This document shows positions 1-47,460 of a stretch of DNA of 47,460 bases, piece by piece. How positions within the stretch are numbered: position 1 is the first letter of the stretch; every line of letters begins with the position of its first letter. The stretch spans positions 1 through 47,460 of the forward strand of contig DATBBR010000028.1 in NCBI GenBank assembly GCA_036270875.1. The letters are read 5' to 3'. The position numbers and the translations under genes were made by a program. The notes beneath the pieces were generated by a model. The model was not told the origin of the DNA. It made no database searches and saw nothing but the letters and a program-made list of their open reading frames with translations. Source of the DNA: Acidimicrobiales bacterium (lineage in GTDB: Bacteria; Actinomycetota; Acidimicrobiia; Acidimicrobiales; AC-9).

Positions 1-2
1 CG

Positions 3-716
3 GTGGGGAGGACGCCGACGACGAAGGGCCTCGATCTGGAGAAACCTGGGGTCGCGGTGGACGAGCGCGGCTTCGTCCATGCCGACGAGCGGCTCCGCAC
101 AAGCGTGAAGGGCATCTTCGCGGCCGGGGACGTCGCTGAGCCCCTTCAGTTCACCCACGTCGCTTACGAGACCGGACGGATCGCGGCACTCAACGCGGTG
201 GCACGCCTCCCCGTCCATCGTTTTCGGCCCGCGAGGGTCCCTTGGGTCACCTTCGCCGATCCCGAGGTAGCGCGGGTTGGGATGACCGAGTCGGAGGCCG
301 CCGGCCTCGGTGGACGGGTCGCCTTCTTGCCCATGACAGAAGTGGACCGGGCCGTCTCCGCTGGCAGGACAGAGGGATACATCAAGCTCATCGCCGGTCC
401 TCGGAGGGTGCTGGGTCGCGTGGCGGGGGGACGGTTGCTAGGCGCAACCGTCGTCGCTCCCAGGGCCGGCGAGATGATCCACGAGGTGGTTCTGGCCATG
501 GCGGTCGGGATGTTCCCCGGTCGCCTGGCGCTCGCCACTCACGCCTATCCGACCTGGTCCATGGCGGTGCAACAGGCCGCCGCCCAGTTCTTCGGCGAGT
601 TCAAGGGTCGTAGCGCCCGGCCGGCCTCGGCCGATCTCCAAGACGGCGCGGAGGAATGGACGACGCTCGGGTTGGTCCCTTCACAAAGAGGATCCTCGGA
701 CGAGTCGGGGAGCTGA
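3..716 (+). CDS. FAD/NAD(P) disulphide oxidoreductase, C-terminal part (5' cut by window edge)
   Basis: The gene enters from the left edge, so only about the last 237 codons are visible. The visible part has the second FAD-binding motif of class I pyridine nucleotide-disulphide oxidoreductases (GIFAAGDVAE, about residue 38), followed by the dimerisation domain (FADPEVARVGMTESEA; GRVAGGRLLGATVVAPRAGE; THAYPTWSMAVQQAA). The family includes dihydrolipoamide dehydrogenase and mercuric reductase. The place of the dimer-interface His of lipoamide dehydrogenases (HPT) is taken by Tyr (YPT), and no terminal Cys pair of mercuric reductase is seen, so the substrate is unknown. A polar tail of about 35 residues follows the usual end. 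A second, intact member of the superfamily lies at 4826-6247. Confidence 0.85.
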   Translation: MGRTPTTKGLDLEKPGVAVDERGFVHADERLRTSVKGIFAAGDVAEPLQFTHVAYETGRIAALNAVARLPVHRFRPARVPWVTFADPEVARVGMTESEAAGLGGRVAFLPMTEVDRAVSAGRTEGYIKLIAGPRRVLGRVAGGRLLGATVVAPRAGEMIHEVVLAMAVGMFPGRLALATHAYPTWSMAVQQAAAQFFGEFKGRSARPASADLQDGAEEWTTLGLVPSQRGSSDESGS

Positions 717-847
717 CAGGGTGCTTGGGCCCGCAGCGACAGGAACCGACGCCTGCATCTCCCCACGCCCAAGCTGATTGGCTGGGAGGTGAGCTAGAAG
801 AGGTGCGTCATCGTTGCCGCGCCTGCATCGTCGCCCAATCACTTCGA

Positions 848-1171
848 TCATTGAGCGGTCGGGAAGCGGTCGGCCGGCCAGGGCTGGCCCCCGTAGCGCT
901 CGATGACGGGCGCCGGGAGTGGCGGCGATCTTCCGATGAGGCCTGGGCCGATGTGGACGACGGCAGGAGTGGCAACCACCCGGAAGGGGTCGTCGGCGAC
1001 GGCGGCCGGGCTGGCCGCGTCTGCCACGGCGACCAGGGAGCCACCGAAGGTCGCCGCATCGCGGCTCAAGGTGGTGACCGCGGTGAAGGGGTTGTACTCG
1101 AGCAGGCGTTGACGGGCCCGCTGTACGGCGGGATCGTCGAAGATCACTCGCACCCCGGCTCTGATCAGCAA
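848..1171 (-). CDS. Unrecognised protein or gene fragment, possibly frameshifted upstream
   Basis: An open frame of 107 codons with low arginine content and strong G/C third-position bias, unlike the arginine-rich frames opposite it. The product reads like a folded alpha/beta fragment (LLEYNPFTAVTTLSRDAATF, then DDPFRVVATPAVVHIGPGL). I do not recognise it. It has only a TTG start with no ribosome binding site. The next frame upstream (about 1172-1300, minus) also looks weakly coding, so the real gene may be longer and broken by a frameshift, as in the two genes just upstream on this strand. Existence as coding or formerly coding sequence is moderately likely; function is unknown. Confidence 0.4.
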   Translation of the reverse strand: MLIRAGVRVIFDDPAVQRARQRLLEYNPFTAVTTLSRDAATFGGSLVAVADAASPAAVADDPFRVVATPAVVHIGPGLIGRSPPLPAPVIERYGGQPWPADRFPTAQ

Positions 1172-1300
1172 CAGGGAGGCCCAGCCCGGCGGTCGGCGGG
1201 ATCGAAGGCTCGAGGGTCGGCGAGCAACGCCCCCGGATCGGCTTGCCCGGCTGTCGCCAGACGGCGAGCCATCCGAGTGCGAACCACCACCGTTGCACGC

Positions 1301-1803
1301 TCACGGGGTGGGCGCGTCCCAGTCCGGCCGAATCTGGGCGCTGACCTCTCGTAGGTCCCGTGTGAGCTCGTCAAGGGTGGGGCGGCCCCAGAACCAGTAG
1401 CCGTCGTAGTGGCGGTGGACGCTCAGGTCCGGGCGGAGCACGAACACCGCGGGGACGAAGGGGTATGCAGGGTGTCGGTGGTCTCCCGCAGGCCGAGGCG
1501 CTCGAGCACGGTTCGCTCCGGGTCGCACAGGAACGTCCAGCGAGCCCCCAGCCCCGCTCGAAAGGCGTCGGCCACGGCAGGAGGATCGACGCTGAGCGAC
1601 AGCATTCGGCTGTAGGCGATCTCGACCTCGTCTTGGAAGGCGATCAGCCGGCGGAAGAACCGCTGCTCCTTGGGACACCACGGGCCTCGGTAGGTCTGGA
1701 GAATGGCGGGGTCGCCCCCGACGAGCTCGCTCAGCCGTCGGCGGTTGCCCCCGTGGTCGAGGACCTCGAAGTCGTCGAAGACTTCGATGGTGGGTGCGCC
1801 CAT
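1301..1803 (-). pseudogene. Peroxiredoxin/redoxin-domain protein broken by a frameshift
   Basis: The frame starts at an ATG at 1803 (MGAPTIEVFDDFEVLD) and shows a thioredoxin-fold AhpC/TSA-like protein with the single-cysteine site YRGPWCPKEQRFF. After LRETTDTLH the frame runs into arginine/serine-rich nonsense ending at 1423, while the neighbouring frame takes over exactly where the protein should continue (YPFVPAVFVLRPDLS, then HYDGYWFWGRPTLDELTRDL) and ends at 1301. Joining the two needs one extra base near 1466-1472, beside a run of four G (four C on the coding strand). Total length would be about 167 residues, normal for the family. Either a true inactivating deletion or a sequencing error in the homopolymer. 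The decayed TetR reading frame just upstream runs into it without a stop. Confidence 0.75.
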
Positions 1804-2204
1804 CAGGACCCTCTCCCTGGCTCGGTCATGCTTCCAGTACTCGAGGCGCCGTCGCACACCTCTGTCAACCGTGAGCAGCTGGGAAGCGAATGGCGCTTGC
1901 TGGTCGAGAAGGCGAAGAGCCGGTGCAGCCAGGCCATGAGGACCGCTCCGGGCGTCTCGCCCTCGACGGTCTCGACGGCCTCGCAAATGGCGTTGACCTC
2001 GTCGGTGTAGAGGGCCTCGAGTAGCTCTCGACGGCCGGGGAAGTTTCGGTACACAGTCGCCATGCCGACTCCCGCGCGTCGCGCGATCTCGGCCATCGAC
2101 ACTTCAGCCTCAGGATCGACGAACCCGGATAGGCTATCCGATCCTGAGCGGATCTGGTTTCTACCCACCCACTCACCAACCGCACCGAGCTCGCGGTCAC
2201 ACAA
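1803..2204 (-). pseudogene. Decayed TetR-family regulator
   Basis: A TetR DNA-binding domain is clear (VSMAEIARRAGVGMATVYRN, then PGRRELLEALYTDEVNAICE), with the helix-turn-helix and the typical YRNF end. The residues before it are not a normal first helix (GSDSLSGFVDPEAE), so the N-terminus looks replaced or shifted. In the ligand-binding part the frame is good as far as LFAFSTSKR (near 1895), after which the sensible sequence moves to another frame (FASQLLTVDRGVRRRLEYWK) that continues without a stop into the peroxiredoxin start. The C-terminal third of a normal regulator of about 190 residues is missing. I read this as a pseudogene with one frameshift near 1890 and both ends damaged. Confidence 0.6.
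2111..2146. promoter_or_regulatory. Nested inverted repeat, candidate TetR-type operator
   Basis: Outer arms CAGGATCG (2111-2118) and CGATCCTG (2139-2146) enclose inner arms CGGATAG (2126-2132) and CTATCCG (2134-2140) around a single central G. It lies at the damaged 5' end of the TetR pseudogene and about 90 bases upstream of the divergent esterase gene, the usual place for an autoregulatory operator. The symmetry is directly visible; binding by a TetR protein is inference. Confidence 0.4.
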
Positions 2205-2234
2205 TGGATGCTCAAGGGAGCTAGGAGGTCGGGC

Positions 2235-3107
2235 ATGCGGCGGACGGGGATACTGACGGGACTGCTCGCCGCCATCCTCGCAGGGGCATGTGGAGGAGGT
2301 GGCTCGACGGCCTCGCCGACCACCACGTCAACGGCGTCGAAGGCAACTACCTCGACGACCTCCCCCACCCCGGCCAAAGAGATAGACACCACATACCCCT
2401 CTGCCGCCCTGCACTCAAACCGCCGCGTCGTCGTGCTTCTGCCGCCGGGCTACCAATCGACGAAGCGCTATCCCGTGGTGGAGTTCCTGCACGGCGCTCC
2501 GGGGGATCCTTCTCAGATGATCGGGTTGGGCATGCGCACGGTGTCCACTCAGTCCAAGGTGCCGTTCATCGCCGTGGCGCCGGACGGGAACGGCCCCGTC
2601 GTCAGCGAGAGCGACTTCGCCAATAGCACCCGGCAGCCGATGGGAACCGTCACCGGCCCCGAGCTTCGCTCTTGGGTCAATTCGCAATACGCCACGAATG
2701 GCACGTGGTACGTAACCGGGTTCTCCTCTGGCGGGTTCGGGGCGGCCTATCTGCCAACGCTGAGTCCCGGCGCCTACAAGGCCGCGTGCCCGATCAGTGG
2801 ATCATTCACCGCCCAGACTCCGCCCTTCGAGGGAGATCCCGCCTTCGCGGGTCAGCCGGCCTCGGTGACGAATGCCGCCTCACCCATCCTCCATGTCTCG
2901 CGCAGTGGTCCGCCCACCCTCGTGGTAGTCGGATCAACCGACGCTCCCGGACTGGACCAGGCACACCGGTATGTCGCCGCGATGACTGCGGTGGGTCAGC
3001 CAAACAAGCTGATCATCGATCCCGGCGGACATGAGGCCCAGGTCTGGATTGCGGGCATAGCCCAATGCGTGGGGTACTTCTTCCCGGGCTCCGGTGTGGG
3101 CCAGTAG
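2235..3107 (+). CDS. Secreted lipoprotein esterase of the esterase D / tributyrin-esterase type
   Basis: ATG at 2235 follows a clear ribosome binding site (AGGAGG at 2223-2228). The product of 290 residues begins with a lipoprotein signal peptide (MRRTGILTGLLAAILAGACG; lipobox LAGAC, Cys 19) and a Ser/Thr/Pro-rich spacer to about residue 50, so it is predicted to be anchored outside the membrane. The rest is an alpha/beta hydrolase: oxyanion-side HGAP motif, nucleophile elbow GFSSGG (Ser at about 169), an Asp candidate in VGSTDAPGLD and His in PGGHEAQVW. This fits carboxylester hydrolysis. Substrate cannot be read from the sequence. It is divergent from the TetR pseudogene with the palindrome between them. 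Confidence 0.85.
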   Translation: MRRTGILTGLLAAILAGACGGGGSTASPTTTSTASKATTSTTSPTPAKEIDTTYPSAALHSNRRVVVLLPPGYQSTKRYPVVEFLHGAPGDPSQMIGLGMRTVSTQSKVPFIAVAPDGNGPVVSESDFANSTRQPMGTVTGPELRSWVNSQYATNGTWYVTGFSSGGFGAAYLPTLSPGAYKAACPISGSFTAQTPPFEGDPAFAGQPASVTNAASPILHVSRSGPPTLVVVGSTDAPGLDQAHRYVAAMTAVGQPNKLIIDPGGHEAQVWIAGIAQCVGYFFPGSGVGQ

Positions 3108-3150
3108 GCCGCCGCTTCGCCAGCGCTTGCCCCCTCGATCAGCGCGGCTG

Positions 3151-3729
3151 CTAGGGCCTCGAGCGCTCCACTCGCTCGGCCTCGGCCTGGACGGAGTCAA
3201 GGGTCCGGGTTACTGCCCGCTCCCACTGCTGGGCCACGAGGCGGCCCCATAGGTCGCCTATCGCCCACAGGTCCGTCGCCAGTGTTCCGCGGTACTCGAA
3301 CTCGGTCGCTCCATCCGCTTCCTCGAGCGTGAAGGTCTCCTTCACCTCGGGGACAGGACCCCGAACGAGGCGGAACGAGACGCGGCGTGGCCGATCGAAC
3401 CCGACCGTCTCCACCGTCGTGGCTGTCATCCCCCCTCCGACAGGGGTGAAGTGAGCGGCAAGGACCATGTCGGTGCCTCGCTCGATCACATGTAGCTCTT
3501 TCTCTAGAGCCCTCGGGGTCTTCGCCAAGTAGGGCGAAGCAATGAGATCGAAGACAGTCTCGCGCGACGCGTTGACACGCCGCCGCAGGGGCCCGAGTGG
3601 TCGAGTTCGCCGTCCGATCCCGAGATCGAGAGTCACCGCCCCGCGTACAAGACCGACGTAGCATCCTGCGAGCGCCGTGACCAGCGCCGCCAGATTGATC
3701 GTCCATCGAATCCTGCTCATGATCCGCAA
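3151..3729 (-). CDS. Membrane-anchored SRPBCC (START-like) family protein
   Basis: 192 residues. The TTG start at 3729 is chosen because GAGGAG lies 8 bases upstream; an ATG three codons later is the alternative. An N-terminal hydrophobic helix (INLAALVTALAGCYVGLVRG) is followed by a polyketide-cyclase/SRPBCC fold: VNASRETVFDLIASPYL at its start, strands through AAHFTPVGGGMTATTVETVG, and a long amphipathic C-terminal helix (LWGRLVAQQWERAVTRTLDS). Such domains bind hydrophobic small molecules; no enzymatic residues can be assigned. It converges on the esterase gene with a 43-base gap and no obvious terminator. Confidence 0.8.
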   Translation of the reverse strand: MRIMSRIRWTINLAALVTALAGCYVGLVRGAVTLDLGIGRRTRPLGPLRRRVNASRETVFDLIASPYLAKTPRALEKELHVIERGTDMVLAAHFTPVGGGMTATTVETVGFDRPRRVSFRLVRGPVPEVKETFTLEEADGATEFEYRGTLATDLWAIGDLWGRLVAQQWERAVTRTLDSVQAEAERVERSRP

Positions 3730-4046
3730 CGCTATTTCTCCTCGACGCCAGCTTCGCCGCCGTCCGCCCCCTGGCCGAGCCTCATACCCGACTGCGCGGC
3801 GCGTAAGCGCTGGCCCGAGCCGTCAGGCGCCCGCGGTGGATACTGCCTCTACGCGAATTATCTAGACGGCCCCGGGCGCTACCACAGAGTTCGTCGTTCG
3901 AGTCTCCAGTTGACGGTGACCGGCATGCATCCCTGCTTCACGACGAAGGGGCGAGGTTGGGGCTGAAGGCGGCTGCAGTCGTCGTGCTGGCGGAGATCAG
4001 GCCGACACCGGAGACCGCGGCCACGTTTCGTCAGGTCGCGGAACGG

Positions 4047-4097
4047 GCCGCCGTCGGCGGCGAGTACAGCGCCATGAACGAAGCTTGCGTCGTCACT
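4047..4097 (-). pseudogene. C-terminal remnant of a short-chain dehydrogenase/reductase
   Basis: Seventeen codons on the minus strand read SDDASFVHGAVLAADGG, which is the near-invariant C-terminal signature of classical short-chain dehydrogenases (usually ASFVTGAVLPVDGG). No Rossmann motif or YxxxK is found upstream, and after the final GG the frame runs into unrelated sequence instead of the usual few residues and stop. It lies just upstream of, and divergent from, the TetR gene at 4166; such a pair is often regulator and target. I infer that the dehydrogenase was deleted and this stub remained. Confidence 0.55.
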
Positions 4098-4153
4098 CAC
4101 CACCTTCGGCCCCCCCAACAGAGACTGAGCGTCTTGTATTCCAAAGACCGCGC

Positions 4154-4159
4154 TAGACT
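4154..4159 (+). promoter_or_regulatory. -10 element TAGACT for a leaderless transcript
   Basis: TAGACT lies 6 bases before the ATG at 4166, so transcription would begin at or next to the A of the start codon. No Shine-Dalgarno sequence is present. The -35 region is weak. Leaderless mRNAs of this layout are common in actinomycetes. Confidence 0.45.
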
Positions 4160-4165
4160 CCTCGC

Positions 4166-4732
4166 ATGGCGAGAACCCGCGACGAGTCCGCTCGACGTCG
4201 CGTGCTGGACAACGCTCGTGACCTAGTCTGCGAACTGGGCCCGCGGGCGGTGACTGTCGATGGAATCGCCGCCGCGGCCGGGGTCGGCAAGCAAACCATC
4301 TATCGGTGGTGGCCCTCCAAATCCGCCGTCATCCTGGACGCGCTCATCGAACTGACTGACCCTGAGCCCGCTGACACACCGGACTCGACTCGCGAGGTGA
4401 TCCGTCTCCAGATGCGCCGCGTCGCGCGACTGTTCGCCTCACGGCAAGGGCAGCTCATCAAGGAGCTCGTCGCTGACGCACAAAGCGACCTGGCCCTGGC
4501 CGAGGACTTCCGCCGCCGGTTCTTTGCTCACCGCCGAGCACGAGGGGCGGCCACCATTTCCGAAGGAATTGCTGCTGGCGAGCTGCGATCCGACCTCAAC
4601 ATCGATGACGCGCTCGACGTGCTCTATGGACCCCTTTGGCTCCGCCTACTGATAGGTCATCGTCCGACAAGTCCAGCGGCGGTCGATCACCTTCTCGACC
4701 TGGCATGGCCTGGAATAGCCAGTCACGCGTAG
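4166..4732 (+). CDS. TetR/AcrR-family transcriptional regulator
   Basis: 188 residues with a complete N-terminal TetR domain: ARDLVCELGPRAVTVDGIAA, then AAGVGKQTIYRWWPSKSAVI, including the WWPSK end of the recognition region typical of one large TetR subgroup. The C-terminal domain (EVIRLQMRRVARLFASRQGQ, then RRFFAHRRARGAATISEGIA) is helical and would bind an unknown ligand and form the dimer. It is probably translated from a leaderless message. Its natural target may have been the short-chain dehydrogenase whose tail lies immediately upstream. Its last ten bases overlap, on the other strand, an aldolase fragment, so a recombination junction abuts this gene. Confidence 0.9.
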   Translation: MARTRDESARRRVLDNARDLVCELGPRAVTVDGIAAAAGVGKQTIYRWWPSKSAVILDALIELTDPEPADTPDSTREVIRLQMRRVARLFASRQGQLIKELVADAQSDLALAEDFRRRFFAHRRARGAATISEGIAAGELRSDLNIDDALDVLYGPLWLRLLIGHRPTSPAAVDHLLDLAWPGIASHA

Positions 4733-4791
4733 CGCCCTGTCTTGGCCCTGTCGAGCATGTCGGCGTAGCGCTCCGGGGTGGCCACGGGCAT
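4723..4791 (-). pseudogene. 5' stub of a class II fructose-bisphosphate aldolase gene
   Basis: An ATG at 4791, preceded by a good ribosome binding site (GGAGG), opens 22 codons reading MPVATPERYADMLDRAKTGR then YA and a stop. This matches the N-terminus of actinobacterial class II aldolase (FbaA), which continues with FPAINV; here it stops exactly before that point. The stub lies directly downstream of the flavoprotein gene (stop at 4826) and overlaps the end of the convergent TetR gene by 10 bases. I infer a deletion or rearrangement breakpoint at about 4723-4733. Glycolytic aldolase would have to be encoded elsewhere. Confidence 0.65.
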
Positions 4792-4825
4792 GGTTGGAAC
4801 CTCCGGTCTCCACGAGTCAGGGTCC

Positions 4826-6247
4826 TCAAAGCCCGTAGGCCTCGAGGAGCTCGAGCCAGATCTCGCTGGTGGTCGGGAACGCAGGAACGGCATGCCAGAG
4901 ACGGTCGAGCGGGACCTCGGCAGTGACCGCGATAGTCGCCGCGTGGAGGTGATCGACCACCCCTGGGCCGACGAACGTGACGCCCAAGAGCACCTGGCGA
5001 TCCTCGTCGACCACCATCTTCGCCCGACCCGTGTAGCCATCTGCCTGGAGGGCGGCGCCTTCGACGGCGCCGATGTCGTATTCCACGGCCCGGACCGCAA
5101 AGCCCTCGGCGCGGGCCGTGGCCTCCGTGCGCCCCACAGCGATGACCTGGGGGTCGGTGAAGATGGCCTGGGGAGCGCCGAGGTCGTCGGCGATGTCACG
5201 CATGCCCGGACGGTTATCGGGGGCGCCCGTGGCCCGTGCCGCGATCACCTCGCCGGCAATCCGGGCCTGGTACTTGCCCATGTGGGTGAGCAGGTTGCGT
5301 CCGTTGGTGTCGCCGACCGCGTACAGCCACCCGTCGGGGATCCCTGCTGCCCGCATGCTGGCGTCCACATCGATGGGTCCGTTCGGTTCAAGGCCCACCG
5401 TGTCCAGGCCCATGTCAGCAGTGTTGGCTCGCCGGCCGGTGGCCACGAGGATCTCGTCCACCTCGAGGCGGGAGCCGTCGTCGATCTCGATGTCCGCGGC
5501 TCCCTCGGGAGCCGGACGCTCCACCCGGACGGCCGAGCGGCCGAAGCGCACGGCGATACCCGACTCATGAAAGGACCCGGCCACCAGTTCACCAACAAAG
5601 GGCTCGTGCCGAACGAGCAGGCGGTCGTCGCGGACCAGCATGGTCACATCCTCGGCACCGAGGGCACGAAGCGCCTGAGACATCTCACAGGCGACCGGAC
5701 CACCGCCGATCACGGCCAGACGCCTGGGCACCCGGTGGACGCTGGTCGACTCCCGATTCGTCCACGGAGCCGCCGCCGCCAAGCCGGGCACGTCGGGAAT
5801 CACGGGATCGGTGCCGGTGGCAAGGACGACCGCGTGGCGAGCGCGAAGCGCCCGGGTCTTACCGTCGGGCTCTCGTACGTCGACCCGCCTGGGCCCGGCC
5901 AGGCTGCCCTGGCCTCGGACGAAGGTGGCCGGAATCTTCTCCACAAAGCTCACCTGGGGAGCGTCCTCGTAGTGACCCACGAAATCGTCGCGGCGAGCTT
6001 CCACGGAGACGGCGTCGATGGGACCGTCCAGGCTCAGCCCGGGCATCCGGCCCACCGCGGCTGCCAGCTCCATGGGCCACAGAAGCGCCTTGCTCGGGAC
6101 GCACCCGTAGTAGTTGCACTCGCCGCCGACCAGGCGCCGCTCGACGACGGCCGTAGTCAGCCCACCCCGAGCCGCACGCACGGCCGCGATCTCCCCGGCC
6201 GGCCCAGCACCGATCACGATCACGTCAAACTCGTCGTTCCGCACCAT
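4826..6247 (-). CDS. FAD-dependent pyridine nucleotide-disulphide oxidoreductase
   Basis: 473 residues from the ATG at 6247, with GGAGG five bases upstream; a GTG two codons earlier overlaps that site and is rejected. Order of motifs: FAD-binding VIVIGAGPAGEIAAVRAA near the N-terminus, redox-active disulphide GGECNYYGCVPSK, NAD(P)-binding LAVIGGGPVACEMSQALRAL, second FAD motif YAVGDTNGRNLL, and the dimer domain with AIFTDPQVIAVGRTEA. The C-terminal active-site His-Pro of lipoamide dehydrogenase (HPT.SE) is FPTTSE here, so Phe replaces the base. That argues against true lipoamide dehydrogenase; a quinone, mercury or other electron acceptor is possible. It stands alone apart from the aldolase stub behind it. 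Confidence 0.9.
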   Translation of the reverse strand: MVRNDEFDVIVIGAGPAGEIAAVRAARGGLTTAVVERRLVGGECNYYGCVPSKALLWPMELAAAVGRMPGLSLDGPIDAVSVEARRDDFVGHYEDAPQVSFVEKIPATFVRGQGSLAGPRRVDVREPDGKTRALRARHAVVLATGTDPVIPDVPGLAAAAPWTNRESTSVHRVPRRLAVIGGGPVACEMSQALRALGAEDVTMLVRDDRLLVRHEPFVGELVAGSFHESGIAVRFGRSAVRVERPAPEGAADIEIDDGSRLEVDEILVATGRRANTADMGLDTVGLEPNGPIDVDASMRAAGIPDGWLYAVGDTNGRNLLTHMGKYQARIAGEVIAARATGAPDNRPGMRDIADDLGAPQAIFTDPQVIAVGRTEATARAEGFAVRAVEYDIGAVEGAALQADGYTGRAKMVVDEDRQVLLGVTFVGPGVVDHLHAATIAVTAEVPLDRLWHAVPAFPTTSEIWLELLEAYGL

Positions 6248-6472
6248 GGACACCTCCGGATCCCCATTTGGCTGTCCACCTCAGACGGCGATACGCGGAC
6301 GCCGCCGGAGGCGCGATCTGGACCAGGCTCGCGCCATCGGAGGCTGGAGGCCAGCCCTCACGTCACGGTGAACGCGCGCAGCAGTGCCACGACGACGTCT
6401 ATGTCCGAGCGGACACCTGACGGCGCACCGAGAAGCTCGTCGACTTGACTCGATCGCTGCCGCTAAAACAGG

Positions 6473-7231
6473 TCATGGGTCGAGGAGCGCCAGCCGCAGG
6501 TAGGCCACCGCGCTGGCCATGCCCAGGGAGGCGGCGTAGTCCTCGAACGAACCGTGATCGGAGTGGAACCGCTCGAGGAAGAGTGCCATGGTCTCGGGCT
6601 CGGCGGCGAGGATGGCCGCCGAGCTCCGCTCGAGCTGTTCGCTGGCGCCTGGATAGTTGCTCCGGAGCCAATCAACGAAACGAATCATGCCCGCCCGGCT
6701 GAGGGCGTAGTCGGACACGATCAACTGGTCCGACACCCCGAGCAGCCCGAGGATGAGGGCGGAAAGGATCCCGGTGCGATCCTTCCCGGCCGCACAGTGG
6801 AACACCGCCGGGTAGGCAGCCGGGTCGGTGAGCACGGCCAGTGCCTCGGTCACTGCCTCCCTGCCTTGGCCCAGCAGCTCGGCATAGCGAGACGCGGCGT
6901 AGGTGGCGTCGACCCAGGACGGCAGCTCCTCCTGATCGGGAAGCACCTCACTCATGGGCAGGTGGTGGTAGGCCAGGCCCGGCGCTGACCAGGCGATCGA
7001 GCCGCGCTCGGCTAGCTCGCCTTGGCTTCGTAGGTCGATGACCGTCTGAAGTCCCAGCTTCGCGAGGTCACGTTGGTCGGACTCGGTCAGGCGATGGAGC
7101 CCGTCGGCCCGGAACAAGCGTCGCCATCGGACGCTGCGACCGTCGGCGGTCTCGTAGCCGCCCAGATCGCGAAAGTTGAAGCACCCCTCCAGTGCGACGA
7201 CGCGCTCACGTTGTCGGGCGGAGATCGCCAT
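6473..7231 (-). CDS. Tyrosine/serine protein phosphatase of the MptpB type
   Basis: 252 residues from the ATG at 7231; the open frame extends further but without support. The N-terminal signature GCFNFRDLGGYETADGRSVR, the RLFRADGLHRL segment and the catalytic P-loop HCAAGKDRTG (nucleophile Cys, Arg for phosphate) identify the bacterial protein-tyrosine phosphatase family that includes mycobacterial MptpB, which also acts on phosphoinositides. The K-D after the Cys is typical of this lipid/protein dual group. A TATGGT hexamer 8 bases upstream suggests a leaderless message. The 220 bases downstream contain no intact gene; a 25-codon frame near 6370-6450 (VDELLGAPSGVRSDIDVVVA) may be another degraded tail. 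Confidence 0.88.
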   Translation of the reverse strand: MAISARQRERVVALEGCFNFRDLGGYETADGRSVRWRRLFRADGLHRLTESDQRDLAKLGLQTVIDLRSQGELAERGSIAWSAPGLAYHHLPMSEVLPDQEELPSWVDATYAASRYAELLGQGREAVTEALAVLTDPAAYPAVFHCAAGKDRTGILSALILGLLGVSDQLIVSDYALSRAGMIRFVDWLRSNYPGASEQLERSSAAILAAEPETMALFLERFHSDHGSFEDYAASLGMASAVAYLRLALLDP

Positions 7232-7699
7232 CACCCGTGACCATAACCCCACCGGGTGACGGCTCGGTGTCCAGTACATGAACGGCGGCGATGCACGGAG
7301 CCGGAGCTACGGGCCTATGCAATCACGGGGTGTGGATTCCGACGGCGGAATAGGCCCGCGACTCGATCGGCACTGCGCTCCTCGCACCCGCATCCCGGCG
7401 ACCTCTTGCGCGGCACCACCAGCTGGGCCGCGACAGCGTCGCCGAGGGCGAGAGTTCAATGATCATTTCCCGGTTGTCAACTTCCGCGACACCCGGTCTG
7501 GGTAGCTTCCCCTGGGCATGCCCTGAGCGCCAGCTGTGCTGGCCATGGGCACTCTGCCGCAGGGACCGGTTCGCCGTGTGCCAACGCGGCGGAACAGCGA
7601 TGGGTACGGGCTTGCGCAACAACAGACCAGGTGACCATCCCATGACCGGTGCAATTGGGCGACAACCTCGGCGCACGGCGCGATAGGGCCGTTCACGCA
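7232..7699. other. Intergenic region without a recognisable gene
   Basis: It separates the divergent phosphatase and MurE-like genes. Open frames exist on both strands, but they are arginine-rich, lack ribosome binding sites and match nothing I recognise. A possible -10 (TATGGT, minus, 7240-7245) serves the phosphatase. I see no repeat or strong hairpin. Confidence 0.5.
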
Positions 7700-9196
7700 A
7701 TGTCTCCTACCCGGCGCCCATCAACCCATGGAGTCACGCTCGGCGACGTCTGCAGCCAGGTTGGCGTCCGCTTGCCGGCTTCCGTAACCGAGGCGACGCC
7801 CGTCAGGGGTGTGGCCCTCGACTCACGGAGGGTCAGCCCGGGCGATCTCTACCTTGGCCTGCCGGGCCATAGGGTCCACGGCGCGACCTTCCATACCGAG
7901 GCGGCGGACCGGGGAGCGATCGCCATGGTCAGCGACCGGCGCAGCGCTCGCCTGCCGACCATCACCGTCAGCAACCCCCGCGCCCTTGCCGGCCCCATCT
8001 CCTCGCTGGTATACGGACGCCCATCGGAGCGCCTCGACGTGGTAGGCGTGACTGGCACAAACGGCAAGACGACGACGAGCTACCTCGCCGATCATCTCCT
8101 CAGGGCGACCGGTCGCACCGTTGGACGGGTTACGACGATCGACACTGTCGTCGGCCAACGGGTCAGGTCGAGCACCCTCACCACCCCAGAAGCACCGGAT
8201 CTCCAGGCTCTGCTGGCGGGCATGGTCGAGGAGGGTTGCGACTCGGCAGTCGTCGAGGTCTCGAGCCACGGGCTCGCGCTCGGAAGGGTGAGCGGGACTC
8301 GCTTCGCAGTAGGAGTGTTCACCAACCTCGGGCGCGACCACTACGACTTCCACGGAGGGCCCGAGGCCTACCTGGCCTGCAAGGCGTCGCTCTTCAGTGC
8401 TGATCGCTGTGCTGCAGCGGTGATCAACATCGACGATCCCGCTGGCCGCGATGTGGCGGCCGCCGCCACCGGTCCCGCCACAGCAGTGTCGGCTATGGGA
8501 GCACCCGACGCGGACTGGCGGGTAACCCACGCGGAGCTTGGTTCTGGGTGGAGCCGCTTCAGCGTTGGCAGCCCCGTCGGCGAAGTCTCCGCAATGCTGC
8601 CCCTGCCCGGGGCGCACAATGTCCAGAACGCAGTAGCGGCCCTGGCCACGGCCGACCTTCTCGGCGTGGCCGTTGGAGAGGCGGCCGAGGCCCTGGCCGA
8701 CTTCCCAGGGGTCCCCGGACGGCTCGAGGTGATCGATGTCGGTCAGCCCTTCGTGGCGATGGTGGACTTCGCGCACAACCCCGATGGCTTGAGGGCGGCA
8801 CTTCGGTGCCTTCGTAATCTGGTAAAGGGACGGACGATCCTTGTCTTCGGTGCCCCCGGCGATCGCGACCGCGGTAAGCGACCACTGATGCGGGAGGTGG
8901 CGGCCAGCGAGGCCGACTTGGTCATCGTGACGACGGACGACCCATACACCGAGGATCCCTCCGCCATCGTCGCCGACATCATGGCCGGAGCAAGCGCTGG
9001 CGCCTGCAGGGCGGAGCACGTTGTGGAGCTCGACCGGGCCGAGGCCATCGTACGGGCCGTGGAGCTGGCCCGTCCTGGTGACGGCGTCCTCATTGCCGGT
9101 CGTGGCCATGAAATGGTGCAGACGGTCGGAGCTCGGACCGTCTTCTTTGATGATCGCCTTGAGCTGCGGCGAGCACTCACGGCCACGCTCGTCTGA
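7700..9196 (+). CDS. MurE-like Mur ligase (UDP-MurNAc-dipeptide ligase homologue)
   Basis: 498 residues from the ATG at 7700. All three Mur ligase domains are present: N-terminal UDP-binding part with ALDSRRVSPGDLYLGLPG, central ATPase with P-loop TGTNGKTTT (118-126), STLTTPEAPDLQ, the carbamylated-Lys region YLACKASLF and the NIDDPAGRD segment, and a C-terminal domain with VPGRLEVID, FAHNPDGL and GRGHE (usual GKGHE). MurE adds the third amino acid of the peptidoglycan stem. In the specificity loop, DNPR of diaminopimelate-adding MurE is replaced by DDPY (about 413-416). It is not next to other mur or division genes, so I read it as a divergent paralogue. Substrate is open. Confidence 0.88.
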   Translation: MSPTRRPSTHGVTLGDVCSQVGVRLPASVTEATPVRGVALDSRRVSPGDLYLGLPGHRVHGATFHTEAADRGAIAMVSDRRSARLPTITVSNPRALAGPISSLVYGRPSERLDVVGVTGTNGKTTTSYLADHLLRATGRTVGRVTTIDTVVGQRVRSSTLTTPEAPDLQALLAGMVEEGCDSAVVEVSSHGLALGRVSGTRFAVGVFTNLGRDHYDFHGGPEAYLACKASLFSADRCAAAVINIDDPAGRDVAAAATGPATAVSAMGAPDADWRVTHAELGSGWSRFSVGSPVGEVSAMLPLPGAHNVQNAVAALATADLLGVAVGEAAEALADFPGVPGRLEVIDVGQPFVAMVDFAHNPDGLRAALRCLRNLVKGRTILVFGAPGDRDRGKRPLMREVAASEADLVIVTTDDPYTEDPSAIVADIMAGASAGACRAEHVVELDRAEAIVRAVELARPGDGVLIAGRGHEMVQTVGARTVFFDDRLELRRALTATLV

Positions 9197-9546
9197 TCGT
9201 CGAGCTGTGCCGTTAACCCGATCCCGGCCCAGCCTCGCAGCCCGCGAGCAGGGTTGATATCCGGGGCCGCTACTGCTTGGAGCTGACTCGAGCTGCCCTG
9301 CCCGCCGGTCTCAGGCAACACCGTGGTGGCAGCAAAAGGAAGAAAAGGTGAAAAACACGTTCGGTGCCCACTCCCGCTGGGCGCCGCCTACGGCGCCCTG
9401 TTCAACTGGCAGATCGGCGACGTAGCCGCTCAACCCGGGGTACTGTCGGTTGAGGCATGAGGTCCAGGACAAGCGGCAGGCTTCCGGCGCCTCTGCCTTA
9501 CCGTCCATCGCTAGCGGGTCTGGTCGATTAGGAGAGGAGGCGACCG
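9197..9546. other. Intergenic region with one strong GC hairpin
   Basis: No gene recognised between the MurE-like gene and the small ORF at 9547. It contains the hairpin at 9379-9398 and, closer to the next gene, a possible promoter (TACTGT near 9442). The strong ribosome binding site AGGAGAGGAGG at about 9531-9541 belongs to the next gene. Confidence 0.5.
9379..9398. repeat. Perfect 8-bp GC inverted repeat, hairpin
   Basis: GGGCGCCG, loop CCTA, CGGCGCCC. No T-run follows on either strand, so it is not a classical rho-independent terminator, but a stem this stable could end or process the MurE-like transcript or shield the small-gene leader. Confidence 0.5.
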
Positions 9547-9741
9547 ATGGACTCTCCGACCAGCTACCCGAAGTCCCGAGCCATAGCTGTGCTGCGTCGG
9601 GCCAACTACGACGAAGCCCTGATCGACGAGATCATGTCGCAGCTTCCCGACCCCATCGACCTCGATCGCGACGGCTCAGTCCTGATGCGATACGGAATCA
9701 CAAAGGATGCGCTGGTGGGGCGCGTCGGGGGCAGTCCCTAG
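9547..9741 (+). CDS. Small conserved-looking protein, unknown function
   Basis: 64 residues with a very strong ribosome binding site (GAGAGGAGG) before the ATG. The product is acidic and helical: [20 protein letters not shown], then [21 protein letters not shown] have the impression of a small actinobacterial family with the same DPIDLDRDG and RYGIT core, but cannot name it. It ends 61 bases before the alpha/beta hydrolase gene and may be its operon partner. No signal peptide, membrane helix or metal site is visible. Confidence 0.7.
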
Positions 9742-9802
9742 AGCAGATCTACTGATGCTGGACGAGCGGTACATGCTCGCAGTCAAAAAAGAGAGGCGCC
9801 AG

Positions 9803-10627
9803 ATGGACACGATCACTACGGCCGATGGCACCAAGATCTTCTACAAGGACTGGGGAATCGGCCAGCCGATTGTGTTCAGCCACGGATGGCCTCTATCGGC
9901 CGATGACTGGGACGCGCAGATGCTGTTCTTCCTCCAGCACGGCTATCGCGTCATCGCCCACGACCGGCGCGGCCACGGCCGGTCCACCCAGACCGGGGAC
10001 GGCCACGACATGGACCATTATGCCGATGACCTTGCGGCGTTGACGACTCAACTCGATCTCACGGACGCGGTTCACGTTGGTCATTCCACTGGTGGCGGCG
10101 AGGTCGCGCGTTACCTGGCACGGCACGGCGGGAGCCGGGCGGCCAAGGCGGCGCTGATAAGCGCAGTGCCCCCGCTGATGGTGAAGACCCCAGCCAATCC
10201 GGGAGGCCTCCCCAAAGAAGTATTCGATGGCTTTCAGGCCCAAGTCGCCGCCAATCGCCCTCAGTTCTATCGCGACCTAGCGGCCGGACCTTTTTATGGC
10301 TTCAACCGCCCGGGCGTTCAGGCGTCGGAAGCAATCGTCGAAAATTGGTGGCGCCAGGGGATGATGGGCGGCGCCAAGGCACACTACGACGGCATCGTTG
10401 CCTTCTCACAGACCGACTTCACCGAAGACTTGAAGAAGATCTCTGTGCCGGTGCTAGTTATGCATGGCGATGACGACCAGATCGTTCCCTATGCTGACGC
10501 CGGTCCGTTGTCCGCGAAGCTTCTGAAGAACGGCACGCTGAAGACCTATAAGGGCTTCCCGCACGGCATGCCCACTACGCAAGCGGAGACGATCAACGCC
10601 GACCTGCTGGCCTTCCTGAGAACGTGA
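9803..10627 (+). CDS. Alpha/beta hydrolase of the cofactor-free haloperoxidase type
   Basis: 274 residues from the ATG at 9803 with GAGAGG 7 bases upstream; the in-frame extension upstream overlaps the small gene and is rejected. Motifs of the non-haem chloroperoxidase/arylesterase family are complete: [13 protein letters not shown] at the N-terminus, oxyanion [22 protein letters not shown], nucleophile GHSTGGGE (Ser about 98), acid in [10 protein letters not shown] and base in FPHGMPTT. Members hydrolyse esters and can show perhydrolase/halogenation activity in vitro. No signal peptide, so cytoplasmic. Followed by a second, unrelated-subfamily hydrolase 92 bases downstream, probably co-transcribed. 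Confidence 0.92.
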
Positions 10628-10719
10628 CATCGGGCGCCGCCGACGATCGTAGATGGGCGAGATTGGAGCGGCTTGCTGCCGAAATGCCCCCCCAAACGTC
10701 CGAGAGCGAGGAGATCATC

Positions 10720-11427
10720 ATGGCGACAAGCTCAGCAAACCCGAACGTCGTGCTCGTGCACGGCGGCTTCGTGGACGGGTCCGGGTGGCGAGGGGTCTAC
10801 GACCTACTCAAGCAGGACGGCTATCACGTCAGCGTCGTGCAGAACCCTACCCTGTCGCTCGAGGGTGATGTCGCCGCGACACGATGGGTCATCGACGCGC
10901 AGGACGGCCCGGTCGTGCTCGTTGGCCACTCCTACGGTGGCGCCGTAATCACCGAGGCGGGAACCGACCCCAACGTTGCGGCTCTCGTCTACATCGCGGC
11001 GTTCGCGCCCGACAAGGGCGAGTCCGTGAACAGCCTCCTCGCCAACCTGCCGTCCGATGCGCCGATGCCACCGATCCTGCCGCCGAGGGACGGCTTTCTG
11101 CTCCTGGACCGGGAGAAGTTCCACGCGTCGTTCGCTGGCGATGTGCCCGCGGATGAGGCCGCATTCATGGCCGACTCGCAGGTCCCGTGGGGCGTGGACG
11201 CCCTGGGTGGCCAGATCACCGAGCCCGCCTGGCAGACCAAGCGGAGCTGGTACCTACTTACAACCGAGGACCGGATGATCCCGCCGCCGGCCCAGCGGGC
11301 CATGTCCGAGCGTGCCGGCTCAACCGTGGTCGACGTTCAAGGGAGCCATGCCATCTACGTGTCGCAACCGGCGGCGGTGGCCGACCTCATCAGACAGGCC
11401 GCGGCTTCGCTGGTCGCACGGCAGTAG
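10720..11427 (+). CDS. Alpha/beta hydrolase (salicylate-esterase/EstC-like subfamily)
   Basis: 235 residues. The ATG at 10720 is preceded by GAGCGAGGAG; upstream in-frame codons have no such support. Motifs: VVLVHGGFVDGSGWRGVYDL at the N-terminus, nucleophile GHSYGGAVI (Ser about 75), the APDKGESV loop, acid region TTEDRMIPP and base in GSHAIYVSQP. This subgroup is short, lacks a long cap, and is widespread in actinomycetes and proteobacteria as uncharacterised hydrolases. It shares no more than fold similarity with the hydrolase just upstream, so the pair is not a recent duplication. Cytoplasmic. Confidence 0.92.
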   Translation: MATSSANPNVVLVHGGFVDGSGWRGVYDLLKQDGYHVSVVQNPTLSLEGDVAATRWVIDAQDGPVVLVGHSYGGAVITEAGTDPNVAALVYIAAFAPDKGESVNSLLANLPSDAPMPPILPPRDGFLLLDREKFHASFAGDVPADEAAFMADSQVPWGVDALGGQITEPAWQTKRSWYLLTTEDRMIPPPAQRAMSERAGSTVVDVQGSHAIYVSQPAAVADLIRQAAASLVARQ

Positions 11428-11707
11428 TCGCGGCGAGCCTGTACAAGCACGGTCGCGGCTGCGGCGGAACGCCACAGACGTTCGCGGGCTCGCGGCGGCG
11501 GCACGCGCTGCCGGCGCCGACACCCTCAGCACGCCTCCAGCCACCGCAGCAAGACCGCCGCGGGCGAGCGTGTCCTGCGGCCCTCCGACAGATCGCCACA
11601 ATGCGCCACAATTTGTCCATAACCGGCCGGCCATTGGCGACCCGGGCCTTCCAGCTTCAGCGCAACAGGTCTACCGTCGAAGGTACGGGTAGGGGGAGGA
11701 GACCGAT

Positions 11708-11962
11708 TTGGCGGAGACCGAGGCGCTACGCCAGCAATGCGAGTACGTGACGGCCTACTTGGACGGACCCGAAAGCTTTGCTGATTGGCGCCAGCGCATG
11801 GGTAGCGTCGACACGCTACCGGCGGCCGGACGCGCGATCCTCGAAGCCGCAGCCGTAGTTCTCAGCGGCATGGTCGAGGATCACGCTCACCGCCGAGGCG
11901 AAGATCCAAGCGACGTGTGGTCGCGCTGGATGTTGAAGCTGGCGGCAGAACAAGAGGAGTGA
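11708..11962 (+). CDS. Small acidic helical protein, unknown function
   Basis: 84 residues with a TTG start, chosen because of the very strong AGGGGGAGGAG at 11691-11701. The protein is helical (TEALRQQCEYVTAYLDGPES, then ILEAAAVVLSGMVEDHAHRR, then WMLKLAAEQEE) and has no membrane segment or known motif. It stands alone: 280 bases of non-coding sequence lie upstream and the convergent phosphoesterase lies downstream. Between them, just past 12040, a minus-strand frame downstream of the phosphoesterase (VILPFGFRVRQGEGGVPVGK) may be debris. Confidence 0.6.
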   Translation: MAETEALRQQCEYVTAYLDGPESFADWRQRMGSVDTLPAAGRAILEAAAVVLSGMVEDHAHRRGEDPSDVWSRWMLKLAAEQEE

Positions 11963-12166
11963 TCCCGCGCTCGCGGCCCAGCGCGGGGGCACGATCTGGC
12001 ACCGTCGCCGCTGGCAGCTACGTCATCAATCCGACCTGGGCTCAATCGGCGGGCTTCCCCTTGCCAACGGGAACCCCGCCCTCGCCCTGACGGACTCTGA
12101 AGCCAAAGGGCAGAATCACAGTGGCCTGAGCCCGCGTGGCCTCTCGGTGCCGAAACCGCGGAGCCG

Positions 12167-14422
12167 TCAGGACCCATGACCGATCTCCACCAGGGGTTGG
12201 CGCGCGTTGGGTTCCTTGAAGTAGCCGACGGTGATCAGGTCGTCGCCGCTGGGGACGACCTGGCCGAGAACCCGGTCAGCGGTGCCAGGGCTGGGCGCCG
12301 CCACCGCATGCCATCCAGAGCGGTCGGAGGTGGCGACCAGGGTCTGCTGCACGCCACCGGGTGCGCCGTCGTACGTGCCCTTGGGATCGAAGGTCGTGCC
12401 CGTCACCCACTCCTGGCCGTTGCGGTCGAGTGTGATCCCGTTGAGGTTGCTGAACGGGCCGCCGACCCCGGTGAGTACCTGGTATGCGACGCTCCCGCTC
12501 CGTGCTTCGGCCACCAACGGGTGGGCCTCCTGTATCGCGTCATCGGTCTGGCCGGCGGCCAGCACCCGCCCGTTCTGGACCGTGACAGCGTCGAGCAGCC
12601 CGGAGGGCGCGCCAGCCGCGTTCTCGACCACGGACCAGCCGTGGCCGTCGAAGTGCTCGACGAGGGCCCTGTCGGCGGTGGGGTCGTTGCGCTGGCCGAC
12701 CGCCCAGACGTCATCTTGACCGCCCGACGCTACGGCATAGAAGGCGTTGCCGGCCTTGCCCGGGTCGATGGCGGGGACCAGCGTCCAACTGTGCCCGTCG
12801 TAGTGCTCGACGAGAGTGGCGAACCTCCCGGCGTTGTCCTGCTGGAGGCCGACGGCCCAGACATCATGAGGGGACACGGCGGTCACGCCGTAGAGCAGGC
12901 TGCGCTGACCGGCGATGGTGGGGATGGTCTGGAGGCTCCAGGCCGAGCCGTCCCAGTGCTCGACAATGGCCTGCGAGGTGTAGCCGTCACCCAGTGCAGT
13001 GCCGACTGCCCACGCCTGGCTGGACGTGGAGGCGACGCCGAACAGCGTCGAGAAGTTGGGCCCCGCGTTGGGGGTCGGCGTTGAAGCCCAGCGGTGTCCG
13101 TCCCAGTGAGCGGCCAGGGTCAGGGTGGCGTCGGGGTTGGTACCGGGAGCGTCGGCGATGTAATTCCCTACCGCCCAGACATCGTTGGGCGAGGCCGCCG
13201 ACACCCCGCCGAAGCTGTTGTCGTTCTTGCCCAAAACGGGGGCGGGTTCAACGGTCCACCCTCCGCCGCTGCCGGTCGCCGTCGAGGTGGTCACTGGCTC
13301 CGACGTCGGGGTTGGAGTAGGGGTCGGGAAGGCCGGAGTCTGGAGCGTCTGATACGGCTGTGCCGTCTGTCCGCTCGGGACCAGCAGGCGGGTCATCGGT
13401 GTGACCGTAGAGGTGTCGCAGGTGGCGGCCAGGCACCCCAGTCCGAAGTTGCGCTGCACGGTGGCCAGCAGCGAGTAGTGATTGTAGGGCGTGGCATCCT
13501 GCACGTGGCGGGGACCGTGGCTGGTTACAACCACCGTGGCCACCCGGCCGCCCCCGGGGTTGGCACCGCAGCAGCCGCCGTTGTCGTTGCCCTCGTCGTA
13601 GGTCACGACGACGGCGTTGTTGCCCTTGCTCCAAAAAGGCGCCGAGGTGATGCCGGTCATGAGCTGGCCAAGATACTGGTCGCCCGTGGCCACAAGGCGC
13701 TGGTCCTGCGGGTCGCTTCCGCCCGCGCTGCCCGAGTCGAGGCAGTACGGCGGATCTCCGTGCTGGTCGTGGCATTCGTCGGGAACGATGAGCCCGAGCG
13801 ACGGCACATGCCCTGCCGCCAGGTCGGTCCCGAGCTGCTCGGCGGGTACCTGACGGGATCGGTCTGCCGCGTTCCACGAGGTGGTGAAGTTGGCGACCGG
13901 GTTGTGCTTGGACACGTACAGCGGGTCCTTGTCGGGAGTCCCGTTGCAGAAGGCCGGATAGCAGATGCCCTGGTAGCCGGGGTGTGGAAGGCCCTGCAGG
14001 TAGGCCTTCCAGGAGATGCCGGCCTGGTCCATCTGCGAGACGAGGCTGCGCTCGTGCACGCTGTTGACGTAGTAGGGGTTGTCGCTGGCGACCCCGAAGG
14101 TCGACCCACCCAGGAGGGCCACGTAGTTGGGCTCGCTGGGGTGCCCGATGCCGTAGTAAGAGGTCGCCAGCCCGTACCGGTCGGCCAAGGCGTTGAGATT
14201 CGGCGCCGCGGGGTTACCGATCACGTCGGAGAAGCCGTGGTTCTCCTCCATGACCACGAAGACGTGGTCGTAATGGGCCGCCGACGCCGGGCCCGCAGCC
14301 GATGTGGCGGGCGGCGGCGTGGCCGCGACGGCAGATGTTGCCGCCACGGCGGGGACCACGACTGCGCCGACGGCAGCGGCGGCGAGAGCCGCTCGTCGGA
14401 CAAGACCGGTGATGCCGGGCAT
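12167..14422 (-). CDS. Secreted phosphoesterase (phospholipase C/acid phosphatase type) with C-terminal propeller
   Basis: 751 residues from the ATG at 14422, with GGAGAG 8 bases upstream; the GTG three codons earlier sits on that site. A signal peptide (RRAALAAAAVGAVVVPAVAA) is followed by an alkaline-phosphatase-superfamily phosphoesterase domain to about residue 360: VFVVMEENHGFSDVIGNPAA at its start, GHPSEPNYVALLGG, a VVVTYDEGNDNGG metal-site segment, and TSHGPRHVQDATPYNHYSLL. A TPTPTPTSEP linker leads to about 350 residues of repeats of the form DVWAVG followed by HWDG..W, at least four copies, which should build a beta-propeller. The combination suggests an exported phosphodiesterase or phosphatase with a binding module. 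The upstream region has a candidate Pho box. Confidence 0.88.
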   Translation of the reverse strand: MPGITGLVRRAALAAAAVGAVVVPAVAATSAVAATPPPATSAAGPASAAHYDHVFVVMEENHGFSDVIGNPAAPNLNALADRYGLATSYYGIGHPSEPNYVALLGGSTFGVASDNPYYVNSVHERSLVSQMDQAGISWKAYLQGLPHPGYQGICYPAFCNGTPDKDPLYVSKHNPVANFTTSWNAADRSRQVPAEQLGTDLAAGHVPSLGLIVPDECHDQHGDPPYCLDSGSAGGSDPQDQRLVATGDQYLGQLMTGITSAPFWSKGNNAVVVTYDEGNDNGGCCGANPGGGRVATVVVTSHGPRHVQDATPYNHYSLLATVQRNFGLGCLAATCDTSTVTPMTRLLVPSGQTAQPYQTLQTPAFPTPTPTPTSEPVTTSTATGSGGGWTVEPAPVLGKNDNSFGGVSAASPNDVWAVGNYIADAPGTNPDATLTLAAHWDGHRWASTPTPNAGPNFSTLFGVASTSSQAWAVGTALGDGYTSQAIVEHWDGSAWSLQTIPTIAGQRSLLYGVTAVSPHDVWAVGLQQDNAGRFATLVEHYDGHSWTLVPAIDPGKAGNAFYAVASGGQDDVWAVGQRNDPTADRALVEHFDGHGWSVVENAAGAPSGLLDAVTVQNGRVLAAGQTDDAIQEAHPLVAEARSGSVAYQVLTGVGGPFSNLNGITLDRNGQEWVTGTTFDPKGTYDGAPGGVQQTLVATSDRSGWHAVAAPSPGTADRVLGQVVPSGDDLITVGYFKEPNARQPLVEIGHGS

Positions 14423-14929
14423 GCGGTGCACTCTCCTGTCGGGTGATCGTCGTCTGTCGGTGCTGTCGCCTGGGCGGCGACTCGCCGAGTGGCCCGCACG
14501 GCGGACACGGGGGCCCGGCCGGGGACACTAAAGGGGGCAGATGACGGCTTTTCGACCTTGAAGTGAACATTCGGGCAATTTCCCGCAGTCGATGGTCGCG
14601 GCATCGCCGCATGGAGGTAGACCCTCGACGAAGAAGCCCGCTCCCCCGCGCCAGGCCTCAGAGCCCGGCGTCGGCATCGCAGTTGGGCTTGTCCCCCTCC
14701 CGGCGGCTACCTCCGCGACCGCCGGCGTGACAACCGAGCGTCTGATGGTGCGGTTCCGGCGCCCGGGCGGCTCACGGTCGCCGTCGAGCGGCCCCCTTCT
14801 CGATCCGTGGGCGCTGGCCGGCGGGTTAGATTTGAGCCTGGGGCCCTTGCTGCGACGAGGTGTAAGGGGGCAGCGCGGCGCGGTACGGTCCGCCTCCGCC
14901 CTTGGGCTAGAGCGAGGATAGGAGAGATC
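14423..14929. other. Divergent intergenic region
   Basis: It lies between the phosphoesterase (minus) and the DUF1801-like gene (plus) and carries the candidate Pho box and TAGTGT -10. From 14592 on, several open frames exist, but they are arginine/proline-rich and I do not accept any as a gene. Confidence 0.5.
14547..14568 (-). promoter_or_regulatory. Candidate Pho box overlapping the phosphoesterase promoter
   Basis: Reading the minus strand, GTTCACTTCAA is followed by GGTCGAAAAGC, two 11-base units of which the first matches the actinobacterial PhoP direct-repeat unit (GTTCACC...) and the second only weakly. A TAGTGT -10 (14525-14530) lies 17 bases from the hexamer at 14548-14553, so the box covers the -35 position, as in PhoP-activated promoters. 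Fits a secreted phosphatase; still inference. Confidence 0.35.
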
Positions 14930-15361
14930 ATGAATCCGCCAATTCGTCCGAATGGCAAGGCCGCTTCAGCGAACATCACCAAGCGGATTCAAGGGTTAGG
15001 GGATTGGAGAGGAGCGACCCTCGCTCATGTCCGTCAGCTCATCCACGATGCCGACCCCGACATCCAGGAGGAGTGGAAATGGGAGAAGCCACGATCCTCC
15101 GGGGTCCCCGTCTGGTCCCATGACGGCGGCGTCTGCACGGGGGAAGCGTACAAGCAGGTCGTCAAGCTCACCTTTTTTCGTGGAGCCTCCATCAAAGACC
15201 CGAAGAAGCTCTTCAACTCCAGCCTGGACGGGAACACGCGGCGTGCGATCGACCTTCGCGAAGGCGAGAAGATCAACGAGGCTGCCTTCAAGCAGCTCAT
15301 CCGCGCCGCGGTGGCGGCCAACTCCGCGGTGCGCACTCAACGGGGAACGAAGAAGAAGTAA
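14930..15361 (+). CDS. DUF1801 (YdhG-like) domain protein
   Basis: 143 residues from the ATG at 14930, with GGAGAG five bases upstream. The DUF1801 fold is recognisable from TLAHVRQLIHDADPDIQEEW, then KWEKPRSSGVPVWSHDGGVC, VVKLTFFRGASIKDPKKLFN and the closing REGEKINEAAFKQLIRAAV. Family members are small cytoplasmic proteins, some of which bind iron-like ligands (frataxin-like fold); no enzymatic role is established. This one has an extra lysine-rich tail (TQRGTKKK). It is followed 83 bases downstream by the VOC protein on the same strand. Confidence 0.8.
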   Translation: MNPPIRPNGKAASANITKRIQGLGDWRGATLAHVRQLIHDADPDIQEEWKWEKPRSSGVPVWSHDGGVCTGEAYKQVVKLTFFRGASIKDPKKLFNSSLDGNTRRAIDLREGEKINEAAFKQLIRAAVAANSAVRTQRGTKKK

Positions 15362-15444
15362 CCAGCCTCACGAACCCGGTAGTCCTCGATGCCCGCCGGC
15401 GCGGTAGCGTCGATCGGTGCGAATGGATGCGAAGGGATGCCAGC

Positions 15445-15849
15445 ATGGCAGTCATAGGCATGGCGAACCTGGCGGTGAAAGTGGCTGATCTCGACTCCGC
15501 CTGCGCTTTCTACGAGAAGGCAGGCGGCGAGGTGCGCGACCGGATGACGTGGCGGGGCAGCGAGCGAGCCGACGTCCACCTCGGCCCGGTGATGATCACT
15601 CTCTTCACGCGGGCGATCTATGAGGACAAGGTGGAGTTGCCCGATGAGGGATTCCTCCATCCGGCGCTTCTCACCGACGACCTCGACCACGAGTTGGAGG
15701 GACACGAGGTGGTGTTTGGACCCGAGGTCGTCGAAGGCGCCTTCGGGAAGCGCCGGATCGCCTTCGTCAATGCGCCCGGCGGGATCCGCCTGGAGCTCAT
15801 GGAACAGATCGAGTCGCCGGACCCAGGAGCCCGGAATACGGGACAGTAA
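15445..15849 (+). CDS. VOC-superfamily (glyoxalase/dioxygenase fold) protein
   Basis: 134 residues. The ATG at 15445 has AAGGGA 7 bases upstream; an ATG six codons earlier lacks a site. The beta-alpha-beta-beta-beta repeats of the vicinal-oxygen-chelate fold are visible: MANLAVKVADLDSACAFYEK, the central RADVHLGPVMITLF strand pair and RIAFVNAPGGIRLELMEQIE at the end with the metal-position Glu (LELME). His/Glu ligands are incomplete compared with true glyoxalase I, so metal use is uncertain. Such single-domain proteins are lyases, dioxygenases or resistance proteins. Downstream lies a long hairpin (15952-16015). Confidence 0.82.
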   Translation: MAVIGMANLAVKVADLDSACAFYEKAGGEVRDRMTWRGSERADVHLGPVMITLFTRAIYEDKVELPDEGFLHPALLTDDLDHELEGHEVVFGPEVVEGAFGKRRIAFVNAPGGIRLELMEQIESPDPGARNTGQ

Positions 15850-15951
15850 GGTCCGCATCATCGCTGACGGCTGGTCAAATGCCTTCCAGTCGCCCTCCAT
15901 CAGAGCCCGGGGCGCGCACAAAAGCCACCGACCCGTCGATACGCTGTGTAG

Positions 15952-16015
15952 CCCGGGAGAGGCGGCTGAGCCCCGTCATCTCCGTCGAAGCCGTGGGTCA
16001 CCGCCGTCTCCCGGG
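15952..16015. repeat. Long imperfect inverted repeat (about 20-bp stem)
   Basis: CCCGGGAGAGGCGG (15952-15965) pairs with CCGCC-G-TCTCCCGGG (16001-16015), one base bulged, and the stem extends inwards through TGA-g-CCC against GGGTCA, leaving a loop of about 21 bases. It lies between the VOC gene and the gene at 16106, 91 bases before the latter's start. No T-run follows. It may be a terminator, an RNA leader element or a decayed mobile-element end. Confidence 0.6.
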
Positions 16016-16105
16016 TCAGTCATGCTTCGCCTGCCATGCTCTGATCGCGGTTGGAGTCGTGCGAGCGGTCACGGTCTTCAGAACAACAACCACGAGGGGA
16101 GAACG

Positions 16106-16549
16106 ATGACCACGTGGGAGGATGCGCCAGAGGCCTTCCGGCGAGCGATCGAGGCCCTAGAGGTGGTACCCGCAGATGAGCAGGTAGTAGCCCTCCGAGG
16201 GCTCGCCGAGGACGATGGAACCGACCTGGCGGAGGAGGTGGCCCGCGTCCTCGTCGCCCGGAAAGTTGGCCGTCGGTGGGTGGACCAGATGTCCGAACCA
16301 CAGGTACTCCAGAAGGCCACAAACGTCATGCAGGCGGCGGTCGAGGCCGGCCAGTTGAACGAGGAAGGGATGGCAGAGGTCCTGGCCGCGGGTGACCTTC
16401 GTGCAAAGGTGGCTGAGTTCATCGCGAACGGTTACATCCGGAGCGCGCCAGCCCCTAACCCGGAGCTGCGGCGCATGCTGCGAGGCGAGGCAGACCCGAG
16501 CATCCTGGACAACGAGGTGGCCCGTTACCTGCGAGACCAAGCGGCCTAG
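16106..16549 (+). CDS. Uncharacterised helical protein
   Basis: 147 residues from the ATG at 16106 with GAGGGGAGA at 16094-16102. The sequence is acidic and helical throughout, for example AFRRAIEALEVVPADEQVVA, VARVLVARKVGRRWVDQM and NVMQAAVEAGQLNEEGMAEV. No signal peptide, membrane helix or catalytic motif is visible and I do not recognise a family. A long hairpin precedes it, and the convergent flavin oxidase ends 18 bases after it. Confidence 0.65.
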   Translation: MTTWEDAPEAFRRAIEALEVVPADEQVVALRGLAEDDGTDLAEEVARVLVARKVGRRWVDQMSEPQVLQKATNVMQAAVEAGQLNEEGMAEVLAAGDLRAKVAEFIANGYIRSAPAPNPELRRMLRGEADPSILDNEVARYLRDQAA

Positions 16550-16566
16550 CTAGCCCAGTACTGCAG

Positions 16567-17961
16567 CTACCCAGTCGCTGAGCCCGCTGGCCTTATGTTC
16601 TGGTTGAGGCGAAAGAGGTTTCCCGGGTCGTAGCGTTCCTTCAGCTTCTGTAGCCGCGCGTAGGTTTCCGGGCCGAACGCCGCCTTCACACGGTCTTCAC
16701 CCTCGTCGCCGATGAAGTTCAGGTAGACCCGTCCGGTGGAGAACGGCTTGATCGCCGCGTCGAACTCCTTCGTCCAGGCCACGTTGGCCTCGTCCTCAGC
16801 AGCTTCCGCCCACATCGACAGGATGTGAATGTTGAACGGGGCCCGACGTTGGCCGATAGCCATGCGATCGTCCGGGACCCGCGCGACCGCACCGCCGCCG
16901 GGCATGAGGACGATCTGCGTCAGCGGTGATGGGTTGGACAGGTGGTACCGGCATATCGTCTCGACCGCCGCGTCTGGCAGGCCGGCAAGGAACTCGGCAG
17001 TCCAATAGTTGCGCATTCCCTTCTGGTTGGCCGGGTCGATCAACCTCTGCACGGCCAGATAGGGCATCGGCTGCACCATGTCCATGGCCGGCGGGCCGAA
17101 CTCCCGCAGCGGCCGCATGGCCTCCTCGCCGTCTTCGACAGACCCGGCGTAGCAGAGGATGACACCAACCACCGGCTGGCCGCGCACGGGCTCGGGGACG
17201 AACTCCTCCGGCGGCGCAGTGATGAGAGCCACGCCACCGCCGACCTCATCGGGCGCGCCTGCCATGACGTCCCGGAAGTTGCGAAGCACCGCCGCTGCCA
17301 TCGGCGCGGGGTACATCAGCATCCCGCCCAGGACCATTGGCCCGACCGGATGGAGGCGGAACTCGAAAGAGGTGACGACGCCGAAGTTCCCGCCTCCACC
17401 GCGAGTACCCCAGAAGAGCTCCTCGTTCTCGCTCTCGGACGCAGTGACAACCTGGCCATCGGCGGTCACCATCTCCACGGACATCACGTTGTCCACCGTG
17501 AAGCCACACATGCGCTCGAGCCATCCCGACCCGCTCCCCAGCACGAGGCCCGCAATTCCTGTCGTGGACACCCTGCCTCCGGTGACAGCCAGTCCGTGCT
17601 CTTGCGTCGCCGCGTCGAGCTCACCCCACGTCAGTCCCGCATCGGCCCGGCAGGTGCGGGCTTCTGCGTCCACGTTGAGACGCTTCATCGGCCGCAAGTC
17701 GACGACGACGCCGTCGTCGCAGACTGCGTTGCCAGTCACACCGTGGCCGCCGCCATAGACGGCCAGGGGAAGGGCAGAGTCGCGGGCGAACCTCACGACT
17801 TCAGCGACGTCGTGCACGTCGGTGCAGCGGGCGATGAGCGCCGGACGCCGATCGATCATGCCGTTGAAGACGGCGCGAAGCTCGTCGTACGGTGCGTCCG
17901 CCGGGCGGACGAGCTGGCCCTTGAACCCCACCTCGAGCGAAGTGGTGCTGGCAACCGACAT
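16567..17961 (-). CDS. FAD-linked oxidase of the berberine-bridge-enzyme family
   Basis: 464 residues from the ATG at 17961 with an AAGGGGGG site upstream; 19 additional in-frame codons are unsupported. The FAD_binding_4 domain contains LPLAVYGGGHGVTGNAVCDD, whose His is the expected 8-alpha-histidyl flavin attachment point. The second (6-S-cysteinyl) anchor of bicovalent enzymes is absent: the GRVSTTGIAGLVLGSGSG segment has Thr where Cys would be. The substrate domain ends with the BBE motif YDPGNLFRLNQNIRP. Members oxidise alcohols, sugars or ring systems using oxygen. No export signal. A remnant of a different family member lies at 19180. Confidence 0.9.
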   Translation of the reverse strand: MSVASTTSLEVGFKGQLVRPADAPYDELRAVFNGMIDRRPALIARCTDVHDVAEVVRFARDSALPLAVYGGGHGVTGNAVCDDGVVVDLRPMKRLNVDAEARTCRADAGLTWGELDAATQEHGLAVTGGRVSTTGIAGLVLGSGSGWLERMCGFTVDNVMSVEMVTADGQVVTASESENEELFWGTRGGGGNFGVVTSFEFRLHPVGPMVLGGMLMYPAPMAAAVLRNFRDVMAGAPDEVGGGVALITAPPEEFVPEPVRGQPVVGVILCYAGSVEDGEEAMRPLREFGPPAMDMVQPMPYLAVQRLIDPANQKGMRNYWTAEFLAGLPDAAVETICRYHLSNPSPLTQIVLMPGGGAVARVPDDRMAIGQRRAPFNIHILSMWAEAAEDEANVAWTKEFDAAIKPFSTGRVYLNFIGDEGEDRVKAAFGPETYARLQKLKERYDPGNLFRLNQNIRPAGSATG

Positions 17962-18198
17962 CTGAAACCCCCCTTTCCCCAACCATCGCGGTCGGGAACC
18001 CGCCGGGATTGTAGCCAAGACCCATCCCCCAGGTCCGGTGAGACGAACCAGACGCCACCCGGCCCCGCCGGTAAGCGCCAGAGTGGCTCAAGGCGGTTGA
18101 AACCGCCCAGTCGTGCCTCGAGCTGACGGCGCGCCGGCATCCACGGCAGCGCACGTGGCATCGCGGCGACAGCACTTGGCAGGGGCGGACGACGGGGA

Positions 18199-19179
18199 AT
18201 GGGCGATCGGCCGCCCTCGTTGGCCGAGTACGTGGCCGCGACCGTGATAGCGACGGCATTCGGGGGACCCGAGGTCCTGGCCGTGGTGGACACGCCAGTT
18301 CGAGATCCCGGCCCCGGTGAGGTCCTCCTCCAGGTACGCGCCGCGGGAACGAATCCGGTCGACTACAAGATGTACAGCGGCGCGTTCGGAGGAGATCCCG
18401 CGCAACTGCCGATCCGCCTCGGTCTCGAGGCCGCTGGCGTGATCACCGCCGTGGGCGACGGCGCCGCAGGAGCAGAGGGCCCTGTTCACCCCGGAGACGA
18501 GGTGATCGCCTTCCGCATCACGGGCGGCTATGCCAGCGAGGTCGTCGTGCCGGGGTCTGCAGTGGTCCGTAAACCGTCGACGTTCTCCTTCGAGCAGGCC
18601 GGCGGGCTCCTGCTTGTCGGGGCGACGGCGGTCCATGCGCTTCAGGTGACGGGTGTCGCCGCGGGAGACACGGTCCTGATCCATGGAGCGTCAGGGGGCG
18701 TGGGACTCATGACCGTGCAGCTGGCCATCAACCTTGGGGCCCAGGTCATCGCCACTGCAAGCGACGGACACCACGCCTACCTGCGACAGCTCGGGGCCGA
18801 GCCGGTTACCTACGGCGACGGGCTCGTCGAGAGGATCCGGGACCTGGCGCCTGACGGCGTCCAGGCCGCGATAGATGCCGTCGGCACCACCGAGGCGATC
18901 GACGTCTCGACCGCCCTGGTCCCAGCGCGCGACCGGATCGCCACTCTCGTCGCCGTTCAGCGCGGGTTCGAGCTCGGCCTCAGGGTTCTCGGAGGTGCGC
19001 CAGGTGCCGACCCCGGCACCGAGATCCGTGCTGCCGCCCGCGCCAAGCTGGTCGAGCAGGCCGAGGGCGGCCAGCTTGAAGTTCTGGTGAGCGCCGCGTA
19101 CCCCCTCTCAGACGTGGCCGCTGCCCATCGCTCTCTGGCCGCAGGCCACACCCAGGGCAAGATCGTGCTCGTTCCCTAG
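18199..19179 (+). CDS. NADPH:quinone oxidoreductase-like medium-chain dehydrogenase (zinc-free)
   Basis: 326 residues. The GroES-like domain (VLLQVRAAGTNPVDYKMYSG, LGLEAAGVITAVGDG, HPGDEVIAF) precedes a Rossmann domain with HGASGGVGLMTVQLA and closes with AHRSLAAGHTQGKIVLVP. It lacks the zinc-binding Cys cluster, placing it with QOR/zeta-crystallin reductases of quinones or activated alkenes. A GTG at 18232 is an alternative start. Divergent from the flavin oxidase, with a small stem-loop (GGCGGT TGAA ACCGCC, 18092-18107) in the spacer. Its stop codon is followed at once by a fragment of another oxidase gene. Confidence 0.9.
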   Translation: MGDRPPSLAEYVAATVIATAFGGPEVLAVVDTPVRDPGPGEVLLQVRAAGTNPVDYKMYSGAFGGDPAQLPIRLGLEAAGVITAVGDGAAGAEGPVHPGDEVIAFRITGGYASEVVVPGSAVVRKPSTFSFEQAGGLLLVGATAVHALQVTGVAAGDTVLIHGASGGVGLMTVQLAINLGAQVIATASDGHHAYLRQLGAEPVTYGDGLVERIRDLAPDGVQAAIDAVGTTEAIDVSTALVPARDRIATLVAVQRGFELGLRVLGGAPGADPGTEIRAAARAKLVEQAEGGQLEVLVSAAYPLSDVAAAHRSLAAGHTQGKIVLVP

Positions 19180-19242
19180 GTGAAGCGGGCCTACGACCCG
19201 GGCAACGTGTTCCAGTTTGCCCAGAGCATTCCGAGCGAGGCC
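19180..19242 (+). pseudogene. C-terminal remnant of a second berberine-bridge-type oxidase
   Basis: Directly after the reductase stop codon the same frame reads VKRAYDPGNVFQFAQSIPSE, which is the terminal BBE motif (YDPGN.F.F.QSIP) of FAD-linked oxidases, with no start codon of its own worth accepting and no other part of the protein present. It differs from the tail of the intact oxidase at 16567 (RYDPGNLFRLNQNIRP), so it is not simply a copy of that gene. I infer that recombination replaced most of an oxidase gene by the reductase. Confidence 0.6.
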
Positions 19243-19258
19243 TGCCCTTCGACGACGG

Positions 19259-20647
19259 TCAACCGAGCGCCTCGGCGTCCGCACCTGCGCCGTGGTCGTC
19301 GGGTCCCCAATGGCCGAGCGATCCGGGCACCACCGCCTCCGGGCCGGTGGAGCGGCGAGTCCGATCACCGTTGCGCGCCAGTACCGCTCGGACCGCTCCG
19401 GTCAGCGGCGCCGTCAACTGGGACGGAAGGCAGATCCCATCGCGCAGACACTCCTCGATCCGTCGCTCGGGCAGAAAGACGGGCGAGGCGATGCGGGCCC
19501 GCTCGATGGTGCGAGCACCATCGCCAGTGAGCTCGTGGGGGCCGTGCGGCTCCCTCACCGCGCCCGACTCCACGAGCGCCGCCAGGGCGGCCGCCAGCTC
19601 AGCGCGCAAGCGGCGTGAGCGCGGCGCCCGGTTGACCACGGGGACCACGCACTGGCCGGGGACGCCGACACCGAGCAGGTCAGTGACGACTCGCGCCAGT
19701 GAGTGGATGCCCTTCATGCCGGGCCCGCCCACCACCAGGACCACGTCTGCCTCTTGCATCGCGGTTCGGCTCATGACGTTGCGCTCCTCGACGTCCAGGG
19801 AGCCCCCGTCGCGCTCACCCTCGACATCGGCTTCCACATCGGCGACGACCGTCGAGAAGGTATGGCGCAAGCTCGTGAACGCCGCTTCGAATGCCCGCGG
19901 ACGTAACGCCGCCCAGGCCGACGAACGCCGCAGCCCGAGGAGCAGGTGGTAGCCGCGCTCCTCGACGACGAAGGTGAGGGCCATGACGGCGTCACGATCC
20001 GGTTGTCCGTTGCGGTGCGCCTCCACCAGCTCCTGGACGCTGGGGACGATGTCGCCCGCATCGTGCAGCATCGACTGCTCGGCACGGCGGGCGAGGTCGG
20101 CCAGGATGACCGGACCGCGCTCGCTCGCGCCCCCCGGCTTGTCCTCGGCGAGGCCCTGGCAGAGCGCGATCGCGACCGTCGAGGCGCCGGTCCCCCCCGG
20201 ACCGCATATGGCGACGACCGCGCCGCCAGGATCGCCGCTCGCCACGCCGTCGAGCGTTCCCGGCACCTGATTCCCTACGGCAATGGGCGTGGCGTGGGCG
20301 GCGAGCGCCCTGAGCAGCTCCTCCCGGGCGAAGCCGTCGAAGAGGACGGCAGCAGCTCCCAGCGCCAGCCAGTCGCTCCGATGGCGCCGTTCCTCGACCA
20401 CCAGCGTCGGACACCTCGCCCGGCTCATCTCGTCGACGAGATCCCGGTCGAGGGCGGCGACCCTCGAGTCCACGATCGCCGCCGAGAAGGCTCGGCCCGA
20501 GCCCAACCTCGCCCGCAGCTCCTCCGCCGACAGGCACTTGACCAGCTCGACCGGTATCGACGAGGCGTGCGCCCACTGGGCGACGGTGCGGAACCAGGCC
20601 GCCCGAGGGTGCGCGAGCCCGAGGATGACGTACCGTTCGCCGGCCAT
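19259..20647 (-). CDS. CpaE/TadZ-like pilus-assembly ATPase (MinD family)
   Basis: 462 residues. Residues 1-125 form a response-receiver-like domain (YVILGLAHPRAAWFRTVAQ; AAIVDSRVAALDRDLVDEM); 145-410 a MinD/ParA-type domain with Walker A CGPGGTGASTVAIAL, in which both signature lysines are missing, as is usual in CpaE/TadZ. Later segments TVVADVEADVEG and ADVVLVVGGPGMKGIHSLAR follow the SIMIBI layout. CpaE/TadZ localises Flp/Tad secretion machinery at the cell pole or membrane. The ATG overlaps a TGA (TGATG), a relic of a lost upstream gene. The promoter is a copy of that of the CpaB-like gene. No other tad gene is in the window. Confidence 0.75.
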   Translation of the reverse strand: MAGERYVILGLAHPRAAWFRTVAQWAHASSIPVELVKCLSAEELRARLGSGRAFSAAIVDSRVAALDRDLVDEMSRARCPTLVVEERRHRSDWLALGAAAVLFDGFAREELLRALAAHATPIAVGNQVPGTLDGVASGDPGGAVVAICGPGGTGASTVAIALCQGLAEDKPGGASERGPVILADLARRAEQSMLHDAGDIVPSVQELVEAHRNGQPDRDAVMALTFVVEERGYHLLLGLRRSSAWAALRPRAFEAAFTSLRHTFSTVVADVEADVEGERDGGSLDVEERNVMSRTAMQEADVVLVVGGPGMKGIHSLARVVTDLLGVGVPGQCVVPVVNRAPRSRRLRAELAAALAALVESGAVREPHGPHELTGDGARTIERARIASPVFLPERRIEECLRDGICLPSQLTAPLTGAVRAVLARNGDRTRRSTGPEAVVPGSLGHWGPDDHGAGADAEALG

Positions 20648-20676
20648 CAGCCGCCCCCGATCGCCCGCACGGCGGG

Positions 20677-20723
20677 AGCATACGGCGCACTGTCGCTATC
20701 TTTCAACTTACCCTGTGTGGTTC
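20677..20723 (-). promoter_or_regulatory. Promoter of the CpaE-like gene (copy 1 of a duplicated promoter)
   Basis: Minus strand: GAACCACA (20716-20723), -35 TTGAAA (20701-20706), 18-bp spacer, -10 TATGCT (20677-20682), then CCGCC. The same elements with identical spacings precede the CpaB-like gene at 24689-24735. Transcription would start about 20 bases before the ATG. Confidence 0.7.
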
Positions 20724-20834
20724 GGCACACCCCGTGCACCCATGTCGGGTCTGCCGAGGTCACTGTTGACGAGCAGCTCGGACGGTGCTGCCATTCCGTC
20801 CGGGTGACACCCCCAAGGAATGGAGGTCGGCGCA

Positions 20835-21608
20835 GTGACAAGGCTTACGGAGATCGGGGGCAAGCGACTCCCTTTCCTGCGGTGGTCGGCCCTGCGGATG
20901 GCCTTCGGCGCCAGACACCTGACTACTCATTGGCAGGTAGGCGACGGACGTGAGGAAGCGTTGGCCCGCTACGTCGTCGGTCACGCTCGGAAGGGCGACA
21001 TCGACGACACGATCCGGGTGATCGACGACTTCTGCTACCGGCGCAGCGTGATGATGAACGTGGGGGACGAGAAGGGCGAGATTCTCGATCGCGCTGTGGC
21101 ACGCGTCCACCCTCGACGGCTATTGGAGCTTGGGACGTACTGCGGTTACAGCGCTCTGCGCATCGCCCGCGTCATGCCCGAGGAAGCACGGCTCTACTCG
21201 GTCGAGCCCGTTGAGGCGAACGCAGACATCGCACGCCGCATTTGGGACCACGCCGACGTTGGCAGCCGCTTGACGGTCGTCGTCGGGCGCCTGGCGGACG
21301 GCGGTAAGACACTGGACCGGCTCGAATCGGAGCATGGCTTTGGCGGTGGGACGCTGGACTTCGTCTTCGTCGACCACGACAAGGCTGCCTATCTTCCCGA
21401 CCTCGAGCGGATCCTGAGCCGGGGGTGGCTGCATCCCGGTTCGGTCGTCGTGGCTGACAACATCAAGGTCCCCGGCGCGCCGGCCTACCGTTCCTACATG
21501 AGGGCCCAGGAGGGCAAGACCTGGCGCACCATCGAGCATGATGCCCATGTGGAGTACCAATCTCTCATCAAGGACCTGGTGCTTGAATCGCAGTACTCGG
21601 GAGGGTGA
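20835..21608 (+). CDS. Catechol O-methyltransferase-like SAM-dependent methyltransferase
   Basis: 257 residues from a GTG at 20835 with AATGGAGG 8 bases upstream (the ATG at 20820 lies inside that site). The class I methyltransferase core matches COMT closely: LELGTYCGYSALRIARVMPE (motif I), LYSVEPVEANADIARRIWDH (acidic SAM contact), FVFVDHDKAAYLPDLE (catalytic metal Asp) and SVVVADNIKVPGAPAYRSYM (Asp-Asn metal ligands). It should methylate a catechol hydroxyl using Mg2+ and SAM. An N-terminal extension of about 70 residues is similar to that of membrane COMT-type bacterial proteins but has no clear membrane helix. A TTGACG/TGCCAT promoter is possible at 20766-20794. It converges on the metallo-hydrolase operon. 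Confidence 0.85.
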   Translation: MTRLTEIGGKRLPFLRWSALRMAFGARHLTTHWQVGDGREEALARYVVGHARKGDIDDTIRVIDDFCYRRSVMMNVGDEKGEILDRAVARVHPRRLLELGTYCGYSALRIARVMPEEARLYSVEPVEANADIARRIWDHADVGSRLTVVVGRLADGGKTLDRLESEHGFGGGTLDFVFVDHDKAAYLPDLERILSRGWLHPGSVVVADNIKVPGAPAYRSYMRAQEGKTWRTIEHDAHVEYQSLIKDLVLESQYSGG

Positions 21609-21642
21609 GAACCTGGCCGCCCACCGCGCCGGAGGCCGGAGC

Positions 21643-22374
21643 TCACCCAGCCTCGGCGAACGCCTTGCGGAGGCGCAACTCGTAGTCGTCGGCGAGGGCC
21701 CGCAGGGCGGTAGCGCCGTCGCCCCGGTACGAGGCGCCGTGCATGAGGCCAAGGGTTGCTGGCGCGAGCTCGGCCAGGCCGCGAATCGTCGGGGCCGTTG
21801 CGGGAGTGAGGCAGGTCGCGCCGAACAGGTCCTCCGTCGCCGCCGCCGCGCCGACCACATCGTCCTCGGTGAGGGCGGGGACGGCGCCGACATGGGTGAA
21901 GAGGTCTCCGCAGAGCAGTGTGCTGGTGGTCTCCTCGTAGAGGAGCCCGGCGTCCCATCCATGCGGGACGTGGGGCGTGTCCACCCAGCGGACCCGCCGG
22001 CCGCCGAGGTCGATGACGTCGCCGTCGGCGAGCACCCGCGGGGCTCGGGCCGCCTGATCGGTCGTCGACAGCATGCCGCTGAGCGCGCCCACTGCCGGCT
22101 CGGCGGACGGAGCGGCATCGAGCCACAGGTTCAAGGCGCCGCTCTCGTCAGCCTCCCAGTGCCCCCAGCTGATCCAGCGCAAGCGGTCGAGGGGGATCAC
22201 CGACTGGGCCGCCTCGGCGACGAGCGGGAACATCTGGCGGGGGCCGGTGTGGAAGAGCAGCGCTTCCTCGCCCGCGACGAGGAATTGGTTGAACGTAAAG
22301 CCGCCAGGGACGGCGTCGGTCAATGTCGAGAGCCGGTAGATACCGTCGTTGATCTCGTCGACTTTGGTTTCCAT
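21643..22374 (-). CDS. Metallo-beta-lactamase-fold protein related to ODP/flavodiiron oxygen-binding domains
   Basis: 243 residues from the ATG at 22374, which overlaps the stop of the preceding gene (TGATG). The fold begins IYRLSTLTDAVPGGFTFNQF and contains a variant metal motif SWGHWEADESG: His-x-Glu-x-Asp is kept as in flavodiiron proteins, but the following His is Glu. Further ligands: WVDTPHVPHGWDAG (His), LLCGDLFTH (Asp, His) and LMHGASYRGDG (His). This pattern fits a diiron ODP domain used for oxygen sensing or reduction more than a zinc hydrolase. Last gene of the TetR operon. Confidence 0.82.
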   Translation of the reverse strand: METKVDEINDGIYRLSTLTDAVPGGFTFNQFLVAGEEALLFHTGPRQMFPLVAEAAQSVIPLDRLRWISWGHWEADESGALNLWLDAAPSAEPAVGALSGMLSTTDQAARAPRVLADGDVIDLGGRRVRWVDTPHVPHGWDAGLLYEETTSTLLCGDLFTHVGAVPALTEDDVVGAAAATEDLFGATCLTPATAPTIRGLAELAPATLGLMHGASYRGDGATALRALADDYELRLRKAFAEAG

Positions 22375-23132
22375 CAGAGGGGCAACTCCTTTTTCAACAG
22401 TCCCGAGCCGGTTCCCCGGCCCGAGAGGATCCAGATCCACTCGAGGCCGTCGATGCGAAGCACCTCGCCATCGATCCCGGCGGCGTAGCTCCCGCCCGCC
22501 GGGCCTTCGAGCTCGAGGCGAAAACCATGACCGTGCACCCGCTGCCAGTCGACGACCATGTCGGCGAGGAGCCGCCCGTCGTGGTCGGCGGTGAGCACGG
22601 GCACAAGCCCGACAGCGCGGCACAGGTCGATGCGATGCATCCAGATGTCACGGGTGAGGACGACGTCGATGAGGTAGGAGCCCATCGGGCGCTTGCCGAG
22701 CGGGGGCCCGAAGTCGAGGGGCAGGGGCCGGAGGAAAGGTGGGAACCGGCGCCGGCTCTTCAGTGCCCGCGGCCATGCCGCGTCCCAACGAGCAACGAGC
22801 TCGTCCGGCCCGGCAGCCGCCCGCTCCCGGACCTGGAGCTCGGTGACACCGTGGATCCAGTGGCCGTAGCCCTTGTCCTTCGCGATTCGCCGCCCGGCGC
22901 GCATCTGGTGGGCCTGCTCCCGCAGTGACGAGTTGGCCTCGACCGCGCCCACATTGTGGGCAACGAGGCCACGCACGTCCCACTGGTCGCACACCGTGGG
23001 CCGCTCCCAGTCGTCGGGGCCCAGCTGATGGACGACATCGCCGAAGCGCCGGTACTCCGTTGCCGCCAGTTCGATCCCTTCGCGGTGCGTGATCGAAGGG
23101 ATGTCTTGCACCCGGACCGCCGTGTCGTTCAC
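22374..23132 (-). CDS. Maleylpyruvate isomerase-family (mycothiol-dependent/DinB-like) protein
   Basis: 252 residues from a GTG at 23132 with AAGGAGGG upstream; the start overlaps the regulator stop (GTGA). The N-terminal four-helix domain carries VHQLGPDDWERPTVCDQWDV, then RGLVAHNVGAVEANS, the usual W..PT.C..W.V.....H signature, in which His and neighbouring acidic residues bind metal in the mycothiol-dependent isomerase/DinB fold. A helical centre (SYLIDVVLTRDIWMHRIDLC) also carries the His-x-x-Asp element. The C-terminal domain resembles the MDMPI C-domain. Known relatives isomerise maleylpyruvate in aromatic degradation or transfer thiols; the substrate here is unknown. Confidence 0.85.
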   Translation of the reverse strand: MNDTAVRVQDIPSITHREGIELAATEYRRFGDVVHQLGPDDWERPTVCDQWDVRGLVAHNVGAVEANSSLREQAHQMRAGRRIAKDKGYGHWIHGVTELQVRERAAAGPDELVARWDAAWPRALKSRRRFPPFLRPLPLDFGPPLGKRPMGSYLIDVVLTRDIWMHRIDLCRAVGLVPVLTADHDGRLLADMVVDWQRVHGHGFRLELEGPAGGSYAAGIDGEVLRIDGLEWIWILSGRGTGSGLLKKELPL

Positions 23133-23740
23133 TTTGTCGCCCTCCTTCTCCTGGTGCCCCTCCGGACTTGCGTCAGGTACATGTCGACCACCTCGTCGAC
23201 GAGCCGAGTCCATCGGTCCCCGCCCGGCTCGTTGGCGATCTGCTGCCAGCCCAGACCCGAGATCGCTGCGGTCCACAGATCGAGATGGACGGGCTCGGTG
23301 AGGCCCGCCCGAGCGAGCGCCGCCCGGCCCCCTTCCAGGATCCGCACGGCGAGGGCGTAGGACTCCGGCGAGGGCTCGAAGCCGGGGATCGTCCGCATGA
23401 ACAGGAGCTGGGCCCGCGCCGGGTCCTCCGTGGTGAAGCTCACGAAGGTGCGAGCAGTCCACCGTAGGATCTCGTCGGGGTCGTCGGACTCTGGCGCGAG
23501 CTCCAGCTGCTTCAGCAGATCGAGGTTGCCCTGGGCGAACATTGCGTCGTAGATGGCGTGCTTGGAGTCGAAGTACGAGTACAGCGAGGGCGCCTGCATG
23601 CCGACCCTGCGGGCAAGGTCGCGCAGCGACAGGGCGCCGAGGCCCTCGGCCCGGACGATTTCCCAGGCTGCGTCCAGGATCTCGGCCTTGGTCGCCTCCC
23701 GGCGCTCCATCCGCCTATCACGCATCGGTTCTACGACCAT
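23129..23740 (-). CDS. TetR-family regulator of the isomerase/metallo-hydrolase operon
   Basis: 203 residues. The DNA-binding domain is complete (KAEILDAAWEIVRAEGLGAL, then LRDLARRVGMQAPSLYSYFD), including SLYSYFDSK at the end of the recognition helix. The C-terminal domain contains the TetR_C ligand pocket helices (FVSFTTEDPARAQLLFMRTI, then DLWTAAISGLGWQQIANEPG). Its stop overlaps the next start by four bases, so all three genes are translationally linked. A good promoter (TTGACG, 17 bp, TAGGTT) lies immediately upstream and contains two inverted repeats, so autorepression is likely. Alternative starts at M6 or M11 are possible. Confidence 0.9.
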   Translation of the reverse strand: MVVEPMRDRRMERREATKAEILDAAWEIVRAEGLGALSLRDLARRVGMQAPSLYSYFDSKHAIYDAMFAQGNLDLLKQLELAPESDDPDEILRWTARTFVSFTTEDPARAQLLFMRTIPGFEPSPESYALAVRILEGGRAALARAGLTEPVHLDLWTAAISGLGWQQIANEPGGDRWTRLVDEVVDMYLTQVRRGTRRRRATK

Positions 23741-23741
23741 C

Positions 23742-23778
23742 GTTCGCAGAACCTAACAGTGTTCGACCACACCGTCAA
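23742..23778 (-). promoter_or_regulatory. Promoter and candidate operator of the TetR operon
   Basis: -35 TTGACG (23773-23778), 17-bp spacer, -10 TAGGTT (23750-23755) on the minus strand. Inside the spacer, 23759-23770 is the near-palindrome GTGTTCGACCAC (one mismatched pair); overlapping the -10, 23742-23752 is GTTC-GCA-GAAC, perfect. Either could bind the operon's own TetR protein. Confidence 0.6.
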
Positions 23779-23792
23779 GTCCTTGCCGGTGA

Positions 23793-23904
23793 TTGACCAG
23801 CTCCACCGGTATCGAGCACACCCGCACGACTAGTGGGCGACGGTGCGGAACCACGCCGCCCGGGGATGGGCCAGCCCCAGATCGACCTACCGGTCGCCGG
23901 GCGT
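23793..23904 (-). pseudogene. Dead 5' copy of the CpaE-like gene behind the CpaB-like gene
   Basis: Right after the CpaB-like stop, the minus strand aligns for about 110 bases with the first 37 codons of the gene at 20647: LGLAHPRAAWFRTVA is conserved and SIPVELV can still be traced. The ATG is ACG, the Tyr codon in GERYV is TAG, and a Trp codon in QWAHA is TAG, with a small insertion after it. The TGATG overlap of stop and start is preserved as TGACG. So a second cpaB-cpaE junction once existed here, and most of this cpaE copy was removed; similarity stops at 23793. Confidence 0.8.
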
Positions 23905-24656
23905 CAGGGGCTGGCCGCGGTCGACGGGCTGCGATACGTCCCGCTGTCGGTGGCGCTGCCAGCCCCGGTCGAGCGGACGAGCATCACCTGGCCGGCATCC
24001 ACGGCGTGGGCGACTGCGAGGCTGTCGGCCGACCGGGCCAACCCGAGCGTCATGGTCTCGCTGGCGCCTCCGGCCGGATCGAGCGTCGAGGAGCCGTCGC
24101 TGCGGGCGACGACAGTGGCGTTACGGACCACGGCAACCGTGGTGGCGTCGGCGCCGCTCCCGTAGGTCGCAAGGACGTCGACCAGCTCGCCCACCTGGAG
24201 CGTCCCGTCGACGGCCCGAGCTGCGGTGATCGGGAACGAGAGCTGACGGTCCCCGGTGGCGTCGGCCCCGGCTACGACCGAGCTGGCCTGGATCAGCTCG
24301 CCCGCGTGCACCGGTCCCACCACCAGGGCCCCCACGAGGCGACCGGGATCTCGAAAGGCAAGCTGGCTGCCGATCGCCGGAGACAGCACCATCGGCGCCG
24401 TGGCCAGGTCGGCTGACGTGATGCGCTGGCCGACCGTGAGGGTGTGCCGGGCCACGACGTAGGTCACCCCCTGCTGGCTCGTGGCGCCGGTGTAGGCGGC
24501 GAAGATCCCCACCGCGGCGGCGGTGACCAGGAAGCCACCGACGACGGCCCGTCCTCCGGGCAGCGGCCGGCGGCGGCGAAGCGGACGGGCTCCGTCGGCG
24601 GTGGCCGTGGCCCCGTCGCCGCCCGGGCCCGCCGTCCTGCGCTCGATCGTCACCAC
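23904..24656 (-). CDS. CpaB/RcpC-like SAF-domain pilus assembly protein
   Basis: 250 residues from a GTG at 24656 (GGGAGGG 9 bases upstream; a second GTG follows directly). A basic N-terminus (RPLRRRRPLPGG) precedes one membrane helix (AVVGGFLVTAAAVGIFAAYT) and then a SAF domain (VTYVVARHTLTVGQRITSAD, LVGALVVGPVHAGELIQASS) and a C-terminal domain of the RcpC/CpaB type (DGTLQVGELVDVLATYGSG). CpaB proteins sit in the periplasm or cell wall side of Flp/Tad pilus machines and bind wall material through SAF. The natural partner CpaE has been reduced to a fragment behind it; a live CpaE homologue lies 3.2 kb away with the same promoter. Confidence 0.8.
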   Translation of the reverse strand: MVTIERRTAGPGGDGATATADGARPLRRRRPLPGGRAVVGGFLVTAAAVGIFAAYTGATSQQGVTYVVARHTLTVGQRITSADLATAPMVLSPAIGSQLAFRDPGRLVGALVVGPVHAGELIQASSVVAGADATGDRQLSFPITAARAVDGTLQVGELVDVLATYGSGADATTVAVVRNATVVARSDGSSTLDPAGGASETMTLGLARSADSLAVAHAVDAGQVMLVRSTGAGSATDSGTYRSPSTAASP

Positions 24657-24688
24657 GACGGTGGACCCTCCCAGCTGGATGTGGCGGC

Positions 24689-24735
24689 AGCATACGGCTG
24701 GGTCTCGATGTGTTTCAACTCTCTACATGTGGTTC
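24689..24735 (-). promoter_or_regulatory. Promoter of the CpaB-like gene (copy 2 of a duplicated promoter)
   Basis: Minus strand: GAACCACA (24728-24735), -35 TTGAAA (24713-24718), 18-bp spacer, -10 TATGCT (24689-24694), then GCCGCC. The distance from GAACCACA to TTGAAA equals that in copy 1 (20677-20723). The motif lies between this gene and the divergent LysM gene and could be an operator for both. Confidence 0.7.
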
Positions 24736-24773
24736 AGTGCAGCCGACGATTCTATGCTGTATGGTGTTGTTTG

Positions 24774-25574
24774 ATGCCTCGAAGCGATGATCGACCGGCG
24801 TGCCGCTCCGTACTCCTGGTGGGCTGGGTGATGCTCCTCGTCCTTGCCGTGGGCGTGCTCCATGCCGCGGGGCGGGGTCCGCTCGCCGCCCCGCCCGTCA
24901 GCCAGCCCGGGGCCCTGGCCCCCTGGTTGGAGCAACGATCGGCGGCCGCGCTGGCCTTCGGTGCGCTGCGCCTGGCGGCCATGGGGTTGGCGGGGTACCT
25001 GCTGGCGACCACGCTCGCCGGCCTCCTGGCCCGGACCGTCGGCCGGGCTCGCTGGTCGGCCGCAGTGGACGCGATCAGCCCGCTCGTGGTCCGCCGGCTC
25101 GTCCAGGGCGCGGCCGGCCTGACCATGGCGGCCACCGTCACCACGACCCAGGCGGCCGCCTGGGCCGCACCCGGTGTGCCAGCGGGACCCGCGTCGTCGA
25201 CACCGATCATGCGTCGGCTGCCCCCGGACCTTCCGAGCACGACAGCGACGGCGCCGCACGCCGGCACGGCGTTCTCGGCGCCGGCGCCCCCCGTCCAGTC
25301 GCCGCCCGCCCAGTCGTTCTCGGCGCCGGCGCCGCCCGCCCAGTTGCCGCCCGGGACGTGGGTCATCCGAGCCGGCGACAACCTGTGGTCGGTGGCGGAG
25401 GCGACGCTCGTCCGAGCCTGGGGTCGGGTGCCCTCCGACGCCGAGGTGGACGACTGCTGGACGAGGCTCATCGCCGCCAACCGTGACCGCCTCGCACATG
25501 GCGACGATCCGGACCTCGTCTTTCCCGGCCAGGTCTTCGACCTGCCGCCACCGCCGGCTGCGGACCAGCGCTGA
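24774..25574 (+). CDS. Membrane protein with proline-rich linker and C-terminal LysM domain
   Basis: 266 residues from the ATG at 24774. Two -10-like hexamers (TATGCT 24753-24758, TATGGT 24760-24765) end 8-15 bases before it and no ribosome binding site exists, suggesting a nearly leaderless message. The N-terminal part has two or three hydrophobic helices (SVLLVGWVMLLVLAVGVL; LRLAAMGLAGYLLATTLAGL; LVQGAAGLTMAATVTTTQAA). A proline-rich linker with two SAPAPP units (AFSAPAPPVQ; SFSAPAPPAQ) leads to a LysM domain: WVIRAGDNLWSVAEATLV, then LIAANRDRL and PGQVFDLPPP. It should bind peptidoglycan outside the membrane and is divergent from the CpaB-like gene, consistent with a shared role at the cell wall. 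Confidence 0.82.
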   Translation: MPRSDDRPACRSVLLVGWVMLLVLAVGVLHAAGRGPLAAPPVSQPGALAPWLEQRSAAALAFGALRLAAMGLAGYLLATTLAGLLARTVGRARWSAAVDAISPLVVRRLVQGAAGLTMAATVTTTQAAAWAAPGVPAGPASSTPIMRRLPPDLPSTTATAPHAGTAFSAPAPPVQSPPAQSFSAPAPPAQLPPGTWVIRAGDNLWSVAEATLVRAWGRVPSDAEVDDCWTRLIAANRDRLAHGDDPDLVFPGQVFDLPPPPAADQR

Positions 25575-25584
25575 GCGCGCTCAG
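25571..25584. repeat. 14-bp perfect palindrome spanning both convergent stop codons
   Basis: CTGAGCGCGCTCAG contains the TGA stop of the LysM gene (25572-25574) and, on the other strand, the TGA stop of rsmE (25581-25583). Only six bases separate the genes. No T-run follows; it may give weak bidirectional pausing. Confidence 0.6.
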
Positions 25585-26273
25585 GAGACCAGCCGGGCCC
25601 GGAGGGCGCACAGCAGCACACCCGCGGCCACCGCCGCCGTCTCGGCCCGGAGCACGTTGGGCCCCAGCTCCACCAGCGGGAGGCCGGAGGCCAGCTCGGT
25701 GCGATCCCAGCCGCCTTCCGGGCCCACCAGCACGAAGGGTCGATCCAGCGAAGGAGCGGCGCCGCCCGCCTCCGCCAGCGCGGCGCCGGCGACTGCCACT
25801 TCGGCGAAGGGCAGGACGTCGGTGACCTCGGGCAGGCGGTTGCGGCGTGACTGCATCGCCGCCTCCCGGGCCACGCGGCGCAGGCGATCGACGTTGCGGT
25901 CGGCGCGGGCGGCGTCCCAGCGGACGACGGAGCGCGACGACGAGAGGGGGACGATCCGATCGACTCCCAGCTCGGTCAGTTTCTGCACCACCCATTCGGG
26001 CCGCGAACCTTTGGTGATCACGAAACCGACGCCGACAGCCGGCAGCGGTTGTTCTTCGTGGATGACCGGTCCCTCGGGGTCGAGGGCGACGGTGGAGCGG
26101 CCCCCGCCGCGTCGCCCCGGCACGAACCGGCAGCGCCGCCATCGGCCGGCCCCGTCCGACGCCGTCACCTCCTCGCCCGGGCGCAGGCGGAGGGCGTGCG
26201 AGAGGTGGTGCCGATCGGGCTCGTCGACCTCCGGCGCCTCGAGGTCGGCCACGAAGACGTGGGCGACCGCCAC
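25581..26273 (-). CDS. rsmE: 16S rRNA (uracil-1498-N3)-methyltransferase RsmE
   Basis: 230 residues from a GTG at 26273, five bases after the dnaJ stop. The N-terminal PUA-like domain (APEVDEPDRHHLSHALRLRP) is followed by the SPOUT methyltransferase with its trefoil knot: VGFVITKGSRPEWVVQKLTE, QSRRNRLPEV, FVLVGPEGGWDRTEL and LGPNVLRAETAAVAAGVLL. RsmE methylates U1498 in the decoding region of 16S rRNA using SAM. Position behind dnaJ is a known actinobacterial and firmicute arrangement, so it is probably transcribed from the hrcA promoter. Confidence 0.93.
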   Translation of the reverse strand: MAVAHVFVADLEAPEVDEPDRHHLSHALRLRPGEEVTASDGAGRWRRCRFVPGRRGGGRSTVALDPEGPVIHEEQPLPAVGVGFVITKGSRPEWVVQKLTELGVDRIVPLSSSRSVVRWDAARADRNVDRLRRVAREAAMQSRRNRLPEVTDVLPFAEVAVAGAALAEAGGAAPSLDRPFVLVGPEGGWDRTELASGLPLVELGPNVLRAETAAVAAGVLLCALRARLVS

Positions 26274-26278
26274 CGCTG

Positions 26279-27409
26279 CTACTTGAACGCCGAGCGGATC
26301 CTCGAGAACATGCCGGACTCGACGGGAGCCACTTCCTCGCCCCGCTCGGCGGCGAGCTGTCGCAGCAGCTCCTCCTGCGCGTCGGTCATGGCGGTCGGCG
26401 TGTCGACCACCGCCTCGACCACGATGTCGCCCCGACCTCTGCTGTTGACGTGGGGCACGCCCCGCCCGCGCAGGCGGAACACCCGACCCGTCTGGGTCCC
26501 CGCCGGGACGACCAGATCCTCCGAGCCGTCGAGGGTCTCGAACTCGATGTGGGCCCCGAGCGCGGCCTGGCTCATCGCCAGGTGGAGCTCGTGGGTGAGG
26601 TCGTATCCATCCCGGCGGAAGCGCTGATGGCCAGCGACCGACAGATGCACGTACAGGTCGCCGGCCGGTCCCCCGCGGGGGCCGGCCGAGCCCCGGCCGG
26701 TGAGCCGCAGCGTCGAGCCGTGGTCCACGCCCGCCGGCACGTCGACGGTATAGGTGCGCTGCTCGGTCCGCCTGCCCTCGCCCCGGCAGTCTCGGCACGG
26801 GTCGGCGATGATCCGTCCCAGGCCGCGGCAGCGCGGGCAGGGAGCTGACGTCACCATCTGGCCCAGGATCGACTGCCGCACCCGACGCACCTCGCCCGCG
26901 CCGCGACATTCCGAGCACACCGTCGGCGAGGTGCCGGGGCTGGCCCCGCTCCCCTCACAGGTCGAGCACGTCACGGGGGCCTTGAGGCCGACCTCCCGTT
27001 GGGCGCCGAACACGGCCTCCTCGAAGGTCAGCTCGAGGACGACCTCGAGGTCGGCGCCCTGCACCGGCCCCGCTCGACCACGGCCGGCTCCTCCCCCGCC
27101 GAATGGGCTTTGCTGGCCGAAGAAGGCGTCGAAGATGTCGCCGAGGCCCCCGCCGAAGAATGCGTTGGGATCGTTCGGTCCTGCCCCGCGCGCCCCGTCG
27201 GGGCCGAACATGTCGTAGCGGCGGCGGCGCTCGGGATCACGCAGGGTCTCGTAGGCGACCGTCACCTCCTTGAAGCGCTCCTCGGAGTGCGGGTCACCGC
27301 CGTTGGCGTCTGGGTGCAGCTCGCGGGCCAGCCGACGGTAGGCCCGCCTGATGTCGTCATCAGTGGCGTTGTGGTCGATCTCGAGAAGTTCGTAAAAGTC
27401 GGTTGGCAA
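26279..27409 (-). CDS. dnaJ: Chaperone protein DnaJ
   Basis: 376 residues. J domain at 1-70 with DFYELLEIDHNATDDDIRRA and the HPD motif (RELHPDANG), then a Gly/Phe-rich region (NAFFGGGLGDIFDAFFGQQS), four CxxCxGxG-type zinc-finger repeats (CSTCEGSG, CSECRGAG, CPRCRGLG, CRDCRGEG) and the C-terminal substrate-binding domains (VDVPAGVDHGSTLRLTGRGS; GRGVPHVNSRGRGDI). It stimulates DnaK ATPase and delivers unfolded protein. dnaK and grpE are not in the window, so this is probably the second, hrcA-linked dnaJ typical of actinomycetes. Six bases separate it from hrcA. Confidence 0.96.
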   Translation of the reverse strand: MPTDFYELLEIDHNATDDDIRRAYRRLARELHPDANGGDPHSEERFKEVTVAYETLRDPERRRRYDMFGPDGARGAGPNDPNAFFGGGLGDIFDAFFGQQSPFGGGGAGRGRAGPVQGADLEVVLELTFEEAVFGAQREVGLKAPVTCSTCEGSGASPGTSPTVCSECRGAGEVRRVRQSILGQMVTSAPCPRCRGLGRIIADPCRDCRGEGRRTEQRTYTVDVPAGVDHGSTLRLTGRGSAGPRGGPAGDLYVHLSVAGHQRFRRDGYDLTHELHLAMSQAALGAHIEFETLDGSEDLVVPAGTQTGRVFRLRGRGVPHVNSRGRGDIVVEAVVDTPTAMTDAQEELLRQLAAERGEEVAPVESGMFSRIRSAFK

Positions 27410-27415
27410 GAGGAG

Positions 27416-28417
27416 CTATCCCTCGTTCAGTCGGCGCCCGAGCTGTCGACTGACAACGGCGACGGCAGCCAGGGCCTGGGGGTAGTTCATGCGGGTCGGA
27501 CCGAGCACGCCAATCGTGCCGGCGTCGTCCCCCGCACCACCATACGGTGCCACGACGACGGCGCATTCAGCCAGGGGAACCACGCCGTGCTCGATGCCGA
27601 TCGCCACCGACAAGCCGCGGTCGAGGACGTCGCGCAGCATGCTGACCACGACGTACTGCTGCTCCAGGATGCCCAGCACGCCGCGCACGGTGTCCACCGC
27701 CTCGAATGCCGTGGCCATTCGCGACGCGCCGCCCACGAACATGTGCTCGGGCTCTTCGCTGTGCTCGGGAGAGGTGAGGGCGGACACGCTCGAATTGACG
27801 ACCGCATCCGTTGCCTGGTCGCCGGTGGCCACCGGCCGCTCCACCTCGCCCAGGGTCCTCCCCACCAGGTGGGCGCCGAGGTGGGCGGTCGCCGATGCCA
27901 GTCGCTCGGGACCGGTGGACTCGTCCACCTCGAGCGAGCGCTTCTCGACGGCGCCGTTGGAAAGCACGACGACGAGCAGCGCAGCGCGCTGTGCCAGTCC
28001 GACGAGCTGGACCGAACGGATCACGGCGGCCTCGGGGCCGGGGCTCACCACGACGGCGGCATAGTCCGTCAGGTGCGAAAGCAGCTTGGACGTGTCATGG
28101 AGCATCTGCTCCAGCTCGCCGTGGGCTCGGGCGAAGAACTTTCGCACCTGCTGCTGGCGGGCGGGGTCGAGGGGTTCGGGTCCGCTCAGCTGGTCGACGA
28201 AGTACCGGTAGCCCTTGTCGGTCGGGATGCGCCCGGCGCTCGTGTGGGGCTGGGTGAGATAGCCCTCGTGCTCCAGGGCGACCATCTCGTTGCGGATCGT
28301 GGCCGCGGAGACACCGACCTCCGGCACCCGCGTGACATGGGCCGACCCGACGGGCTGGGCCGTCTCGATGTACTCCGAGACCACTGCTCGGAGTATGGAA
28401 GCCTTGCGTTCGTCCAA
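27416..28417 (-). CDS. hrcA: Heat-inducible transcription repressor HrcA
   Basis: 333 residues from a TTG start at 28417; no ATG or GTG exists in frame nearby and homologues begin at the same place (LDERKASILRAVVSEYIETA). The winged helix has VGVSAATIRNEMVALEHEGY, then LTQPHTSAGRIPTDKGYRYF, the family signature. The C-terminal GAF-like part includes SMLRDVLDRGLSVAIGIEHG and IGVLGPTRMNYPQALAAVAV. HrcA dimers bind CIRCE and need GroEL to stay active. A CIRCE element lies 40 bases upstream of its own start, so hrcA-dnaJ-rsmE are autoregulated by heat shock. Confidence 0.96.
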   Translation of the reverse strand: MDERKASILRAVVSEYIETAQPVGSAHVTRVPEVGVSAATIRNEMVALEHEGYLTQPHTSAGRIPTDKGYRYFVDQLSGPEPLDPARQQQVRKFFARAHGELEQMLHDTSKLLSHLTDYAAVVVSPGPEAAVIRSVQLVGLAQRAALLVVVLSNGAVEKRSLEVDESTGPERLASATAHLGAHLVGRTLGEVERPVATGDQATDAVVNSSVSALTSPEHSEEPEHMFVGGASRMATAFEAVDTVRGVLGILEQQYVVVSMLRDVLDRGLSVAIGIEHGVVPLAECAVVVAPYGGAGDDAGTIGVLGPTRMNYPQALAAVAVVSRQLGRRLNEG

Positions 28418-28456
28418 CGGTTCACCGACCTGGCCGTCCCCGAGATGGCGGGACGA

Positions 28457-28483
28457 TTAGCACTTAAGTGTACCGAGTGCCAG
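28457..28483. promoter_or_regulatory. CIRCE operator (HrcA binding site)
   Basis: TTAGCACTT (28457-28465), 9-base spacer, GAGTGCCAG (28475-28483). Consensus is TTAGCACTC-N9-GAGTGCTAA; the left arm has one mismatch and the right arm keeps GAGTGC. It lies upstream of hrcA and covers the last codons and stop of the glycosyltransferase gene. Confidence 0.88.
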
Positions 28484-29600
28484 GCGGGTATCGGCGCTCC
28501 GCGGCTGCCGGGGTGCCCTCCACGGCCTGGGCCGAGGGCTGCAGACCGCCGTCGGCGTCGCCCCCGTCGGGGCCCGGTGGTCCCCGCAACGGCAGGTCTC
28601 CCATGGCCCCCACCGGGGGACTGGTCGGCTCGGGCGCCGGGATGGTCCCGCCGTAGAAGCGCAGGACCCGCAGCCGGTAGAAGATGGCCAGTGTGTCGAG
28701 CAGCAGCAACAGGACGGCGCGGGGCGAGATGGTGCTGCTGAAGCGCTCGTTGATGCGCACCGGCGCCTCGATGAAGCGCCGGTAGCCCAATCGACGAGCC
28801 ACGACGAACAGCTCTAGATCGAAGGCGAAGCGCTTCTCCACCATGTGAGGAAGCACCGCCGCCAGCACGTCCCGTCGCACCAGCTTGATGCCGGTCTGGG
28901 TGTCCCGGATGCGCAGGTGGAACAGGAGCCTGATCAGCTGCTGGTAGCCCCAGGAGTAGGCGCGCCGAAGGGGCGGGTAGTGCACGGACGACTGCGGGTG
29001 GCGCTTGCTGCCCAACAGGATGTCGGGCTCGTGGCGCCGCATCAGCGACACGAACGGGCGTAGCAGCTCGGCCGGGAGATCACCGTCGGCGTCGATGAAG
29101 CCCAGGTAGCGACCGCGGCCGAGCGCCATCCCGGCGCGAAGGGCCTGCCCCTTGCCCCAGTTGCGGGCGAGGACGACGCGCCGGACGACGTCGCCGGCCA
29201 CGCCCGCCAGCGAATCGGCGCTCCCGTCGGTGGAGCCGTCCGACACGGTGATGATCTCGAAGCTCAACCCCGACTCCACCAGCACCGCGACCAGGCTCTC
29301 CACGGTCACCCGCAGCCGCGAGCCCGGGTTGAAGTAGGGCACCACCATGGTGAGGTCGAGCTCGGGCTGGGCCAGCTCCCAGAGCTCGCCCCCGCGTCCG
29401 GTGGTCTGGCGGTGCCTCGACCACCGGAGGGCCGTCAGCCCGATCTCGGCCAGCCCGGCGCCGACCAGCCCGGCCCGCACCAGACTGACCACCGGTACGT
29501 GCGTCTGCCCCGACGAACCGTTGCTCGCCCTGCTGGAGGTGCCGATGCGATGACCCAATTCGGCGCTTTCTGATGGCGACACAGCTGATCGGGCGGGCAC
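28464..29600 (-). CDS. Family 2 glycosyltransferase (dolichyl/polyprenyl-phosphate sugar synthase-like)
   Basis: 378 residues. After a polar N-terminus of about 80 residues with a short hydrophobic stretch (VPVVSLVRAGLVGAGLAEIG), the GT-A fold begins at LDLTMVVPYFNPGSRLRVTV. Metal-binding and catalytic segments are present: FEIITVSDGSTDGSADSLAG, LGFIDADGDLPAELLRPF (DAD) and RDTQTGIKLVRRDVLAAVLP, close to dolichyl-phosphate mannose/glucose synthases. The end is proline/glycine-rich and disordered. It probably charges a polyprenyl phosphate with a hexose for wall glycan or protein glycosylation. The stop codon lies inside the CIRCE element, so hrcA regulation overlaps this coding sequence. Confidence 0.88.
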   Translation of the reverse strand: MPARSAVSPSESAELGHRIGTSSRASNGSSGQTHVPVVSLVRAGLVGAGLAEIGLTALRWSRHRQTTGRGGELWELAQPELDLTMVVPYFNPGSRLRVTVESLVAVLVESGLSFEIITVSDGSTDGSADSLAGVAGDVVRRVVLARNWGKGQALRAGMALGRGRYLGFIDADGDLPAELLRPFVSLMRRHEPDILLGSKRHPQSSVHYPPLRRAYSWGYQQLIRLLFHLRIRDTQTGIKLVRRDVLAAVLPHMVEKRFAFDLELFVVARRLGYRRFIEAPVRINERFSSTISPRAVLLLLLDTLAIFYRLRVLRFYGGTIPAPEPTSPPVGAMGDLPLRGPPGPDGGDADGGLQPSAQAVEGTPAAAERRYPPGTRYT

Positions 29601-29683
29601 GATCAGCTTCGGCGGTTGGCGCCAGCCATGGTACTGACGGCTTGCCGCTTCGCCCCCGCGGGGCTCGGCCGGTCTGTCGTCGG

Positions 29684-29735
29684 GCCGGTCTCCCGGGCCG
29701 ACCTCCTCGGCCGGCCTCCCGGGCCGGCGCCTCTT
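29684..29735. repeat. Four tandem 13-mers, also part of a dispersed GC-rich repeat
   Basis: Units begin at 29684, 29697, 29710 and 29723: GGCCGGTCTCCCG, GGCCGACCTCCTC, GGCCGGCCTCCCG, GGCCGGCGCCTCT. Another GGCCGG is at 29668. Read on the minus strand, 29706-29732 gives GGCGCCGGCCCGGGAGGCCG followed by GCCGAGG, which recurs almost unchanged at 36695-36722 and in shorter form before rpsT. It lies between lepA and the glycosyltransferase gene and touches the lepA stop. Confidence 0.7.
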
Positions 29736-31521
29736 AGTCGCTCAGGCGAAGGGCGGAGATGAACGCCTCCTGGGGGACCTCGACCCTGCCGATGCTCTTC
29801 ATGCGCTTCTTGCCTTCCTTCTGCTGCTCGAGGAGCTTTCGCTTGCGGGTGACGTCACCGCCGTAGCACTTGGCCAGCACGTCCTTGCGCTTGGCCTTGA
29901 CCGTCTCACGGGCCACGATGCGCCCGCCGATCGCCGCCTGGATCGGCACGTCGAAAAGCTGGCGAGGAATGATCTCGCGCAGCTTGGCGGTCATGCGGCG
30001 CCCGTACTCCTCGGCCTTCGACCGGTGCACCACGGTGCTGAAGGCATCGACCGGGACCCCGTTGAGCAGGATGTCGACCTTCACCAGGTTGGAGGCGTCG
30101 TAGCCGGCCGGCTCGTAATCAAGGCTGGCGTAGCCCCTCGTGCGGCTCTTGAGCTGGTCGAAGAAGTCCACCACCACCTCGGCCAGGGGAATGCGGTAGA
30201 CGAGCTCGAGCCGCTGGGGCGACAGGTAGTCCATCTTCACCATGTCTCCCCGCCTCGACTGGCACAGGTCCATGACGGTGCCCGTGTACTCACTCGGGGT
30301 GATGATGGTCACGGTGAGGAGCGGCTCCTCCACCCGCTCGATCGCCGTGGGAGCGGGCATGGCACTGGGATTGTCGACGTCGACGACGCTCCCGTTGGCC
30401 AGGTGGGCCCGGTACTCGACCGACGGGGCGGTGGCGATGAGGTCGAGATCGAACTCCCGCTCGAGACGCTCGCGCACGATCTCCATGTGCAGCAGCCCGA
30501 GGAACCCGCACCGGAAGCCGAAGCCGAGAGCTCCCGACGTCTCCGGCTCGTACGTGAAGCTGGCGTCGTTCAGCCGCAGCTTCTCCAGTGCGTCCCGCAG
30601 GTCGGAGAACCGGTCGCCGTCGACGGGGAAGAGCCCGCAGAAGACCATGGGCTTGGGGTCGCGGTAGCCGGCCAGCGGCTCGGGCGCCGGCCGGCGTACC
30701 TCGGTCACCGTCTCGCCTGACCGGGCTTCGGCCACGTCCTTGATGCCGGCGATGAGGTAGCCCACCTCACCGGGCCCGAGCGTGGCCACCGGCACCGGCA
30801 CGGGCGTGCGCACGCCGATCTCCTCCACGTCGTGGCTGACACCGGCCTGCATGAAGCGCAGGCGAGCGCCGGCCGCCAGGGTGCCGTTGACCACCCGGAT
30901 CGAGCTGACGACACCGCGGTACTGGTCGTAGTACGAGTCGAAGATCAGGGCTTGGAGGGCGGCGTCGGGATCGCCGGTCGGCGGCGGGATGCGATCCACG
31001 ACGGCATCGAGGAGCGCCTCCACGCCCTCGCCCGTCTTGGCCGACATGCGCAGGATGCTCTCGGCCGGCAGGCCCAGGACCTGCTCGATCTCCGACGCGT
31101 ACCGATCCGGCTCGGCCGCAGGCAGATCGATCTTGTTGAGCACGGCGACGATCTCCAGGTCGTGCTCCAGGGCCAGATAGCAGTTGGCCAGGGTCTGGGC
31201 CTCGATCCCCTGGGACGCGTCGACCAGCAGCACCACGCCCTCGCAGGCGGCCAGGCTCCGGCTGACCTCGTAGCCGAAGTCCACGTGGCCCGGGGTGTCG
31301 ATCAGGTGCAGCACGTGGCCCCGCCACTCCACCCGCACGTTCTGGGCCTTGATGGTGATGCCCCGCTCCCGCTCGATATCCATCGAGTCGAGGTACTGCT
31401 CGCGCATGTACCTCGGATCGACGGCCCCGGTCAGCTCCAGGATCCGGTCAGAGAGCGTGGACTTGCCATGGTCGACGTGGCTGATGATCGAGAAGTTGCG
31501 AAAGCGTTCGTGCTGAGTCAC
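29734..31521 (-). CDS. lepA: Elongation factor 4 (LepA), ribosome back-translocase GTPase
   Basis: 595 residues from a GTG at 31521; the open frame runs 60 codons further upstream, but homologues start here ([20 protein letters not shown]). GTPase motifs: HVDHGKST (G1), [10 protein letters not shown] (G2), [12 protein letters not shown] (G3), [11 protein letters not shown] (G4) and MSAKTGEG (G5). The EF4-specific C-terminal domain is present ([40 protein letters not shown]). LepA acts on stalled or misassembled ribosomes. It is divergent from rpsT, a common bacterial arrangement. Confidence 0.97.
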
Positions 31522-31681
31522 GGTCGACAGGGCTCCGGGATCGGGCGCCGGAGATCCATTCTCCTCTGCCGGCACGGGTTGGGCGGAATGTCCGGACCAC
31601 CGCGGCCGGACCTGGGCGCCCGGTTGCATTCCTCGCTGCTGGTAACCTCGGCCCGATCGAACGACCAGCCGTACCGGGCCA

Positions 31682-31740
31682 AGCCCGGGAGGCTGGACCA
31701 CTGGAGCAAAGCCAGCCCGGGAGGCTGGCCCAATGGAGCC
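31682..31740 (+). repeat. Duplicated hairpin-plus-Shine-Dalgarno unit in the rpsT leader
   Basis: AGCCCGGGAGGCTGG is followed by ACCACTGGAGC (31682-31707) and repeated 32 bases later as AGCCCGGGAGGCTGG with CCCAATGGAGC (31714-31739). The second copy forms a perfect 7-bp stem GCCAGCC-CGGGA-GGCTGGC (31711-31729) directly before GGAG (31735-31738), the ribosome binding site of rpsT. The first copy forms only a 4-bp stem and carries a second GGAG. It is related to the repeats at 29684 and 36695. Confidence 0.7.
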
Positions 31741-31745
31741 GACCG

Positions 31746-32024
31746 ATGGCCAACATCAAGAGCCAGATCAAGCGTAATCGTCAGAACGAGCGCCGCCGCC
31801 TGCGAAACAAGGGCGTCCGTTCCGAGGCGAAGACGAGGGTCAAGACGGCCATCAGGGCGGCCGAGACCGGGGCCGACGACAGCGCCGAGGCCGTGCGGCA
31901 GGCCGTCAAGCGTCTGGACAAGGCCGCGGCCAAGGGGATCATCCACCCCAACCAGGCGGCCAATCGCAAGTCCCGTCTCGCCCGCCGCGTGGCCGAGCTC
32001 CGGGGCGAGACCGTCCAGAGCTGA
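31746..32024 (+). CDS. rpsT: 30S ribosomal protein S20
   Basis: 92 residues, the usual size for actinobacterial S20. Sequence matches throughout: [55 protein letters not shown] and [13 protein letters not shown]. It binds 16S rRNA as an early assembly protein. S20 often limits its own translation; here the leader has a tandem duplication of a hairpin and a Shine-Dalgarno sequence. It converges on holA with a 23-base gap. Confidence 0.98.
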
Positions 32025-32047
32025 GGACGGCGGGCGGCGCGATCGCC

Positions 32048-33082
32048 TCAGCGCCGGCCCCGACCACGGGGCCGCCGGGGGCCGAGCCGGCTGAGCCGGG
32101 CAACCAGGATCTCCATCACCAGGTCTGCCGGGCAGGCGCTGGCGCCCCGTAGGTCCTGGTCAGCAGCGGCCAGCAGGGTGATGGCCCGGCCGACGCCGTC
32201 GCGACCGAGGCGGCGGGCTTCCCGGAGCGCCTTCCCGGCCACGAAGGTGGTGCGGGTCCCCAGCAGGGCGGCGGCCTCGGCCTCGGTGGTGACCGACGCT
32301 CCGTCGAGCCGCAGCATGCTGGCGTAGTGGCGGTGCAGGCTGGCCATCAGCACCAGCGGATGACGCTGGCCGGCACCGCTCATGCGGTGGAGTGCTTCCA
32401 TGGCACCCTCGGTGTCACCCCGGTCGATGGCGTCGGTCAGCTCCCAGGGCGCCACTGCGCCCGCCTCGCCGAGGAATGGCGTCACCTCCTCGGGCCCGAG
32501 GCTGGCCCCTTCCCCGTAGGCGGCGGCTAGCGCATCGAGCACACCGGAGAGCCGGCCCAGGTCCTCGCCGAGGTGCTCGCCGAGCAGGGCGGTGGCCGGT
32601 CCGTCGAGCCGCACCGAGCTGTCGCGCACGCGTGACGCCAGCCACGGTGACCGGCCCCGCCCGGTGGGGGCCGAGGCGTCGACCACCTGACCACGCTGGC
32701 GCACCGCGTTGACAAGCCGGCTGGGGATGGCCCCCCCGCCGGCCACGAGGACGAGCGAGGCCGTGGGCTGGGGGTCCTCCAGGTAGGAGAGGAGCGCGCC
32801 CACCTGGTCGGCCCGCAGCCGACCGGCGTCGCGGACGACGACCACGCGGTGGCTGGCCAGGAACGACGGCGTGGCACAGGCGTCGAGGATCGATCCCATG
32901 TCCGGGTCGTCCTCGGTGCCGTGCTCCTCCACCACCAGCCCGGGATCCTCCGGGCCGACGAGGTCCTTGATCAGTCCGCGAGCGGCTTCTCCCACCAGCG
33001 AAGCGTCGTCGCCGGCGACCACGTAGGCGGGGGCGCGGGTTGCGGCAGGCGCCGATCCCTCCTCACCGCGGCCCGAGCTCAC
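32048..33082 (-). CDS. holA: DNA polymerase III subunit delta (clamp-loader)
   Basis: 344 residues from a GTG at 33082 that overlaps the folP stop (GTGA); 106 further in-frame codons upstream are arginine-rich and lie over the folP gene. Recognisable delta-subunit features: YVVAGDDASLVGEAARGLIK, the LASHRVVVVRDAGRLRADQV strand-helix (domain I), LLSYLEDPQPTASLVLVAGG, and in domain III LTDAIDRGDTEGAMEALHRM and the closing SACPADLVMEILVARLSRL. It opens the sliding clamp within the DnaX complex. Its neighbour rpsT opposite is the standard arrangement in many bacteria. Confidence 0.9.
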   Translation of the reverse strand: MSSGRGEEGSAPAATRAPAYVVAGDDASLVGEAARGLIKDLVGPEDPGLVVEEHGTEDDPDMGSILDACATPSFLASHRVVVVRDAGRLRADQVGALLSYLEDPQPTASLVLVAGGGAIPSRLVNAVRQRGQVVDASAPTGRGRSPWLASRVRDSSVRLDGPATALLGEHLGEDLGRLSGVLDALAAAYGEGASLGPEEVTPFLGEAGAVAPWELTDAIDRGDTEGAMEALHRMSGAGQRHPLVLMASLHRHYASMLRLDGASVTTEAEAAALLGTRTTFVAGKALREARRLGRDGVGRAITLLAAADQDLRGASACPADLVMEILVARLSRLGPRRPRGRGRR

Positions 33083-33918
33083 GCCGCCTCCAGGACAGCG
33101 GCGATGGCAGCGCAGACTCGCCGGGTGCCCTGCACGTCGTGGGCTCGCACGATCCGGGCGCCGCGGGTCACCCCGAGGGCGGCGGCCGCCAGCGACGCCC
33201 AGCCCCGGTCCTCGACCGCGAGATCGCACAAGCGGCCCAGGAAGGGCTTGTGCGATGCCGACAGCAGCAGCGGGAACCCGAGCGCTGCCAGCTGGTCGGA
33301 GGCCCGCAGCAGGAGGAGCGACTGCTCCCAGGTCTTGCCGAGATCGAGGCCGGCGTCGACCACGACCCGCTCGCCCTCGATCCCTTTGGCCTCCGCCCAC
33401 CGGGCCCGCTCTGACAGGTACTCGCAGACCTCGCCGACGACATCGGCGTAGGCGGGCTCGGGATCGGGCACGCGGGGGGCCAGCCGGATGTGGGTGGCCA
33501 CGACGCTCGCGCCGGCGTCGGCCGCCACGTCGAGGTAGGCGGGATCGGCGAACCCGCTGATGTCGTTGCCGACGACGGCGCCGGCGGCGAAGGCCGCCTC
33601 GGCGACGGCGGCCCGCCAGGTGTCGACCGACAGCGGCACGTCGAACCGCTCACGGAGCGCCGCAACGGCGGGCACGACGCGCTCGAGCTCCTCGGTGACG
33701 CCGACCTCTGGTCCGGGGCCGGCCTTGACGCCTCCGACGTCGAGGATGTCGGCCCCCTCTCCGACGAGCTGATCGGCCCTGTGCAGGAAGCGGTCCATGG
33801 CGAAATAGGCGCCGCGATCGAAGAAGGAGTCCGTCGTGCGGTTCAGGACGCCCATCACCAGGCACCTGGTCCCCAGCTCGTAGCTCCGCTCCCCCAGGCG
33901 CAGGCGTACGGCCGGCAA
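33079..33918 (-). CDS. Dihydropteroate synthase-like protein, FolP2 type
   Basis: 279 residues from a TTG at 33918; a GTG at 34008 would overlap the thioredoxin gene by 53 bases, and no ribosome binding site decides. The TIM-barrel pterin-binding fold shows MGVLNRTTDSFFDRG, GADILDVGGVKAGPG, LSVDTWRAAVAEAAFAAGAV, VVDAGLDLGKTWEQSLLLLR and LLLSASHKPFLGRL. The GGVKAGPG loop in place of GGESTRPG, and SASHK in place of SRK, are those of mycobacterial FolP2, a paralogue that does not provide normal pteroate synthesis. I therefore do not call it folP. It lies in a thioredoxin-FolP2-holA operon. Confidence 0.85.
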   Translation of the reverse strand: MPAVRLRLGERSYELGTRCLVMGVLNRTTDSFFDRGAYFAMDRFLHRADQLVGEGADILDVGGVKAGPGPEVGVTEELERVVPAVAALRERFDVPLSVDTWRAAVAEAAFAAGAVVGNDISGFADPAYLDVAADAGASVVATHIRLAPRVPDPEPAYADVVGEVCEYLSERARWAEAKGIEGERVVVDAGLDLGKTWEQSLLLLRASDQLAALGFPLLLSASHKPFLGRLCDLAVEDRGWASLAAAALGVTRGARIVRAHDVQGTRRVCAAIAAVLEAA

Positions 33919-33955
33919 GCTGATGGGACTCTGGTCCGGCTCGCCCGTCGGGCCC

Positions 33956-34660
33956 TCAGAAGAGCCGGGCGGTGAGCGCCTTGCGGTACTCCGCGGTACG
34001 GGGATCACCAGGACCCATCGCCTCCAGCAGGTCGAGGAACTCCCGGCGGGCCTGGTCGTCCTGCTTCACGCGGTCGAGCAGTCCGTCCAGCCGGCCTTCG
34101 AGGTCGGTGTCGCTCTTGAGCGCCCCGTTCCCCAGTCGGGCCAGGGCGGCGACCCGGCGAACCTCGGGCGTCTCGGGGATTCGTCCGAGCAGGGTCAGCG
34201 CCTCGTCAGCCTGCCCGCGGCCGACGAGCATGTCCGCCAGGGCGACGACCGCTCCCGGATGATCGGGCTCGAGCTCGAGCGCCTGTCGCAACGACGCCTC
34301 GTCTCCGGCCTCGACGAGAAGGTCGGCCTCGCTCGCCGCCGGCCCCAGCCGGCTCACGAACTCCCGCACCGCGGCCTCCGGCTGGGCGCCGATGAAGCTG
34401 TCCACCACCTGGCGGTCCCGGAGGGCGAAGACCGCGGGTATCGACTGGACCCGGAACGTGGCGGCGACCCGAGGGTTCTCGTCCACGTTGACCTTGGTCA
34501 GCTCGACGGCGCCCTCGGTGTCTGCCACGACCCGCTCGAGGATCGGGCCAAGTGTCCGGCACGGACCACACCACTCCGCCCACAGGTCCACGACCACGGG
34601 GACCTGATCGGAACGCTCCAACACGTCGCGCTCGAAGCTGGCATCGGTCACGTCGATCAT
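33956..34660 (-). CDS. Thioredoxin-TPR protein (CnoX/YbbN-like)
   Basis: 234 residues from the ATG at 34660. Residues 1-110 are a thioredoxin domain with VPVVVDLWAEWCGPCRTLGP (intact WCGPC) and VQSIPAVFALRDRQVVDSFI (cis-Pro). The remaining 120 residues are TPR-like helices (DEASLRQALELEPDHPGAVV; LADMLVGRGQADEALTLLG) ending EFLDLLEAMGPGDPRTAEYR. This architecture is that of CnoX, which protects proteins from oxidation and passes them to chaperones; here the active disulphide is kept. First gene of the operon with folP2 and holA, divergent from the phosphotransferase gene with 69 bases between. Confidence 0.9.
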   Translation of the reverse strand: MIDVTDASFERDVLERSDQVPVVVDLWAEWCGPCRTLGPILERVVADTEGAVELTKVNVDENPRVAATFRVQSIPAVFALRDRQVVDSFIGAQPEAAVREFVSRLGPAASEADLLVEAGDEASLRQALELEPDHPGAVVALADMLVGRGQADEALTLLGRIPETPEVRRVAALARLGNGALKSDTDLEGRLDGLLDRVKQDDQARREFLDLLEAMGPGDPRTAEYRKALTARLF

Positions 34661-34729
34661 CGCCTGCGAGACTACCCGGGGACGTCGGCAGAACCTGCCC
34701 CGCTCGGAGCGGAGTAGCGTCTGGCGCCG

Positions 34730-35758
34730 ATGGAGGGGATCGACGAGGCCAGGGTCGGCGCCTGGTTCGAGGCCAACATCGCCGGCACGATGCTGCCGCT
34801 GGCGTTCGAGCTCATCGCCGGTGGGCGCTCGAACCTGACCTACAGGGTCACCGACTCGGCCGGGAACGATTTCGTGCTGCGGCGGCCGCCCACCAGCCAT
34901 GTGCTGCCGACAGCCCACGACATGGGGCGGGAGCACCGCGTCGTGTCCGCCCTGGGCCCCACTGCGGTGCCGGTGCCGCCGATCTTCGGCTATTGCGACG
35001 ACGAGACCGTCACGGGCGCGCCGTTCTACGTGATGGGCTTCGTTCCGGGGCACATCCTGCGCGACGGGGAAACGGCGGCGAAGGTCCTCGACGAGGCGGG
35101 CCGCCGCCGGGCGGGTGAGTCACTCGTCGACGTGCTCGCCGATCTTCACGCCGTCGACGTCGATGCGGTGGGCCTCGGCGATCTCGCCCGTCGGGACGGC
35201 TACATCGAGCGTCAGCTCAAGCGGTGGTACAGCCAGTTCCGACAGTCCCAGGCGGGTACCGGGCGACCCGTACCGCTGGTGGACGAATTGCACGAGATGC
35301 TGGCGGCGCGGATACCGACCCAGCTGGGGGCTGCCATTGTCCACGGCGACTATCGACTGGACAACACCATGCTCGGCGACGACGGCCGCTGCCGCGCCGT
35401 GCTCGACTGGGAGATCTGCACCCTCGGGGACCCATTGGCCGACGTCGGGCTGCTCATGGTCTATTGGGCGGAGCCCGGCGACGCCCACCCGGCGCTCGGC
35501 ATCGCCCCGACGGCCATTCCCGGCTTCCCGAGCCGGGCCGAGATGCGGGCCCGCTACGCCGAGCGATCCGGGCGAGACCTCTCGGAGCTCGACTTCTACG
35601 TGGCCTTCGGCTACTGGAAGCTCGCCTGCATCCTCGAGGGCGTCCACGCCCGCTATGCCGGCGGGGCCATGGGCGGCGACCGCAGTGGGATCGACGCCTT
35701 CTCCGACCAGGTGCTGGCCTTGGCCGAGGCGGCCAAGGACGCAGCCGACCGGTTGTAG
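34730..35758 (+). CDS. Aminoglycoside-phosphotransferase-like kinase (ACAD10/11-type phosphotransferase family)
   Basis: 342 residues. The kinase-like fold reads FELIAGGRSNLTYRVTDSAG, DFVLRRPP (ATP-site Lys replaced by Arg in LRRPP), REHRVVSAL, PFYVMGFVPG, catalytic loop AIVHGDYRLDNTML (Asp and Asn) and metal-binding VLDWEICTLGDPLAD. Relatives include the kinase domain of ACAD10/11, which phosphorylates 4-hydroxy acids before beta-oxidation, and many actinobacterial proteins near acyl-CoA enzymes. The LRRPP form is normal for this subgroup. No acyl-CoA dehydrogenase is nearby. Confidence 0.88.
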   Translation: MEGIDEARVGAWFEANIAGTMLPLAFELIAGGRSNLTYRVTDSAGNDFVLRRPPTSHVLPTAHDMGREHRVVSALGPTAVPVPPIFGYCDDETVTGAPFYVMGFVPGHILRDGETAAKVLDEAGRRRAGESLVDVLADLHAVDVDAVGLGDLARRDGYIERQLKRWYSQFRQSQAGTGRPVPLVDELHEMLAARIPTQLGAAIVHGDYRLDNTMLGDDGRCRAVLDWEICTLGDPLADVGLLMVYWAEPGDAHPALGIAPTAIPGFPSRAEMRARYAERSGRDLSELDFYVAFGYWKLACILEGVHARYAGGAMGGDRSGIDAFSDQVLALAEAAKDAADRL

Positions 35759-35784
35759 CCCCCAATTAAGCTAGCGAGGCGGCT

Positions 35785-36645
35785 ATGGCTCTGTACGAGC
35801 GACGATCTTCCCGACAGCCCGATCGGCCCGTGCTCGTGGTCAGCCTCGAGGGCTGGGTCGACGCTGGGCTCGGTGCCGCCTCGGCCACCGGCGCCCTGCT
35901 CGGCTCCGTCCCCACCGAGGTGCTGGCCACCTTCGACGGCGACGACCTCATCGATCAGCGCGCCCGCCGGCCCGTCCTCCGGATCGTCGACGGCGTGAAC
36001 GCCGGCCTCAACTGGCCCGAGATCCGGCTCCTCGTCGGCGAGGACCGGGACGGCAACGACATGGTGTTCCTGGTCGGGCCCGAGCCCGATCTGCACTGGC
36101 GGTCCTTCGTCGCCGGCGTGGTCGAGCTGGCCCAGGAGCTCGGGGTCCGCTTGGTTGTGGGACTGGGAGCATTCCCGGCCGCCGCTCCCCACACGCGCCC
36201 CATCCGCCTGGCGGCCACGGCCACGAACCCCGACCTGGCTTCACGAGTGGGCGTGGTGCCCGGCACGCTGGAGGTCCCGGCGGGGATCGAAGCCGCCATG
36301 GAGGAGGCCTTCTCCGACACCGAGATCCCCGCAGTCGGCCTGTGGGCGCGGGTGCCGCACTACGTCTCGGCCATGCCGTATCCCGCCGCCAGCGCCGCCC
36401 TGGTCGACGGGTTGGCCAGCGTGGCCGGCCTCACCCTGGACTCGACCGGGCTCCACGCCGCCGCCGACGTCACGCGAAGCCGGGTGGACGAGCTGATCTC
36501 CCAGAGCACCGAGCACAAGGCCATGGTCAGCCAGCTCGAGGACAACATCGACGCCGCCGAGGGCACCCCGCTGGACCTCGGACCCCTGCCCTCCGGCGAC
36601 GAGATCGCCGCCGAGCTGGAGCGGTACCTGCGCGGCGAGCGCTAG
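35785..36645 (+). CDS. PAC2-family protein (proteasome assembly chaperone-like)
   Basis: 286 residues. PAC2 hallmarks are clear: RPVLVVSLEGWVDAGLGAAS, VLATFDGDDLIDQRARRPVL, LLVGEDRDGNDMVFLVGPEP, LGVRLVVGLGAFPAAAPHTR, the Thr/Pro/Asn-rich ATATNPDL segment and VPHYVSAMPYPAASAALVDG. The last 60 residues form a helical tail. In actinomycetes the family accompanies the proteasome/Pup system but its action is unproven. It follows the phosphotransferase gene by 26 bases on the same strand and is probably co-transcribed. Confidence 0.92.
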   Translation: MALYERRSSRQPDRPVLVVSLEGWVDAGLGAASATGALLGSVPTEVLATFDGDDLIDQRARRPVLRIVDGVNAGLNWPEIRLLVGEDRDGNDMVFLVGPEPDLHWRSFVAGVVELAQELGVRLVVGLGAFPAAAPHTRPIRLAATATNPDLASRVGVVPGTLEVPAGIEAAMEEAFSDTEIPAVGLWARVPHYVSAMPYPAASAALVDGLASVAGLTLDSTGLHAAADVTRSRVDELISQSTEHKAMVSQLEDNIDAAEGTPLDLGPLPSGDEIAAELERYLRGER

Positions 36646-36694
36646 CCACAGCGCCCAAACGCCGGAAGTGCCGGCCGGCAGTGCGACCCGCTAA

Positions 36695-36722
36695 GGCGCC
36701 GGCCGGGGAGGCCAGCCGGGGG
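36695..36722. repeat. Dispersed GC-rich repeat copy
   Basis: GGCGCCGGCCGGGGAGGCCA followed by GCCGGGG differs at about three positions in 27 from the minus-strand reading of 29706-29732 and shares its core with the rpsT leader unit. It lies in the 115-base gap after the PAC2 gene. Confidence 0.6.
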
Positions 36723-36746
36723 AATCACCCGCAGCCGCGCAGCGGC

Positions 36747-36752
36747 TAGGTT
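36747..36752 (+). promoter_or_regulatory. -10 element TAGGTT for a leaderless transcript
   Basis: TAGGTT ends 8 bases before the ATG at 36761, and no Shine-Dalgarno sequence is present, so transcription should begin at or just before the start codon. No convincing -35 was identified. Confidence 0.4.
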
Positions 36753-36760
36753 GCGAGCCC

Positions 36761-37780
36761 ATGCGTGTCGATGGCGGGGTCGGAGGCGATCTCGAGACTG
36801 CGGGAACGTCCGCAAAGGAGACCGAGCAGGCCGGCTACGACGGGGCGTGGTCGGCCGAGACCGGCCACGATCCGTTCCTGCCCCTGCTGCTGGCGGCCGA
36901 GCACACCGAGCATCTGGAGCTCGGCACCGGCATCGCCGTCGCCTTCGCCCGCAACCCCATGAACCTCGCCATCCTGGCCAACGACCTCCAGGCCTACTCG
37001 AAGGGCCGGTTCATGCTGGGCCTGGGCTCCCAGATCAGGCCCCACATCGAGAAGCGCTTCAGCATGCCGTGGTCACACCCGGCACCGCGCATGCGGGAGC
37101 TGATCCTCGCCATGCGCGCCATCTGGAGCAGCTGGAACGAGGGCACCAAGCTCGACTTCAAGGGTGACTTCTACACCCACACACTGATGACCCCGTTCTT
37201 CAACCCCGGTCCCAACCGTTACGGGCCGCCGCGAGTGTTCCTGGCCGCTGTCGGCGAGCTGATGACGATTGTCGCCGGCGAGGTCGCCGACGGACTGCTC
37301 GTCCACGGGTTCACGACCGAGCGCTACCTGAGGGAGGCGACGATTCCCGCGCTCGAGCGAGGCTTGGCGACCTCAGGGCGCAATCGGGAGGATGTCCAGG
37401 TGTCGTACCCGGCCTTCGTGGTGACCGGCACGACGGAGGCCGAGATGTCCGACGCCGCCCGCGGCGTTCGCGCCCAGATCGCGTTCTACGGGTCGACCCC
37501 CGCCTACCGGCCCGTGTTGGAGCTCCACGGCTGGGGCGACCTGCAGCGGGAGCTGAACACCCTGTCCAAGCAGGGCGAGTGGATGAAGATGGCGGAGCTG
37601 ATCGACGACGAGATCCTCCACACCTTCGCCGTGGTCTGCGAACCCGAGGACGTCCCCGCCCAGATCCTGGCCCGGGTCGGTGACGTCGTCGACCGCATCA
37701 CCTTCTACGCCCCGTACCGGAGCGACCCCGACCGGTGGCATGGGATCCTGGCCAGGTTCAAGCAGCTCGGTCCGGCCTGA
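36761..37780 (+). CDS. F420-dependent luciferase-like oxidoreductase (TIGR03617-like)
   Basis: 339 residues. Luciferase-like monooxygenase fold: AKETEQAGYDGAWSAETGHD, FLPLLLAAEHTEHLELGTGI, AVAFARNPMNLAILANDLQA, GRFMLGLGSQIRPHIEKRFS (phosphate-loop), VFLAAVGELMTIVAGEVADG and GLLVHGFTTERYL. The length and the GSQIRPHIEKRF region match the actinobacterial F420-dependent subgroup, which reduces or oxidises using deazaflavin F420. Substrate cannot be read. Probably leaderless, it converges on the acyl-AMP ligase gene. Confidence 0.9.
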   Translation: MRVDGGVGGDLETAGTSAKETEQAGYDGAWSAETGHDPFLPLLLAAEHTEHLELGTGIAVAFARNPMNLAILANDLQAYSKGRFMLGLGSQIRPHIEKRFSMPWSHPAPRMRELILAMRAIWSSWNEGTKLDFKGDFYTHTLMTPFFNPGPNRYGPPRVFLAAVGELMTIVAGEVADGLLVHGFTTERYLREATIPALERGLATSGRNREDVQVSYPAFVVTGTTEAEMSDAARGVRAQIAFYGSTPAYRPVLELHGWGDLQRELNTLSKQGEWMKMAELIDDEILHTFAVVCEPEDVPAQILARVGDVVDRITFYAPYRSDPDRWHGILARFKQLGPA

Positions 37781-37807
37781 GGGCCGGCGGCCCATCGCTC
37801 CCGCCGG

Positions 37808-39505
37808 TCACGGCCCCCCGAGCTCGGCGGCCAGGTAGCGGTTGCGGCACAACGACCGCTGCAGCTTGCCCGACGACGTCTTCGGCAAGCTGCCCGGGTT
37901 GACGAGGACGACCTCTTCCAGCGTCAGGCCCACGGCGTGGCGCACGCGCGTGGCCACGGCCTGGCGGATGGCCTGGGAATCGTCGTCCTTCGTCTCCGCC
38001 ACCACGACGAGCCCCTCCCGACCCTTGCGCCCTTCGACCCCGAAGGCGATCACGTTCCCCTGGCGAACGCCGGGGATGGTCCCGACCGCCCGCTCGATGT
38101 CCTCGGGGTACACGTTCCGGCCACCGATGATGATGACGTCCTTCATGCGCCCGCACACCACCAGCTCGCCGTCGGCCATGTAGGCCAGGTCTCCGGTGCG
38201 CAGCCAGTCGTCCCGAAAGGCCTCGGCCGTCGCCTCCGGGTGACGGTAGTAGCCGGGCGTCACCGAGGTGCCGCGGATCTCCAGCTCCCCGACCTCCCGC
38301 TCAGATCGGACGGTTCCAGTCGTCGGCTCGACGATGCGAACCTCGAGCCCGGGGAGGGGCCGACCCAGACGGGCCAGTCGGCGCCCTCGTTCGTCGGTCT
38401 CGGCGACCGGGGCGGCCGATCCCTCGTGCTCGAGCGCCCGGCGGTCGACGATGTCGGTGGTCATGCCCGTCCCCGGCTCGGGGAAGGTCACGGCGAGCGA
38501 CGCCTCCGCCATGCCGAACACACAGAACATCGACTTGGGGTCGAGGCCGTGCGCGGCCCCAGCGGCGCAGAAGTCGTCCACCGCCTTGGGGTCGACCGGC
38601 TCGGCGCCGTTCAGGGCGACGCGCCAGGGCGAGAGGTCCCACCCGCTCTGGCGCCGCAGGGCCCGGGCGGCGAGGGCGTAGGCGAAGTTGGGGCCACAGG
38701 TGACCGTGCCCCCGAAGTCGCTCATCCACTGCATCCAGCGGGCGGGGGCGGCCATGAAGTCCTGCGGTGCCCCCAGCACGAGATCGGTGCCCGTCGTCAT
38801 CGGGGTCATCAACAGGCCGATGAGCCCCATGTCGTGGTACAGGGGCAACCAGGAGACGATCACGTCCCTCTCGACGTCGAGGTGGGCGGCGCTGCCGATG
38901 GCGTCGATGTTGGCGCCGATCTGGGCGTGGGGCAGCATCACCCCCTTGGGGTCAGCAGTTGACCCGCTGGTGAACTGGAGGATGGCGAGCGATGCGGGGT
39001 CGACGGCGGGCTCCTCGAGCTCGCCGGCGCCGGCGCGACCGGGGCCCGCCGTCACCTCGTCGAGCAGGACGAGCGGTGGGTCCCCCGGGTTGGGATCCAT
39101 GAAGGCAGCCAGATCGCGGTCGACCAGCGTCAGGCCGACGTCCGCGCTACGCACCCGGGCCCGGGTCTGGGCGACGAAGTCCTCGACGGATCCCAACCGC
39201 AGGGGCAGGGGGAGGACGACGACCGTGGCGCCAGCCAGCCACGCAGCCTGGATGGTCGTGACGAGCGGGCGCGAGGTCGGGCCCAGCAGGGCGACCCGGT
39301 CACCAGGCCCGATGCCTCGGCGCTGAAGGTTGGCCGCCACCACCCGGGCGTCCTCGTGCAGCAACGCCCAGCTCACCCGCTCCGGATCGCCGGACCCGAC
39401 GAACGTGACGGTCCCACCTCTGGCGGTCGCTTGCTCGATCCGGTCCGGCAGCGTCAAGGGGCGCGATCGCGGTTGGGCAGGCCCGGAGGTCCAAGCTTGG
39501 GTCAC
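37808..39505 (-). CDS. Fatty acyl-AMP ligase (FadD32/FAAL-like adenylating enzyme)
   Basis: 565 residues from a GTG at 39505. Adenylate-forming motifs: LQFTSGSTADPKGVMLPHAQ (P-loop), VSWLPLYHDMGLIG (typical FAAL WLPLYHDMGLIG), VALNGAEPVD, MFCVFGMAEASLAVTFPEPG, DWLRTGDLAYMADGELVVCG (Asp of A8 hinge), MKDVIIIGGRNVYPEDIE and the catalytic-Lys end LPKTSSGKLQRSLCR. FAALs make acyl-adenylates and hand them to carrier proteins or polyketide synthases rather than to CoA. No carrier or PKS gene is visible. Same strand as leuS, 52 bases downstream. Confidence 0.92.
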   Translation of the reverse strand: MTQAWTSGPAQPRSRPLTLPDRIEQATARGGTVTFVGSGDPERVSWALLHEDARVVAANLQRRGIGPGDRVALLGPTSRPLVTTIQAAWLAGATVVVLPLPLRLGSVEDFVAQTRARVRSADVGLTLVDRDLAAFMDPNPGDPPLVLLDEVTAGPGRAGAGELEEPAVDPASLAILQFTSGSTADPKGVMLPHAQIGANIDAIGSAAHLDVERDVIVSWLPLYHDMGLIGLLMTPMTTGTDLVLGAPQDFMAAPARWMQWMSDFGGTVTCGPNFAYALAARALRRQSGWDLSPWRVALNGAEPVDPKAVDDFCAAGAAHGLDPKSMFCVFGMAEASLAVTFPEPGTGMTTDIVDRRALEHEGSAAPVAETDERGRRLARLGRPLPGLEVRIVEPTTGTVRSEREVGELEIRGTSVTPGYYRHPEATAEAFRDDWLRTGDLAYMADGELVVCGRMKDVIIIGGRNVYPEDIERAVGTIPGVRQGNVIAFGVEGRKGREGLVVVAETKDDDSQAIRQAVATRVRHAVGLTLEEVVLVNPGSLPKTSSGKLQRSLCRNRYLAAELGGP

Positions 39506-39557
39506 AGACGTTCGACTACCCGCGATGGTGTGGCGTTACGCGCGGGTGACGCCGGCG

Positions 39558-42026
39558 TCAGCCCGTGCGGGCGGTCACCAGGTTGACCAGCCTGGGCGGG
39601 CGGCTCACGACCCGCGCTGGAGCCTCGCCGGCCAGCTGCTCCCGGACCTTCGGAGAGGACAGGGCGAGGCGCTCGGCGTCGGCCTCGTCGATCGCCGGGT
39701 CGACCTCGATGCGGTCCCGCACCTTGCCGTTGACCTGGACCACGAGGGTGACGGCCTGGCGCCGCACCAGCTCGGGGTCGGCCTGAGGCCAGGGCTGCTC
39801 GTGCACGTGGCCGCCATGCCTGCGCTCCCACAGCTCGGCGGTGACGTGCGGCGTCATCGGCGCCAGCAGGAGCAGCATCGTGTCGACGGCCTCGGCCAGC
39901 GTGGCGGCCCGAGATCCCGACTGCACGTAGTGGTACAGCGTGTTGGTGAACTCCCTGAAGCCGGCGACGGCCGTGTTGTACGACCAACGTCGGAACTCGT
40001 CGGTCACCCGATCGATGAGACGGTGGGTGGCCCGCTGCACCTCGAGATCCGCCTCTGTCGGCTCCCGGTCCGCGGGCTCCGGTCCGGGCAGCTCGCCGAT
40101 CCCGAGACGCCATAGCCTGTGCACGAACCGCGAGCACCCCTCGATGATCTCGTCGGTCTGGTCGTTCCAGTCCACATCGTCGACCGCCGGGCCGGCGGAG
40201 AGATGGAACAGCCGCAGCGAGTCGGCGCCGACGGTCTCCAGGTAGCGCGAGGGCGCCACCACGTTGCCCTTGGACTTGGACATGGCGCTGCCGCCCAGGC
40301 GGATCATGCCCTGGTTGAACAGGCGGGTGAAGGGCTCGCGCAGCTCGGGGGGTACGAGCCCGAGGTCGGCGAGGGCCTTGGTGTAGAAGCGGGCGTAGAG
40401 CAGGTGGAGGATGGCGTGGGTGATGCCGCCGATGTACTGGTCGACCGGCATCCAGTGTCGAACGAGGTCCTGGTCGAACGGCACATCGGTGGACCAGGGA
40501 TCGCAGAAGCGGAGGAAGTACCACGACGAGTCGACGAACGTGTCGAGCGTGTCCGTCTCCCGCTCGGCGGGCCCGCCGCACGTGGGGCACGATACGTACC
40601 GGAACCCCTCGTTGTACTTCAACGGTGACTCCCCGGTGGGGCGGAACTCGACGTCGTCCGGAGCGAGCACGGGCAGCTGGTCGTCGGGGACGGTCGCCAG
40701 CCCGCACGACTCGCAGTAGATGACGGGGATCGGGCAGCCCCAGTACCGCTGCCGGCTCACGAGCCAGTCGCGCAGCCGATAGTTGACCGTGCGCCTGCCG
40801 ATTCCCTCGGCCTCCAGCCACTCGATGGCAGCCTGTATGGCGTCGTCCATGCCCAGCCCGTCCAGCCAGGCGCTGTTGATCGTGATCCCGTCGCCCGTGT
40901 ACGCCTCGCCCTCCCACCCCTCGGGGGGCGCCACCGTGCGCACGATGGGCAGGCCGTAGGTCCGGGCGAACTCCCAGTCGCGCTGGTCCTCACCGGGAAC
41001 GGCCATGATCGCCCCCGTGCCGTAGCCCGAGAGGACGTAGTCGGCCAGATAGACGGGAACCGGCTCGCCGGTGAAGGGGTTGATCACGCGGCTTCCCGTG
41101 AAGACGCCGCGCTTCTCCAGACCACCCTCGGTCGACTGGCGCTCGATCTCGGTGCTGCGGGCCACCCTCTCGAGCAGCTCGTCGACGGCAGCGCGCTGCT
41201 CGGGGACCGTCAGCTCGTCGACCAGCGGGTGCTCGGGCGCCAGCACGGCATAGGTCATGCCGAAGCTGGTGTCGGGCCGGGTGGTGAAGACTCGCACCGA
41301 CAGACCTGAGTGGCCCTCGACGGCCATGTCGAACTCGACTCCCTCGGAGCGCCCGATCCAGTTGCGCTGCATGACCTTGACCCGCTCGGGCCAGTCGAGG
41401 TCGTCGAGTGAGTCCAACAGCTCTTGGGCGTACGCAGTGATGCGGAAGAACCACTGCTCCAGCTCGCGCTTGACGACCACGTCGCCCGAGCGCTCGCACG
41501 TGCCGTCGGGGAGCACCTGCTCGTTGGCCAGGACCGTCTGACATCCCGGGCACCAGTTCACCGGCGCCCGATCCCGGTAGGCCAGGCCCGCCTCGAGGAA
41601 GCGCTTGAAGATGACCTGGTTCCAGCGGATGTACTCGGGATCGTGGCTGCGCAGCTCCCGTCGCCAGTCGTAGACGGCCCCCAGGGCCTTGAGGCTCGCC
41701 TTGAGCTCGTCGATCCGGGCCTCGGTGAACACCCGGGGGTGCACCCCCGTCTGGATGGCGGCGTTCTCGGCCGGCAGCCCGAAGGAGTCGAAGCCGATGG
41801 GCGACAGGACCGCCCGCCCGAGCATGGTGTGGTACCGGACGACAAGGTCCCCGAACGTGTAGTTGCGAATGTGGCCCTGGTGCGCTGGCCCGCTCGGGTA
41901 GGGGTACATGCAGAGCACGTACTCAGCCGGGCGGGGGTCGTCGGCATCGACCTCGTAGGTGCCGTCGGCCGCCCACCGCTCCTGCCATTTCTTCTCGATG
42001 GCGCCGACGTCGTAGGCCTCTGCCAT
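39558..42026 (-). CDS. leuS: Leucyl-tRNA synthetase
   Basis: 822 residues. Class I signature HIGH as HQGH in [24 protein letters not shown] as MSKS in [18 protein letters not shown], and the intervening CP1 editing domain ([40 protein letters not shown] then [15 protein letters not shown]). A zinc-ribbon-like segment ([14 protein letters not shown]) and another ([19 protein letters not shown]) are present. Charges tRNA-Leu. It is divergent from tRNA-Ala with about 110 bases between; no T-box structure was seen there. Confidence 0.98.
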
Positions 42027-42135
42027 GCCTGGGATGGTACCGGGGGGATGCCTGCCACCGGCCCCGATGTCGGACCTCTGCCGGCCGCCGGGGCGGCGCC
42101 TCGGAGGACCACCGCTTGCTAAGTTATGAGGCCTC

Positions 42136-42210
42136 GGGGGCGTAGCTCAGTTGGTAGAGCGCTTGACTGGCAGTCAAGAGGTTTCGTGGGTTCGAGTCCC
42201 ATCGCCTCCA
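42136..42210 (+). tRNA. tRNA-Ala (anticodon GGC)
   Basis: Acceptor GGGGGCG (42136-42142) pairs with CGCCTCC (42203-42209), giving the G3-U70 pair that identifies alanine. D-arm GCTC/GAGC, anticodon stem CTTGA/TCAAG with loop CTGGCAG, so anticodon GGC (42169-42171); T-arm GTGGG-TTCGAGT-CCCAT; discriminator A at 42210. The CCA end is not encoded. The variable region AGGTTTC has seven bases instead of the usual five. Confidence 0.93.
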
Positions 42211-42339
42211 CAAAAGAGCAGGCCAAAGGCGGTGTGGCCTTCGGGTCCGCGGTCGTCCAGGAGCGTCTCGGCCTCGCCTATGCCGGCCTCGAGACGGCGG
42301 CGATGCTCGACGCCGGACTTCACCGAACAGGACCGCTTC

Positions 42340-42460
42340 CTTCGTCGACGCGGCGCGTCGGCATCCCTGGTCGGAGGGCCTGGACAAGTTCGGCACGGGC
42401 GCGGGCAACCCTCGACCGGATCGTACCCACTGGACAGTCGCAGACGCCGGACAGCCCGTC
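42340..42460 (-). pseudogene. Remnant of an ECF sigma factor (region 4 helix-turn-helix)
   Basis: The minus strand reads GLSGVCDCPVGTIRSRVARA then RAELVQALRP, the C-terminal recognition helix signature of group IV sigma factors (usually LSYAEAA.VCGCPVGTIRSRVARAR). The five residues YAEAA expected after LS are missing and no region 2 is found anywhere in the 42211-42554 gap. So only about 30 codons of a sigma gene remain between tRNA-Ala and the CtaG gene. I see nothing else in this gap. Confidence 0.6.
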
Positions 42461-42554
42461 GGGACGACTCCTCCTGCCGGTCCATAGCGAGCGGCCCGGA
42501 TGGGCGTGGAACCAGCCGGTTGTGGGAGGCTGACTCCGCGAGCAGGGGACACTG

Positions 42555-43511
42555 ATGATGCCGCTAGCCACCGCCCTCGACCCGTCACCGCCGGTCCAGA
42601 TTCACGAGCTGCTCACGGGCTGGCAGTTCGGTGAGTGGTTCGCCCTCGTCGCCTTCATCGTTCAGGTCGTCGGGGCGGTGTGGTACGTGGCCGCAGTCGG
42701 CCGGCTGCGCCGCCACGGCCGGACCTGGTCGACGTGGCGGACCACGGCCTTCCTGGCCGGGGTCCTCGTGCTCGACATCGCCGTAGTCTCGGGGGTCGCC
42801 TCATATGACGACACGGTGTTCACGATCCATGTCGTCCAGCACTTGCTCCTCATGATGGTGGCCCCACCGCTGCTGGCCTTTGGCGCGCCCATCACGCTGG
42901 CGATACAGGCGGCCCGGCGACCGCTCCAGAGCCGCATCGTGCACCTGCTGCACCTTCGGGTGGTTCGCATTCTGACGCTCCCTCTGGTGGCTGGGGCCCT
43001 GTACTACGCGTCGATGTACGGCTTCTTCCTGACCTCCTTCTATCCGTTCTCGCTGCGCCACCCCCTCGTCCACAACCTCAGCCACGTGGTCATGTTCGGG
43101 TTGGGATGCGTCTTCTGGTGGCCGATGGTGGCCGTCGACCAGCTGCCCAACCGACCCGCCTTCTCGACCCGCATCATCGCCATGTTCGTGGGGATGCCCC
43201 TCGAGGTCTTCCTCGGACTGGCAATCATGAACCTCGGGAGCCCCATCGCGCCCCAACACACCCTGTCCGACACGCACACGGGTGGCGCCGTCTTCTGGGG
43301 AGCGAGCATGATCATCACCTTCGCGGCGGCCCTGGTGATGCTCGACCAGTGGATGAGGCAGGAGGAACGCCGCGCTCGCCGACGAGATCGCAAGCCCAGC
43401 GCCCAGGAGGCGCGGCGGCTGCAGATGTGGGAGGCGGCATGGGGTGCGCAGGGGCCGCCCTTGTCCACCGCGCCGGGCGACGTCGAGCCCAGCGGGGAGC
43501 GACCAACCTGA
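42555..43511 (+). CDS. Cytochrome c oxidase assembly factor CtaG-like membrane protein
   Basis: 318 residues (two ATGs in a row, start at the first). Seven or so hydrophobic helices are visible, e.g. WFALVAFIVQVVGAVWYVAA, TTAFLAGVLVLDIAVVSGVA, VVQHLLLMMVAPPLLAFGAP, IIAMFVGMPLEVFLGLAIMN and ASMIITFAAALVMLDQWM. The caa3 oxidase assembly (CtaG/DUF1404) family is recognised from HVVQHLLLMMVAPPLLAFGA, then PLVHNLSHVVMFGLGCVFWW. His residues in these helices bind copper in the family model. The C-terminal 50 residues are charged and cytoplasmic. Oxidase subunits are not in the window. Confidence 0.87.
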   Translation: MMPLATALDPSPPVQIHELLTGWQFGEWFALVAFIVQVVGAVWYVAAVGRLRRHGRTWSTWRTTAFLAGVLVLDIAVVSGVASYDDTVFTIHVVQHLLLMMVAPPLLAFGAPITLAIQAARRPLQSRIVHLLHLRVVRILTLPLVAGALYYASMYGFFLTSFYPFSLRHPLVHNLSHVVMFGLGCVFWWPMVAVDQLPNRPAFSTRIIAMFVGMPLEVFLGLAIMNLGSPIAPQHTLSDTHTGGAVFWGASMIITFAAALVMLDQWMRQEERRARRRDRKPSAQEARRLQMWEAAWGAQGPPLSTAPGDVEPSGERPT

Positions 43512-43668
43512 TAGATCGGTGGGACAGGGCCCTGCACCCCGGCTGATAACAAGGCCGCGACCGTGAGCGAGACGGGTAGTCCCGAGCCCGGATTCTGCTC
43601 CCCCACACCTCGAGCTGGGCGGCTGGCATGGCAGCACACCATTTCGTCACCATGTTTCGAGACGAGCC

Positions 43669-44079
43669 CTAATGCCGGCTGACGAAGACCACGGTGTCGT
43701 GCAGCGTCGCGGCTTGCCCATCGGGTCCGGTCGCCTCCCTCGGCACGACTTCGCCGATGACGGTCTCCCAATTGGCGTCGTCCAACTGCAAGGTGGAGAG
43801 CTCTTCGGTCGGGATGGGAAAATGGTGATCGGCATGACCCTGTGCCCAGGCCCAAGGCGGCGCCTCGGCGTGACCGACGATCAGCAGGTACCCCCCCGGA
43901 GCGACTGCCGCGGCCGCGCGCTGTAGGACACTGGTGCGGGGAAAGTCGATGGGTGAGTGCAGGAAGCACGCCGCTACCAACTCATAATCGCAGGTCGTGG
44001 GCTGCCAGGAGCTCAGATCCTCGACGAGCCAGGTGATCTGTCCGCCGGAGAGGCCGCGGGCGTCTGCCCGCCACGGCGC
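43669..44079 (-). pseudogene. C-terminal part of a SAM-dependent methyltransferase
   Basis: The frame is open from a stop at 44080-44082 to 43669 and reads GLSGGQITWLVEDLSSWQPT, then DYELVAACFLHSPIDFPRTS, VAPGGYLLIVGHAEAPPWAW and VGHAEAPPWAWAQGHADHH, ending TLHDTVVFVSRH. This is the second half of a small class I methyltransferase (acidic ITWL.ADL.....YDLV.. and GG.LL.VGH). The SAM-binding motif I is missing, and no start codon suits an intact protein; a TTG at 43980 would give only 103 residues. It ends up abutting the ABC permease end (44088), another junction in this region. Confidence 0.65.
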
Positions 44080-44087
44080 CTACCGGT

Positions 44088-45032
44088 CTATCGAATCGTC
44101 GGCGACGACGACGACAAGGCCTCACCCACCCACCTCCGTAGCCCGCGTCCGATCGGCTGGTCCTGTGCGGCTGGCACCGTCTCACGGCGAGCCCGAGCAA
44201 CGAGCGCCGCTGCAACATAGCTACAGGTGGCGACGGCCAGGACGGCGAAGCTCGGCGGCATGCTCGGGACGAGATAGCTCAGCACCACCCCGATCCACAT
44301 CGAGGCGACGGCGATCGCTCCAGAGATGGCGAGGCCCACGAACGGACGGGTCGTCAGTCGCTGGGCCGCGCCGCCGGGCGCAGCCATGAGTCCGAGCAGG
44401 AGAAGCGCACCCACGGCCGGCGCGGCCTGGGCGGCGGTGACACCAACGAGGACGAGGAACGCGATCCCGAGTATCCGGACCGGGACACCTCGAGCGGCAG
44501 CCACGGCCTCGTCCACACTGGCGAATAGGAGCGGCCGGGCAATCAGCACGACGGCGAGACTGACGACGCCACATACGATCGCCGCCAACACGCTTTGGGT
44601 GGCAGACAACCCGAAGATCGAGCCGAACAGATAGTTGACGCTGGCGCTGCCGTTGCCGGTGCTCCGGCTCGTGGTGTAGATAGTGAGAAAGAACACTCCC
44701 AGCCCGAGGATCCACGCGAAGACGCTCCCGATCACCACGTCGTCGGGTCGTGAGCGGGACCCGAGTGCGGCAAGGCCCAGAGCCACCAGCACCGTCGCCG
44801 CGAACAGGCCGACTCCGGGGTCGAGTCCGAAAGCAAGTGCCGCCAGCGCACCGGTGTAGGCCACATGGCCCAGGGCATCTGAGGTGAACACCTGAGCCCG
44901 CAGCACGAGGAAATACCCCACCAATCCGCAGGCAAGAGCGATGAAGGTGCCGGCCAGGAGGCCATAGCGAATGAACGAATGCCCGAAGAAGGTTGTCAGT
45001 CCGTTCCCTGCCGCGGTCGCTAGGAAGAACAT
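44088..45032 (-). CDS. Metal-ion ABC transporter permease (second, ABC-3 family)
   Basis: 314 residues from the ATG at 45032, which overlaps the previous permease stop (TGATG). ABC-3 permease with eight or nine hydrophobic helices: FIRYGLLAGTFIALACGLVG, LVLRAQVFTSDALGHVAYTG, ALAALAFGLDPGVGLFAATV, LLFASVDEAVAAARGVPVRI (coupling-helix region) and GALLLLGLMAAPGGAAQRLT. It pairs with the preceding permease; the two are similar only in fold. The import substrate is Zn2+, Mn2+ or Fe2+. The C-terminal 40 residues are arginine-rich and may be extra. Confidence 0.9.
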   Translation of the reverse strand: MFFLATAAGNGLTTFFGHSFIRYGLLAGTFIALACGLVGYFLVLRAQVFTSDALGHVAYTGALAALAFGLDPGVGLFAATVLVALGLAALGSRSRPDDVVIGSVFAWILGLGVFFLTIYTTSRSTGNGSASVNYLFGSIFGLSATQSVLAAIVCGVVSLAVVLIARPLLFASVDEAVAAARGVPVRILGIAFLVLVGVTAAQAAPAVGALLLLGLMAAPGGAAQRLTTRPFVGLAISGAIAVASMWIGVVLSYLVPSMPPSFAVLAVATCSYVAAALVARARRETVPAAQDQPIGRGLRRWVGEALSSSSPTIR

Positions 45033-45952
45033 CAGGTTGCAATGCGCGCGCTCAAAGTGACCGGCGGTAGACGACGCCTCCGGTCGAGCACGTACCGGAC
45101 GACGAACGACACCAGATACAGCCCGAAAGCGAAGCTGGTGAGGTAGAAGCCCATCGGGTAGGGCGAGTAATAGGACACGACCAGGCCCAGCCACGTGACG
45201 ATCAGCGCAATGAGCACCGAGAGCGCCAGGCCGAGGACCGGCCGGACGGTGAACCGCTGGGCCGTGGCGGCAGGCATCACCAGCAGGGCGAACACGAGCA
45301 GTGAACCGGTGATCTGACTGGCCTCGGCCACGGCCACCCCGAGCACGACGAGGAACACGACGCTGAGGAGCCGCACCCTCACGCCCCGAGCGGCGGCGAC
45401 GTCCGGATCGACCGTCGCGAACAGCAGCGGGCGACCGATGAGGCCCAGAACGGCGAGTGCCGCGATGCCGACGACGAACAGTGTCCACACTTGGGCGGTC
45501 GTGATACCGAGGAACGTCCCGAACAGCAGGGCGTTCACGCCGTTGAGGAAGCCCTTGTAGAGGGCGACGAACAAGAACCCTGCCGCCAGGGCGAACGCCT
45601 GCAAGGTGCCGATCACCGCTGACTCCTCGGTGAAGCCACGCCGGGAGGTGCCCGACCCCGGCACGGCGGCGACGATGAGCGCACCGCCCACGGCGAAGGC
45701 GAAGTACCCGAGGCTCGCTGCCACGCCGATAAGCGTGGCGCCAGCGGCGCCGGGAAAGGCGATGACCGCCAAGGTGTGCCCGGCGAAGGTCTGGCGGCGA
45801 AGGACCATGAACCACCCCACCACCGCAGCGGTGACGGCCACGATCGTGCCGGCCAGGAGGGCGTTGACCATGAACGGATACGTGAAGAGCTGGCTGACGT
45901 CGCTGGCCGGGTTCCATGACCACCCGGTGGTGGTCGCCGCCAGAGCGCTCAC
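45032..45952 (-). CDS. Metal-ion ABC transporter permease (first, ABC-3 family)
   Basis: 306 residues from a GTG at 45952 (GTGA overlap with the ATPase stop; a GTG at 45955 is equally possible). Nine or so hydrophobic helices: MVNALLAGTIVAVTAAVVGW, LRRQTFAGHTLAVIAFPGAA, GYFAFAVGGALIVAAVPG, LGLIGRPLLFATVDPDVAAA and GSLLVFALLVMPAATAQRFT, GLALSVLIALIVTWLGLVVS. The DPDVAAARGVRVRLLSVVFL segment is the cytoplasmic coupling loop of ABC-3 proteins. Together with the second permease it is expected to form a heterodimer. Confidence 0.9.
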   Translation of the reverse strand: MSALAATTTGWSWNPASDVSQLFTYPFMVNALLAGTIVAVTAAVVGWFMVLRRQTFAGHTLAVIAFPGAAGATLIGVAASLGYFAFAVGGALIVAAVPGSGTSRRGFTEESAVIGTLQAFALAAGFLFVALYKGFLNGVNALLFGTFLGITTAQVWTLFVVGIAALAVLGLIGRPLLFATVDPDVAAARGVRVRLLSVVFLVVLGVAVAEASQITGSLLVFALLVMPAATAQRFTVRPVLGLALSVLIALIVTWLGLVVSYYSPYPMGFYLTSFAFGLYLVSFVVRYVLDRRRRLPPVTLSARIAT

Positions 45953-46860
45953 CACCGTGGTTGGCCGGTGTGGCGGTCGGAGTGATGCGCGGGTGCCTCG
46001 GGTTGTCCGACCACGACGAGCCGGCCGTCGGAGGCCTGCAGGACCTCGATGGGCGCCCGGTACAGGCGGCTTAGGGTCTCGCTCGTGATGACCTCTTGGG
46101 CCGTGCCGCTGACGGCGCCGCCTTCGCCCAGGTAGACGACCCCGTCGAGATAGCCCAGGACGGGGTTGACGTCGTGGGCCACGAGCAGCACGGTGACGCC
46201 CTGGTCGGCGCAGATGTGTTGCACGAGCGCAGCGACGGCAGCCTGGTTGGGCAGGTCCAAGCTGTCGAGCGGCTCGTCGAGGATGAGCAGCTGGGGTCGG
46301 CGTACCAAGGCCTGGGCGATCAGGAGCCGTTGCTGCTCGCCACCGGAGACCTGTCCGATCGGACGATCGGCGTAGCCGTCGGCTCCGACGAGCTCGATGA
46401 CCTCGTCCACGCGGGCCCTGCCCGCCCGCCGGGACGCTGCCCCGAACGGCGGCACCGACACCCCCCACCTGTCCCCATCGAGGCCCAGGCGGACGATGTC
46501 CGCGCCCCGGACACGAAGACTGGCATCGAAGCTGCGACGCTGGGGCAGGTAGCCGATGCGCTCGCCCGCCCGACCGGGAGGACGGCTAAGCACGGTGGCG
46601 CTACCGGCCGACAGTGGAAGGAGCCCGAGCGCCGTCTTGACCAGGGTGGACTTGCCCACGCCGTTCGGACCGAGGACGGCGACGAACTCTCCTCTGTGCA
46701 CCGCGAGGGTCACGTCGCTCCACAGGAGACGGCCACCGAGCCGCACCGCCGCTCGATCGAAGCTGACGACGGTATCGGGCTGCTCGGTGTGAGAAGAGCC
46801 GGTGGCCGCGCCGTCCGGCTGACTGCCGGGGCCGAGCCGTGCGCGGACGGTCACGCTCAC
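45949..46860 (-). CDS. Metal-ion ABC transporter ATP-binding protein
   Basis: 303 residues from a GTG at 46860 (overlaps the binding-protein stop). Walker A GPNGVGKST, Q-loop YLPQRRSFDASL, signature VSGGEQQRLLIAQALVRRPQ, Walker B LLILDEPLDSLD and switch His LLVAHDVNPVLGYLDGVVYL. The long disordered N-terminus (about 30 residues) and the C-terminal segment ETLSRLYRAPIEVLQASDGR, then VVVGQPEAPAHHSDRH (His-rich) are additional; the latter may bind the metal. Member of the ZnuC/MntB-type family. Confidence 0.93.
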   Translation of the reverse strand: MSVTVRARLGPGSQPDGAATGSSHTEQPDTVVSFDRAAVRLGGRLLWSDVTLAVHRGEFVAVLGPNGVGKSTLVKTALGLLPLSAGSATVLSRPPGRAGERIGYLPQRRSFDASLRVRGADIVRLGLDGDRWGVSVPPFGAASRRAGRARVDEVIELVGADGYADRPIGQVSGGEQQRLLIAQALVRRPQLLILDEPLDSLDLPNQAAVAALVQHICADQGVTVLLVAHDVNPVLGYLDGVVYLGEGGAVSGTAQEVITSETLSRLYRAPIEVLQASDGRLVVVGQPEAPAHHSDRHTGQPRW

Positions 46861-47460
46861 TGACCCGTGGCCTTGCCCAGGGCGTTGGCGATGCCCTGCA
46901 GCTGACGCACCTGCCAGGCCTGGAAGGTCGAGCTGGCCGGATCCAAGGTCTCGGTGATGGTGGTCACCGGGATGCCTGCGGCCTTGGCCTCCTTGACCTG
47001 GGCCTGCACGTCGGGCGTCGAGTTCTGGGAGTTGTAGACATAGACCTTGATCTGGTGGTTCTTGATCTGGGAATCGATCGTCGCCTTGTCCTGGGCGGTC
47101 GGCTCGGTGCCCTCGCTGATGGCGGTGAGGAAGGAGTCGGGCGTGAGGAGGTTGAGGCCGAGAGCCTGGGCCATCGGCACAAAGATGCTCTCGGATGCCC
47201 CGACCGGCACGCCCGAGTAGCGCGACTTGATCTGGCTGATGAGTTGGTTGTACTGGCCGAGGCCGGTGGTCTCAAAAGCCTGGTTCTGGGAGTCGAAGTA
47301 GGCGGCGTCCTTCGGGTCGACCTGCTTGTAGTCCCCGGTAATCGTGGAGATCACGCTCTGCACGTTGTCGGGTGAGTACCAACGATGCGGGTTGCCGCCG
47401 TCGGGGATGCCGACCATCTGGCCGACGTTGAGAACGGTGGGATGGCTGCCGGAGTTGGCG
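46857..47460 (-). CDS. Metal-ion ABC transporter substrate-binding protein, C-terminal part (5' beyond window)
   Basis: Open to the right edge; about the last 200 residues are visible. ZnuA/TroA-like: GGNPHRWYSPDNVQSVIS (metal-ligand His in NPHRWYSP), then a long helix (YNQLISQIKSRYSGVPVGAS), SIFVPMAQALGLNLLTP, KATIDSQIKNHQIKVYVYNS and PVTTITETLDPASSTFQAWQ (acidic ligand region). The second usual His (in YHDAFGYL of ZnuA) is Ser/Glu in GASESIFVPM, as in several actinobacterial members, so metal specificity is uncertain. First gene of the operon; signal peptide lies outside the window. Confidence 0.87.
   Translation of the reverse strand, partial: ANSGSHPTVLNVGQMVGIPDGGNPHRWYSPDNVQSVISTITGDYKQVDPKDAAYFDSQNQAFETTGLGQYNQLISQIKSRYSGVPVGASESIFVPMAQALGLNLLTPDSFLTAISEGTEPTAQDKATIDSQIKNHQIKVYVYNSQNSTPDVQAQVKEAKAAGIPVTTITETLDPASSTFQAWQVRQLQGIANALGKATGQ

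What the first reader, a model, noticed from the sequence alone, without database searches (positions are those of the whole stretch)
20645..24741. Two copies of a cpaB-cpaE transcription unit with reciprocal loss of one gene each
The CpaE-like gene at 20647 and the CpaB-like gene at 24656 have the same promoter: GAACCACA, 9 bases, TTGAAA, 18 bases, TATGCT, CCGCC. In copy 2 the CpaB-like gene is alive and a 110-base fragment of CpaE lies behind it with ACG for ATG and two stops. In copy 1 the promoter is joined almost directly to CpaE, whose ATG overlaps a TGA exactly as at the CpaB stop of copy 2, so a cpaB copy was probably excised. Each unit thus lost the gene the other kept. Such complementary decay splits an operon into two distant halves and puts foreign genes between them. 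The order of events is inference.
Basis: partly seen in the sequence, partly recalled or inferred. Interest (0 to 1): 0.75.

Follow-up and report, generated by a model that had tools for sequence, protein, structure and literature searches.

The report
Split pilus operon with copied promoter
In this soil actinobacterium two neighbouring pilus genes that normally share one switch were pulled apart by a DNA duplication that gave each gene its own copy of the switch; this shows one way a bacterial operon can come apart without its genes losing common control.

Summary
cpaB and cpaE, 3.3 kb apart, carry homologous promoters (GAACCACA-9-TTGAAA-18-TATGCT), the only two places in the genome with this pattern within 3 mismatches. 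A decayed 112-base stub of the cpaE start lies directly behind cpaB. Relatives give the direction: 28 of 30 genomes of the order have cpaB and cpaE adjacent. The same-genus outgroup G001 has promoter-cpaB-cpaE intact. The sister species G002 is split too, with different genes between, and its cpaE promoter matches its cpaB promoter even in the spacers (21/27), so the copy arose by descent before these two species parted. That two complete units existed is not shown: the stub ends sharply at codon 37 and its private changes look neutral, so a partial duplication of about 0.94 kb fits equally well. Beyond the finding, cpaF (G001) and tadB (G002), also detached from the ancestral cpaB-cpaE-cpaF-tadB-tadC operon, are preceded by more diverged versions of the same promoter; the whole operon may have broken up with each piece keeping the original switch. 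The window's genome lacks detectable CpaF and TadB/C, so pilus function there is doubtful.

The parts
24689..24735 (-). promoter P of cpaB: GAACCACA, 9 b, TTGAAA, 18 b, TATGCT
   Evidence: conserved upstream of cpaB in G001 and G002
23904..24656 (-). cpaB (SAF / RcpC-CpaB-like Flp pilus assembly protein), intact
   Evidence: SAF 6.4e-07, RcpC 1.4e-04; TIGR03177 CpaB 1.8e-11, below its cut-off; dN/dS 0.21 to G002
23793..23904 (-). decayed stub of the cpaE start (to codon 37): no ATG, two TAG, indels
23129..23740 (-). inserted gene: TetR-family regulator
22374..23132 (-). inserted gene: mycothiol-dependent maleylpyruvate isomerase family protein; no close copy in G002 (best E 7e-4), 46% homologue elsewhere in G001
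21643..22374 (-). inserted gene: metallo-beta-lactamase-fold (ODP-like) protein
20820..21608 (+). inserted gene: O-methyltransferase
20677..20723 (-). promoter P' of cpaE, copy of P
20647..20663 (-). possible vestige of the 3' end of an excised cpaB copy (..GGGCGGCTGA), TGA overlapping the cpaE ATG
   Evidence: modest: 8/14 in G000, 10/14 in G002
19259..20647 (-). cpaE (TadZ/CpaE: receiver-like domain plus MinD/ParA-like domain with degenerate P-loop), intact
   Evidence: dN/dS 0.19 to G002
24774..25574 (+). divergent gene with a weak LysM match, the neighbour of cpaB in G000 and G001 (marks the original site)
   Evidence: (LysM E 0.084)

Best explanation
A segment running from the promoter of the Tad-pilus operon head through cpaB and into at least the first 37 codons of cpaE was duplicated next to itself in the common ancestor of G000 (this genome) and G002. 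The downstream unit lost its cpaB copy by an internal deletion that left the promoter close to cpaE. The upstream unit kept cpaB and a dead stub of cpaE. Unrelated genes then occupied the gap, different ones in the two species. Result: two single-gene units, each under its own copy of the ancestral promoter, so both genes could stay under the same control although no longer in one operon. Shown: promoter homology, the stub, the ancestral order, the sharing of the split by two species, purifying selection on both genes. Inferred: tandem duplication as the mechanism, the order of deletions, and that both promoters are active.
For: Stub alignment score 109 against shuffle maximum 34. The promoter pattern occurs only twice in the genome. 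G001 has P-cpaB-cpaE intact. 28 of 30 genomes with both genes have them adjacent, only G000 and G002 do not. G002, a separate assembly, is split with a P copy before cpaE whose spacers match P (42/53 in all). The flanks of cpaB and of cpaE match between G000 and G002. Third-position divergence of the stub from G000 cpaE (12/35) is like that between G000 and G002 cpaE (13/35), which places the duplication near or before the species split. Residual cpaB end before cpaE in G002. dN/dS 0.19-0.21 for both genes.
Against: No detectable homology between the sequence upstream of P and upstream of P', so the 5' breakpoint is either right at the promoter or eroded. The cpaB vestige is only 10-14 bases. 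The 135-base leader between P' and cpaE in G002 has no significant match to cpaB. Parsimony sites in the stub conflict mildly (5 shared with G000 cpaE, 3 with G002, 1 with G001). G002 has no stub behind cpaB. The genomes are draft assemblies, and cpaE of G002 lies across two contig ends.
Confidence: 0.75

Rival explanations
1. Strict version of the first reader: two complete promoter-cpaB-cpaE units existed, and each later lost one gene by decay (reciprocal loss).
For: Same data as the best explanation. Duplication of a complete operon would also account for the other detached pieces (cpaF, tadB) with P-like promoters.
Against: The stub ends sharply at codon 37 and no other cpaE remnant exists in 20740-23792. 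The stub's private substitutions are evenly spread over codon positions (3:5:6), unlike the functional genes (1:2:13; one-sided Fisher p 0.035), so there is no sign of a long functional phase.
Confidence: 0.3
2. One-sided (Campbell-type) integration of foreign DNA that carried a homologous P-cpaB-cpaE(start) segment: it leaves promoter-cpaB-cpaE stub / foreign genes / promoter-cpaB-cpaE in one step, after which the second cpaB was deleted.
For: It explains the sharp stub end, the abrupt homology start at P' and the foreign genes between.
Against: The foreign genes in G000 and G002 are unrelated although the two share the promoter copy, so the original cargo would have been replaced. None of the inserted genes that were searched is a plasmid, integrase or phage gene.
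Confidence: 0.2
3. Convergence or co-regulation: cpaE acquired its own promoter in place, and it resembles P because the same activator and sigma factor must bind both; the stub is a separate event.
For: In G000 the hexamers and the GAACCACA box are identical while the spacers are mostly different. The box varies in step within species (G001 GAAGCACA twice, G000 GAACCACA twice, G002 ACCGCA twice).
Against: In G002 the spacers of the two promoters agree at 21 of 27 positions, which convergence does not predict. The stub independently shows a duplication at this very junction.
Confidence: 0.1
4. Assembly artefact: the split is a chimaera of strains or a scaffolding error.
For: Draft assemblies. 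The two G002 contigs carrying the parts overlap by exactly 141 bases at the cpaE start, which marks a branch in the assembly graph.
Against: G000 has the whole arrangement on one 47-kb contig with both flanks matching G002, and two separately assembled species share the promoter copy.
Confidence: 0.04

Closest known systems
Tad/Flp (type IVc) pilus operon, cpaB-cpaE-cpaF-tadB-tadC
   Same: Both genes are its standard members; in other genomes (L078, L080, L082 complete; L079 up to tadB) the contiguous order is read directly.
   Different: In this genus the operon is in pieces: cpaB | cpaE in G000 and G002, with cpaF (G001) and tadB-tadC (G001, G002) elsewhere. In G000 no CpaF, TadB or TadC was found.
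Operon breakup as described for his/trp and other operons (insertion or rearrangement, 'split operons')
   Same: Genes of one pathway end up in separate transcription units.
   Different: A review states that when an operon is split only the first unit retains the regulatory motifs (PMC10138114, section 3.3); here the detached gene has a copy of the original promoter.
Duplication-degeneration-complementation and tandem duplication followed by differential loss (general evolutionary models, own knowledge)
   Same: Duplicated unit, complementary loss, both remaining parts kept.
   Different: It acts on genes of one operon rather than on functions of one gene; full-length duplicates are not proven.
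Putative mobile promoters (short promoter-bearing repeats in bacterial genomes; own knowledge)
   Same: A promoter-sized sequence present in several copies in a genome.
   Different: In G000 it has only two copies, both at Tad genes, one next to gene remnants; no spread to unrelated genes within the mismatch limits.

Membership tests
Tad/Flp pilus protein CpaB (RcpC) | SAF domain followed by RcpC/CpaB domain | tested here: met
   Pfam SAF 6.4e-07, over cut-off; RcpC 1.4e-04 and TIGR03177 1.8e-11 are below their curated cut-offs.
Tad/Flp pilus protein CpaE/TadZ | atypical receiver domain plus MinD/ParA-like domain | tested here: met
   AlphaFold model (mean pLDDT 61, moderate); best PDB match is 3fkq, a two-domain protein of Eubacterium rectale (E 1.4e-07; TadZ from own knowledge), then MinD/FlhG and receiver domains; CbiA/ParA in 4 of 13 homologues.
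complete Tad/Flp pilus system in the window's genome | motor ATPase CpaF and platform proteins TadB/TadC present | tested here: not met
   PF00437 none in G000, PF00482 none, TadB of G002 none; 97% complete draft, so loss or a gap.
operon fission by duplication and complementary loss | ancestral single operon | tested here: met
operon fission by duplication and complementary loss | both units carry homologous copies of the promoter | tested here: met
operon fission by duplication and complementary loss | remnant of the lost gene in each unit | tested here: inconclusive
   cpaE stub in unit 2 clear; cpaB vestige in unit 1 only 10-14 bases.
operon fission by duplication and complementary loss | both units transcribed under common control | not testable with these tools
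   needs expression data
mobile promoter repeat | many near-identical copies before unrelated genes | tested here: not met
   two copies in G000; in three genomes the core pattern with at most 1 mismatch occurs only before cpaB, cpaE and tadB.

The most novel reading that the evidence does not exclude
The whole Tad operon of this genus dissolved piece by piece, and every detached piece (cpaB, cpaE, cpaF, tadB-tadC) carries a descendant of the one original promoter: an operon turned into a regulon by copying its promoter rather than by evolving new ones, with the upstream box co-evolving with its factor in each species.
Probability: 0.45. Interest if true: 0.7.

Novelty: new variant of a known kind. 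Interest (0 to 1): 0.5.

Why it matters
How an operon can come apart without the detached genes losing their regulation is an open question; a recent review says that only the first piece keeps the regulatory motifs (PMC10138114). Here three related species show before (G001), after (G002) and after with a relic still visible (G000), which makes the duplication route directly testable. The wider set (cpaF, tadB) suggests the route may have been used repeatedly in the same operon.

Tried and rejected
Search for the GAACCACA-TTGAAA-TATGCT pattern elsewhere in the genome, to see a regulon in G000: none. P upstream of cpaB in other families: absent, so P is genus-specific and gives no older reference. 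cpaB remnants in the 135-base G002 leader: not above shuffles. Homology upstream of P and P', or between the end of the stub and the region before P', to locate the duplication junction: none. Remnants of cpaF behind cpaE or tadB behind cpaF: none. Similarity of the tadB 5' leader to the cpaB leader looked striking by eye and beat 300 shuffles, but 7 of 2858 genomic windows score as high, so it is not used. A second CpaB-like hit in G000 contig 7 falls among ORFs of unrelated enzymes and a transporter and was set aside. The stub's phylogeny is unresolved (5:3:1 sites). NCBIfam and PDB sequence searches do not name CpaE; only fold comparison does. One paper wanted on operon turnover is not held.
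Full report
WHAT WAS CHECKED. On the minus strand the window has cpaB (24656-23904) and, 3.3 kb further on, cpaE (20647-19259). Both are preceded by GAACCACA, 9 bases, TTGAAA, 18 bases, TATGCT. In the whole genome the pattern with up to three mismatches occurs only at these two sites, and a sigma-70 scan of 20500-24900 finds only these two sites (0.1 expected). Behind cpaB, 23904-23793 aligns with the start of cpaE at score 109 (best of 500 shuffles 34). It lacks the ATG and has two TAG codons and frame-shifting indels. One detail is open: against G001 the missing ATG can be a 6-base deletion rather than ATG>ACG.

THE ANCESTRAL STATE. Among the relatives searched, 30 genomes (this one included) gave both genes; in 28 they are adjacent on one strand, and only this genome (G000) and G002 are split. 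In named relatives the order cpaB-cpaE-cpaF-tadB-tadC is contiguous (L078, L080, L082; L079 to tadB). G000 and G002 are sisters to the exclusion of G001 (flanking DNA 86% against 80% identical; dS 0.39-0.50 against 0.63-0.77).

THE SISTER SPECIES. In G002, cpaB sits in the same flank as in G000 (23910-31356 and on, collinear). Behind it come 2.0 kb with other genes (a short-chain dehydrogenase and an unidentified ORF), then a promoter and cpaE. The cpaE gene runs over two contig ends that overlap by 141 identical bases. The G002 cpaE promoter, GGACCGCATGGAGAGAGTTGAAAGACAACGGCAGCCCGCCGTATGCTCCC, agrees with the cpaB promoter of the same genome also in the spacers (21 of 27 by count; local score 66). 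The G000 cpaE promoter is closer to it (score 45) than to the G000 cpaB promoter (33). So the two promoters are copies by descent, and the copy predates the G000/G002 split. The inserted genes are unrelated between the two species and came, or were exchanged, later.

THE STUB. Over 109 compared sites the stub differs from G000 cpaE at 12/35 third positions, much like G000 against G002 (13/35), so it is about as old as the species split or older. Its private changes fall 3:5:6 on codon positions, as for a dead sequence, against 1:2:13 between the functional genes. Shared sites do not resolve its place (5 with G000, 3 with G002, 1 with G001). Its homology to cpaE stops abruptly in codon 37 and no further remnant was found. 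This favours a duplication that ended inside cpaE, or a very early loss. Duplication of one 943-base stretch (24735 to 23793) followed by deletion of the second cpaB explains everything with one gene loss. A weak vestige of the cpaB end before the cpaE ATG (10/14 bases in G002, 8/14 in G000) fits that deletion.

HOW IT LIKELY WORKS. Both genes are under purifying selection (dN/dS about 0.2) and each has a sigma-70-like promoter with the same upstream box at the same distance. The plain reading is that the detached gene stayed under the old control because it took the promoter with it. Activity of either promoter is not shown.

BEYOND THE FINDING. The rest of the operon is also detached in this genus. 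In G001 cpaF stands alone beside a gene that reads like an alanyl-tRNA editing protein, and tadB-tadC start a separate unit in G001 and G002. About 125 kb of genus sequence, cut into 1586 windows, was scanned with four of the promoters. With the G001 cpaB promoter the best window outside cpaB/cpaE is the one directly upstream of cpaF in G001 (GAAGCACAT..GGTTGAAC-17-TACGCT). With either G002 promoter the best two distinct windows are that one and the one directly upstream of tadB in G002 (AGTTGAAACAGCAAGAGAGTCGCCCGTATGAT), on the right strand. The G000 cpaB promoter does not rank them first. In all three genomes the core pattern with at most one mismatch occurs only before cpaB, cpaE and tadB, and the tadB site is the only sigma-70-like site in its 1.5 kb. 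Individual scores are low (29-34, against 27-32 for the next windows), so the evidence lies in the position. The cpaF site does not pass the sigma-70 scan. The box varies in step within species: GAAGCACA in both G001 sites, GAACCACA in both G000 sites, ACCGCA in both G002 sites. This hints at a factor that co-evolves with it, but it rests on few letters.

FUNCTION. cpaB is a SAF/RcpC-type protein. CpaE has the two-domain TadZ fold: receiver-like plus MinD-like (best PDB match 3fkq; model confidence moderate). Its P-loop lacks the usual lysine in all 13 homologues (GxGGxGxST). G000 has no recognisable CpaF, TadB or TadC, and the tadB neighbourhood of G002 has no clear counterpart in it, so whether G000 still builds a pilus is uncertain. 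The TadE search is uninformative (the model rang in only one of 14 controls).

VERDICT. A real and well-polarised case of an operon split by duplication with the promoter copied; whether complete units were duplicated is open. Known in principle, unusual in being caught with its intermediate states and in keeping the same promoter on both pieces, perhaps on all four.

Noticed in passing
L134 (G001 contig 41) about 7444-7500; L110 (G002 contig 42) 3181-3215 minus: Diverged versions of the same promoter directly upstream of cpaF (G001) and tadB (G002), two other detached pieces of the Tad operon.
   Followed up: partly
window 24728-24735 and 20716-20723; L037, L033, L134: The box upstream of the -35 varies in step within each species (GAAGCACA in G001 cpaB and cpaF, GAACCACA in G000 cpaB and cpaE, ACCGCA in G002 cpaB and cpaE), as if following a co-evolving factor.
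   Followed up: partly
window genome G000 (whole): No CpaF, TadB or TadC detectable although cpaB and cpaE are intact and under purifying selection; either the motor genes are missing from the assembly or lost, or the two proteins serve something else.
   Followed up: partly
window 19259-20647, residues 149-157 of CpaE: The P-loop of this CpaE family reads GPGGTGAST, with another residue where the lysine of Walker A is expected, in all 13 homologues aligned.
   Followed up: no
L033 end / L034 end (G002 contigs 3 and 123): The two contigs overlap by exactly 141 identical bases at the cpaE start, a sign of a branch in the assembly graph; part of the population may carry another arrangement there.
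   Followed up: no
window 16566-19175: The flank downstream of cpaE is also variable: G002 has about 4.9 kb between the parts that match 18019 and 19175, where G000 has 1.2 kb (a quinone-oxidoreductase-like ORF).
   Followed up: no
window 23755-23790: Between the TetR start and the cpaE stub, TTCGACCACACCGTCAAGTCCTTG on the plus strand faintly resembles the promoter box; possibly chance.
   Followed up: no
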